Shown here one piece after another: positions 1 through 43,170 of a stretch of 43,170 bases of DNA; position 1 is the stretch's first letter; each line of letters opens with the position of its first letter. The notes below the pieces were generated by a model, which saw nothing but the letters and a program-made list of their open reading frames with translations, was not told the origin of the DNA and ran no database searches. The DNA comes from Marisediminitalea oceani (lineage in GTDB: Bacteria; Pseudomonadota; Gammaproteobacteria; Enterobacterales; Alteromonadaceae), in contig NZ_RCUA01000024.1 of assembly GCF_003731635.1 (NCBI RefSeq), positions 1 through 43,170 on the forward strand, in the 5' to 3' direction. The position numbers and the translations under genes are program-made.

Positions 1-983
1 ATTGGCGTTCGGCCGCAGCACATTTTGCCCTGATGAGTCCGTTCATTGTTGTAATAATCTAGCCAGTCGTCCAGATCTTTCTGCAACATTTCCAGAGAAT
101 CATAGAGCTTTTTACGGAACGTCACCTGATAAAACTCATTCAGGATGGTTTTATGGAAGCGTTCACAGATACCGTTAGTTTGCGGATGTCTCGCTTTGGT
201 TTTGGTGTGGTCGATATCATTGATTGCCAGATATAACTGGTAATCGTGCTGTTCAACCTTGCCACAATACTCAGTACCTCGGTCAGTTAAAATCCGCAGC
301 ATGGGCAGTTCCTGAGCCTCGAAGAACGGCAATACACGGTCATTTAACACATCTGCCGACGTGATTGGTGTTTTCGTTGTGTAGAGCTTAGCGAACGCGA
401 CTTTACTGTAGGTATCAACAAACGTCTGCTGATAAATTCGGCCAACGCCTTTTAAGTTGCCTACATAGAACGTGTCCTGAGAGCCTAGATAGCCAGGGTG
501 ATGCGTTTCAATTTCACCGCAGGCTTCATCATCTTGCTTTTTCTTTTCTAGCGCTGCAACTTGGTCTTCGCTAAGGATTATGCCTTCCTTTTCAACCTTG
601 GCTTCCAGAGCTGCGAGGCGCTTTTTAAAGTTCTCCAGGTTATGACGGAGCCAGATGGAACGAACACCACTACCAGACACGAATATACCTTGCTTACGCA
701 GTTCATTACTGGTTCTGGCTTGGCCGTGTGCCGGAAACTCTACTGCGTAATTAATAACGGATTGCTCCGTTTGTTCATCCACGCGATTCTTGAGATTTGG
801 GGTTCGTCTGGACTGACTAATTAGCGCATCAACGCCGCCGTCCTCAACGAGTTCCTGATAACGATAAAACGTTTCTCGAGAAACGCCCATGATTTTACAG
901 GCTTTAGATACATTGCCTAGTTCTTCGGCCAGATTGAGTAAACCTGCTTTGTGTTTAATGATTGGATTGTTAGTATGCAACAT
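1..983 (-). CDS. IS481-family DDE transposase, C-terminus cut by window edge
   Basis: The start ATG at 983 gives a frame with no stop through to base 1, at least 327 codons. The N-terminus is a helix-turn-helix: a KHKAGLLNLAEELGNVSKAC stretch, then a GVSRETFYRYQ recognition helix. The C-terminal half is an RNase-H-like integrase core with the DDE pattern: FVDTYSKVAF (first Asp), LTDRGTEYCG (second Asp) and NGICERFHKTILNEFY (Glu). An end-of-domain LDDWLDYYNNERTHQGK motif is typical of IS481/IS3 cores. It would catalyse cut-and-join of its own ends. The frame looks intact, so the element may be active. It is on the opposite strand to the CBASS operon. Confidence 0.88.
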   Translation of the reverse strand, partial: MLHTNNPIIKHKAGLLNLAEELGNVSKACKIMGVSRETFYRYQELVEDGGVDALISQSRRTPNLKNRVDEQTEQSVINYAVEFPAHGQARTSNELRKQGIFVSGSGVRSIWLRHNLENFKKRLAALEAKVEKEGIILSEDQVAALEKKKQDDEACGEIETHHPGYLGSQDTFYVGNLKGVGRIYQQTFVDTYSKVAFAKLYTTKTPITSADVLNDRVLPFFEAQELPMLRILTDRGTEYCGKVEQHDYQLYLAINDIDHTKTKARHPQTNGICERFHKTILNEFYQVTFRKKLYDSLEMLQKDLDDWLDYYNNERTHQGKMCCGRTP

Positions 984-1062
984 GAGAGTTACCTTTGGGT
1001 TTGTTTAATAAAGATTCGACACCTTTATCAAACCGGGTAACTCTCATCTTTTCAAGTAGATG

Positions 1063-1083
1063 TGTCAGATCTGGTCGGAACTA
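1063..1083. repeat. Terminal inverted repeat of left IS481-type element
   Basis: TGTCAGATCTGGTC at 1063-1076 continues as GGAACTA to 1083. It is the reverse complement, with about three changes in 21 bases, of the sequence at 43118-43138. This marks the transposase-promoter-side end of the left element. Confidence 0.7.
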
Positions 1084-1184
1084 ATTCACGTTAGACTTCC
1101 AACGTAACGGCTTTAACCCTGCCTTTGTATACTGCAGTTTATCATTCACAGTAGACTCCAGACTTAAAATCTCATCTACATTTA

Positions 1185-2576
1185 CTACGGTGAAAACCGC
1201 AACACTTCTTCCCTAAAACGACCATAGACTGAAATTGTAGCGATTGTAGGTACTATTTCGTTAACACCATCACCTGGGCATTGCGCTATACCGTTTTCTA
1301 TTAACTTAATGTCTTCAATCTTGGATTTATCTGAATAGGCCTGTCTGTTCGGTGCAGCATTAGAAGATTTTATCGTGTTCGGCTTCTCAGCCTTTATAGA
1401 GTTTATCTTAACGACAGCTGCAGGGACATCGCATTTCAACCGAGAGGCAAAATCAAACAAATCAGGTTGAGCTGGCATGATTAATGTCGCTGTATGATCG
1501 TTATATTGGGTTTCTATTCTTAATATCCGACCGAGAACTTGCCTGAAGTGAAGTTCAGTACAGATACGACTCAAATGGCAACAGACCTGTAGGCGAGGGA
1601 TATCAGTTCCCTCAGTGACCATGCCTACCGAAATCAGCCATTTTTGAGTGCCGGATTTATAGTTTGCAATAGTGTCTTGACTGTTTTTGTCCTCACTAGT
1701 TACCAATACCGGGGACTCGCCTGTCGCTTTTTCTAGCAGGTTATATATTCCTTTTGCATGAGAGATAGAAGACGCAATGATTAAACCGCCAGCATCTGGC
1801 TTGTCTCGTCGATATCTGTTTAGTGCAGTGACTGATAAGTCTAGCATGTGCTTAAGGAACTCTTTATCATTAAGCACCATTTGATAGGATAATGCGTTAT
1901 CTGTCAGAAGTGCAGATAATGAGGAATGGTAGCGATCTCCTTTTCGTGAGTCGGTTGATTTCCAATTATCATTATCCACCATTAATATCGTCGGTACTCG
2001 GCATACGCCATCCTTTATCGCTTCTCTCAATCCGTACTCAAAATGCATCTTCGGTTTAAGATCACTGTTATAGGATAATGTCGTTACCATTGCGCCATCT
2101 GTTCTCCAGGGCGTCCCAGAAAGCGATAAGATAAAAATATCTTTTTTTGAATCAATCAGTTTGATTAATGGCTTTGACCAAGCTGTAGCGTTATCTAATT
2201 CTTGCCCGCCACAATGATGAATTTCATCGACGACTATCGCCAGTCTATATTTTTGCCAACGTTGTATAACGTTTTCAGCGATATTTGCAAGGCTTTGAAA
2301 TGTGAGTGAGATTCCGACTGATCCAAAGAGGCCATCCATTGGGCGATTCAACACTTGCTCAAACGTTTTTCGAGATCCTTCCTTAACAGCCAGTGAGGGG
2401 GAAAGACAAATAACATAATCTATCATGTCATTATCAAACATGGCCTTGATGGTTGCCGCCGCAAAGATGGTTTTTCCAGAGCCGGGAGTCGCTGAACAAC
2501 CAAACTGACGATATCCCAGGAGAAAGTGGGTGAGGGCCAGATCACGACATGCTTCTTGCCAATACCTTAATATCAT
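1185..2576 (-). CDS. SF2 DEAD/DEAH-box helicase, probable defence gene
   Basis: 463 residues. Motifs in order: an aromatic/Gln lead-in RYWQEACRD near residue 5; Walker A in ATPGSGKT near residue 30; Walker B DEIHH near residue 118; motif III-like SGTPWR near residue 154; motif V region VGMVTEGTDIP; motif VI HFRQVLGRILR. The protein is therefore an ATP-driven SF2 nucleic acid translocase of the type common in phage-defence islands and prophages. Its start overlaps the stop of the upstream minus-strand gene by ATGA, so the two are translationally coupled. The stop is only about 100 bases from the IS end, and the tail after motif VI is short, so loss of a C-terminal domain is possible. The exact role is not recognised. 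Confidence 0.75.
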   Translation of the reverse strand: MILRYWQEACRDLALTHFLLGYRQFGCSATPGSGKTIFAAATIKAMFDNDMIDYVICLSPSLAVKEGSRKTFEQVLNRPMDGLFGSVGISLTFQSLANIAENVIQRWQKYRLAIVVDEIHHCGGQELDNATAWSKPLIKLIDSKKDIFILSLSGTPWRTDGAMVTTLSYNSDLKPKMHFEYGLREAIKDGVCRVPTILMVDNDNWKSTDSRKGDRYHSSLSALLTDNALSYQMVLNDKEFLKHMLDLSVTALNRYRRDKPDAGGLIIASSISHAKGIYNLLEKATGESPVLVTSEDKNSQDTIANYKSGTQKWLISVGMVTEGTDIPRLQVCCHLSRICTELHFRQVLGRILRIETQYNDHTATLIMPAQPDLFDFASRLKCDVPAAVVKINSIKAEKPNTIKSSNAAPNRQAYSDKSKIEDIKLIENGIAQCPGDGVNEIVPTIATISVYGRFREEVLRFSP

Positions 2577-3079
2577 GAGTGTGTAGCCAATAAAGTTTCC
2601 AACGCCTTTATCTTGCCTAATGTGCGGACATTATCTTCTCTTAAATCATGCAGCTTACTGTCAATACGGCTCGCCATCTCAGGAAATTCCTTTCTCAAAC
2701 TTTCTAACTCTTCCGTCGCTCCCAGGCTTATTAAAATGTCCTTTTGGCGTGCCTGAAGTCTTTTTTGGATCTCTGATGCGTAATTATAGAGTGGTGAAAC
2801 ATCCTTAGAGCCAGATTGTTCAGTGCCTCTTTCACCCAATAGCTTTTCCGTTGCCATGTAATGTGCAACGTTGTATTCAGTCCCGTTCAACTCAATTAAC
2901 AAACCATGTTTGACAAATGTCCGCATAAAACTATGCGCCCAGCGTCTAACTTCATTTTTAGTTCTGTTAGTCGAAAATAATTCGAGGTAACGATCACGCA
3001 ACATCGTTACACGAAAAGGGGTTTCACCAAAAGAGGATATGGCCTTAACCAAATCAGGATGAGGTGTAAATTGACGCAT
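2573..3079 (-). CDS. Small helicase-partner protein, winged-helix-like plus coiled coil
   Basis: 168 residues, not recognised as a named family. The N-terminal half (to about residue 85) has an alternating helix/strand pattern with Arg-rich segments (MLRDRYLELF, NEVRRWAHSFMRTFVKHGLL, then a LNGTEYNVAHY hairpin), which looks like a winged-helix fold. The C-terminal half (about 95-165) is Lys/Glu/Leu-rich and predicted to be coiled coil (IQKRLQARQKDI, ELESLRKEFPEMASRID). It is the first gene of a two-gene operon with the helicase and overlaps it by 4 bases. It could be a DNA-reading or dimerising subunit for the helicase; this is inference from adjacency. Confidence 0.6.
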   Translation of the reverse strand: MRQFTPHPDLVKAISSFGETPFRVTMLRDRYLELFSTNRTKNEVRRWAHSFMRTFVKHGLLIELNGTEYNVAHYMATEKLLGERGTEQSGSKDVSPLYNYASEIQKRLQARQKDILISLGATEELESLRKEFPEMASRIDSKLHDLREDNVRTLGKIKALETLLATHS

Positions 3080-3159
3080 AATGTTACCTTTTTACTGCAA
3101 AGGGAATTTTTAATTGCGGATTATAGTCCGTGGCTTGTTAAGCGGCAAGTAGAGATATT

Positions 3160-3181
3160 ACTGACTTTTAAGTGGGTCAGT
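3160..3181. promoter_or_regulatory. Candidate XRE operator (inverted repeat)
   Basis: ACTGAC at 3160-3165 and GTCAGT at 3176-3181 are exact inverse arms with a 10-base spacer, lying directly before the ATG of the XRE gene and inside the divergent gap (3080-3183) shared with the helicase pair. Position and symmetry suit autoregulation by the XRE protein. A weaker dyad around the AT-rich GGATTATAGTCC at about 3118-3129 is also present. Confidence 0.4.
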
Positions 3182-3183
3182 TT

Positions 3184-3426
3184 ATGTCACATTTATCCCT
3201 TGCGTTGGGACGTAATATTCGTAAATCACGCAAATCTGTTGGGTTATCGCAAGAGGCGTTTGCGTTAAAGGCGAAAGTTGATAGAAGTTATATGGGTCGC
3301 ATTGAGCGCGGCGAAACGAACATCACTGTTGAAATGTTGTTTCAACTTGCAGACGTGCTTGGTGTCGGGCCAGAGGTGTTGTTGCCCAGAACTAACGAGG
3401 TGGATGAGTCGCCTCCTAAGCGTTGA
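3184..3426 (+). CDS. XRE-family helix-turn-helix regulator
   Basis: 80 residues from ATG 3184; a GTG at 3172 in frame would add four residues, but the ATG gives the usual Cro/C1 N-terminus (LALGRNIRKSRKSVGLSQEAFA). The HTH_3 fold is clear: helices 2-3 QEAFALKAKVDRSYMGRIERG, then TNITVEMLFQLADVLGVGPEVLLP, the usual core length for this family. It sits divergent from the helicase pair and upstream of, and co-directional with, the CBASS genes, so it could control either. In the Vibrio VSP-I island an HTH regulator also lies near the capV-dncV operon; that comparison is from general knowledge, not sequence matching. Confidence 0.85.
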   Translation: MSHLSLALGRNIRKSRKSVGLSQEAFALKAKVDRSYMGRIERGETNITVEMLFQLADVLGVGPEVLLPRTNEVDESPPKR

Positions 3427-3464
3427 ATTGTTAGGCTGACCAATGAGCGATACCGCGTCTCAGT

Positions 3465-3718
3465 GAGCTTAAAGCTAATATCAAGTCGGCAAACGCTATT
3501 AAGGCACAATGTCAATGGCTTCAAGAATCGATTGAGGAACTGAACAAAGCGTATTCTGTTAACATACAGAGCGCAGACATCCTAAAAACTGCTCTGCAGA
3601 ACCTGAAACTAACAACAGCAACGTGGTTAAAGAATGTAAAGCCATACATACTGAGAAAAATCGTCTCGAAGGACAGTGCCAGAGTCAACATGACTTGATT
3701 GATCAAATAGCGAGCTAA
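3465..3718 (+). pseudogene. Decayed coiled-coil gene remnant
   Basis: Two overlapping frames each look like real coiled-coil protein but are split by a frameshift and lack a start. Frame A from 3465 reads ELKANIKSANAIKAQC, then WLQESIEELNKAYS and ADILKTALQNLKL. Frame B continues with NVVKECKAIHTEKNRLEGQ and ends LIDQIAS at a TAA at 3716. The heptad-like Leu/Ile/Glu/Lys composition resembles the C-terminal coiled coils of KfrA-type or phage-associated proteins. The gap 3719-3827 otherwise holds no gene. Confidence 0.45.
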
Positions 3719-3827
3719 TAACGTTTATATGCCTTGGATAGGGGCGTTTACTTATCTTAGCAATAGATATTCATCACCACGATAGTCCCTTCTTATCAAC
3801 ATACTGTAAATATACTCAGTTAATAGG

Positions 3828-3869
3828 TTGAAAAATATTCTATTATCACCATTATAGTGTTAGCGCTAA
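3828..3869 (+). promoter_or_regulatory. Probable CBASS operon promoter with palindrome
   Basis: TTGAAA at 3828-3833 is a fair -35; TTATAG/TATAGT at 3852-3858 is a fair -10. Immediately downstream the perfect 10-base palindrome TTAGCGCTAA lies at 3860-3869, about where transcription would begin, which suits repressor control. The regulator is unknown; the XRE protein just upstream is the obvious candidate. Confidence 0.4.
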
Positions 3870-3889
3870 AACAAAACACAAGAAAAACG

Positions 3890-4909
3890 ATGGAACAGCA
3901 ATTTAATATATTGTCACTCAGTGGTGGGGGAATTCGTGGGGTATTCACCGCCTCGGTGCTCGCGCAATTAGAATCCTATATTATCGAAGAAAAAGGCCTG
4001 ACTGGCACAGTAGCCGAAGAGTATTCTATTGCGCAACACTTCGACATGATCTGTGGCACCTCTATTGGCGGGATCATTGCGTTGAGCTTGGCTAGTGGGC
4101 TCACAGCGCGTGAGGTTGCGCAAACGATGTTGACGCACCGTCTCACTATCTTTCCAAAGAAAATGAGCTGGCTGAGATTGTTTCACCCTCTCTATAAAGC
4201 GCAATCCCTTAAAGCCGTTTTGGATACCTTATTTCAAACAAAAAGAATAGGGGAGTTAGAGAAATATGTGCTTGTGCCAGCTATCAGTCTGACCAATGGG
4301 CAAATCAGAGCTTTTAAAACACCGCATCACCCGCATTTGCGAACCGATTACAAATTATCTCTTGTTGACGTAGCACTGGCCACCAGTGCAGCTCCTACTT
4401 ATTTTCCTGTACATCAAATTGAGAGTGAGCGATTTGTTGATGGCGGACTAGCCGCCAACTCTCCTGTCCTTATGGGATTGATGGAGGCGAAATACTACCT
4501 TGGGCTTCCACTATCAGATGTGTATGTCATGCAGGTAGGCACTATGGGAAGTAAACGTACGAGTGACCACTCTGAAAAACGTACAGGTGGCTATTTGAAG
4601 ACATGGGAGATGGGTAAGGGGATTATCGAGTTAGCCATGTCAACGACCGAAACGTTGCATAATTTTTTGGCCGGTAAGATTATAGAAGATAGCAATCGAT
4701 TGCTGAACATTGATGAAGTGCCTGGAGAGAAAAAATCCAGTATTTTGACGCTCGACAATGCCAGTGATCAAGCCATTGAAATTCTCCGTGCCAGTGCCCA
4801 CAAGGTTGCGATGGAGCAGGTTAATGCGCCAAATTTCAAGTATTTTATAAATCATACAGCAAAGCGGCCAACCTTTTATCATGGCCCTAAAAAGACAAAA
4901 GAGGGCTGA
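3890..4909 (+). CDS. capV: CBASS effector: patatin-like phospholipase CapV
   Basis: 339 residues from ATG 3890. A GTG at 3857 in frame would add 11 residues but lies in the promoter/operator region. The patatin signature is complete: oxyanion-hole GGGIRG at residues 12-17, nucleophile elbow GTSIGG with Ser58, and catalytic Asp184 in FVDGGLAANSP. In type II CBASS this phospholipase is activated by a cyclic dinucleotide made by the adjacent CD-NTase (cGAMP for DncV-like enzymes) and degrades the cell's own membrane after phage infection. It is the first gene of a tight operon, two bases before the CD-NTase start. Family activity is established; ligand identity here is inferred from the neighbouring enzyme. 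Confidence 0.92.
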   Translation: MEQQFNILSLSGGGIRGVFTASVLAQLESYIIEEKGLTGTVAEEYSIAQHFDMICGTSIGGIIALSLASGLTAREVAQTMLTHRLTIFPKKMSWLRLFHPLYKAQSLKAVLDTLFQTKRIGELEKYVLVPAISLTNGQIRAFKTPHHPHLRTDYKLSLVDVALATSAAPTYFPVHQIESERFVDGGLAANSPVLMGLMEAKYYLGLPLSDVYVMQVGTMGSKRTSDHSEKRTGGYLKTWEMGKGIIELAMSTTETLHNFLAGKIIEDSNRLLNIDEVPGEKKSSILTLDNASDQAIEILRASAHKVAMEQVNAPNFKYFINHTAKRPTFYHGPKKTKEG

Positions 4910-4911
4910 CC

Positions 4912-6084
4912 GTGAACCCAAAATATATCGTTAAAAAGCTGCTCAAGAATAATCAAACAGAGCCTGCGTTTAAAGACAGACTCGATGTGCCAGATGAGAC
5001 TGATAAATACATGCTCACTTGCAGAAAGATTATCCGAGATAAACTGCGAAGTGACTTTTCACTACACCGTGAAAATGCGACAGCCAATGGAAAAGTCGAA
5101 GAGAAGTATATTAAGAGTTTGACCCCTAAGTTTTTCACTCAGGGCAGTCACGCCTATAAAACACAAAATCTTCCCTGTTATCCCAATCAGGAAATCGATT
5201 TGGATGACGGCGTTTATTTTCCAATGACGTTTGTTGAAAACAATCCCGCAGCGAACAAATCAATACTTATAGCATTAGTCCGCGAATCCTTATCAGAGAT
5301 ATCACAACTCCAAAGTTGGCCATTGTCCGAGAAAAAGATGTGTTTTCGGCTGCAAATAGAAAAACAAATCCATATCGATATCCCTGTATATGCAATCCCG
5401 GATGATAAATATGCTCTGCTGACCGAAGCTAGATCGGCAGCCCTTAATTTTGCTTACAAAGACGAACTAGTTCCTTACCAAAGGTTGGACCCCACACAAG
5501 TTTATTTAGCGTTGTTGGATGATAATGCCCCGTGGCAACAATCAGATCCAAAACAGCTTCACGACTGGTTCACTGCCCAAACAAAACGCTATCCATTTTT
5601 ACGCAATGTCTGTCGATACCTCAAAGCCTGGCGTGATTTCGAATGGCAAGAAGGCGGACCTTCATCAATCATGTTAATGGTTGCGGCGGCAAAGGCATTA
5701 GAGCAGTTTGCTAAAACACCAGAGAGCGAATGTGAAGCATTGTTGGTCGTGACCCAAACATTACCGGAAATATTTGGTGGAGACATCAATAACCCTATAG
5801 ACGAGAATGAAAACATGTTTCCGTCGCGATGTAAGAACAGCGCTGAAGTAGATGATATAAAGACGCGCATTACTTCTCTGTCAATACGCTATACTCAGGC
5901 AGTATGTACATCACCAACAAAACAATCCGCTGTGGATCTGTTAATTACTCTGTTAGGGCAGCGTCTACCTAATCGCGAAGACTGGGTAACGGAAAAAACC
6001 ACCCCGGCAGCTATTCGTAAAAAGCCTGTTGTCGCTGCAACGGCCATTACACCATCTGCAGCTCGGTCACACGTTTCAGGTTAA
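4912..6084 (+). CDS. dncV: CBASS cyclic dinucleotide synthase (DncV-like CD-NTase)
   Basis: 390 residues, GTG start at 4912. Nucleotidyltransferase motifs: GS at residues 78-79 (FTQGSHAYKT), metal-binding D96 and D98 in EIDLDDGVYFP, and third Asp D156 in IHIDIPVY. The EIDLDDGVY motif and length match clade A DncV-type enzymes, which make 3'3'-cGAMP. The protein ends in Gly (HVSG), fitting the C-terminal carboxylate that Cap2 activates and conjugates. It is a cytosolic enzyme, second in the operon. Its stop overlaps the Cap2 start (TAATG). The exact product cannot be set from sequence alone. Confidence 0.92.
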   Translation: MNPKYIVKKLLKNNQTEPAFKDRLDVPDETDKYMLTCRKIIRDKLRSDFSLHRENATANGKVEEKYIKSLTPKFFTQGSHAYKTQNLPCYPNQEIDLDDGVYFPMTFVENNPAANKSILIALVRESLSEISQLQSWPLSEKKMCFRLQIEKQIHIDIPVYAIPDDKYALLTEARSAALNFAYKDELVPYQRLDPTQVYLALLDDNAPWQQSDPKQLHDWFTAQTKRYPFLRNVCRYLKAWRDFEWQEGGPSSIMLMVAAAKALEQFAKTPESECEALLVVTQTLPEIFGGDINNPIDENENMFPSRCKNSAEVDDIKTRITSLSIRYTQAVCTSPTKQSAVDLLITLLGQRLPNREDWVTEKTTPAAIRKKPVVAATAITPSAARSHVSG

Positions 6085-7838
6085 TGGCGAAAGATACATT
6101 AGCCAGATACTGTCAGGCAATGAAAGATTTAGGTGTTGAACCAGTCTCAACGCCTGCAGTGGGCTATCGTTATGAACTAACTGAATCAGGCCACGCGTTT
6201 TCGTTTCTCATTCACGAACCAGATGCTTCATTTTTACACGCTCCTAAGGTCACAATCTTAAGTAAACCAAAGATAAAAGGCGTAAAACAAACCCATGTCG
6301 TGGAAGGGGATACCTTGTGTTACTTTGACGACAATGCTTATTATTTTGATGCTGAACATCCCGAAAAAGCTGCGTCAGATATCATTGGCTTCATTAACCT
6401 GACTATCAAACGTATGATATCGCCAGAGCTTGCATTAGAGGATTTCAATAATGAGTTTGATGCCTACTGGCGACCAGAACGTTACGTGTATTTGATTGGC
6501 AGTGAACAAGTACGATATTTTGCTACATATAAGCGATGGTCACCAATAACCCAGCGTGAATCTTCAGAATCACTGCTTCATGAAGGGGAAGATAGTTCCA
6601 CTTTTCAAGCCTGGGCAGGAAAACGGGGTTACACTAGAATCGAGCAAAACGCGGTTGAGAATGTTGTTGCATTGACCTTAAAAAATTCGCCTGTTAAAGC
6701 ACAGATTGAAGGAGCTTTTTCTTGGCCGATATCATCATGGCAGGCGTTTATAACTTGGAGTCAATCACAAGGTAACAGCTTTGTAGCTTCACTGCTGGAG
6801 AAAGTGGCGAACATTGCGCTTCGAACTAACGACATTACAATAGTGCTCAATTACAACAATGCAAATGGTTTAATTCATTATTTTGCTGTAAGGATCCTCT
6901 TTAAACGGGGCATCCGTGAGACTGCCAAACGCGACCAACGGGCTCGTGTCTCTGCAAAAAAATCGAGACAAAAAGGCAGAAAACTGAAAGATATTATTGG
7001 GATGTTCTCTGCGCAGCAGGCCAAATCATTTGAACGGATTGGAATTCTCAATGCTTCGCCACGATTTGTGATTGCCCGCAATACCTTACAAAAGGAATTA
7101 TCTGGCTTAAAAATCGCCGTTGTGGGTTGTGGTACTCTGGGTGGGTTCATATCAAATACACTAGTCAAACTTGGCGCAGGAACAGGTGAGGGTGGTAAAC
7201 TTATCTTCAGTGATGGGGATTGGTTAAAACCTGAAAACTTAGGTCGCCATGTGCTTGATGCAACCTATGTCGGCGAGCTTAAATCGACTGCTCTTCAGCA
7301 TTTTTTACAAAACAGCGTCTACTGGCCGCTACAGTGTGAGGTATGGCCGTCATTGGATGAAGTGTATAGCAAACGATTGTTAGCCCATTGTGATGTAGTC
7401 ATTGATGCTGTCGGTAATATTCCGTTGTCTAAATTGCTTTCTTCTATTTACCATTGTTCAACCTTTTCAGAGAAGACTATCCTTCTGCATGGCTGGGTAG
7501 ACTCAGATGGCGGAGCCATTAGGTGCTTGCTGGATGATAAAACGGGTGGATGCTTTCATTGTTTGCGTGTTGAAGGAAAAGAACGATTTCCAATTTTCAA
7601 AAACCAAGACGAAGGTAACACTAATACTCGATTAGCGATGAGTTGCGGCCAGAGCTTTACACCTTACGCGGCGAGTGTCTCAATGGCCGGGGCAGCGTTG
7701 ATTGTGAATACACTATTGGACAATTTAAATAACAAAAGCTCACCTCGGTTACGTCAGTACAAAGTAAGCTCTAGTGCGCCAGACCTAAAATGGCAAAATT
7801 TGAAGCCATTAGATAACTGCAGTGTGTGCAGACGCTGA
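6084..7838 (+). CDS. cap2: Cap2: E2-E1 fusion ligase priming the CD-NTase
   Basis: 584 residues. The N-terminal third is E2-like with candidate catalytic Cys79 (GDTLCYFDDNAYYFD). A linker region of about 200-330 is Lys/Arg-rich before the E1 domain. The ThiF-type adenylation domain follows, with nucleotide motif VVGCGTLGG near residue 350 and acidic FSDGDWLKPENLGRH. Cys pairs CFHC and, at the very C-terminus, CSVC probably bind zinc. In type II CBASS Cap2 attaches the CD-NTase C-terminus to a target, raising its activity. It overlaps both neighbours by one base, so synthesis of all subunits is coupled. Confidence 0.92.
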   Translation: MAKDTLARYCQAMKDLGVEPVSTPAVGYRYELTESGHAFSFLIHEPDASFLHAPKVTILSKPKIKGVKQTHVVEGDTLCYFDDNAYYFDAEHPEKAASDIIGFINLTIKRMISPELALEDFNNEFDAYWRPERYVYLIGSEQVRYFATYKRWSPITQRESSESLLHEGEDSSTFQAWAGKRGYTRIEQNAVENVVALTLKNSPVKAQIEGAFSWPISSWQAFITWSQSQGNSFVASLLEKVANIALRTNDITIVLNYNNANGLIHYFAVRILFKRGIRETAKRDQRARVSAKKSRQKGRKLKDIIGMFSAQQAKSFERIGILNASPRFVIARNTLQKELSGLKIAVVGCGTLGGFISNTLVKLGAGTGEGGKLIFSDGDWLKPENLGRHVLDATYVGELKSTALQHFLQNSVYWPLQCEVWPSLDEVYSKRLLAHCDVVIDAVGNIPLSKLLSSIYHCSTFSEKTILLHGWVDSDGGAIRCLLDDKTGGCFHCLRVEGKERFPIFKNQDEGNTNTRLAMSCGQSFTPYAASVSMAGAALIVNTLLDNLNNKSSPRLRQYKVSSSAPDLKWQNLKPLDNCSVCRR

Positions 7839-8323
7839 TGCGCGATTGTATATTTACCTTGCCCAATGGCCGTTTCTTAGTTGTACCGTCTAACCTGATT
7901 AGAACACTCGAGCAGTATCGACAGCTTCAGCCCTCAAGCAAAGAGCAGGGCGGCATGTTGTTAGGGGTATTTAGGGCTGACGATGAAGAGCAATTCTCTT
8001 TAGAAAATCCGCCTTGCATTGAAGTGCTTTCCATTACCGAGCCCTGTGACCAGGATCACGCGACGCGTTTTCGATTCGTAAGACAATGTGAACATCATTT
8101 AAATAAGATGAAAAAAGCAGCCCAAATGTATAAAGAGTTAGTATACATTGGGGAGTGGCACACACATCCGGAGGATAACCCTTCGCCCTCGACCATCGAC
8201 TTGAATAGTTGGCAAAAAGCATTCAAAAACAAAATTGCCATTGTGGTTATTATCGGAAGAGTGACGAATTGGTGGGGACTGTGGATGGGGGACAACATAG
8301 TGCAGATCAAAAATTTGCAATAG
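7838..8323 (+). CDS. cap3: Cap3: JAMM/MPN-type isopeptidase of CBASS
   Basis: 161 residues from ATG 7838, which overlaps the Cap2 stop as TGATG; an in-frame GTG at 7826 would add four residues but is less likely. The JAMM metalloprotease motif is intact: Glu36 (KEQGGMLLG), then H108-x-H110 (EWHTHPED), Ser118 and Asp121 (PSPSTIDL). Cap3 proteins remove the conjugate that Cap2 places on the CD-NTase and so limit the response. It is the last gene of the operon; an AT-rich hairpin follows at 8377. Confidence 0.92.
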   Translation: MRDCIFTLPNGRFLVVPSNLIRTLEQYRQLQPSSKEQGGMLLGVFRADDEEQFSLENPPCIEVLSITEPCDQDHATRFRFVRQCEHHLNKMKKAAQMYKELVYIGEWHTHPEDNPSPSTIDLNSWQKAFKNKIAIVVIIGRVTNWWGLWMGDNIVQIKNLQ

Positions 8324-8376
8324 GGCTAGAAAAACAGAGTTAATAACTACGTTACGTCAGCAAAGTAAAGTGCTAG

Positions 8377-8397
8377 TTAAGTTAAGTACTAACTTAA
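8377..8397. repeat. AT-rich inverted repeat between cap3 and integrase
   Basis: TTAAGTTA at 8377-8384 and TAACTTAA at 8390-8397 are perfect inverse arms around AGTAC. It lies in the 79-base gap between two convergent genes, beside the recombinase gene's 3' end. It could be a two-way terminator or a recombination core. The sequence alone does not decide. Confidence 0.45.
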
Positions 8398-8402
8398 TCC
8401 AA

Positions 8403-9467
8403 CTAATTTCGATGTTGAAAATAGTGATTTTCAGGGTCGTTTGCAGTTAATCGATTTGGAAAAGCCTCACTACGATTGAGATAGCGCATTGCAGACTGAA
8501 TGTCTTTCCAGCCCACATACTGCATCAATTCATGTAAAGACCATCCTTGCTGGTTAGCCCAATGAGCAAATCCACGCCGCAAAGAGTGGCTACTGAACTC
8601 CTTGTAATTTGGAATGTTTGATTGAAATAAAACTCGACGGAGTATTGCCGGAATGCTGCCGGCACTGACGCCGTTTTGATTTAGCTTGCCCCATCTGTCA
8701 ATCTTACGAAATACAGGTCCATTAGCCATTTCTATCTGCGCTGCAAACTCTGAAATAGCGTTAACGGGGCATAATGTTTGAAGTGCCGGCACTTCAAAGT
8801 ACATTCCTTGGTTATGACGGTCGGTTTTGGACTGCCTCACATAACCACGAAGACAAACATTATCGATGATGTCCAAATCCTCAAACATTAACCTGGACAA
8901 TTCGTCACTCCGGAACCCTCGCCAAAACCCCAATAACACCAGGGCTTTGTCCCGGTAGGCGCGTAGTACACTGGCATTGTTCTCAGAAGCGCAAATTTGT
9001 GCGTCCAACGATGCAGTAATCTGTTGCAAATGCTCTATTTGTAATGGATGAGCCTGTTTTGGCTTTTTATTATGAACTGCCTGGATCCCTCGCATGATTT
9101 TGCGAACGTGTACAGAAGAGCAGGGGTCTGAAAACCCTTGCGTTTTATGCCATTGGCTGAGCGCAGCCAGTCGTGTCTTTAGTGTACTAGGGGCTAAGTC
9201 ATTGGCATACGTCACCAGATAGCGTCCGATATTCTCAGGCGTCGTGGGTAACTTTCCGCCCCAATGCACCTCAAAGTGTTCGACTGCCGAGCGATACGTT
9301 TTACGCGTGTTATCCCGGGTAGCCGCATTGATATACCGAGAAATTCGCTCAGCGATTTCCTGCTCGTTTGCTTCATTGTGTTGAGAGAGTGATTTCGTCA
9401 CGACGTGATGACTCCGTCCGGTCAGTACAGTTCTAAAGAATGAGAATAGGGGATATTCACCAGTCAA
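8403..9467 (-). CDS. Tyrosine recombinase / phage-type integrase
   Basis: 354 residues. N-terminal SAM-like arm-binding domain (about 45-130: TRDNTRKTYRSAVEHFEVHW, LAPSTLKTRLAALSQWHK). Catalytic domain from about 165: box I Arg in FWRGFRSDELSRL, box II H294-x-x-R297 (HSLRR), a Trp in the YVGW segment at the second His/Trp position, and nucleophile Tyr329 in AMRYLNRS. All catalytic residues are present, so it should be able to cut and rejoin DNA at a specific site. No tRNA or obvious attachment site is visible next to it. It is divergent from the KfrA-like gene over a 104-base gap, an arrangement typical of integrative elements. Confidence 0.9.
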   Translation of the reverse strand: MTGEYPLFSFFRTVLTGRSHHVVTKSLSQHNEANEQEIAERISRYINAATRDNTRKTYRSAVEHFEVHWGGKLPTTPENIGRYLVTYANDLAPSTLKTRLAALSQWHKTQGFSDPCSSVHVRKIMRGIQAVHNKKPKQAHPLQIEHLQQITASLDAQICASENNASVLRAYRDKALVLLGFWRGFRSDELSRLMFEDLDIIDNVCLRGYVRQSKTDRHNQGMYFEVPALQTLCPVNAISEFAAQIEMANGPVFRKIDRWGKLNQNGVSAGSIPAILRRVLFQSNIPNYKEFSSHSLRRGFAHWANQQGWSLHELMQYVGWKDIQSAMRYLNRSEAFPNRLTANDPENHYFQHRN

Positions 9468-9509
9468 GATAGCATAATTGTGATTATCGCTTGTTTATAT
9501 TTCCCTATT

Positions 9510-9564
9510 TTGATTTCGAATGCTTCAAACATTATACTGTATATACATATTACGTAATACAGTA
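9510..9564 (+). promoter_or_regulatory. kfrA-like gene promoter with operator dyad
   Basis: A strong sigma-70-like promoter is visible: TTGATT at 9510-9515, 17-base spacer, TATACT at 9533-9538. The dyad TACTGTAT (9535-9542) / ATACAGTA (9557-9564) has exact 8-base arms with 14 bases between, overlapping the -10 and ending 8 bases before the ATG; TACGTA sits inside it. KfrA proteins are known to repress their own promoters, so this is a likely autoregulatory operator. It may also affect the divergent integrase. Confidence 0.6.
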
Positions 9565-9571
9565 CATTATC

Positions 9572-10615
9572 ATGGCGCGAACCGGCGTGACGCTGACAAA
9601 CGTTAAACAAGCCACAGAGGCCATCATTGCGCGCGGTAACAGTGTGTCGATCGACGCTGTGCGCGCAGAGCTCGGGCATACGGGCTCAAAGAGCACTATT
9701 CATAAGCATTTGAAACGCTTAACCGAAGGGGGCGCAAATGCGCCGGTAGAAGTCTTACTGTCTGAAGAATTACAGCAGCTTGTAAGCCACGTTGCGGCGC
9801 GATTAAAAAAGGAGACGCATGCCACGTTGGTTGAACGTGAAAGTAGGTTTAAAAAGTCACTTGACGAGCAGGCGGCTTGCGCAGTCGCACTATCGGAGCA
9901 AAACGATACGTTGCAGGCTCAGATTGCGCGAGCTAACAATGACATCGCTGAATTGACTCAATATGTGACTGACATCACAGCGGCGCGCGATACAGCACTT
10001 CGCGAGTGTGATCGTTACGAACAACGGCTCGCATCAATGACACAGGAAATCCAGTTACTGACAACGCATAATCAATCATTAGAGGACAAGCACGTGGATG
10101 CGCGTGCGGCGCTTGAGCATTATCGTGCGTCTGTCGCGTCTCAGCGTGAGCGCGAAACCCATCATTTTGAAAGTACGATCGCACAACTCAATCATCAACA
10201 ACACGCGTTGACGCAAGAGCTGGCCGGCTTAACCGGCACCAACCAAGAGCAAAAACTTACACTGGCGCGATTGGAGGTTACATTGTCTCAGGCGCTTAAC
10301 GATCACAAAGCATTGGCAGAGCAGAACCGCTTTTTGGAAGAGGCACTCGCGCAATCCCGCAGTAACAATCAGCGTCTTGAACAAACCGTCGAGAGGTTAG
10401 AGCACGCATCCGATCTGCTTCGCGATGATCTGTCCTCTTCGACTGACGCTCTGAATACACAAACGATTGCACTTAATGAAACTCGCCAACAATTAGTGGC
10501 AGCTGACGCGACGGTAAACACACAAGCGCATCTGATCGCAGAATACATGCACCAAACAAACAAAACGGTGAAAAAAACGAAGAAGTTAAGCGTAAACGAT
10601 GATACGCCGCAATGA
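9572..10615 (+). CDS. KfrA-like DNA-binding protein with long coiled coil
   Basis: 347 residues from ATG 9572. A longer frame from 9491 crosses the promoter and dyad, so it is rejected. The N-terminal KfrA_N domain (about 1-55) carries the helix-turn-helix VSIDAVRAELGHTGSKSTIH. From about 65 to 335 the protein is Gln/Glu/Ala/Leu-rich coiled coil with no Pro, as in KfrA. It ends in a basic tail, TNKTVKKTKKLS. Plasmid KfrA proteins bind DNA, repress their own gene and help partition or nucleoid-like packaging; related copies accompany integrases in chromosomal elements. The precise job here is unknown. Confidence 0.85.
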   Translation: MARTGVTLTNVKQATEAIIARGNSVSIDAVRAELGHTGSKSTIHKHLKRLTEGGANAPVEVLLSEELQQLVSHVAARLKKETHATLVERESRFKKSLDEQAACAVALSEQNDTLQAQIARANNDIAELTQYVTDITAARDTALRECDRYEQRLASMTQEIQLLTTHNQSLEDKHVDARAALEHYRASVASQRERETHHFESTIAQLNHQQHALTQELAGLTGTNQEQKLTLARLEVTLSQALNDHKALAEQNRFLEEALAQSRSNNQRLEQTVERLEHASDLLRDDLSSSTDALNTQTIALNETRQQLVAADATVNTQAHLIAEYMHQTNKTVKKTKKLSVNDDTPQ

Positions 10616-10884
10616 TAATGCTGTTGATGCGTAAACGACACAAGATGTTATGTAGCGAACGATAAACATACCACCTTATCAAATGAACAATGTCTCACCA
10701 GGTGAGCACATCGACCGTCTGCTTTTCTTATGACATTGCTGTGCTCAAGATCCAATCCCTACCGTTGTTCATGACGCTACCGGTGCTGGGGCGCTGCGCA
10801 GCATAGCCTATGCGTCCCATGGCATCGTCATGATTTGCCGGCTGAAGATCAGGCATTTCTTACACTCTCAGTGCCTTTCAAAAT

Positions 10885-10901
10885 TGTAATTATCATGTAA
10901 T
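10885..10901 (+). promoter_or_regulatory. Candidate CusR/CopR-type box (copy 1)
   Basis: TGTAAT at 10885-10890 is repeated at 10896-10901, exactly 11 bases apart. Tandem half-sites at one-helical-turn spacing are how OmpR/PhoB-type regulators bind. The same layout recurs at 13743 and 29699, each in front of a different unit. The cognate regulator is probably the CusR-like protein encoded at 12837-13514. Confidence 0.5.
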
Positions 10902-10905
10902 CCCA

Positions 10906-10926
10906 CCGCCATGTAGGTCATGGCGG
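10906..10926 (+). promoter_or_regulatory. Leader hairpin upstream of TonB-receptor relic
   Basis: CCGCCATG (10906-10913) and CATGGCGG (10919-10926) form an exact 8-bp stem with a TAGGT loop, followed by ATTTTG. It lies directly after the TGTAAT direct repeat and about 140 bases before the relic gene's ATG. It may be a transcript leader structure, a weak terminator or an operator. Confidence 0.4.
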
Positions 10927-11067
10927 ATTTTGTCAGTATTGGCCAGTGTCTGCGCGTATTTTGCGCAGCACGGTAGTCTCTTAGCCCTCCTACATCTGTA
11001 ACAACCGGTTTGGGTTCTCAAGAGATTTTTCAAACAACACGACATAGACATAAAATCAGGGAAACAC

Positions 11068-11391
11068 ATGACTAACACTAAATCAAAGGCGACAAGTTTG
11101 GGGTTTGCAAAGACTCTTTTGTCTGCTTCCATCGCAGTGGCTATTTCACCCACGCTGGTTGCACAAGAGCAGGCCGGCACCACTGAGGCGGATGTAGAAA
11201 AAATCGCAGTGGTCGGTACGCGTTCAGCGCCACGCTCGATAGGAGATTCTGCGGTACCTGTTGACATTATCAGCGCAGAAGAATTTAAAAGTACGGGGTC
11301 CACCGACATCACGACAATGATGCAAGCCGCCGTGCCATCCTTTAATGTTAACGGCGGTTTCTATTATTTAAAAGGCGTGTATACCTTTTAA
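11068..11391 (+). pseudogene. TonB-dependent receptor reduced to its two ends
   Basis: 107 codons with a good start (GGGAAA ribosome site before ATG). Residues 1-33 are a signal peptide (ending SPTLVAQEQ). Residues about 44-95 are the start of a TonB plug domain (EKIAVVGTRSAPRSIGDSAV, then VPVDIISAEEF, GSTDITTMMQAAVPSFNVN). It then passes straight into GGFYYLKGVYTF and stop, which is the classic last beta-strand of a TonB receptor ending in Phe. The central plug and nearly all of the barrel, usually 600 or more residues, are missing without a frame break. It cannot form a channel. The upstream direct repeat suggests the parent was metal-regulated. Confidence 0.75.
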
Positions 11392-11398
11392 TCCAACT

Positions 11399-11436
11399 GG
11401 CGTCTCGAATTAACACTCGCGTGTGTTCGAGGCGTC
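11399..11436. terminator. Two-way hairpin between relic and cusS
   Basis: GGCGTCTCGAA at 11399-11409 pairs with TTCGAGGCGTC at 11426-11436 (11 pairs including two G-U), lying between convergent genes and touching the cusS stop. There is no long U tract, so termination strength is uncertain. Confidence 0.45.
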
Positions 11437-12847
11437 AGCTACTCAATGGAAATACGACCGTGAACGTCGTTGCCTGCTCATCTGATCCCACTTGTATATG
11501 TGCACCATTAACTTCAAGAACAGATCTCGCAATGGTTAATCCTAATCCAGCGCCTTGCCCGTCACGTTTCCGAGATGGATCCGCGCGGTAGAAACGATCG
11601 AAAAGGCGAGAAAGTTGAATGTCAGGGATCTTATTACCTGGGTTTGAAATCGATATCAATGCTTCGTTATCCTGTATTTGAGTAGATACGGTTACTTCTG
11701 CATTATCGGGAGTGTACCGAATGGCATTAGATAACAAGTTGCTCAGTGCTTGTCGAAACATCGATTTGTCGCACATTAACGTTATTTTGTGACCAATAAG
11801 TTGAATGCTGATGTGCTTCTCTTCGGCCAAGAGCTCAAAGTATTCGATTAATTCACCGATTTCTTTCTGACAGTCTATCCGCTCAGCGTTGGGTTTGATC
11901 AAGCCATGCTCCGTTTGTGCTAGTAACAACATGTCACTGACCATTTTCGACATTCGCTCGTACTCTTCCAAGTTAGAATATAAAATGTCAGTGTATTCAT
12001 TAGTCGAGCGTGGCTGATTGAGTATGACTTGGGTCTGTGTAGTCAGGTTGGTGATAGGTGTTCTTAGTTCATGAGCTATGTCAGCGGAAAAATGGGACAG
12101 CTGCTCAAACCCGCTTTCAAGTCTCTCAATCATCGCATTAAAGGACTCCACCAGATTAGCAAGCTCCACTGGGACTTCGGTGGGTTCCAACCTGATATCT
12201 AATTTATCCGCGGTGATGGAACCGATTTTGCGACTGAGACGTCGTAAGGGGGAGTGACCACGATAAACAGCAAACCGCGCGGCTAAGATCGTAATAGCCC
12301 CAGACAATACAATGATCCCCCACAATGTTGTCTCGAAGTCTTCCATATAGTTCATATGAAATTCCATGTTCGAGGCAACGATGACTTGATAATGTGTTTG
12401 GCTGTTGCCGTCTTCAATACGCACGGTTATTTCCGTTGCCCGTAACATATGTTCGCCGTCGAAAAAGAGGCTTAACATGGATGGCGTTATTTGTTCTATT
12501 TCATACGTATCCCCAGGGTATTTTTCTAGCACCGCGCTCTCACTGCTAAAAATAACTTCGTTGTCTTTATTTTTAACTAAATAATAGACACCGTGATGCC
12601 CAGAGACAGCTTGGAATAATATGCTAGACGGTGCGACCCCTTCATTATACGCTGTATTAAGCTTGCGTTTCACGGCTAGAAACACCTCATTCAGCTCATC
12701 TGCATCCTGCTCTTCAAAATGCTGAGCAATCGATTGCTGCACCATAAGACTTATAAACGTTAGGCACACAAAGATAGTGAGCCCAACAAGTATAGTGACC
12801 CGAAAGGCGAGAGAGCTTGGTCGCTTTGATAGATCCTTAAGATTCAT
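11435..12847 (-). CDS. cusS: CusS-like heavy-metal sensor histidine kinase
   Basis: 470 residues from ATG 12847, which overlaps the regulator gene by 11 bases; a start at 12946 would add 33 residues deep inside that gene and is rejected. Layout: transmembrane helix 1 ([20 protein letters not shown]), periplasmic sensor of about 130 residues, transmembrane helix 2 ([20 protein letters not shown]), HAMP, HisKA with phospho-acceptor His in [15 protein letters not shown], then the ATPase domain with N box [13 protein letters not shown] and G boxes [15 protein letters not shown]. It would sense periplasmic copper or silver and phosphorylate the adjacent response regulator. Confidence 0.88.
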
Positions 12848-13514
12848 TACTGCACATTTTATATCCCATCCCTCGCACAGTCTGAATGAGCTTTGGTGAA
12901 AAGTCATCATCGATTTTTGCTCGAAGACGGCGAATGGCGACATCAATCACATTGGTATCGCTATCAAAATTCATATCCCATACTTGCGAAGCAATAAGAG
13001 AACGCGGCAATACCTCGCCTTGGCGTCTCACCATTAATTCTAATAAGGTGAACTCTTTAGTTGTCAGGTTTATTGTGCGCCCACTTCGCGTGGCAATACG
13101 CGAAGGAATGTCGAGCTCCAAATCGGCTATGTGTAAAATATTATTGGGCACGGACGTGCCGCGGCGGATCAACGTACGCACACGCGCTAGCAGCTCAGCA
13201 AATGCAAACGGCTTCACTAAGTAATCATCTGCGCCGAGCTCTAAACCTTTAACACGGTCATTCACATGATCACGAGCAGTAAGAAAAAGAACCGGTGTAT
13301 GATTGTTAGACTCTCGTAACGATGACAATATTTTCCAACCATCGATATCAGGCAGCATGACGTCTAAGATGATCAACTCATATTCACCGAGCATGGCTTT
13401 GTGATGGCCATCGAGGCCGGTCCGAACTAACTCAACAACAAAGCCCGATTCGGCAAGGCCTTGTTTGATGTAGTCTCCAGTTTTTGTTTCGTCTTCAACG
13501 ACTAATATTTTCAT
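12837..13514 (-). CDS. cusR: CusR/CopR-like OmpR-family response regulator
   Basis: 225 residues. Receiver domain: acidic pocket E7-D8, phospho-acceptor Asp51 in [15 protein letters not shown], Thr in LFLTARD, Lys in [10 protein letters not shown]. The C-terminal winged helix (about 130-222) has [20 protein letters not shown] and the DNA-reading helix [20 protein letters not shown]. Close in pattern to CusR/CopR. It is the first gene of a regulator-kinase operon, divergent from the copper efflux genes. It probably binds the TGTAAT-N5-TGTAAT direct repeats found at three places in the window. Confidence 0.88.
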
Positions 13515-13848
13515 GCGATGTTCCGCCCGTGTTACTTATGATAAGCCCGCTTACAATATTAATGTACCTAACGAAACCGTGAAACGAAATACCTACTATG
13601 TAGGTCGCTTTGTAATTTCGCTAATGTCCCGTAATCTTAATGCTGAGCGCTATCAAGATGTTAGCCCTTAGGTCGCTGATTATGCAATGAAATCCTTGCC
13701 TTTGATCTATGATAATCCGTCTAATTGCATTTATTACCGAATTGTAATGTAGGGGTAATCTGGTTGTCAGGCGAGGGTGCTAACATCAGCAACAATTAAT
13801 AAACAGTCATTGACTGCTGTTTGTCAAACACCAAGGAACGACGAGACC
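13515..13848. promoter_or_regulatory. Divergent control region between cusR and copper genes
   Basis: 334 bases without a gene. ACCTAC-TAT-GTAGGT at 13591-13605 is a perfect dyad near the cusR side. TGTAAT-N5-GGTAAT at 13743-13759 is the second copy of the 11-base-spaced direct repeat, on the side of the efflux genes, with another single TGTAAT at 13611. The arrangement suits shared control of the two-component genes and the efflux operon. Confidence 0.5.
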
Positions 13849-14208
13849 GTGAAAAGCGCCTTCATTCACTTAATTATTGTGATTGCATTGCTCAGTGTGC
13901 AAATGAGTGAGTCATTTGCATTCGCGCAAATGCCATGCAGTGACGAAATGGCAGCGGAGATGGATCTCGGATTTCACGATTTGCACAGCGTTCATGACAT
14001 GATGAAACACTCGCAAAGCGATGATATGAATGATTGTTGTCAGCAAGATTGCTGTTGTCCAATGGCGATGTTTCATATTGGTCTTCTCTCTAGCCAAACT
14101 CATTCGTCACCCGAAGGCGTGTCGCTGAGTATTCAGTCTCTTAACCCAAACCTAAACCAAATCTTTTTAGGTGGATTGCAGCGCCCTCCGAAACACTCTC
14201 TCATTTAA
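13849..14208 (+). CDS. Secreted Cys/His/Met-rich putative copper-binding protein
   Basis: 119 residues from GTG 13849, preceded by AAGGAA. The in-frame GTG at 13777 would put a polar stretch before the signal peptide. Signal peptide about 1-27 (SAFIHLIIVIALLSVQMSES then FAFAQ). The mature part is rich in possible metal ligands: MPCSDEMAAEMD, HDLHSVHDMMKH, and the cluster DCCQQDCCCPM. It resembles small periplasmic proteins that open many copper operons (CopL-like in size and composition) but no family is certain. It follows the second direct-repeat box by about 90 bases and leads the CopG-CusCBA genes. Confidence 0.6.
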   Translation: MKSAFIHLIIVIALLSVQMSESFAFAQMPCSDEMAAEMDLGFHDLHSVHDMMKHSQSDDMNDCCQQDCCCPMAMFHIGLLSSQTHSSPEGVSLSIQSLNPNLNQIFLGGLQRPPKHSLI

Positions 14209-14307
14209 GCAGTATAAGTCCGTCTAGAATCCGGGCAATGATATCGCTTGTTAGTCGAATGTTCGTAGCAAGCCATTTATTTAAACAATAGAAATGAGAA
14301 AGTAATT

Positions 14308-14823
14308 ATGTCAATTATTACGCATCGCTCGATGTGGATAGCGTTGGTGTTTGCACTGTTTTTATCAGCATGTACCGACTCAATACAGATAAATAATGAT
14401 TCGGATGCAGTTGCTGAATCCCCGGTAGCTTCCTTAACAGTCTACAAAAGCCGTTCTTGTAAGTGTTGCCAAAAGTGGGTGAACCACATTGAAGAGCACG
14501 GGTTCGACACGGACGTATCCAATGTTACATTAATGTCTCGAATTAAAGACAAATATGGTGTTGCGCCTAATTACCGTTCGTGTCATACGGCATTGTCCCC
14601 AGACGGTTTTGTTTTTGAAGGTCACATTCCAGCAAAATTCATTCAGCAATTTTTAGACAATATACCTGAAGGCGCCATCGGACTCAGTGTGCCGGCTATG
14701 CCAATTGGGTCACCTGGTATGGAAGTCGGTGATCAATTTCGTCCTTATCTTATTCTGCAACTCAATGACGATGGCAGCGCAACCACTTATGCCGAAGTTA
14801 ATACCTATGAGGAGCAATTCTAA
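14308..14823 (+). CDS. copG: CopG-like DUF411 periplasmic copper protein
   Basis: 171 residues. Signal peptide with lipobox LSAC (Cys22), so probably a lipoprotein. The DUF411 core begins at residue 42 (SLTVYKSRSCKCCQKWVNHI) with Cys51, Cys53 and Cys54 in a CxCC motif, followed by Cys92-His93 in YRSCHTA and the GHIPAKFIQQFL segment. DUF411 proteins include CopG of Pseudomonas, shown to bind a small copper cluster and thought to change copper redox state in the periplasm. Its stop overlaps the cusC start (TAATG), so it is made with the efflux pump. Confidence 0.85.
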   Translation: MSIITHRSMWIALVFALFLSACTDSIQINNDSDAVAESPVASLTVYKSRSCKCCQKWVNHIEEHGFDTDVSNVTLMSRIKDKYGVAPNYRSCHTALSPDGFVFEGHIPAKFIQQFLDNIPEGAIGLSVPAMPIGSPGMEVGDQFRPYLILQLNDDGSATTYAEVNTYEEQF

Positions 14824-16184
14824 TGAGACGCTTTTCATTTCATGTCATTGTACTAATGACGCTTTTGAATACTGGGCTCGCCCAAAGTCAAACCAAGTCG
14901 GTATTGACATTGGAGCAGGCTGTTGAAATCGCGATTAACAACGATCCTTGGCTTGTAGGCAGTGAGTATCGCGAGCAAGCCATTGTTTCAAGTAGCGTGG
15001 CAGCCGCTAGTTTGCCGGACCCGGTAGTTAATATTGGTTTAGCGAACTTACCAACAGATGGATTCGCATTCGATCAAGAACCCATGACGCAACTTAAGGC
15101 AGGGGTTTCACAGATGTTCCCCAGAGGGGATTCGTTAGATATTCGTTCTCGTCAATTAAGAGAGCAAGCCGCCGAGCACCCATTAATGCGTGCTGATCGC
15201 ATCGCCCGCACACGTGTGCAGGTCTCTGATATTTGGCTTGAAATTTATCGCGCGCAGCAGAGTATTAAGCTAATCCATCAAGATAGGGCATTGTTTGAGC
15301 AACTCAGTGACATTGCCAAAGCGAATTATGCGACCGCCCTTGGACGCGTGCGACAGCAAGACATCATTAGGGCAAAGTTAGAATTGACGCGGTTAGAAGA
15401 CAGATTAACAAAACTACAAGCACTGGAAGAACGCGCCACAGGTAAGTTATTGGAATGGATCCTAAAAAACCAGCAGTCTGCACGCCAACTTGGCTTTGAT
15501 GCATTTAGCGCGTTGCAGTTGCCTAATACATTACCTGCCATTGCAAAAATCACTGACAACACGTTGTTAATGGTAAAAAGGAAAAACCAACAACAGCTCG
15601 CGGAATTACTCGCAGATCACCCTTATATTTTATCCATTAATCAACGTATCAGAGCGAGTCAAACCGGGGTTGAGTTAGCTAAAGAAAAATACAAACCCCA
15701 ATGGGGCGTAAATGCCAGTTACGCTTTTCGCGATGATACCCCGGCAGGTGCAAGTCGAGCTGATTTCTTGTCAGTCGGTGTTAGTTTTGATTTACCTATT
15801 TTTACTGAAAACCGTCAAGACAAAGAAGTCTCTGCAGCCGTAAATCAATCAGAAGCCATAAAGACTGACAAGTTACTCGCACTGCGCGAAATGATGTCTG
15901 CCATCCAGTCGTTATACGCTGAGCGAGAACGTTTAACTGACAGGCAATCGTTATACAACGACGAGTTATTAGCACAAATGCAAGAACAAGCAGATGCGTC
16001 CTTGAATGCCTACACCAATGATGACGGCGATTTCGCCGAAGTTGCTCGCGCGCGTATCGCGGATTTGAATGCGCGTATTGATGCATTGGATATCGATGTG
16101 GATCTCGTCAGAACAAACATTCGACTTAATTATTACTTCAATACCACCGCAGGTATTTCCAAGACTCAATTCGGAGAACAATAA
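14823..16184 (+). CDS. cusC: CusC-like TolC-family outer membrane efflux channel
   Basis: 453 residues. Signal peptide 1-22 or so (ending NTGLAQSQT); no lipobox Cys, unlike E. coli CusC. Two OEP repeats are seen: residues about 30-230 start with LTLEQAVEIAINNDPWLVGSE, and about 255-445 include LADHPYILSINQRIRASQTG. The coiled helices are Gln/Arg/Leu-rich, as in TolC tunnels. The trimer would carry copper or silver from CusA/CusB across the outer membrane. It overlaps both neighbours by one base. Confidence 0.85.
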   Translation: MRRFSFHVIVLMTLLNTGLAQSQTKSVLTLEQAVEIAINNDPWLVGSEYREQAIVSSSVAAASLPDPVVNIGLANLPTDGFAFDQEPMTQLKAGVSQMFPRGDSLDIRSRQLREQAAEHPLMRADRIARTRVQVSDIWLEIYRAQQSIKLIHQDRALFEQLSDIAKANYATALGRVRQQDIIRAKLELTRLEDRLTKLQALEERATGKLLEWILKNQQSARQLGFDAFSALQLPNTLPAIAKITDNTLLMVKRKNQQQLAELLADHPYILSINQRIRASQTGVELAKEKYKPQWGVNASYAFRDDTPAGASRADFLSVGVSFDLPIFTENRQDKEVSAAVNQSEAIKTDKLLALREMMSAIQSLYAERERLTDRQSLYNDELLAQMQEQADASLNAYTNDDGDFAEVARARIADLNARIDALDIDVDLVRTNIRLNYYFNTTAGISKTQFGEQ

Positions 16185-18184
16185 TGAATAACACGAAAGC
16201 CATTATTTTAGGATGTGTTATCGGCGGTGCAATGACTGCGTTAGCATATACATTCCTACTTCCTTCTGATGCACCATCTAACGCAGCAGGGCAAAGCACA
16301 GAACCCCAGCCACTCTATTGGGTGGCACCGATGGATCCCAATTACCGTCGTGATGAACCGGGTAAATCTCCGATGGGAATGGATCTCGTCCCCGTTTATG
16401 AGGAGAGCACGGGAGGTAATGAAGGTCCGGGAACCATTAGCATATCACCCAATGTAGTTAATAATTTAGGGGTAAGAACAGCATCGGTTCAACGCCGCTC
16501 GCTGCATGTCCCTATTCGTACGGTTGGCTATGTGCAATACAATGAAGACACCTTGATACATATCCACCCACGCGTTGAAGGTTGGGTAGATACACTGCAT
16601 GTGAAAGCCTCGGGTGAGTATGTCAAAAAAGGCGAACCATTGTATTCGCTCTATTCCCCTGAATTGGTCAATGCGCAAGAAGAGCTGCTGCTCGCGATGC
16701 GCCGCGGGAGCGACGATTTGATCAGTGCTGCTCGCTCGCGATTAGATGCGTTGCAAATGCCAAATGAAGCGATTCAGTCCTTAATGTCGAGCAAAAAAGT
16801 TCGTCAAACGATCACTTTTTCGGCACCGCAAACCGGGTTTGTTGACAATTTAAATATTCGCGAAGGATTCTTTATCAAGCCAGGCAATACCCTCCTATCC
16901 ATTGGTGCGTTGGATGAGGTGTGGGTTGATGCTGAAATCTTTGAACGGCAATCCGCGCAAGTCACTGTCGGACTTCCCGTCACAATGACGTTGGATTTTT
17001 TACCCGGCAAAACATGGGAGGGTGAGGTTGATTACGTCTACCCCACACTTGAACAGAGCACTCGAACGCTGCGGGTTCGGTTACGCTTTAAAAATGCCGA
17101 TTACGCGCTTAAGCCGAACATGTTTGCCCAGATCACAATACATTCAGAATTTGACTCTGACAACGTTCTTGTACCATCAGAAGCGGTTATCAGAACCGGC
17201 ACGCAAGATCGTGTTGTCTTGGCGTTGGGTGACGGGCAATTCAAGTCCATTGCCGTAGATGTAGGTCGAGTGGTAGAGGACTACACTGAGATTACTACAG
17301 GTCTCATCGACGGGGATCAGATTGTCACCTCGGCACACTTTTTACTCGATTCAGAAAGCAGTATCAGTTCAGATTTTAAACGGATGGAAGCACCTGGTGC
17401 ACTCCCGTCGTCGGTTTTTACCGAAGCCACCATCACCGATGTTATGCCCTCACATAACATGATAACAGTGAACCATGGCGCCATCAGTGAATGGGATTGG
17501 CCAGAAATGACAATGGATTTTACTGTCGCTAACCACGTAGACCTAACGCGTTTGCGGCAAGGTATGGGGGCGCATATTGAAATTAGTAAAGAAAACGATG
17601 GTCAGTATGTGGTAACGACGGTGCATATCATTGACGACAATGCTGATACACAGACGATAAATGGACGCACTATATGGACTGAAGCAACGATTAATTCGGT
17701 TATGCCCTCACACAAAATGCTAAATCTTGACCACGGAGCAATTGAAGCGTGGGATTGGCCCGCGATGACAATGGATTTCTTTGTTGCTGACACTATCGAT
17801 TTATCACAGTTGAAAGCTGGTATGGATTTGCATATTGAAATCACCAAAACCGGTGATAGCGACTATCTGGTAACAACCATCCATGTAAAATCAGCAGAAC
17901 CAAGTTCAGCGCAAAGCGCAATGGTGACAGGCACCATTAATGCCATCAATACGCAGTCTCGTGTAGTCAATATTTCACGTGAAGCGATCCCAAAGTGGGA
18001 TAGGCCTGCGGCAACTCTTGACTTTACCTTGAGCGACGATATCGATATCAGCCAATTTACGGTCGGTGCTGACATTACATTTACGTTTGAGATCACTGAC
18101 GGCAACTTTAGGATCCTGAGCATTCAGTCTGAAAGCCAAGATGCTTCGATGGATCATAGCAACCATGGAGGAGCACACGAATGA
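16184..18184 (+). CDS. cusB: CusB-like adaptor with three C-terminal CusF-like repeats
   Basis: 666 residues, much longer than the usual 400 or so. N-terminal membrane anchor or signal (6-26), then a heavy-metal-binding motif at 45-74 (WVAPMDPNYRRDEPGKSPMG...). Next come the barrel-sandwich, hairpin and beta-barrel domains of an RND adaptor (about 95-400). Three CusF-like domains follow: repeat 1 has H431, W439, M442, M444 (WPEMTMDF); repeat 2 has H517, W525, M528, M530 (WPAMTMDF); repeat 3 has R599, R607, A609, L612 at those sites, so it has lost all CusF copper ligands. Built-in CusF domains would hand Cu(I) directly to the pump. Overlaps cusA by ATGA. Confidence 0.9.
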   Translation: MNNTKAIILGCVIGGAMTALAYTFLLPSDAPSNAAGQSTEPQPLYWVAPMDPNYRRDEPGKSPMGMDLVPVYEESTGGNEGPGTISISPNVVNNLGVRTASVQRRSLHVPIRTVGYVQYNEDTLIHIHPRVEGWVDTLHVKASGEYVKKGEPLYSLYSPELVNAQEELLLAMRRGSDDLISAARSRLDALQMPNEAIQSLMSSKKVRQTITFSAPQTGFVDNLNIREGFFIKPGNTLLSIGALDEVWVDAEIFERQSAQVTVGLPVTMTLDFLPGKTWEGEVDYVYPTLEQSTRTLRVRLRFKNADYALKPNMFAQITIHSEFDSDNVLVPSEAVIRTGTQDRVVLALGDGQFKSIAVDVGRVVEDYTEITTGLIDGDQIVTSAHFLLDSESSISSDFKRMEAPGALPSSVFTEATITDVMPSHNMITVNHGAISEWDWPEMTMDFTVANHVDLTRLRQGMGAHIEISKENDGQYVVTTVHIIDDNADTQTINGRTIWTEATINSVMPSHKMLNLDHGAIEAWDWPAMTMDFFVADTIDLSQLKAGMDLHIEITKTGDSDYLVTTIHVKSAEPSSAQSAMVTGTINAINTQSRVVNISREAIPKWDRPAATLDFTLSDDIDISQFTVGADITFTFEITDGNFRILSIQSESQDASMDHSNHGGAHE

Positions 18185-21100
18185 TCGCTGCTATTATTCG
18201 ATGGTCAGTTTCCAACCGCTTCTTCGTATTACTGGCGACCTTAATTATTATCGGCGGTGGTTTATTCACGATAAAGAATACACCAATTGATGCATTGCCC
18301 GACCTATCTGATGTCCAGGTCATCATTAAGACGAGTTACCCTGGACAAGCACCTCAGGTGGTTGAAGATCAGGTGACTTATCCGCTTACAACAGCGATGT
18401 TGTCGGTACCAGGCGCTAAAACAGTCAGGGGTTATTCTTTCTTTGGCGACTCATATGTCTACATCATTTTTGATGACAGCACGGATCTATATTGGGCCCG
18501 AAGCCGCGTATTAGAATACCTGTCTCAAGTTGCTCCCAATTTGCCTGAAAATGCTCGGCCACAATTAGGCCCAGATGCAACGGGTGTGGGTTGGGTTTAC
18601 TTGTATGCATTGGTTGACCGCACAGGCAAAAACGACATATCACAACTACGTAGTCTGCAGGATTGGTTTCTCAAGTACGAACTGCAAACCGTTCCCGGTG
18701 TCTCTGAGGTTTCTGCGTTAGGCGGTATGGTAAAGCAATATCAAGTTAAAGTTGATCCTGAAAAACTGCGGGCTTATGGGATCCCGCTATCGCATATTCA
18801 AACGGCCATCAAAAGAGGCAACAAAGAAGTTGGCGCATCTGTTATTGAAATGGCTGAGGCTGAATATATGGTCAGGGCGACAGGGTATATTTCAAGCAAA
18901 CAAGATATCGAAACGATCCCTCTCGGCGTGAATGAAAATGGTACGCCGCTGTTGGTTAGGGATATCGCGGATGTGCAATTAGGCCCTCAAATGCGCAGGG
19001 GGGTCGCTGAGCTGAATGGCGAGGGAGAAACCGTAGGCGGCATCGTTGTAATGCGATTTGGGGAAAATGCTCAAACAACCATAAACGGAGTCAAAGCTAA
19101 ACTAGAAGACCTTAAAAAAGGATTGCCGGATGGTGTCGAAATCGTCACGGTTTACGATCGCTCAGCTTTGATTGAACGGGCGGTAGATAACTTGGCCTCC
19201 AAACTGGTAGAAGAGTTTATCGTCGTTGCCCTAGTGTGTATCGCGTTCTTATTTCATGTACGCTCTTCGTTGGTCGCAATTATAAGTATTCCTGTCGGAA
19301 TCATCACGGCAATCATCGTGATGTATATGCAAGGTATCAATGCGAACATCATGTCCTTGGGGGGGATCGCTATTGCTATTGGTGCAATGAGCGATGGGGC
19401 CATTGTCATGATCGAAAATATGCATAAGCATATGGAGCGAACCCCCCTGACGAAAGAAAATCGATGGCAGGTCGTCATGGATTCAGCGTCTGAAGTCGGA
19501 CCTGCGCTGTTTTTCAGTTTGTTGATCATCACCGTTAGTTTCGTACCAGTGTTTACGCTAGAAGCGCAAGAGGGCAGGATGTTCTCGCCGCTTGCATTCA
19601 CCAAAACATATGCGATGGCCGCTTCCGCAGCGCTTGCTATCACCTTGGTGCCAGTTTTGATGGGGTACTTTGTGCGCGGTAAAGTACTTGCGGAGCATAA
19701 GAATCCTGTAAATCGGTTCTTGACGTTTTTATACATGCCAACACTGAAAACGGTATTACGTTTTCCCAAGTTGACCATGCTGGTCGCCGTTATAGTACTG
19801 GGAATTGGGCTTTGGCCAATTGATAAGATCGGTAGCGAATTTATCCCGCCGCTTGATGAAGGTGACTTAATGTATATGCCGACGACTTATGCCGGTATTT
19901 CGATAGGTAAAGCACGCGAGTTATTGCAACAAACCAATAAACTGATCAAGACCGTTCCTGAGGTCGAAACGGTGTTTGGCAAGGTCGGCCGAGCCGATAC
20001 GGCAACCGATCCTGCGCCATTAACAATGATAGAAACGTTTATACAATTAAAACCTCAAGATCAATGGCGTGAAGGCATGACTACCCAAGATCTGATCAAA
20101 GAATTTGATGCTGTGGTTAATTTGCCGGGGTTAACGAACGCATGGGTTATGCCAATTAAAACGCGGATTGATATGTTGGCTACCGGTATTAAGACCCCCG
20201 TTGGCATCAAGATTGGAGGTCCAGATCTCATGGAAATTCAAAAGATTGGTCAACAAATTGAAACGATACTTTCAGATGTTGAGGGCACGGCATCCGTTTA
20301 TTCAGAGCGCGTTGCCGGCGGGCGTTATGTCAAAGTCGATATCCAACGTGAACGGGCCGCTCGCTATGGTCTCAACATAGCAGACGTTCAACAAGTTGTT
20401 TCTAGTGCCATTGGAGGAATGAATGTTACACAGAGCGTCGAAGGATTAGAGCGCTACCCAGTGAATATTCGATATCCACAATCATATCGCTCATCACCTG
20501 AATCATTGTCATTGTTGCCTATTGTCACACCACAAGGCAAACGCATTGCGTTGGCTGATGTCGCGGATGTGTATATTGAAGATGGTCCCCCAGGCATTAA
20601 AAGTGAAAATGCACGCCTTAATGGCTGGGTGTATGTGGATATTGATGGCGTAGACATTGGCTCTTATGTCGTCGCGGCGCAGCAGGTCGTCAGTGAGGAG
20701 CTGGTATTGCCTGCAGGATACTCCATAACGTGGTCGGGACAATATGAATATATGATGCGGGCAAAAGAAAAATTAACCTATGTAGTGCCATTGACTTTAG
20801 CTATTATCGTGATCTTGTTATACCTCAACTTCCGCAATTTTATTGAAGTAGCGATCATCATGGGAACGTTGCCTTTATCGATGGTCGGTAGTATTTGGCT
20901 TATGTACTTAGAGGGGTATAACTTTTCAGTGGCAGTGGGCGTTGGCTTCATTGCATTGGCCGGGGTCGCTGTCGAGATTGGCGTCATTATGCTGGTGTAC
21001 TTGAATCATGAGTACCAGGCGTTAATCGACAAATGCAAAATGGACGGTATCAAACCCACCGTAGGAATGCTAACCGAAGCCGTATTGCATGGCGCGGGTT

Positions 21101-21315
21101 TGCGTGTCCGGCCAGTCATGATGACGACCGCAACCATTATATTCGGACTATTACCGGTACTTTATGGCTCAGGTACGGGGTCTGAAGTGATGAGTCGTAT
21201 CGCTGCGCCCATGGTGGGCGGGATGGTCAGTGCGATTTTATTGACGCTACTTATTTTACCAGCCATTTATTTAATATGGCGAAAACAGCAGCTCAAAACG
21301 ATGAGTAATTGGTAG
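18181..21315 (+). CDS. cusA: CusA/CzcA-family heavy-metal RND efflux pump
   Basis: 1044 residues, full length for the HME-RND family. Twelve membrane helices in two sets: one after residue 8 and a group at about 340-530, then a second half with the last group from about 870. Typical family blocks are DALPDLSDVQVIIKTSYPGQ near the N-terminus, VALVCIAFLFHVRSSLVAI, the proton-relay helix around GAMSDGAIVMIENMHKHMER, RIDMLATGIKTPVGIKIGG, and GSEVMSRIAAPMVGGM near the end. It is driven by the proton gradient and pumps from periplasm or cytoplasm through CusB and CusC. Copper/silver specificity is inferred from the CusF-like domains and neighbours. Confidence 0.9.
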   Translation: MIAAIIRWSVSNRFFVLLATLIIIGGGLFTIKNTPIDALPDLSDVQVIIKTSYPGQAPQVVEDQVTYPLTTAMLSVPGAKTVRGYSFFGDSYVYIIFDDSTDLYWARSRVLEYLSQVAPNLPENARPQLGPDATGVGWVYLYALVDRTGKNDISQLRSLQDWFLKYELQTVPGVSEVSALGGMVKQYQVKVDPEKLRAYGIPLSHIQTAIKRGNKEVGASVIEMAEAEYMVRATGYISSKQDIETIPLGVNENGTPLLVRDIADVQLGPQMRRGVAELNGEGETVGGIVVMRFGENAQTTINGVKAKLEDLKKGLPDGVEIVTVYDRSALIERAVDNLASKLVEEFIVVALVCIAFLFHVRSSLVAIISIPVGIITAIIVMYMQGINANIMSLGGIAIAIGAMSDGAIVMIENMHKHMERTPLTKENRWQVVMDSASEVGPALFFSLLIITVSFVPVFTLEAQEGRMFSPLAFTKTYAMAASAALAITLVPVLMGYFVRGKVLAEHKNPVNRFLTFLYMPTLKTVLRFPKLTMLVAVIVLGIGLWPIDKIGSEFIPPLDEGDLMYMPTTYAGISIGKARELLQQTNKLIKTVPEVETVFGKVGRADTATDPAPLTMIETFIQLKPQDQWREGMTTQDLIKEFDAVVNLPGLTNAWVMPIKTRIDMLATGIKTPVGIKIGGPDLMEIQKIGQQIETILSDVEGTASVYSERVAGGRYVKVDIQRERAARYGLNIADVQQVVSSAIGGMNVTQSVEGLERYPVNIRYPQSYRSSPESLSLLPIVTPQGKRIALADVADVYIEDGPPGIKSENARLNGWVYVDIDGVDIGSYVVAAQQVVSEELVLPAGYSITWSGQYEYMMRAKEKLTYVVPLTLAIIVILLYLNFRNFIEVAIIMGTLPLSMVGSIWLMYLEGYNFSVAVGVGFIALAGVAVEIGVIMLVYLNHEYQALIDKCKMDGIKPTVGMLTEAVLHGAGLRVRPVMMTTATIIFGLLPVLYGSGTGSEVMSRIAAPMVGGMVSAILLTLLILPAIYLIWRKQQLKTMSNW

Positions 21316-21317
21316 TT

Positions 21318-22016
21318 ATGCGTCGCCTTGCTCGTCGGTTACACCGATACCTACTGTTGATTGTCGGTGTGCAGATGCTCCTCTGGTCAGTGAGTGGACT
21401 CTACATGGTCTGGTTTGATATCCACTATATTCAAGGCGATCATTTCATGAAAAGCTCGCCCGCGCTTTCATCATTGTCAACGGTAAACGTTGGCTTTGAT
21501 GAGATAGTCGCTCGCTACCCTGATGCTAAGTCAATCGTTTTGGGCAGTGTGGGGGAGATGCCGGTTTACCGATTAACCCTCACCAGTAAGACTCACCTGA
21601 TCAGCGGCTTATCTGGAGACATCATCCAACCGTTGTCAGACAAACAAGCCGCCGCCATCGCAATGTCCAGGTCAAGTCGGTCGTATGAGGTCGACAATGT
21701 GACCTTGCTGGGTGAAAACGAAGAGGATAGTCCGGTTGGGCAACGAGGACGTCCATTATGGCGAGTTGAATTTAAAGGCGCACTTGCGCCAACATTTTAC
21801 GTCAGTCAAGACACAGGTACGGTTGAATATATTCGACATGCCCCTTGGCAAGTATTTGATTGGTTATGGCGCCTCCATATTATGGATTACCAAGACGGTG
21901 AAGACGTTAGTAATACACTATTAGTGAGCATGACTATCATAGGGCTGTTGGCCGCATTAGCAGGCTTGCTATTGCTGCCTTATTCCTTTTCGTCATCGCG
22001 AAAGGCAGCTGACTGA
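21318..22016 (+). CDS. PepSY-type membrane protein
   Basis: 232 residues from ATG 21318, two bases after the cusA stop; an upstream TTG at 21309 would overlap it. An N-terminal transmembrane helix follows a basic, His-containing start (RRLARRLHRYLLLIVGVQML). The periplasmic domain of about 150 residues has PepSY-like pieces (FYVSQDTGTVEYIRH). A second helix comes after RLHIMDYQ (LLVSMTIIGLLAALAGLLLL). The layout and the His positions match the N-terminal part of the next gene, so the two look like tandem paralogues. His in the two helices could ligate heme, as proposed for PepSY-TM reductases; this is inference. Confidence 0.7.
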   Translation: MRRLARRLHRYLLLIVGVQMLLWSVSGLYMVWFDIHYIQGDHFMKSSPALSSLSTVNVGFDEIVARYPDAKSIVLGSVGEMPVYRLTLTSKTHLISGLSGDIIQPLSDKQAAAIAMSRSSRSYEVDNVTLLGENEEDSPVGQRGRPLWRVEFKGALAPTFYVSQDTGTVEYIRHAPWQVFDWLWRLHIMDYQDGEDVSNTLLVSMTIIGLLAALAGLLLLPYSFSSSRKAAD

Positions 22017-22017
22017 A

Positions 22018-23850
22018 ATGTTCTGGCGGATCATTCACAAATACCTTGCATTAATTGTGTTTTCACAATTAATGGTTTGGCTCGCTACGGGTTTTTTACT
22101 CGGACAGGCTGAGCACAGTAAACCCCTCTCCAGAATCGCAAGTGACGCTATTGCAGGAAGTGTATTAACGCAAAACCTAATATCCGTCGAGAACGTCCTT
22201 ATACGCTCACCCAATGCGCTCTCTATTGAGCTGCTTAGCTTGTTGGGAAACCCGACCTATAAGGTTATGACGCACTATGCTAGACATGCCCATGAAAGAG
22301 AGTATGAGTTAATAGACGCGATAAAGGGAAATAAAATAGAACTAACAGCGAACGATATCCGTGATCTGGTCAACAATCACTTCCGGTTAACTTCGCCTAT
22401 TCAAGATTTACGCCTTGTTCATCCACCGATAGAGCATCTACCCAAAGAGCAACAATCGGTTTGGCATGTACGTTTATCAGACAGAGAAACGACACACATT
22501 TATGTCCGAGCATCGACAGGGGAAATAGCCGGCGTCGTCGATAGCAACAGAGAATGGACAAACTTGTTGATGTTATTGCACTTTATGGACTATCAGAACA
22601 CCGGCTCATTTAATCACTGGTGGATCAAGTTCCTCGCGTTACTGACTTTGCTGTTGAGTATTTCAGGAATTCTGTGGCTGGTTAGCCTCGTTAAAAATAA
22701 GCAAGTATTCATTGGGTGGTGGTATAGAAAGCAAGACATAGTGGTACTTGATCAGCAAGGTTACCTCCAAAACGTCGTTGCTAAGGACAATGAATCACTT
22801 CTGGACTGTTTACAGCACAATGCCCTTTCTATTGAGTCAGTATGTGGGGGAGGGGGAACATGCGGCCAATGTATCGTGCGTCTTGATCCAACGGCTGCCA
22901 TTTCAGTTGCAGAACGATATCGCTTATCTCAAGACAGGTTGTTGTCCGGATACCGTTTAGCTTGTCAGCAAAACACTGATTTGAAAGGCAACGTTCAGCT
23001 TGTAGAGTCTCCAAACCCCAAAACAGTATCATGCGAGTTGCTCTCAAACACATTCATTACACCCTTTATCAAAGAATTAAGATTTAAACATCAAGGCAGT
23101 GTTCCACTGGATTTTAAGCCTGGCAGTTTTGTTCAATTCACGATTAAAGAAGGTCAATCTTTAGCGTTTCCGAAAGACTTACCGAGACGCTATCGGCCTT
23201 ATTGGCCGCGTTTTGAATCAGCTACATTTTCCCATCCAAACACTGTCAGGCATTATTCAGTTGCAAACCGAAATGATGGTAGTGGCGTGCTTACATTCAA
23301 TATAAAAATGCAACCGGCACAATCTAACAACCAAAGACCTGGCATCGGTTCTTTTCACCTTGGTAATTTAAGCATCGGCACTGTGGTTGATATAGTTGCG
23401 CCTCGAGGGGGATTTAACTTACCTGATGATCTTGGTGTACGAGAAATTGTGTTGGTCGGAGGGGGCTCGGGTATAGCACCTCTAAAAGCTCTAATCGATG
23501 AACTAATATTTGGCTTGCATTCGACACTGCCTATAACCCTCTTTTATGGCGCCAAACACCCTGTTGAATTGGCAAATCATTGCTGGTTAAAAGCGGTTGA
23601 AACACAGCATTCCAATTTCTCCTATCAACCTATCGTGTCTAACGCGTCTTCTGTTTGGTATGGACAGGTGGGCCGCGTACAAACGCCGTTGAATGCATTT
23701 GTGTCTGCGCACCGTAGCCTCCATCGATGTTTGTTTTTCCTCTGCGGTCCTCCGGCAATGATGAACGATGTAACCCAGTTACTATTACGCTACTCCGTCA
23801 ATGAAAATGCTATACAAATCGATTCATTTTCACCATTTACTACTACTTAA
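22018..23850 (+). CDS. PepSY membrane domain fused to 2Fe-2S/FAD (NqrF-like) reductase
   Basis: 610 residues. Residues 1-235 are a PepSY-TM unit like the preceding protein (IIHKYLALIVFSQLMVW; LLHFMDYQ before the second helix). Residues about 240-330 are a plant-type ferredoxin domain with Cys276, Cys282, Cys285 and Cys316. Residues about 340-610 are a ferredoxin-NADP reductase module: FAD motif RHYSVANR, NAD(P) motif GGGSGIAPLKALI, and a CGPPAMMNDV end block. Electrons would pass from cytoplasmic NAD(P)H through FAD and 2Fe-2S to the membrane domain and perhaps to periplasmic Cu(II) or Fe(III). It is one base from the previous gene. The domain order is that of NqrF. Confidence 0.85.
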   Translation: MFWRIIHKYLALIVFSQLMVWLATGFLLGQAEHSKPLSRIASDAIAGSVLTQNLISVENVLIRSPNALSIELLSLLGNPTYKVMTHYARHAHEREYELIDAIKGNKIELTANDIRDLVNNHFRLTSPIQDLRLVHPPIEHLPKEQQSVWHVRLSDRETTHIYVRASTGEIAGVVDSNREWTNLLMLLHFMDYQNTGSFNHWWIKFLALLTLLLSISGILWLVSLVKNKQVFIGWWYRKQDIVVLDQQGYLQNVVAKDNESLLDCLQHNALSIESVCGGGGTCGQCIVRLDPTAAISVAERYRLSQDRLLSGYRLACQQNTDLKGNVQLVESPNPKTVSCELLSNTFITPFIKELRFKHQGSVPLDFKPGSFVQFTIKEGQSLAFPKDLPRRYRPYWPRFESATFSHPNTVRHYSVANRNDGSGVLTFNIKMQPAQSNNQRPGIGSFHLGNLSIGTVVDIVAPRGGFNLPDDLGVREIVLVGGGSGIAPLKALIDELIFGLHSTLPITLFYGAKHPVELANHCWLKAVETQHSNFSYQPIVSNASSVWYGQVGRVQTPLNAFVSAHRSLHRCLFFLCGPPAMMNDVTQLLLRYSVNENAIQIDSFSPFTTT

Positions 23851-23868
23851 AACTACCGAGGTTTATTT

Positions 23869-24270
23869 ATGAAAACACTATTGTCAACGTTCTTACTGAC
23901 CGCTCTTTTCTTGAGCACAAGCAGTTATGCTCACACATCGTTGAAAACGTCCATGCCAAAAAACAATGCGATGTTAATGTCATCGCCTCCACAATTGTCC
24001 GTTGTTTTTACTGAGCCAGTTCGTTTGGCCAAATTGACGTTAAATTCTCAAAACGGCGAGCCTGTCGACTTTAATTTTTCTCCATCGATGGAGTCTAGCA
24101 CTTTCTTTAATTACGACTTACCGACGTTATCGCCGGGTAACTATACCGCACAGTGGATGTTACTTGGTGAGGATGGGCACAAAATGGACGGTTCATTTGA
24201 CTTCATGGTTCACGGAAACAAGTCCATGCAAGATGACAAAAAAGCCCATAGTCAACACAAAGACCATTAA
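23869..24270 (+). CDS. copC: CopC periplasmic copper-binding protein
   Basis: 133 residues. Signal peptide ending SSYAH, leaving a His at the mature N-terminus, the known Cu(II) ligand of CopC. The fold blocks SSPPQLSVVFTEPVRL, SPGNYTAQWMLLGEDGHKMDGSFDF are typical, with the second Cu(II)-site Asp and His in EDGHKMDG. The Met-rich Cu(I) loop is reduced, so it is likely a Cu(II)-only type. It sits immediately before copD, the usual pairing. Confidence 0.9.
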   Translation: MKTLLSTFLLTALFLSTSSYAHTSLKTSMPKNNAMLMSSPPQLSVVFTEPVRLAKLTLNSQNGEPVDFNFSPSMESSTFFNYDLPTLSPGNYTAQWMLLGEDGHKMDGSFDFMVHGNKSMQDDKKAHSQHKDH

Positions 24271-24284
24271 AGAGGAAGATTAAA

Positions 24285-25199
24285 ATGGCAATTTGGGAAG
24301 TATTGATCCTATCCACCAAGCTTACTGTCTATCTAGGACTGTCGGCGCTTTTGGGCGGATTTCTTATCCTTCTTTTAGTGCCGTTTAGCCTGGAAAAACA
24401 AACTCACGCTCGTCTGCTTCTGCAAGGTCATATTATTAAGTATATGGCTATGTTTGGTTTAGTTGGTGTTTTCGCGACTACGTTGGATTTCTTTTTCCAA
24501 GTGGGGTCGCTATCTCAAACGGGTTTCACAGGCATGTTTGATGCGGTCATGCGACGTATGGTTGCACAATCTACTTTAGGGACTATTGCAATAAGTCGGC
24601 TGTGCATATTCATCGTCGGCATTGCTTTTTGTGGATCGTTTTATTGGCAACTCGCTCGCAAAAAAACGCCTCAATTTATCGTGACTCTTCTTGGTGCAAT
24701 AATTCTGTGGGGGAGTATTGGATATGTATTCATGCTTTCCGGGCATACCGTGCAACTGGAACGTTCATATGGTTATGCATTAGCTGTGCATGTGATCATC
24801 GCGCTAAGCTGGATGGGCGCTCTTTGGCCGTTGTCAGCAGCATGCCTACACCTATCGCCTACACCGCTATACAGTCTGATGCGGCAATTTGGTCATCTTG
24901 CTATAGGACTGGTGAGCCTGCTGCTCCTTGCCGGCACTCTGCTAGCATGGGAGCTAGTTGGTTCTGTAGGTAATTTATTCAATCAAATCTATGGACAAAG
25001 CCTTCTGTTAAAGCTGGGCTTTGTCAATGCGATCCTGCTGCTTGCCGCATGGCATAAATTAAAATTAACGCCCAAGCTTTTAACGCACAGTAACGCAGCG
25101 ATAGACATGCGCCGTTCGATCCAAATTGAAATGCTCATTGGACTATGCATTTTTCTGATCACCGCTGTTTTGACTACTGTTCTTGGTCCTCAATCTTAA
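24285..25199 (+). CDS. copD: CopD-family inner membrane copper protein
   Basis: 304 residues with about eight hydrophobic helices covering most of the protein (LSALLGGFLILLLVPF, AMFGLVGVFATTLDFFFQVG, FIVTLLGAIILWGSIGYVFM, LAVHVIIALSWMGALWPLSA, LLKLGFVNAILLLAAWHKLK, then a final helix ending LTTVLGPQ). His residues in HVIIALSWMG and similar helices fit the CopD family. It is thought to take copper from CopC into the cytoplasm. It follows copC by 14 bases with an AGAGGAAG ribosome site. Confidence 0.88.
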   Translation: MAIWEVLILSTKLTVYLGLSALLGGFLILLLVPFSLEKQTHARLLLQGHIIKYMAMFGLVGVFATTLDFFFQVGSLSQTGFTGMFDAVMRRMVAQSTLGTIAISRLCIFIVGIAFCGSFYWQLARKKTPQFIVTLLGAIILWGSIGYVFMLSGHTVQLERSYGYALAVHVIIALSWMGALWPLSAACLHLSPTPLYSLMRQFGHLAIGLVSLLLLAGTLLAWELVGSVGNLFNQIYGQSLLLKLGFVNAILLLAAWHKLKLTPKLLTHSNAAIDMRRSIQIEMLIGLCIFLITAVLTTVLGPQS

Positions 25200-25211
25200 C
25201 TTTGGATTTAT

Positions 25212-25691
25212 CTGAAAATTAATTACGTTTTAACGACTGTTTTGTCTATTGCGCTGCTTTCATTTAGTACGTTTGCTCATGAGCCACTCAAATCAATAGA
25301 GCACTCTGCAACTCACTTCAGTGGCTTGGATACTGCAGCGGGTCGCAGTGTGCTCGCTTATCACGAAGCATTATCTAATGGACAAGCGGATGACGTCATG
25401 AGTGCATTGACATCCGAAGTCATTATTTTAGAGGGATCGCGAATAGAACGCAGTGCTGAAGAATATCGACAACATCATTTACACGGTGATATGCGGTTTT
25501 CTGCGGCTGTCAAAACCACAACAATTGAACATCATGTTCGCGTTTATGGGGATACGGCGGTCTCAATTGCCAGAAGCCACACCCTTGGCACATACAAAGG
25601 TAAACAAATTGATAAGCAAGGAAATGAAACACTGGTACTTAACCTTATCAATGGTCATTGGAAAATAAGTCATATCCACTGGTCCCATTAA
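25212..25691 (+). CDS. Secreted NTF2-like (SnoaL/DUF4440-type) protein, first of two
   Basis: 159 residues if translation starts at CTG 25212, which gives a complete signal peptide (LKINYVLTTVLSIALLSFST, cleavage after TFAH). The only other start in frame nearby, TTG 25242, would leave half of that peptide. A GGA five bases before the CTG supports it. The mature part has the cone-shaped NTF2 pattern: TAAGRSVLAYHEALSNGQAD at the front, VSIARSHTLGTYKGKQID and WKISHIHWSH at the end. No catalytic residues can be assigned. It lies 12 bases after copD and before a second, diverged NTF2-like gene; a role in periplasmic copper handling is inferred only from position. Confidence 0.65.
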   Translation: MKINYVLTTVLSIALLSFSTFAHEPLKSIEHSATHFSGLDTAAGRSVLAYHEALSNGQADDVMSALTSEVIILEGSRIERSAEEYRQHHLHGDMRFSAAVKTTTIEHHVRVYGDTAVSIARSHTLGTYKGKQIDKQGNETLVLNLINGHWKISHIHWSH

Positions 25692-25717
25692 CACTTTAAT
25701 TTATAGGAAAACTTTAA

Positions 25718-26203
25718 ATGACGTTACTTATGCGAATCTCACTCGTCCTGATGTTAAGCACAACTACACTGGGCGTCTTTGCATCACAGGCAGATGAAGA
25801 CAAAGCGACGATTGAAGAAATTATCATTGCTATTGAAAACGGTTGGGAGTCGGGCCAAGGACGGCCTTTTTATGAACACTATCTCGACCATAAAGGTGCT
25901 CGATACATTGAATCAGGCGGCCAAAACACAGGATTAAGTGATCTCGTCGAAAATCATGTGGAGCCAGAGAAAGAAGTACTCAAACGCCTCACCATCGATA
26001 TATTGGATATGGATATTACAATTGATGACGATATGGCATGGGCGATTACGACCGTAAATGTGTCTGGTGAAGTAAGAAAAACTGGCTCAACATTTGACAA
26101 AAAGGGCTACCAAACGTACTTGTTTAAACGAACGAGTAAAGGATGGAAAGTCATACATTCACATTCGTCTACCCGCGATAAAAAGCCCCACAAGCATCAT
26201 TAA
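25718..26203 (+). CDS. Secreted NTF2-like (SnoaL/DUF4440-type) protein, second of two
   Basis: 161 residues. Signal peptide about 1-22 (LMRISLVLMLSTTTLGVFAS). The mature part matches the NTF2 fold: KATIEEIIIAIENGWESGQG helix, MAWAITTVNVSGEVRKTG strand, QTYLFKRTSKGWKVIHSHSS end strands. The C-terminus is His/Lys-rich (KKPHKHH) and may bind metal. It follows its relative by 26 bases with AGGAAA before the ATG. Function is unknown. Confidence 0.7.
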   Translation: MTLLMRISLVLMLSTTTLGVFASQADEDKATIEEIIIAIENGWESGQGRPFYEHYLDHKGARYIESGGQNTGLSDLVENHVEPEKEVLKRLTIDILDMDITIDDDMAWAITTVNVSGEVRKTGSTFDKKGYQTYLFKRTSKGWKVIHSHSSTRDKKPHKHH

Positions 26204-26214
26204 GCGACGTCAGT

Positions 26215-26919
26215 ATGCCCATCACTCGCAACGTTACCCTAGACATCATGCGCACGGTCGCCATTGTATTAATGGTGATCTTTCACTTCGCGTATGACTT
26301 GCGGTTCTTTGGCTGGGTAGATTGGAGTGTGCCAAATGGTCCTGGCTGGAAACAATTTCGGTATGTCATTTTATCACTCTTTTTCTTAAGTGTGGGTGCA
26401 TCATTGGTGTTCGCTCATCACCAACGCGTGGATTTGAAATCCTTTGCGAAGCGAATAATGTGGATAGTGGTATGGGCATGCGTTATATCACTATTTACTT
26501 ATTGGTTTTTCAATAGTAATTGGATATTTTTTGGTGTTTTACACTTTATCGCCGTGGCCAGTGTACTATGCCTTCCCTTCGCACGTTATCCAGTCATGGC
26601 TTGTTTTATTGGGATAGGGATTATTACACTGTTCTTAACGAATGTGGTTACAAGTAAATGGCCGTTTAACTTATGGGAATTGGGGCTGCCGTCATCACCC
26701 AACGATTATGTTGCACTATTTCCTTGGATTGGCGTTGTATTGCTGGGCATTGGCGTTGGCCATATGTTTATTAAGGGTATAGATCCCTGTGCTTCACTGA
26801 AATTATCAACTAAAATCACGTTTTTAGGACGTCACAGTCTTGCTGTGTATGTGTTACATCAACCTCTGTTTTTTGTAACATTAGGCAGCGTGTATTGGCT
26901 TTCGCATTCGGTTATGTGA
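26215..26919 (+). CDS. DUF1624 (heparan-alpha-glucosaminide acetyltransferase-like) membrane protein
   Basis: 234 residues, mostly membrane helices. The start LDIMRTVAIVLMVIFHFAYDL carries the family's conserved Arg/His pair, and FFLSVGASLVFAHH follows. Late blocks FPWIGVVLLGIGVGH and FLGRHSLAVYVLHQPLFFV are typical of this family and of acyltransferase-3-like proteins. It likely moves an acyl group across the inner membrane onto an envelope sugar or lipid. It is the last gene of the copC-copD run, 11 bases after the NTF2 gene. Its link to copper is unclear. Confidence 0.8.
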   Translation: MPITRNVTLDIMRTVAIVLMVIFHFAYDLRFFGWVDWSVPNGPGWKQFRYVILSLFFLSVGASLVFAHHQRVDLKSFAKRIMWIVVWACVISLFTYWFFNSNWIFFGVLHFIAVASVLCLPFARYPVMACFIGIGIITLFLTNVVTSKWPFNLWELGLPSSPNDYVALFPWIGVVLLGIGVGHMFIKGIDPCASLKLSTKITFLGRHSLAVYVLHQPLFFVTLGSVYWLSHSVM

Positions 26920-27018
26920 GTCTAAGTTGAAGATGAGACAATGATAATAAGGGACCTTTGACAAAAGTAGAGCGTTGTTTGTTTTACAAGTAGTCTCGGC
27001 GTTTCTAGCACTTGTATA

Positions 27019-27354
27019 TCAGTAATAGTGTGGGTTCATCCAAGCAATAACCGCAGAAATAACGGCAACTAGGATGGCTGTTAATGTTAATACTGTGTTG
27101 GCCAAATTGCGTGTCGCTTCATTATATAACGTTTTCACCGCATCAATATCTTGTTCAATACGCGCAAGTCGACGATTAACTTCTGCATTGGAAAGCGTAG
27201 CATTTTCCAATAGTCGTAAATCTCGATTAATCTCATCAACCTGTTTTTTAAGGCCAACTAATCCGCGATAGAAGTCTGCGTGAACATAGTCATCGGTATC
27301 GGCAAAGCAAATGGTGGGAAGAAGTAGAGTAAAAACTAACATCCATTTAAACAC
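27019..27354 (-). CDS. Small exported coiled-coil membrane protein, unknown
   Basis: 111 residues. Signal peptide 1-18 (KWMLVFTLLLPTICFA). A central coiled coil at about 30-85 (GLVGLKKQVDEINRDLRLLE, AEVNRRLARIEQDIDAVK) and a C-terminal membrane helix (VLTLTAILVAVISAVIAWM) follow. No family is recognised. It is on the minus strand downstream of the SDR-FAD fusion with a 75-base gap, and could be co-transcribed with it. Confidence 0.6.
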   Translation of the reverse strand: MFKWMLVFTLLLPTICFADTDDYVHADFYRGLVGLKKQVDEINRDLRLLENATLSNAEVNRRLARIEQDIDAVKTLYNEATRNLANTVLTLTAILVAVISAVIAWMNPHYY

Positions 27355-27429
27355 TGTATATATCCTAATTACTGCAACTGACGGTTGATCGCCATAGCGC
27401 TTGAGTAAGTATTACACCAGCTTAACGGT

Positions 27430-29550
27430 TTATTGTAAATCCCGCTGCAAAGAGCCTGCAAACCTAAGTTGAGGGTCGTATTTCTTTTTTAAAGCAATCA
27501 AACGCTCTACATGGTGACCGAAATAACTGGTCAATGGACAGTCGTTGCCCATGTCATAATTTTGGTAGGCATGGCCATTAAAAAATGGGGATAATCGTTC
27601 ATAGGTTTGATTAACCCAGTCTATAACCTTGGTATTGTCTTGATCGGGCAGAGTCACACCCGTGATGCTACATACAAATGAGGCATCGCGATGAATAAAT
27701 GCGGTTTCATGGGTCTCGATATCCTGGATCGCGCCACATAACGGATCGAGCATAATGCCCGCTGCGTTGTCTGGGCAAGACTGATAGCATTGCAAAAGCG
27801 CATCAATAAACTGTTCCGTAAGTTCACCTTCAATGATCCCATTGCGCCAATAAAGTGCGTGCCCTTGTTCATATTCATTTGACTGGCACTCTATGTATTG
27901 TTTATGCGTAACAGAGATATCGGCATCCGTTTCCCATTTTGCTATGTTATTTAGGTTGGAGTCAGGGTCTTCACTAAACCCCATAATTGATATTTTTGCA
28001 TTTTGTAACGCTGAACGAGCGATGTATGCATATAAGAATTGCGTTCTCGGCCCCTGCAGTACAGCATCGCTGTATTGCTTTAAAATAGGCTTTGCCTTTT
28101 GAATTGGCCATTCAATGATACCTCCTTGAACATAAGCTGGAGCCGGGTGCAGCCTAAATGTTATGTGGGTGATAACGCCAAATTGAGAGCCGCCACTGCC
28201 GCGTAGTGCCCAAAAAAGATCAGAGTGTTCCAAAGTGTTTATAACTCTTTGCTGACCATCTGCTGTGATCAGATTAAACGCCAAGACATTGTCGCAACTT
28301 AACCCATGTTTGCGTGACAAAAAACCGATCCCGCCGCCTAACGTTGCTCCTACAACACCGACATCCGGGCAGGTGCCTAATGGGATCACTTTCTTATATT
28401 TCGATAAGAACAGATCCAAATTATGATTTTTCACACCCGCGCCCACTCTTACTGACTGACCAACTGCGCAAAGTTCTATACTTTGAAAGGCAGACATATC
28501 AAGGACAATGCCACCGTCAATAACGGCCGCACCCGTTACCCCATGGCCGCCGCCTTTAACTGATATTTGTAAATTAAGGCGATTGGCATAGTCAATTGTA
28601 TTAATGATATCGACGTCTGACTCAGGCACGACTATCGCATATGGAAAATGTGAAATGGCTCGATTAAAAACATGACGCCGCGCTGAATAGCCTGTACTTC
28701 CAACGTCCCAGACACTGCCGCTTAACTTGTTTCGCAACGACAGTAAGTCAGATTCAGTTGGCTTCGTTGAAATAGTTTTATTGGTATCAATTGGGTTGAG
28801 CGGCGCTTCGTCAATGCTTTGCAATAAATCCCAATTTGTTCTGCTAAATGTCTTTGGGTCTATACGATTTAACAATTGCCAAAGGTATTGTGCAACAAGG
28901 CGCGGCGGTAGTAGCTTGTTCTCTTCATGTAAGCCTCTTAAAAAGGCCGACATCGGCAGTACATCGCTTGGCACTTGCCGGATTTTTTTTTGCATCGCTG
29001 TATCAACATTTCCGGGAGCTGCGGTGGCAAAAACAGCTACATCTTCATTAACTTCTTGTCTAAAACAACTACACACCATATTTAAAGCCGTTTTACTCAC
29101 ACAGTATGCTGATGCGCCTTTCACTGCACTAACGGGTTGCTCGCTTGTCAAATACAGTACGCGGCTATGTTTAAACTTATCCAGGCACAGTTGTGTTATC
29201 AAAAAGGGGATATCGCAGTTGATTCTTTGTGCCGTGCGCCATTCTTTGTAGCCTATTGATTGAATAGGTTTAAGCGGTGTGACAATACCTGCACAATGCA
29301 CTAAGTAATCAATCTGTTCGTATTGGCTAAGCGTTTCTTGAATTTCAATCGTTGCCGCTTCGTTATTAAAATCAACGTGTTCTATGATGAGGCGGGGTTC
29401 AAATTTTTCATTGAACGCTCCTAGTCCTGAGCTATCACGACACAGTGCAACAACAAGCATATTTGGATCCCTTGATAAGAATTCATTAGTCAATGCTAAT
29501 CCAATCCCTGATCCTGCACCGGTAATTACCGCAATTTTGTGTTTCGTCAT
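27430..29550 (-). CDS. Fusion of short-chain dehydrogenase and berberine-type FAD oxidase
   Basis: 706 residues. Residues 1-255 or so are a short-chain dehydrogenase: GAGSGIGLALTNEF nucleotide motif near residue 11, HCAGIV, catalytic SAYCVSKTALN, and a PGNVDT loop. Residues about 300-706 are an FAD-linked oxidoreductase of the PCMH/berberine-bridge type: SVKGGGHGVTGAAVIDGG with the His that holds FAD, and LGTCPDVGVVGATLGGGIG with the second Cys, so two-point covalent FAD is predicted. A C-terminal BBE segment (NYDMGNDCPLTSYFG) completes it. No signal peptide, so cytosolic. The two domains are normally separate proteins. The substrate is unknown, perhaps a sugar or alcohol. Confidence 0.85.
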   Translation of the reverse strand: MTKHKIAVITGAGSGIGLALTNEFLSRDPNMLVVALCRDSSGLGAFNEKFEPRLIIEHVDFNNEAATIEIQETLSQYEQIDYLVHCAGIVTPLKPIQSIGYKEWRTAQRINCDIPFLITQLCLDKFKHSRVLYLTSEQPVSAVKGASAYCVSKTALNMVCSCFRQEVNEDVAVFATAAPGNVDTAMQKKIRQVPSDVLPMSAFLRGLHEENKLLPPRLVAQYLWQLLNRIDPKTFSRTNWDLLQSIDEAPLNPIDTNKTISTKPTESDLLSLRNKLSGSVWDVGSTGYSARRHVFNRAISHFPYAIVVPESDVDIINTIDYANRLNLQISVKGGGHGVTGAAVIDGGIVLDMSAFQSIELCAVGQSVRVGAGVKNHNLDLFLSKYKKVIPLGTCPDVGVVGATLGGGIGFLSRKHGLSCDNVLAFNLITADGQQRVINTLEHSDLFWALRGSGGSQFGVITHITFRLHPAPAYVQGGIIEWPIQKAKPILKQYSDAVLQGPRTQFLYAYIARSALQNAKISIMGFSEDPDSNLNNIAKWETDADISVTHKQYIECQSNEYEQGHALYWRNGIIEGELTEQFIDALLQCYQSCPDNAAGIMLDPLCGAIQDIETHETAFIHRDASFVCSITGVTLPDQDNTKVIDWVNQTYERLSPFFNGHAYQNYDMGNDCPLTSYFGHHVERLIALKKKYDPQLRFAGSLQRDLQ

Positions 29551-29698
29551 TTCTTATTATCCGCTCACCCAATTAAAAATTGCATCTGGTATTCAGCATA
29601 TGCCGCTGCAAAGTAGCTATGAGGAGACCTGTTGACGCAGCTTGAGCATAGATAATTTTGAACCAAGGATAAATAAACCCATGATTTGATTACGGAAA

Positions 29699-29715
29699 TG
29701 TAATGATTCTGTAAT
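29699..29715 (+). promoter_or_regulatory. Candidate CusR/CopR-type box (copy 3)
   Basis: TGTAAT at 29699-29704 and 29710-29715, 11 bases apart, followed by CC exactly as at 10885. It lies between the minus-strand SDR-FAD gene and the plus-strand Met-rich/redox operon, so either could be the target. Confidence 0.5.
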
Positions 29716-29732
29716 CCGATTGTCGTGAAGGA

Positions 29733-29746
29733 TTGATCTAAATCAA
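29733..29746. promoter_or_regulatory. FNR/Anr-type palindrome
   Basis: TTGATCTAAATCAA matches the FNR consensus TTGAT-N4-ATCAA without a mismatch. A -10-like TTATAG at 29765-29770 sits close to the distance expected for a class II FNR promoter. It would activate rightward transcription without oxygen, first through the cytochrome relic and then into the redox operon. Confidence 0.5.
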
Positions 29747-29802
29747 TTACATTTATCGTGTGATTTATAGGATGGATTTCATCAAAAGCAAAGGATAAAT
29801 CG

Positions 29803-29900
29803 GGTGCAAAAAATTACGATAGCACTAATCTGCAATGCCACAAATGCCTATAACAGATGAAGAGCTTGAGGTTTTGGCCGAATTTTTATCGCCCAAATAG
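29803..29900 (+). pseudogene. Relic of a small c-type cytochrome
   Basis: Two overlapping frames preserve pieces of one protein. Frame A (from 29803) reads GAKNYDSTNLQCHKCL, a damaged heme site in which Asn replaces the first Cys of CxxCH. Frame B (29835-29900) reads MPQMPITDEELEVLAEFLSP and stop, the usual end of a cytochrome c with its Met-ligand segment and last helix. The middle of the gene is missing. It lies just downstream of the FNR palindrome and its -10. Confidence 0.45.
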
Positions 29901-29904
29901 CACC

Positions 29905-29935
29905 TTGACCTGAGTCTAAGACATAGGATTAAGGT
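29905..29935 (+). promoter_or_regulatory. MerR-type promoter of the Met-rich/redox operon
   Basis: TTGACC at 29905-29910, a 19-base spacer, then TAAGGT at 29930-29935. The long spacer is the mark of MerR-family control. CCTgaGTCT-A-AGACatAGG at 29909-29927 forms the dyad. The regulator could be the MerR protein encoded at 37934, since ACATAGGATTAA in this site also occurs at 37874 ahead of that gene. Confidence 0.6.
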
Positions 29936-29993
29936 GACAAGTCGTCTATTTCAAACCTAAACCGCTCATGTGAGCACAATTAAAGGAAAAATT

Positions 29994-30449
29994 ATGAAAA
30001 CATTAACGTCATTATTACTGGCCAGCGCCCTTGTCGCTGCGCCAATTGCGACTTCTTACGCGCATCAACACACTGATAAATCTGACATGCCGATGATGGA
30101 CGGTCAGATGATGAAGAAAATGCAAACACATATGGAAGAAATGCAAGCAGTTTTAGATGCAGTAAAAAGTGAATCTGATCCTGAAAAGCGTGAAGCCATG
30201 TTGCATGAGCATGCCCAAAAGATGCAAGACATGATGGGCATGATGGAAGGCAAAGATTCGATGGGAATGAAAGATGGAAAAGGAATGAAAGGCGGCATGG
30301 GCATGGAGCATAAACACAGTGATATGTCGACCGATGAGAAAATGAAAATGATGGAACAGCGTATGGCCATGATGGAAGACATGATGGGGCAAATGATGGG
30401 ACATACGGCTGAAAAAGCGAAGCCAATACACAAGCATAAAAAGAACTAA
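29994..30449 (+). CDS. Secreted Met/His-rich putative copper-binding protein
   Basis: 151 residues from ATG 29994, after AAAGGAAAA; a frame opening at 29970 is less likely. Signal peptide to about residue 23 (ends TSYAH). About 30 Met and many His residues follow in helical patterns (MMDGQMMKKMQTHMEEM; MQDMMGMMEGKDSMGM; MAMMEDMMGQMMGH), with a HKHKK tail. Such Met-rich sequences bind Cu(I) or Ag(I) in the periplasm. No defined family. It is first downstream of the MerR-type promoter, with a terminator after it, so it may be made in excess over the following genes. Confidence 0.8.
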   Translation: MKTLTSLLLASALVAAPIATSYAHQHTDKSDMPMMDGQMMKKMQTHMEEMQAVLDAVKSESDPEKREAMLHEHAQKMQDMMGMMEGKDSMGMKDGKGMKGGMGMEHKHSDMSTDEKMKMMEQRMAMMEDMMGQMMGHTAEKAKPIHKHKKN

Positions 30450-30461
30450 TCAATGCGTTAT

Positions 30462-30493
30462 GAGGCAGGAAAAGCGACTGCCTCTTTTCTTTT
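30462..30493 (+). terminator. Rho-independent terminator after Met-rich gene
   Basis: GAGGCAG (30462-30468), loop GAAAAGCGA, CTGCCTC (30478-30484), then TTTTCTTTT. An exact 7-bp stem plus T tract. It lies within the run of same-strand genes and would lower transcription of the genes that follow. Confidence 0.75.
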
Positions 30494-30513
30494 AATAATC
30501 GCGGGAGTTTTAC

Positions 30514-30870
30514 ATGAAAAAATTAATCAAGCTTTTATCAATTGCAGTCTTGTCTGTTGGGCTACTAGGGGGCTGTGCAAGCCAGATATACCATGACTAC
30601 ATCATGAGTGGGCAGGTTGTTACCGTCGATGATAAACAAGTAGTGGTGTGTGTCTCTGACACCGATGGTCTCAAAGAACATCAAGTCTTTAATGTTTATC
30701 GCACCGTTTTTGATGCGACAGCAATTTCTGAAGGGGAAGACGGCTACTCGCGCGAATTCGTGGGCAAAATTCGATTAGGTAAAACGAAGGATGAGCATTT
30801 TGCAGAGGCTATTGTACTTGATGGCGAACTAGCACGTTATGACATGGTCGAGTTTGATCGTGGGTTTTAG
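30514..30870 (+). CDS. Small lipoprotein of unknown function
   Basis: 118 residues. Lipoprotein signal with lipobox LGGC at Cys21. The mature part looks like a small beta-barrel: SGQVVTVDDKQVVVCVSDTD, HQVFNVYRTVFD, FVGKIRLGKTKDEHFAEAIV, and VEFDRGF at the end. This pattern, in which values of a property are repeated as strands, resembles FlgT/SH3-like envelope lipoproteins that accompany metal efflux loci. A ribosome site GGGAG precedes the ATG. Function is not known. Confidence 0.6.
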   Translation: MKKLIKLLSIAVLSVGLLGGCASQIYHDYIMSGQVVTVDDKQVVVCVSDTDGLKEHQVFNVYRTVFDATAISEGEDGYSREFVGKIRLGKTKDEHFAEAIVLDGELARYDMVEFDRGF

Positions 30871-30899
30871 TCGATATTTTTGAATAGGAGCATGCCGTT

Positions 30900-31745
30900 G
30901 TGAAGATTAGAGAGTGTCACCAAACCTACCGTTTAGCGGCTATTGTGAGTCTGGTATTATCTAGTGTCTTATTCACAACCGCGTGTTCAGCGATAACACA
31001 ACAAACTAGTTCGAAAGAAAAACCTAAAGAAACACAATCTTCAGACACTACGCCCGAGTTAGCGCCGGCTGACTTTGCAAAGATCCAATCAGCTTTGCGC
31101 TCATTAGACAACTCACTGGTAGCGCAATCAAAAAGCAATACCGGCGTTAAACAGAGCGATACCAGCCCTCAACTCAACGAATCATCTACGCCCCCCCAAG
31201 CGACGAGCAAGATGAAGATGGGCATGGGAAAAGGGAAAAAGAAGATGACAATGAACGGAAAGTCTTGCATGGGGATGATGTGTAAGATGATGATGAAAAA
31301 TAGTTCGATGATGGGTATGCCTCCTGAACAAAATACACCGGAGATATCCAAACCTTCATCAACGATAAGCTTGCCAGGTGCGAGTAGTGCACCTCATATT
31401 TACCACCTTGGTGAACAAGCCTTTTTCTTAAACCATACAACAACATTAGAAATAACAGATACGCAGTATCAAACGTTGTTATTGATTCAATCTGAGTGGG
31501 AGTCTTTCCAAAAAAGCCTTGCGCAGCAGCGTAGTGCATTAGAGGCATCATTGTGGGAATTGACAGCCCAAGGATTGCCTCAATACGACAATATTAAAGA
31601 CACCATTAGTAAAATAGAGGCCATAAACAGCACCCTACGCCTACAGTTTATTGCTTCGGTGGGGAAAGCCGTCTCTGTATTAACACCCCCGCAGATTGCG
31701 AAAATAAATGCGCTGTGGGCGGCTGAACAAAAGGATGCGTCATGA
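30900..31745 (+). CDS. Met-rich lipoprotein with CpxP/Spy-like metal-sensor domain
   Basis: 281 residues, GTG start at 30900 with TAGGAG nine bases before. Lipobox TTAC near residue 29. The middle (about 95-145) is Met/Lys-rich: KMKMGMGKGKKKMTMNGKSC, MGMMCKMMMKNSSMMGMP. The C-terminal third (about 170-281) is an all-helical pair like Spy/CpxP/ZraP: LEITDTQYQTLLLIQ, QKSLAQQRSALEASLWEL, VSVLTPPQIAKINALWAA with two LT/ITxxQ-type motifs. It would bind copper in the periplasm or act as a sensor or chaperone. Its stop overlaps the next start (ATGA), tying it to the reductase. Confidence 0.7.
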   Translation: MKIRECHQTYRLAAIVSLVLSSVLFTTACSAITQQTSSKEKPKETQSSDTTPELAPADFAKIQSALRSLDNSLVAQSKSNTGVKQSDTSPQLNESSTPPQATSKMKMGMGKGKKKMTMNGKSCMGMMCKMMMKNSSMMGMPPEQNTPEISKPSSTISLPGASSAPHIYHLGEQAFFLNHTTTLEITDTQYQTLLLIQSEWESFQKSLAQQRSALEASLWELTAQGLPQYDNIKDTISKIEAINSTLRLQFIASVGKAVSVLTPPQIAKINALWAAEQKDAS

Positions 31746-33679
31746 CTAGGGGGAGTAAACGCGCATCAATGATTCACCGCTATTGTGTCATTCTAAACGT
31801 CGTTCTTTTTTTCGTGATTATAAATGCGCACGCACAGCAACAGACTGAGGATAGTGAGCATGCCAGTCATCATCCTGAGGCAGCGAATGGGCCGATTGTT
31901 GCGGCAAGCACAGATTCTCCAGCTTTAGCCAGCCAAGTTAAAGGTCAGCCGGGCAATGCCAACGCAATGATGGGGCCAGGTATGGCAAAAGGCATGGATA
32001 AAATGATGGAGAAAATGGGAGCGCCTAAACCTAAAGATCTCTATCCAACTTTAATGCGGATGCAATCAACCACGCCGGAACAAAGAGATAGTATCTTAGG
32101 CAAAGCGTCGGCGCGTATGCAACAAGGAAGTGAACAACTGACTACCGGGTTTGAATCGCTCGCCCGTGCCGCAGCCGTTGATGACTATACCCAAATGCAA
32201 GTAGCTGTTGAGACCGTTAAAGAAGGGATCGCGCATTTTGATAGTGGTCTGGCGGCAAAACGGGCAATACAAGATGGGCAAGAGCCCAGAAGAGTGGCAT
32301 TAACCTGGTTTAAATCGCAAATGAATTTGCTACCCAGTTCACCAGTGAATGATTCCTCAACACTATTTGGCATGACGCCGTTTCATACTGCAGTGATGCT
32401 TGTTCTGCTGATCTTCACTGTCGTCATGGTGTATGTTTATGGATTTAAAATGCGCAGAGCTGCCGCATTGCTAGAAGAGCTTAGGTCCACTGAGACCGCA
32501 AGCGCTTCTGCGCCCACGAAGCACACATCACTTAACGAGATACCTACTAACGCACCTGTAGGGACTGACGCTGTTTTAATACCCGCTACAGCGCAGGCAT
32601 TATCTTCTACGACTATGTCACCGCGTAAAGGTGTCTATAGCGGCAGTATGCAAGTCACCGGTATTTTTCATGAGACCCATGATGTTAAAACGTTTCGACT
32701 TGCCAGCGCCGATGGTCAAGTCATCCCATTTAGTTTTGAACCTGGACAATTTGTGACTTTTACGCTCACGATTGATGGTGTTGAAAAACCGGTGAAGCGG
32801 TCTTACACCATCGCATCATCACCCACTGAGCAGTATTACTTTGAAGTCACCATCAAACGCGAGGAATTCGGTGTTGTTTCTCGTCATATGCATGACGTCG
32901 TAAATGTGGGAGATACGCTTTCAATTAAAGCGCCTGGCGGCAAGTTTTACTTCAATGGTCAAGATGCAAGTAGCGTTGTATTGATTTCAGGGGGGGTTGG
33001 GATCACGCCCATGATGAGCGCGGTGCGTTATTTAACCACGACGTGCTGGGACGGTGACATTTATTTTCTGTTTTGTACGCGAACGTCTAACGATTTTATT
33101 TTTGAACAGGAATTAAAATATCTACAAGCACGTCACCCAAGGTTGAAAGTACTCGTCAGTATGACACAGGCGGATGGCACTTCTTGGATGGGACCTCAGG
33201 GGCGTTTTTCATCGGCATTGATAAATGAATTCGTGCCGGACATAGCATTAAAAACAGCACACATTTGTGGGCCGCCGGCAATGATGGATGCAACCAAGGA
33301 TATTTTATCTGAATTGGGTATGCCTGAAGCGAATATTAAAACAGAAGCTTTCGGTGGTGCGAGTCCGAAGAAAACGGCCACTAAAACGGAGGTTGCCCCA
33401 AACACGCCTGCAAACAATACGCGCCAAGTGCGATTTAGTTTATCAAATGCACAGGCACAAGCCGGCACAGATGAAACCGTATTGGACGTTGCTGATGGAC
33501 TTGATGTTGATATTGAGAATTCGTGCCGGGCAGGCTCTTGCGGCAGTTGCAAAGTGAAATTACTGCGCGGCGATGTTGATATGGAGGTTGATGATGGGTT
33601 GGAGCCAGAAGATAGGGTCAGTGGTTATATTTTAGCATGTCAAGCCATCCCTAAAACTGATGTGGAGGTGGAAGCATAG
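31742..33679 (+). CDS. Membrane-anchored FAD/NAD(P)H reductase with C-terminal 2Fe-2S domain
   Basis: 645 residues; ATG 31742, or an internal ATG ten codons later. Signal anchor about 10-30, then a periplasmic part with His/Met patches (HASHHPEA, MMGPGMAKGMDKMMEKMG). A membrane helix follows at about 213-232 (TAVMLVLLIFTVVMVYVYGF). The cytoplasmic part has an FNR module from about 298: FAD motif KRSYTIASSP, SGGVGITPMMSAVRY, end block CGPPAMMDATKD. A ferredoxin domain carries Cys595, Cys600, Cys603 and Cys633. This predicts electron flow from NAD(P)H to FAD to 2Fe-2S at the membrane. It overlaps the b-type protein gene by one base (TAGTG). Confidence 0.85.
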   Translation: MTRGSKRASMIHRYCVILNVVLFFVIINAHAQQQTEDSEHASHHPEAANGPIVAASTDSPALASQVKGQPGNANAMMGPGMAKGMDKMMEKMGAPKPKDLYPTLMRMQSTTPEQRDSILGKASARMQQGSEQLTTGFESLARAAAVDDYTQMQVAVETVKEGIAHFDSGLAAKRAIQDGQEPRRVALTWFKSQMNLLPSSPVNDSSTLFGMTPFHTAVMLVLLIFTVVMVYVYGFKMRRAAALLEELRSTETASASAPTKHTSLNEIPTNAPVGTDAVLIPATAQALSSTTMSPRKGVYSGSMQVTGIFHETHDVKTFRLASADGQVIPFSFEPGQFVTFTLTIDGVEKPVKRSYTIASSPTEQYYFEVTIKREEFGVVSRHMHDVVNVGDTLSIKAPGGKFYFNGQDASSVVLISGGVGITPMMSAVRYLTTTCWDGDIYFLFCTRTSNDFIFEQELKYLQARHPRLKVLVSMTQADGTSWMGPQGRFSSALINEFVPDIALKTAHICGPPAMMDATKDILSELGMPEANIKTEAFGGASPKKTATKTEVAPNTPANNTRQVRFSLSNAQAQAGTDETVLDVADGLDVDIENSCRAGSCGSCKVKLLRGDVDMEVDDGLEPEDRVSGYILACQAIPKTDVEVEA

Positions 33680-34437
33680 TGAATAGTCAAGAGCGTACCA
33701 TTGTAGGCAGCTTGGTGGTCTTAATGATCTTACTTTGGCTAGGGTTTGTGTGGCACCGTGACCCTGCATTCCCTGGCAGCTTTGCTGGATTTGTCGTTGG
33801 TTTGACTGCGCTGGTATTAATGTTTATTCCGTTGCTTTACATGATCATTAAACGCAACAAAGCACTAAAGAAAGTCGTGACCAAGCAAATAGCCATGCCT
33901 ACGCTGCTGCGCATTCATATTTATGCTGGAGTATTGGGACCTATTCTTGCACTCATCCATAGCGCTCATCGTTTTGATAGTGCTACTGGAGTCTCCATCA
34001 TCATCTTTATGATGGTCGTTGTGATCAGTGGGTTTGTTGGTCGGTATGTGCTAGGGCTTATTTCCTCAAATGTAAAAGAGAAAAAGCGTCAAGTGACAGA
34101 ACTCCAAGGTGCACTTTCAAGCGCCAAACAATCGCTTAAAGACGCGGTCTGCGACGTAAGATATTCGACTTTCGCCCAAACATCAGCGAGACACATTCCA
34201 TACATTGCTTTAAGTGTACCTACTTCAGCGCAAAGTAAGCTGTTTCGACAAGAGAGTAAGGTTCTATCCATTATCGATGCCATTTCTGATGTTGAATACA
34301 GCATTCTGATTCACGACACTGCGAAAACTTGGTTTGCTCGTTGGTTGAAGTTTCATATCGTGATTTCGATAACGCTCTATGGCGTATTGTTCTTTCACAT
34401 TTTCAGCGAAGTTTATTTTGGACTACGCTGGTTATGA
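33679..34437 (+). CDS. Four-helix b-type-cytochrome-like membrane protein
   Basis: 252 residues, GTG start. Helices: about 8-25, 33-57, 75-95 with His in HIYAGVLGPILALIHSAHRF, 98-120, and a last helix KFHIVISITLYGVLFFHIF. Two His in each of two helices, spaced about 13-14 residues, suit two stacked b hemes. A soluble loop of about 125-215 separates the last helix. This resembles ferric-reductase and NapC/DsrM-like quinone or heme membrane proteins, but no named family is certain. It sits between the FAD/2Fe-2S reductase and the seven-heme cytochrome, overlapping both, as an electron carrier across the membrane. Confidence 0.7.
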   Translation: MNSQERTIVGSLVVLMILLWLGFVWHRDPAFPGSFAGFVVGLTALVLMFIPLLYMIIKRNKALKKVVTKQIAMPTLLRIHIYAGVLGPILALIHSAHRFDSATGVSIIIFMMVVVISGFVGRYVLGLISSNVKEKKRQVTELQGALSSAKQSLKDAVCDVRYSTFAQTSARHIPYIALSVPTSAQSKLFRQESKVLSIIDAISDVEYSILIHDTAKTWFARWLKFHIVISITLYGVLFFHIFSEVYFGLRWL

Positions 34438-35228
34438 TCAAGTGGATAATAGTTATTCTGGGCTTAGTTGCAGCGGGCTTTGGTGTTAGCCATTTTTTTC
34501 ACACACCAGAGGATCTTGCAAAAATTCCGTGGGAACAAATGGTAGAGCCTGGTTCACTGAGCAAAGCGCATGCGTTTTTGGCGGATGACTGCTTGAGTTG
34601 TCACACGCCAGTAGAAGGCGTTGAGCGCGACAAGTGTGTCGCCTGTCATGCAAATGATACCCATATCGTCGCGCGTCAACCTACTGCGTTTCACGCCGAC
34701 ATAACAGAATGTGCTAGTTGTCATACTGAGCATCAAGGTGAGGATGCTAAGATTTCACTGATGAACCATATTGCATTGGTCGATATTGGGTTCAATATGC
34801 TCCCCAACCCAAACGTGCCATTTGACGAAGGCGCAGCCACGATGGCTTTTTTAGAAAATGTTCTAGCGAATAAGCAAACGGCTGATCCCCTATTTGTGCA
34901 TCCCGACGTCAGTGATAAAGAAGCATTATTGAATTGTTCACAGTGCCACAGCAACGATGATCGCCACTTCACGTTGTTCGGAGAGGATTGCGTGCAATGC
35001 CACAGTACAGACAAGTGGTCACTGCCGACGTTTATTCACCCCTCGAGTCAATCTCGTGATTGCAATCAATGTCATGAAGCGCCGCCCAGTCACTACATGC
35101 AACATTTTAAAATGATTTCCGCCAAAGTCGCTGGCGAGCCAAAAGCCAAAGTGGAGGCGTGTTATGCCTGTCATCAATCGACTTCCTGGAACGATATTAA
35201 GCGTGCCGGCTGGTACAAGCATCATTAA
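34434..35228 (+). CDS. Membrane-anchored seven-heme cytochrome c
   Basis: 264 residues from ATG 34434 (ATGA overlap with the previous stop); a frame opening at 34329 lies inside the previous gene. An N-terminal helix (WIIVILGLVAAGFGVSHFF) anchors it. Seven CxxCH heme sites are visible in order: CLSCH (from Cys53), CVACH (Cys68), CASCH, CSQCH, CVQCH, CNQCH, CYACH. Extra His residues (HIVARQ, HPDVSD, HYMQHF) can serve as second ligands. This is a periplasmic multiheme electron carrier of the cytochrome c3/c7-like class. It would pass electrons from the b-type protein to an outside or periplasmic acceptor. Confidence 0.88.
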   Translation: MIKWIIVILGLVAAGFGVSHFFHTPEDLAKIPWEQMVEPGSLSKAHAFLADDCLSCHTPVEGVERDKCVACHANDTHIVARQPTAFHADITECASCHTEHQGEDAKISLMNHIALVDIGFNMLPNPNVPFDEGAATMAFLENVLANKQTADPLFVHPDVSDKEALLNCSQCHSNDDRHFTLFGEDCVQCHSTDKWSLPTFIHPSSQSRDCNQCHEAPPSHYMQHFKMISAKVAGEPKAKVEACYACHQSTSWNDIKRAGWYKHH

Positions 35229-35240
35229 GGGGGAGAAACT

Positions 35241-36464
35241 GTGATCACAAATTCCATTGCGCTGGCAACCTCACTGTTGGTAGCAATAGTATTGTTTCTG
35301 CCTCGCCTACGACAATCTGTCCAATGGCGAGCAACAGTCACCCCGTTGGCTTCAATAATTGGCAGTGGCTTTTTGATCATTGCACCACTGCTGCATTCGG
35401 TGATGGGCAAATGGGCGCTGCTGGGCATTATTCTGTTGTCCATTCTGGCATATACGTTGGGTTCGGTCATTCGCTTCAATATACGTCACGCAGAGCCTGA
35501 GCTTGCTCGCAATCCCCACGGCAGTATCGCAACGCTTGAGAAAGCCAGTCAATGGGCACTTGGCGCTGCCTATGCGATTTCCGTGGCGTTTTACATTAGC
35601 TTGTTTGCCGCATTTGTCTTTGACCGCTTGGCTATCGCTGATACAACACTCATTAAATTGTTTACCAGTGGGCTGCTTGTCATCATTATGCTGGTCGCTT
35701 GGCTTCGCGGTGCGAGAGGGCTAGAGACCATCGAGCTATTCGCGGTAACCATTAAGTTGGCGATTATTGTGGGTGTGCTTGTCGCGCTGGCAACCTACGA
35801 CATACAAGTCCAAAGTGCGTGGTTTAAACACGAAGCGATACAATCCCTCAGCCATTTTGAAACCCTTAGTATGCTCGCGGGTATGCTCATGGTTACGCAA
35901 GGGTTTGAGACAACGCGCTTCATGGGCAGTAACTACAATGCAGAGCAGCGCATTAAAGCAGGGCGATATGCCCAGTGGATTGCCATTTTTCTTTACGCTG
36001 TGTTTATTGGTTTAACCTGTCCCATATTTCTCGATTTTCCGATAACCGAACTGAATGAAACCACCATTAGTTATACCCTGGGTCAAGCCATTTGGGTATT
36101 GCCCATATTATTGTTAGTGGCAGCGACAGCAAGTCAGTTAAGCGCCGCATTGGCCGATACTATCGGTGGCGGAGGACTGCTAAAAGAACTCTTCCACTTA
36201 CCCATATCTCCTCAGTTTTACTATGTTCTGGTTATCGCGATTGCAGGCATATTAGTTTGGTCATCCAACGTATTTGAAATCATTAATCTCGCGTCAAAGG
36301 GATTTGCACTGTATTACCTTATACAAACACTCATCGCATTCAAGCTAGTACTACTGCGCCCCAAAGAACAACGCTTCAAATCGCTTCAATTGCTTGGTCT
36401 TTGCGCGATTGTTGTTTCCTTATCCTTTGTGATTGGCTGGTCGATACCAGCACAGCACAGTTAA
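35241..36464 (+). CDS. APC-superfamily-like permease
   Basis: 407 residues, GTG start preceded by GGGGGAG. About eleven hydrophobic helices; the glycine-rich first helix has IIGSGFLIIAPLLHS, as in amino acid/polyamine/organocation transporters, and HGSIATLEKASQWALGAAYA follows. It also has a GFETTRFMGSNY loop with an Arg, and ends after FVIGWSIP. The substrate cannot be told. It is 12 bases after the seven-heme cytochrome gene. The 16 bases after its stop lead straight into a truncated hypF, so this may be an old deletion edge. Confidence 0.7.
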   Translation: MITNSIALATSLLVAIVLFLPRLRQSVQWRATVTPLASIIGSGFLIIAPLLHSVMGKWALLGIILLSILAYTLGSVIRFNIRHAEPELARNPHGSIATLEKASQWALGAAYAISVAFYISLFAAFVFDRLAIADTTLIKLFTSGLLVIIMLVAWLRGARGLETIELFAVTIKLAIIVGVLVALATYDIQVQSAWFKHEAIQSLSHFETLSMLAGMLMVTQGFETTRFMGSNYNAEQRIKAGRYAQWIAIFLYAVFIGLTCPIFLDFPITELNETTISYTLGQAIWVLPILLLVAATASQLSAALADTIGGGGLLKELFHLPISPQFYYVLVIAIAGILVWSSNVFEIINLASKGFALYYLIQTLIAFKLVLLRPKEQRFKSLQLLGLCAIVVSLSFVIGWSIPAQHS

Positions 36465-36480
36465 TAGAGGACAGAGGCTA

Positions 36481-36765
36481 ATGCAATCCGCAAAAACATG
36501 TTCGCCAGCAGTTCGCGTCGCAAATTTTCACGCATCACTCATTGAAACTGCGTGGGAGTTAACCCAGCGTTGTCGCAAAAAGTATGATTTCAAACATATT
36601 GGTTTGGCCGGAGGCGTCTTCCAAAACCGCATTTTATGCGATGGCCTAGCTGAACGTTTTGCACAATCAGACATTCCTGTTGTTATCCCAAGCAGTTTAC
36701 CTTTAAACGATGCAGCAATAAGTGTCGGGCAAATTCACGAATATTGCTCAAGGAGATCATCATGA
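36481..36765 (+). pseudogene. hypF: HypF C-terminal fragment, still with start and ribosome site
   Basis: 94 codons from ATG 36481, after GAGGACAGAGG. From VRVANFHASLIETAW on, through HIGLAGGVFQNRILCDGL to SSLPLNDAAISVGQIHEY, it matches the end of the Kae1-like carbamoyltransferase domain of HypF. The acylphosphatase, zinc-finger and YrdC domains, about 650 residues, are absent. It cannot do the complete HypF reaction. The frame overlaps hypE by ATGA, the native operon spacing, so the break is only on the 5' side. It may be a leftover that keeps hypE translated. Confidence 0.8.
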
Positions 36766-37814
36766 AAGGCATAGAGCGTAATAATCGAGCATCATCAGAA
36801 CCGTTGGACACCGATACTATTCGGTTAGCGCAAGGCAATGGTGGAATATTGACCAAAAAACTTATTAATGATGTGTTTAAAAATACTGCCAATAAAGAAC
36901 TAGATCTGCTACACGACGCGGCTTCGGTAACCTTCGCAGGTCCCTTTCTGAGTATGACAACCGATAGCTTCGTTGTCTCACCTTACACATTTCCAGGTGG
37001 CAATGTGGGGGCATTAAGTATTTACGGTACCGTGAATGATCTGGCTGTCGTTGGCGCGACCCCTCGGTATATCAGTACTGCATTCATTATTGAAGAAGGC
37101 TTTTCGATGACGGCTCTCAAGGAGGTTGTCCATAAAATGCATCAAGCTGCTGTAGAAACCAATGTGTCCATAATAACGGGAGATACTAAAGTCGTTCCAA
37201 AGGGATTCGGTGGTGGCGTTTATATCAATACAACGGGTGTGGGTGACAGCCAAGAAACACCAATTTGGGATACGAGTCTTATAAGGCCGGGCGATCATGT
37301 ACTTGTCAGTGGCTCTGTTGGCGATCACGGTGCTTGCGTATTACTGGCGCGTGAGGACTATGGGTTGCATGGCCAATTAAAGTCCGACTGTGCCAGCGTT
37401 TTCCCGTTAGTCAATGCAATCAGAGACTTAGAAGGCGTTCGTTTTGTCCGAGACCCAACGCGTGGAGGACTATCAGTGTTACTCCATGACGTGGCAACTG
37501 AAACGGGTTTCAATATCGAGCTAATTGAAAATAACATTCCGGTGCGTCCAGAGGTCGCAAGCGTGTGTGACATTCTAGGCTTTGATCCTTTCGTTTTGGC
37601 TTGTGAGGGACGCGTTATTGCAATTGTCAGTCCCGATATTAGCAGCGAAGTACTCACTCATTGGCGGGGTATAAAAAACGGTGAAAATGCCCAACATATT
37701 GGTGTTATATCAAAAAATACAGACTTAAAGGGCCGCGTGTCGATTATTACGCCAATGGGAGGGCGACGCTTCATGAGTGAACTTGAAGATGAGCCACTTC
37801 CACGGATCTGTTGA
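36762..37814 (+). CDS. hypE: HypE, hydrogenase cyanide-ligand maturation protein
   Basis: 350 residues, full length. It has an AAGGAG ribosome site inside the hypF remnant. PurM-like fold: KLINDVFKNTANKELD, TDSFVVSPYTFPGGNVGALS, GTVNDLAVVGATPRYIS, ITGDTKVVPKG, RDPTRGGLSVLLHDV, and the canonical C-terminal tail ending PRIC, whose Cys carries the thiocyanate that becomes Fe-CN. All motifs are intact. It normally needs HypF and works with HypC and HypD. No hydrogenase subunit or other hyp gene is in the window. It either serves a hydrogenase elsewhere or is a survivor of a lost cluster. Confidence 0.92.
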   Translation: MKGIERNNRASSEPLDTDTIRLAQGNGGILTKKLINDVFKNTANKELDLLHDAASVTFAGPFLSMTTDSFVVSPYTFPGGNVGALSIYGTVNDLAVVGATPRYISTAFIIEEGFSMTALKEVVHKMHQAAVETNVSIITGDTKVVPKGFGGGVYINTTGVGDSQETPIWDTSLIRPGDHVLVSGSVGDHGACVLLAREDYGLHGQLKSDCASVFPLVNAIRDLEGVRFVRDPTRGGLSVLLHDVATETGFNIELIENNIPVRPEVASVCDILGFDPFVLACEGRVIAIVSPDISSEVLTHWRGIKNGENAQHIGVISKNTDLKGRVSIITPMGGRRFMSELEDEPLPRIC

Positions 37815-37825
37815 AGGTTTAGGTG

Positions 37826-37856
37826 TTGACCTGTGAGCGGCTCACAGGTTTATCGT
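37826..37856 (+). promoter_or_regulatory. MerR-type promoter with perfect operator palindrome
   Basis: TTGACC at 37826-37831, 19-base spacer, TATCGT at 37851-37856. Inside lies a perfect dyad: ACCTGTGAGC (37829-37838), one central G, GCTCACAGGT (37840-37849). Spacer length and symmetry are those of metal-responsive MerR promoters. It drives the merR-copA operon, so the regulator controls its own gene. Confidence 0.8.
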
Positions 37857-37860
37857 ATGA

Positions 37861-37890
37861 AGGTGAGAGTAAAACATAGGATTAAAGGCG
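37861..37890 (+). repeat. Diverged copy of the 29.9-kb MerR-type promoter region
   Basis: GGTGAGAGTAAAACATAGG at 37862-37880 and ATTAA after it match the 29909-29932 site at most positions, including ACATAGGATTAA exactly (37874-37885 and 29921-29932). The -35 hexamer is not kept here. This is either a second regulator site or the trace of an earlier duplication of an operon front. Confidence 0.45.
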
Positions 37891-37933
37891 TGTTGTAGCA
37901 GCACAACTATGTTGATAAAGAAGGGGGTTTAAA

Positions 37934-38344
37934 ATGCGGGTAAAACAAATAGCAGATGCACTAGATATTAGCGTTGATACCGTACGCTATTATACGCGCA
38001 TTGGACTTTTGGTCCCAAATAGATCCCACAATGGATACAAGTATTATCGGCCGGCGGATGTGACGCGACTACGATTCATTTTAAGTGCTCGGTCACTAGG
38101 TTTTTCGGTCAATGATATTAAAGAGATCCTAGTTACATCTTCACAAACCAATGCGCCGTGTCCAACGGTAAGGCGTCTTATTGAAAAGAGGTTGAAAGAG
38201 ACTGAACAGCGGTATCAGGACATGCATGAACTTAGAGAGCGCATGCGCTTAGCCACTTCAGAGTGGCAAAACAAACCCGATCAACCTCCAACGGCCGATA
38301 CGATATGCCATTTAATTGAAGGTTTCACAGCGCTTAAGTCATAA
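37934..38344 (+). CDS. MerR-family metal-responsive regulator
   Basis: 136 residues. N-terminal winged helix VKQIADALDISVDTVRYYTR with the RIGLLVP wing, then the long dimer helix (about 80-115). Candidate metal ligands are Cys in NAPCPTVRRL and Cys-His in ICHLIEGF, placed like those of the CadR/ZntR/CueR group but with their own spacing. In the metal-free state it would repress, and in the bound state untwist, the 19-bp-spacer promoter upstream. First gene of the copA operon. Copper is the likely signal given the neighbours, but zinc, cadmium or lead cannot be excluded. Confidence 0.85.
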   Translation: MRVKQIADALDISVDTVRYYTRIGLLVPNRSHNGYKYYRPADVTRLRFILSARSLGFSVNDIKEILVTSSQTNAPCPTVRRLIEKRLKETEQRYQDMHELRERMRLATSEWQNKPDQPPTADTICHLIEGFTALKS

Positions 38345-38368
38345 CAAGGTTTAAATAGGGAGTGGTTT

Positions 38369-40717
38369 ATGAATTCTAAAACAGACAGTGCGAAAGCACA
38401 TGGGTGTTGTAGTGGCGGCGATAAAACATCAACTGCGAACGAAGCGGTTGACACTAAAACGCAGACCAGACAGGTGTCTTCCGATGCAGGCGAGATACAA
38501 CTTAATATTCAAGGGGCGAGTTGTGCCAGTTGCGTCACTAAAATTGAAATAGCCTTAAAACAAGTCGCAGGCGTCACCAGCGCAGAAATGAACTTTGCAC
38601 AGCGTACAGTGCTTATCAATGGTAATGCCTCGCCAAGCGAACTGGTTGGTGCGGTAGAAGAAGCTGGGTATAACGCAACGCTGGCAAATGCCGATTCTGA
38701 TGAGGCTGCCATTGAAGAAAAAGAGCAAGCGGATTGGGCATATTATAAAAAGCTAATGCGACACATGGTCATCGCATTGTCGCTTGGAGTACCGCTCATG
38801 ATCTATGGTTTGGTAACCGGGGAAATGAGCGTCAACACGACCACGGAGCGAATTGTATGGTTGATTATTGGGCTCATGACATTAGGTGTCATGGTGTTCT
38901 CTGGTCGGCATTTTTATGTGGGTGCATGGAATTCGTTTAAAAATCATTCGGCCAATATGGATACTTTGATAGCCTTGGGTACAGGAACCGCCTGGTTGTA
39001 CTCGATGACAGTTGTGTTCTTCCCGGGCTATGTCCCTGAAATGGCACGACATGTTTATTTTGAGGCAACCGCTATGATCATCGGCCTAATTAATTTAGGC
39101 CTGGCCCTTGAGATCAAAGCACGCGGTAAAACCTCAGAGGCCATTAAAAGGCTGATAGGCTTGCAAGCCAAGACTGCACGTGTCATCCGAGATGGCGATG
39201 ATATTGATATTCCTATTGAAGATGTTTTGCTCAATGATCTTATCCGGGTTCGACCCGGAGAACGCATTTCTGTGGATGGTGTAGTCGTCGAGGGCCAAAC
39301 CAGTATTGATGAATCAATGCTAACGGGTGAGCCTATGCCAATTGAGAAGCGAAAAGACGATGAGGTTGTGGCCGGTACCATCAACAAATCAGGCTCTATC
39401 GTCTTTCGGGCAGAACGCGTGGGAAAAGACACCGCGCTAGCTCAGATCATCAACATGGTAAAACGTGCACAAAATTCAAAACCACCTATTGGTCGATTGG
39501 CAGATGTTATTTCTGCCTATTTCGTGCCGGTTGTTATGATCATTGCCGTAATGAGCGCACTAGCGTGGCTCAATTTTGGTCCGGCTCCCGAGGTTGCCTT
39601 CGCAATCGTGTCAGCAACCACGGTACTGATTATTGCATGTCCTTGCGCATTAGGTTTAGCCACGCCGATGTCGGTCATGGTGGGGGTTGGCAAGGCGGCT
39701 GAAGCAGGCGTACTTATCCGCAACGGTGAAGCGCTGCAATCTGCTTCGAAAATTACCACAATGGTATTAGATAAGACCGGCACCATAACAGAGGGGGCGC
39801 CTAAAGTTACCGACGTTGTTATTGCGTCAGCTCACAATCAAGATGACGTGCTTTCGTTAGCTGCAAGCCTGGAGTCGGGTTCCGAACACCCACTCGCAAT
39901 GGCGATCGTTGAATCAGCGAAAGAGCAAGGTGTGCCGATCCACTCGGTGACTGATTTTGAGTCCATTGCAGGGAAGGGCGTAGCGGCAACACTGAATTCT
40001 CAGCGTTTGCTATTTGGCAATGAAAAATTGATGAAAGAAAAATCAATAGAACTTCATCATTACGTTGATAAAGCGCAGAGGCTGGCCGCAGAGGCTAAAA
40101 CCCCAATGTATTTCGCGATTGATTCAAAATTAGTTGCCGTCATTGCTGTTGCCGATCCAATAAAATCAGACTCAATAGATGCGATTAACCGCCTACAGCA
40201 CAACGGAATACGTGTGGTGATGTTGACGGGGGACAATCGTATGACTGCAAAAGCCGTTGCTCGAAAGGCGGGGATTGTTGATTACGTTGCTGAAGTGATG
40301 CCAGAAGATAAAGCAAACAAAGTGCTCGAACTTCAACGTGAGGGTGAAATCGTCGGAATGACCGGCGATGGGATCAATGATGCGCCCGCCTTAGCCCATG
40401 CCAACGTCGGATTTGCTATCGGAACAGGCACTGATGTCGCAATAGAAAGTGCAGATATCACGTTGATGCGAGGCTCCTTACATGGGTTAGCGGATGCGAT
40501 TGCAGTGAGTAAGGCAACGCTGAGAAACATAAAGCAGAATCTCTTCGGAGCATTTATCTATAACGTCGCGGGGATCCCATTTGCTGCAGGTGTTTTTTAT
40601 CCATTTTTAGGCTTACTACTTAGCCCAGTAATTGCCGGTGCAGCGATGGCATTCTCGTCGTTAACGGTAGTGACCAACGCGAATCGATTACGTTTATTCA
40701 AAGCTAAAGAGCACTAG
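38369..40717 (+). CDS. copA: CopA-like Cu(I) P1B-type ATPase
   Basis: 782 residues. N-terminal extension with a HGCCSGG motif (Cys13-Cys14). One HMA domain with Cys52-x-x-Cys55 in GASCASCV. Membrane helices start at about 130; the ion path has Cys424-Pro-Cys426 (CPCALG), phosphorylation Asp468 in DKTGTITEG, the SEHPLA motif, TGDN, and hinge [11 protein letters not shown]. The late helices have the YN and MxxSS signatures ([16 protein letters not shown]) used by Cu(I) pumps. It exports copper from the cytoplasm. Starts 24 bases after merR with no promoter between, so it is co-transcribed. Confidence 0.93.
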
Positions 40718-40729
40718 GAGAACCTAAAG

Positions 40730-41083
40730 ATGATGTGGATTAATTTGATAGGGTTAGTCGTGATTGGGCTTATTGTTTGGTGGTTTTGGCTTTACCAAAC
40801 AAAGTCAACTGAAGTACGAGACGGCAGCATCGAAGTCCGCGTGAAAGATGGCGTGTATCAACCTGCCAATATCACAGTGCCCGCGAATGAGTCTGTACAA
40901 CTGATGTTCTACAGAGAAGATGCGACTCCCTGTGCGGAAACACTACTAATACCCGAGTTGGAGATCAGTGAAACATTAGTGCTTAACCAGCGTGTGATGG
41001 TCACTATTCCCCCCCAAAAGGCAGGTCGCTATCCGTTTCATTGTCAGATGCAAATGTACCGTGGCACTTTGGTGATCAAGTGA
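40730..41083 (+). CDS. Membrane-anchored cupredoxin-like protein
   Basis: 117 residues, ATG at 40730 with AGGAGAA before it. One N-terminal helix (LIGLVVIGLIVWWFWLYQ), then a cupredoxin beta sandwich: VYQPANITVPANESVQLMFY, Cys in DATPCAETLLIP, and the C-terminal metal loop FHCQMQMYRG with His, Cys and two Met. This is the layout of single-domain Cupredoxin_1 proteins often coded next to CopA. It probably receives copper in the periplasm. It is 12 bases after copA. Confidence 0.8.
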   Translation: MMWINLIGLVVIGLIVWWFWLYQTKSTEVRDGSIEVRVKDGVYQPANITVPANESVQLMFYREDATPCAETLLIPELEISETLVLNQRVMVTIPPQKAGRYPFHCQMQMYRGTLVIK

Positions 41084-41129
41084 TTTACCGTTTTCTGAAA
41101 ACTTAAACGACACAAAAGCGAGGTGTATT

Positions 41130-41453
41130 GTGAATAAACAAAAATTACCTTTTTGGCGCACCCCCAGTGGTTGGTCCGCCATCGGACTTATAGCGGCGGC
41201 AAGCTATTTCTTGTTTGTCGAGCATGGTGAACATGTTTTCCCGTATTTACCATACTTGATCCTGCTGCTATGCCCGGTGATGCATATCTTTATGCACGGA
41301 AGTCATGGTAAAGGGCATGAGACACATGCTAACGACGAGCAAACATTTAAAGAGCAAACCGAAGACAATGATCAATACAGACAAGGTTATATCGAAGGGT
41401 TAGAGCAGGCACGCAAGGAAAAACGTAAAATGGAGAGCGACAATGCACGGTGA
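41130..41453 (+). CDS. DUF2933-type small membrane protein
   Basis: 107 residues, GTG start with a GCGAGG site. One or two helices (GWSAIGLIAAASYFLFVEHG; YLPYLILLLCPVMHIFMHG) carry the HGEH and HxxMHG pattern of DUF2933 proteins, which accompany copper and silver operons. The tail is charged and helical (EQTEDNDQYRQGYIEGLEQA). His and Met residues in the loop may bind metal. The stop overlaps the start of the next gene by 11 bases. Confidence 0.75.
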   Translation: MNKQKLPFWRTPSGWSAIGLIAAASYFLFVEHGEHVFPYLPYLILLLCPVMHIFMHGSHGKGHETHANDEQTFKEQTEDNDQYRQGYIEGLEQARKEKRKMESDNAR

Positions 41454-42096
41454 ATCAGATTATGGGCTTTGGACGTTAGTCATCATTAACTCCGCAATAT
41501 TTATCTTTTTTGCGTTTAGTTTCGTCAAGCCGAAGTCAAAAACAGACTGGCGAAGCTTAGGCGTATTTTCCGCTTTTATCGTGGCGTTATTTACTGAAAT
41601 GTATGGTTTCCCGCTCACTATCTATTTTTTGTCCGGTTGGTTAGCCGAAAGTTACCCAGGCGTAGATTTTTTAAGTCACGAAAATGGTCACTTGTGGCAT
41701 ACACTGTTGGGGTTATCTGGCGATGCGCATTGGGATGTACTGCACATCTTAAGTAATGTTCTCATCGTTTTAGGATTCTTTGTTTTATCTGCTTCGTGGA
41801 ATGTCCTGCATCACGCGCAAAAAACGAGCAGCTTAGCGACCAGCGGTTGGTACGCACGTTGTCGGCATCCCCAATATGTTGCCTTCATTGTGATCATGTT
41901 TGGCTTTTTACTGCAATGGCCAACACTACCCACTTTGCTCATGTTTCCCATTCTCATTGTTGTCTATGTTCGACTGGCCAAACGCGAAGAGCAGCACGCC
42001 GAAACTGAGTTTGGTGATACCTATAGGCAATATAAGCAAGCCACGCCAGGTTGGTTCCCACGATTTCTCAATTCAAACGTTTCAAGCCCCGTGTAA
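41443..42096 (+). CDS. Isoprenylcysteine carboxyl methyltransferase-like membrane protein
   Basis: 217 residues, about five helices. The C-terminal SAM-binding region is typical of the ICMT/PEMT group: SGWYARCRHPQYVAFIVIMF with the RHP motif, then RLAKREEQHAETEFGDTYRQ. Such proteins are common in metal and lipid-modification operons and are often annotated only as methyltransferase family. The substrate is not known. It overlaps the DUF2933 gene, and the two are often paired. Confidence 0.8.
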   Translation: MHGESDYGLWTLVIINSAIFIFFAFSFVKPKSKTDWRSLGVFSAFIVALFTEMYGFPLTIYFLSGWLAESYPGVDFLSHENGHLWHTLLGLSGDAHWDVLHILSNVLIVLGFFVLSASWNVLHHAQKTSSLATSGWYARCRHPQYVAFIVIMFGFLLQWPTLPTLLMFPILIVVYVRLAKREEQHAETEFGDTYRQYKQATPGWFPRFLNSNVSSPV

Positions 42097-42106
42097 GGAT
42101 TACAAA

Positions 42107-42559
42107 ATGAAGAAAGCATTAGTTTCAATATTGTTTGTCGCAGGCGTTTTATCCGCTACCTTTACGAGTGCTCAGACATCCATGAGTGCCGATGAGATGT
42201 TACGCAGTAACGAGCGCGTCATGGATGCATTAATGCAACGCATCCAACGGATCAATGACGTTTCTGAGAGGCAAACGTTGATTGTTGAGCATATGAAGAT
42301 GATGGATACCTACTTAACGAGTATTGAGAAGAGGATCCAAAGTGAATCTAATACTGAACAAAAGATACGATTAAAAGAGACATATAGAAAAGGCCTGCAA
42401 AGAAGTCTTGTTCTTATCGAAAGCGGCATATCAGCAAGCGACATTGTTGTGATGGGGAACTCGATAGATGAACATTTGTTGTTAATAGAACAAAGAATGA
42501 CAGTTTTACAATCGTTAATGCAGCAAGTGGTTAATGCCAATAGCGTTTTAAGCAATTAG
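42107..42559 (+). CDS. Secreted helical protein, unknown
   Basis: 150 residues from ATG 42107, TAAGGAT upstream; a longer frame from 41900 lies within the previous gene and is rejected. Signal peptide 1-22 (KALVSILFVAGVLSATFTSA). The rest is helix-rich with many Arg, Gln and Met residues: NERVMDALMQRIQRINDVSE, HMKMMDTYLTSIEKRIQSES, LLIEQRMTVLQSLMQQV. It may be a four-helix bundle binding metal through Met and His (EHMKMMD). No family is recognised; placement in the merR-copA operon suggests copper. Confidence 0.6.
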   Translation: MKKALVSILFVAGVLSATFTSAQTSMSADEMLRSNERVMDALMQRIQRINDVSERQTLIVEHMKMMDTYLTSIEKRIQSESNTEQKIRLKETYRKGLQRSLVLIESGISASDIVVMGNSIDEHLLLIEQRMTVLQSLMQQVVNANSVLSN

Positions 42560-42608
42560 AGACGTGACTGACATAACTGTGTAGGCAATTAATTTATAGG
42601 AGAAAAGT

Positions 42609-42980
42609 ATGAGCGATTTAGATCACAGAGTGGGCGTTTCTGAGGCTAATTTAGTGGTACGGCATTTGAAGTTAACCGGCATTACCGACGGTAATTTATT
42701 AGCAATTGTTGCTGAAATTGATGGGACCTTTGGTATTGATGCCGTTTCATTTGAAGAAGCCAAAAACACTTTGCATATCGGCTATGACGCGACCCACTGC
42801 AATTTAGATGGCATTGAGACAATCATTCGTGCACACGGTGCAGACATTTCTGATGACTTTTGGACAAAGATGAAAGAAGGCTACTACCAATTCGTTGACG
42901 AAAACATTCGTGAAAATGCGAAACATAAACCCTGGAGCTGCCATCGTGTCCCACCCGGGCAAAGCAATAGAAAGAAATAG
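42609..42980 (+). CDS. HMA-like domain protein lacking the CxxC motif
   Basis: 123 residues, ATG 42609 with a TAGGAGAAA site. The beta-alpha-beta order of the heavy-metal-associated fold is recognisable: VVRHLKLTGITDGNLLAI, then VSFEEAKNTLHIGYDA and IETIIRAHGADI. The loop that should have CxxC instead reads ITDGN, so the usual Cu(I) site is gone. His and Cys residues outside the loop (ATHCNLDG, KPWSCHR) could be used instead. No signal peptide. It may be an adaptor that binds CopA or another protein rather than metal. Confidence 0.65.
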   Translation: MSDLDHRVGVSEANLVVRHLKLTGITDGNLLAIVAEIDGTFGIDAVSFEEAKNTLHIGYDATHCNLDGIETIIRAHGADISDDFWTKMKEGYYQFVDENIRENAKHKPWSCHRVPPGQSNRKK

Positions 42981-43051
42981 CGTAGCGCGAATCGAGCAAC
43001 TTTATGTTGGACTTCACCAATCAGCACTAATTAAAACAGGATATTAGCACT

Positions 43052-43120
43052 GTGGATCATAGTAAGAATAAAATGGGATTCGAACCGGCGCACATACAAA
43101 GTATTCTTTATTTGTACTAG
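43052..43120 (+). pseudogene. Small gene interrupted by the right-hand IS
   Basis: A frame starts at GTG 43052 with an AGGA ribosome site and reads VDHSKNKMGFEPAHIQSILY, then meets a stop made by the first bases of the insertion sequence (TAG at 43118-43120). Only 22 codons remain, so the product is not identifiable. It is the last cistron of the copA operon visible here. Confidence 0.5.
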
Positions 43121-43170
43121 CTCAGACCTGATCTGACAGTTACCCAGTTTTCTGGTGCCAGCGTCAGGTT
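43118..43170. mobile_element. Right-hand IS481-type element end, cut by window edge
   Basis: TAGCTCAGACC followed by TGATCTGACA at 43118-43138 is an inward-reading end matching the left element's end at about 18 of 21 bases. Sequence beyond 43138 differs from the left element's, so this is either the other end of the same kind of IS or a related element. The transposase lies outside the window. Confidence 0.65.

Follow-up and report, generated by a model that had tools for sequence, protein, structure and literature searches.

A candidate NAD(P)H-driven electron-export complex with Met-rich partners in a copper island of Marisediminitalea oceani

Parts of the gene set described here resemble several known systems. 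CcoG is a bacterial membrane protein tied to Cu(II) reduction and copper tolerance; it uses two 4Fe-4S clusters, and its donor is not known. MtrC/MtrF-type cytochromes are outer-membrane lipoproteins with ten hemes. In MsrQ/Fre and bacterial NOX, a cytosolic flavin enzyme feeds a four-His membrane protein with two b hemes, from which electrons exit on the outside (PMC5676040, in the text available). FoxB-like PepSY reductases and DUF4405/FezC proteins also carry b hemes on conserved central His residues in the membrane; they have flavinylated partners, DUF4405 has six helices, and the available part of PMC11334425 names no heptaheme cytochrome partner for them. Finally, the Alteromonas macleodii cluster encoding the [NiFe] hydrogenase HynSL was cloned with two genes given no function, orf1 and cyt, which along with orf2 were tested only as hydrogenase accessory genes; E. 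coli reached maximal HynSL activity without Orf1 and Cyt (PMC3102683, in the portion accessible).

The window analyzed is a 43,170-nucleotide stretch of M. oceani DNA in which positions 29994-35228 hold six genes in one row on the + strand, by ORF calls (Table 1). An earlier note on this DNA had listed six genes and counted five; its placement of them on one strand holds, and the overlaps of 1–4 bases that it reported for the last four genes measure 4, 1, and 4 bases. Judged by gene order in the homologous locus L104 and in plasmids, the b-type gene corresponds to orf1, the heptaheme gene to cyt, and the 407-aa gene behind them to orf2. The reductase and Met-rich genes lie outside the cloned HynSL insert, since the insert as listed begins at orf1 (accessible portion of PMC3102683). 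Our literature searches found no description of the system, which the note did not recognize as a named one; the note missed that two of its genes are, by gene order, already published as orf1 and cyt, with no function given.

Table 1. Features of the window discussed in the text
Feature	Positions	Strand	Basis or remark
CusS-type sensor kinase and OmpR-family response regulator	11435-13514	-	PF21085, PF00512, PF02518; PF00072, PF00486
One-mismatch copy of box	13743-13759	+	Divergent gap, response regulator / cus operon
CusC, CusB, CusA-like RND efflux	14823-21315	+	PF02321, PF16576, PF11604, PF00873
Direct-repeat box TGTAAT-N5-TGTAAT	29699-29715	+	Upstream of operon; predicted CusR-type response-regulator site
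Small secreted Met-rich protein, 151 aa from ATG	29994-30449	+	Predicted Cu(I)/Ag(I) binder
Small lipoprotein, 118 aa	30514-30870	+	ORF; no Pfam family above cut-off
Met-stretch lipoprotein, Spy/CpxP/CnrX-like C-terminal helical domain, 281 aa	30900-31745	+	Predicted metal-binding chaperone
Membrane-anchored FAD/NAD(P)/[2Fe-2S] reductase, 645 aa	31742-33679	+	Pfam, motifs
Five-helix membrane protein, predicted di-heme b, 252 aa	33679-34437	+	HX13H pairs
Membrane-anchored periplasmic heptaheme c cytochrome, 264 aa	34434-35228	+	Seven CXXCH; all bis-His predicted
Orf2 (by gene order), multi-helix membrane protein	35241-36464	+	No Pfam family; 11 hydrophobic segments
HypF C-terminal fragment, hydrogenase-operon remnant	36433-36765	+	PF22521
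HypE, left from same hydrogenase operon	36744-37814	+	TIGR02124 above cut-off
CueR-like MerR regulator	37934-38344	+	PF13411, PF09278; metal presumed
CopA-like heavy-metal P-type ATPase	38369-40717	+	PF00122, PF00702, PF00403; copper specificity inferred
Cupredoxin-domain protein	40730-41083	+	PF13473

Core proteins and the predicted electron path

The 645-aa protein matches FAD_binding_6, NAD_binding_1, and Fer2 above the Pfam cut-off, which bears out its earlier reading as an FAD/2Fe-2S reductase. Its predicted architecture runs from a signal peptide through a secreted His/Met arm and a transmembrane helix (~217-235) to cytoplasmic FAD, NAD(P), and plant-type [2Fe-2S] domains, with the motifs RSYT (353), GGVGIT (417), and CX4CX2CX29C (595-633). 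This domain order is that of GbcB/PaaE-type reductases; among the 25 of 33 NCBIfam models listed, none reached its cut-off (GbcB scored 255.7 against 500 bits). H40, H43, and H44 are each present in 74/75 alignment rows, H215 in 75/75, and M85/M88/M89/M92 in 69–72 of 75, after six truncated loci of the 80 (L030, L036, L048, L068, L094, and L102) were dropped and the window was added as a row.

The b-type protein has H26, H80, H94, H97, H226, and H240 in 81/81 rows. Four of these form two HX13H pairs (H80/H94 and H226/H240) that are predicted to bind heme. Five hydrophobic segments with positive-inside topology agree with the five membrane-length helices of an AlphaFold2 model (pLDDT 81.7). Foldseek and VIA searches with this model returned match lists filled by coiled coils. 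No Pfam family scored above cut-off for the window's own protein. Across the family, PF01794 matched 14/26 members at E up to 1 (0.019 at best, with the window's protein absent from the matches listed) and DUF4405 matched 11/26 at weak E. The protein shares the two His pairs of the ferric-reductase superfamily (NOX/FRE/MsrQ), but has five predicted helices instead of six and PF01794 at weak E only. It further differs from MsrQ/NOX in its partners: flavin and 2Fe-2S domains sit together on a distinct subunit that has its own membrane anchor, and a heptaheme cytochrome follows.

Seven CXXCH motifs were counted in the 264-aa cytochrome, as the earlier note had said. Seven His residues predicted to be distal ligands (H46, H87, H100, H112, H178, H202, and H220) are each found in 79/79 rows (two loci of the 80, L048 and L077, dropped; the window added). 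A catalytic open-site heme was considered and rejected, since the invariant distal His are as many as the hemes. Pfam matches are Mtrc-MtrF_II-IV (PF22113; 33.2 bits, cut-off 30), Cytochrome_C7, and Paired_CXXCH; the protein departs from MtrC/MtrF-type cytochromes in its number of CXXCH motifs, seven, and in its hydrophobic N-terminal anchor. Searches of PDB sequences gave a best E of 0.5 for the cytochrome and 0.16 for the b-type alignment. The Pfam matches to the three core proteins include no 4Fe-4S domain; whereas CcoG relies on two such clusters, flavin, 2Fe-2S, and b and c hemes are predicted here. The path proposed earlier, from NAD(P)H through FAD, 2Fe-2S, and b heme to periplasmic c hemes, agrees with topology, cofactor motifs, and conservation alike. 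The invariant residues suit an electron wire: two HX13H pairs, a distal His for each of the seven c hemes, and the secreted His/Met arm of the reductase.

The core is no local oddity, an idea we reject: a comparison across genomes found the order reductase, b-type protein, cytochrome kept in 80/80 homologous loci, from bacteria of several phyla, with exactly seven CXXCH in 78/80 and the other two cut by contig ends. Against copies 80–91% identical, the three core genes have dN/dS of 0.03–0.13, a range that tells little of selection since the hydrogenase was lost, as the relatives compared (L028, L033, and L104) keep theirs. Distance correlations of the three core proteins (0.53–0.70; 0/2000 permutations for the two pairs tested) are given no weight here, as shared descent would produce them too.

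Met-rich partners and gene neighborhoods

Met makes up 20.5% (31/151 residues) of the small secreted protein and 5.0% (14/281) of the larger lipoprotein, where it clusters at ~105-139; the figure for other window proteins of the panel is 2.94%. Neither protein has a Pfam family above cut-off. Homologs of the 151-aa protein occur in 18 loci, all within L024-L050, and those of the 118-aa lipoprotein in 17, of which 16 fall in that range. The 281-aa lipoprotein is a frequent companion of the core (52/80 loci), with H166, Y168, and H169 invariant. The label CpxP-like suits its family, in which 17/21 members match Metal_resist (PF13801) and 13/21 match LTXXQ at E up to 1, though the window's own protein matches neither. 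Its model is confident at 180-281, and the top Foldseek rows are CnrX, ZraP, and CpxP at weak E. The family probably has the C-terminal helical hairpin with LTxxQ motifs of Spy/CpxP/CnrX/ZraP, but it also carries a stretch rich in Met and the invariant motif HxYHxG. Upstream of the set, 45/56 loci have a Met-rich ORF on the sense strand, compared with 7/56 on the antisense strand and 7/420 ORFs elsewhere in the loci.

Met-rich partners would also fit a role in repairing periplasmic Met-rich copper proteins (MetO reduction, like MsrPQ) or in peroxide detoxification, in place of copper reduction, and MsrQ offers a parallel as a heme b membrane protein with a cytosolic flavin reductase as donor (PMC5676040, available text). 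We consider this very improbable: no MsrP-like molybdoenzyme or methionine sulfoxide reductase is found among the 20 annotated of 45 recurrent neighbor clusters, and the invariant distal His on all seven c hemes leave no open site for a peroxide reaction.

Copper-type genes stand beside the set at 46 of the 58 well-flanked loci (those flanked by 3 kb or more on each side), or at 38/58 on a strict list; the label copper-type rests on resemblance to a panel, and the substrates are predicted. The copper link of the earlier note therefore survives, in that the set does not routinely occur without copper genes. Neighbors were called by phmmer in flanks of up to 10 kb, genes past contig ends being missed. 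Three of the 58 loci have hydrogenase and no copper genes in reach, and nine have neither nearby. Multicopper oxidases are Cu(I) oxidases, and since they are among the commonest neighbors, a Cu(II) reductase is not their obvious partner. They match at 29/80 loci overall and at 27/53 in L051-L103. In a sample of 30 of the 80 loci, nearly all away from Alteromonas and chosen for long contigs after the neighbor table had been seen, of which 29 were used, one lies near the set in 19/29 genomes, where 0.32 would be expected.

The loci without copper genes are consistent with a more general export wire, serving another metal (Ag, Te, Se, Fe, or Mn) or an extracellular acceptor via the outer membrane. 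Remote relatives of the b-type protein pair with larger multiheme cytochromes (and with a 4Fe-4S/Pyr_redox reductase in 2/3 loci read), and at 10/80 loci the vicinity of the set holds a porin-like gene adjoining one for a two-heme cytochrome c, eight times upstream and in L043 and L046 downstream. The one pair scanned, from pGLAAG01, matched Porin_O_P just above cut-off as well as cytochrome c. However, these pairs all fall within L024-L050 and none was seen in the window, copper-type genes dominate the neighborhoods, and the His/Met arm and Met-rich partner are soft-metal features, so that we regard a different acceptor as fairly unlikely.

The copper island and the hydrogenase operon

In the window, the set sits in a CusS/CusCBA/CopCD island comprising a CusS-type sensor, CusCBA with CusF domains (three stretches in CusB, PF11604), CopC, and CopD. 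We predict that the box TGTAAT-N5-TGTAAT is the site of a CusR-type response regulator, the candidate binding protein. Only two exact copies exist in the whole 4.99-Mb genome, both in the island (0.02 expected in the window); the one-mismatch count in the window is three against 0.34 expected. Up to two mismatches gave seven against 6.18, which, unlike the other two counts, is not significant. Relatives carry the box upstream of the same operon, and three have it between a multicopper-oxidase-like gene and CopCD. The box is not specific: there are 17 exact matches in 11 relatives, five of them in one unrelated intergenic gap and four elsewhere, and a reversed control pattern matched five times. 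No exact box lies near the set in G013. The box and neighbors common to many L024-L034 loci are not independent, because their DNA is near-identical.

A [NiFe] hydrogenase operon downstream of the set in close relatives, with a remnant in the window, was overlooked in the earlier reading. The genes hynS/hynL occur downstream of the set at 9/80 loci, all gammaproteobacterial by title. Hydrogenase genes directly follow the set in pGLAAG01, where the operon is intact, and in pAM1A3, and L104 has genes of matching lengths. Alignment of the window with the hydrogenase-keeping L026 and L027 ends at ~36524, and the operon is deleted in the window, with the hypF tail and hypE remaining. Orf2 is found at 23/80 loci, 14 of them without hynS/hynL in reach. 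The relative G004 carries the set and has no PF00374 match. A second HypE on contig C13 of the window's genome (G000) was considered as a copy of the cluster and rejected, as tblastn of HynL, HynS, HynD, HypD, and HypF against L023 (C13:58000-76000) gave only a 35% HypD. The genome is not hydrogenase-free, since other [NiFe] large subunits lie on C13, at 79073 and 84561.

This arrangement raises the question of whether the set serves a periplasmic [NiFe] hydrogenase as its electron outlet or inlet, with H2 electrons passing from HynSL through the heptaheme cytochrome and b protein to NAD(P)+ and the copper genes as mere neighbors. HynS has a Tat signal (SRRTFLKF), no cytochrome b/Isp subunit is annotated in the hydrogenase stretch of pGLAAG01 and pAM1A3 (the plasmid gene tables are incomplete), and orf1 and cyt were cloned within that very cluster. 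Nevertheless, the two proteins were unneeded for maximal HynSL activity in E. coli in the work cited above, the set is complete where the hydrogenase has been deleted, and with hynS/hynL in reach at only 9/80 loci there is no constant genomic link. We therefore reject the set as mainly a hydrogenase part and hold the outlet/inlet explanation to be distinctly unlikely.

A candidate periplasmic metalloreductase

We judge the set to be a new NAD(P)H-driven periplasmic metalloreductase with Cu(II) as its most likely substrate, the reaction being inferred. That it is an electron-export complex, one that moves electrons from cytoplasmic NAD(P)H through the inner membrane to periplasmic Cu(II) and has Met-rich partners to hold the Cu(I), has in our estimate about an even chance of being right. 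On the cytoplasmic side, the 645-aa protein would accept electrons from NAD(P)H at its FAD and pass them to its 2Fe-2S center; each electron would step across the five-helix protein via two b hemes (H80/H226, then H94/H240), spread over the anchored cytochrome's seven bis-His c hemes, and reach Cu(II), perhaps held at the reductase's secreted HxxHHP and Met-rich arm. The Spy-like Met lipoprotein and the small Met-rich protein would take the Cu(I) and hand it to exporters of the Cus and CopA types. Behind the wire, some gammaproteobacteria have probably gained a periplasmic (Tat-signal) [NiFe] hydrogenase that may feed it electrons. A fuller version is more tentative and, to our mind, somewhat doubtful: a widespread cupric reductase with Cu(II) bound on the reductase arm, a Spy-like chaperone catching Cu(I), and an alteromonad hydrogenase feeding the wire, so that H2 pays for the reduction. 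A purely periplasmic copper role is weakened by the well-flanked loci with neither copper nor hydrogenase genes (9/58), the loci with hydrogenase (9/80), and those with porin/cytochrome c pairs (10/80).

Bacterial Cu(II) reduction is largely open, and the core, conserved in several phyla, would give that step a genetic handle as a link between NAD(P)H in the cytosol and copper proteins in the periplasm. It adds a membrane b-type family poorly covered by Pfam, and it offers a possible role for the "orf/cyt" gene pair of a hydrogenase cluster that biohydrogen research has employed. It would likewise bear on plasmid-borne copper-island genes now recorded as "hypothetical protein," "2Fe-2S iron-sulfur cluster-binding protein," or "cytochrome c3 family protein."

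Architecture of the gene set

The earlier note had read the stretch from 29994 to 35228 as one same-strand set, and this holds: six genes lie on the forward strand, the last four overlapping by 4, 1 and 4 bases. The 645-aa reductase begins with a signal-like N terminus (read by eye, with cleavage predicted between AHA and Q) and continues with a secreted stretch, one further hydrophobic segment (residues 217-235), and FAD, NAD(P) and plant-type 2Fe-2S domains. Its four 2Fe-2S cysteines and H215, where the membrane segment begins, are present in 75/75 alignment rows; H40, H43 and H44, close to the mature N terminus, are each kept in 74/75, and a Met cluster (85-92) in 69-72/75. The 252-aa b-type protein has five hydrophobic segments; judged from the charges, its chain would run from an N terminus inside to a C terminus outside. 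H26, H80, H94, H97, H226 and H240 are invariant in 81/81 rows, and H212 is found in 77/81. Since NOX-type proteins have four conserved His (PMC5676040, the portion available), H80/H226 and H94/H240 would by analogy be the heme pairs. AlphaFold2 gives the protein a model of fair quality (pLDDT 81.7, pTM 0.64). The 264-aa cytochrome has a single N-terminal anchor and seven CXXCH motifs, which together with seven further His are invariant in 79/79 rows, as would fit seven bis-His hemes with no open site.

Eight relatives of the b-type protein carry a C-terminal extension (L056, L059, L065, L066, L071, L076, L077, L083; total 520-575 aa), expected on the periplasmic side. The only one scanned, in L059, is DUF547 (PF04784); the other seven look similar by eye.

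Features of the window discussed in the text
Feature	Position	Strand
Exact box	10885	
Short piece resembling start of TonB-dependent receptor	11068-11391	
One-mismatch box, ahead of cus genes	13743	
Gene grouped with second flavoreductase	21309-22016	
Second membrane flavoreductase	22018-23850	
Exact box	29699	
Small Met-rich gene	29994-30449	+
281-aa Met-rich lipoprotein	30900-31745	+
645-aa reductase	31742-33679	+
252-aa b-type protein	33679-34437	+
264-aa heptaheme cytochrome	34434-35228	+
Orf2 (by gene order)	35241-36464	
hypF tail and hypE	36433-37814	

Conservation and spread

A protein search returned 359 relatives of the b-type protein, and none of the 120 listed carries a precomputed Pfam domain. 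With 26 aligned sequences (25 b-type relatives plus the window's protein) as the query, a scan in which each species contributed a single genome led to 152 confirmed loci, the best 80 of which were analysed. The order singled out in the earlier note (reductase, b-type, cytochrome, on one strand) recurs in all 80 of these best loci. Exactly seven CXXCH occur in 78/80 cytochrome frames, the other two (L048, L077) running off the contig. By record title the loci belong to Alteromonadales, other Gammaproteobacteria (including Legionella), Halobacteriovorax, Planctomycetes, Verrucomicrobiales, Hydrogenedentota, Nitrospirales, Nitrospinaceae and others; numerous MAGs are included, with labels taken as they stand. 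Of 274 genomes sampled from the same class, 33 have a match, the window's own included; all besides this one and G179 are remote (E 1.6e-18 or weaker). A close copy is present in 9/60 relatives of the genus and order. Nine plasmid records, from Alteromonas (7), Glaciecola (1) and Salinimonas (1), carry the set, which has thus moved between replicons and genera.

A remote b-type family in three further loci (L112, L113, L115; 277-326 aa) is directly followed by a larger multiheme cytochrome; L113 and L115 have a divergent 4Fe-4S and Pyr_redox reductase beside it (scanned in L115). Such loci would form a parallel kind of electron-export set that uses a different reductase.

Copper genes and other neighbours

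The window itself is a copper island, with a CusS-type sensor and regulator, CusCBA with CusF domains, CopC, CopD, a CueR-like regulator, a heavy-metal P-type ATPase and a cupredoxin. The association with copper genes proposed earlier extends to other genomes: copper-type genes occur in 46 of the 58 loci that have 3 kb or more of sequence on each side (27/34 b-type clusters at 80% identity), and in 38/58 by a strict list omitting CusA, CusB, CueR and the PepSY fusion. A multicopper oxidase lies near the set in 19/29 genomes versus 0.32 expected from the genome-wide number of such genes. Nine of these 58 lack copper and hydrogenase genes alike (L056, L057, L058, L060, L064, L065, L066, L067, L071).

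A homologue of the Met-rich lipoprotein (phmmer match, at least 200 aa, 9 or more Met within some 60-residue segment) is found in 52/80 loci; across the 53 rows, the window's among them, H166, Y168, H169 and G171 do not vary. PF13801 (Heavy-metal resistance) is matched by 17/21 members at E up to 1 (best 9.1e-10). The model is confident at the C terminus only, and CnrX, ZraP, CpxP and Spy are among its leading structure matches, at weak scores.

The predicted CusR-type box, TGTAAT-N5-TGTAAT, has two exact copies in the 4.99-Mb genome, both in the window. The 1.34 Mb of the 80 loci hold 13 exact copies. Alteromonas-like loci, several of them near-identical in DNA, account for 11 of these, each upstream of the set; the gene next to the box is the Met-rich gene in 5/11 and another gene in L024, L028, L029, L035, L037 and L040. 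Eleven relatives hold 17 copies versus 5 for a reversed control pattern: four precede the operon (G003, G004, G022, G030), one lies ~6 kb before the b gene (G029), three fall between a multicopper-oxidase-like gene and CopCD, five in one gap between genes read as carbonic-anhydrase and LysR-type, and four elsewhere. Genome G013 carries the set but no exact box nearby. This distribution makes the box suggestive, not specific. The receptor-like piece lies just downstream of the first box.

In 10/80 loci, all among L024-L050, a porin-like gene adjoins a two-heme cytochrome c gene, eight upstream of the set and two downstream (L028, L029, L035, L037, L038, L039, L040, L043, L046, L047); all that L024 and L031 show is a one-heme piece of the cytochrome, upstream, and no such pair was seen in the window. 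The pair is possibly an outer-membrane extension of the electron wire. The second flavoreductase of the window, PepSY_TM (below cut-off) fused to Fer2 and FNR domains, adjoins another PepSY-like protein, CopC and CopD; matches to it come after the heptaheme gene in planctomycete L051, L052 and L061. Other recurrent neighbours are glutamate-dehydrogenase-type (25/80 loci, among them planctomycete, Nitrospirales and Legionella; PF00208 in L061), DUF1622-like (14) and Na/H-exchanger-like (11).

Hydrogenase link and proposed role

On plasmid pGLAAG01 (98.7% identity over the core) the set is followed by a hypothetical gene, a hydrogenase protease, HupH, the small and large subunits and hypCABDFE, and beyond these by a MerR regulator and a copper ATPase. 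In L104 (G013), genes of 407, 184, 144, 340 and 625 aa come after it. The pRC41 insert is given as orf1/cyt/orf2/hynD/hupH/hynS/hynL plus hyp genes (PMC3102683, in part); by gene order, the b-type and heptaheme genes would correspond to orf1 and cyt, respectively. HynS carries a Tat signal. The window retains only the hypF tail and hypE of this operon; the match with L026 and L027, where the hydrogenase is kept, extends as far as 36524, L025 shares the window's junction, and L024 and L034 have lost hypE too. All of them retain the three core genes. The window, L024, L025 and L034 record a stepwise erosion of the hydrogenase operon that separates the copper ATPase genes from the redox set. Compared with L025, the window's b gene has dS 0.12 and zero amino-acid changes; the very low dS of other genes makes recombination possible. 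G004 has the set and no PF00374 match.

Orf2 is an 11-segment membrane protein with no Pfam family, which HynSL reportedly requires to reach maximal activity in E. coli (PMC3102683). In 14 loci that showed no hynS/hynL, its gene nonetheless accompanies the redox set.

Our searches of an open-licence library turned up no description of the set as a system. In a copper study of A. macleodii from coatings, hydrogenase genes share an island with a copA cluster (PMC8478169), and 'cytochrome', 'reductase' and 'methionine' are absent from the part of its text available. Given the conserved cofactor motifs and topology, the set is probably an electron-export system; that copper is its main acceptor we put at even chances. 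The breadth and invariance of the set would surprise a specialist, and the question is directly testable.
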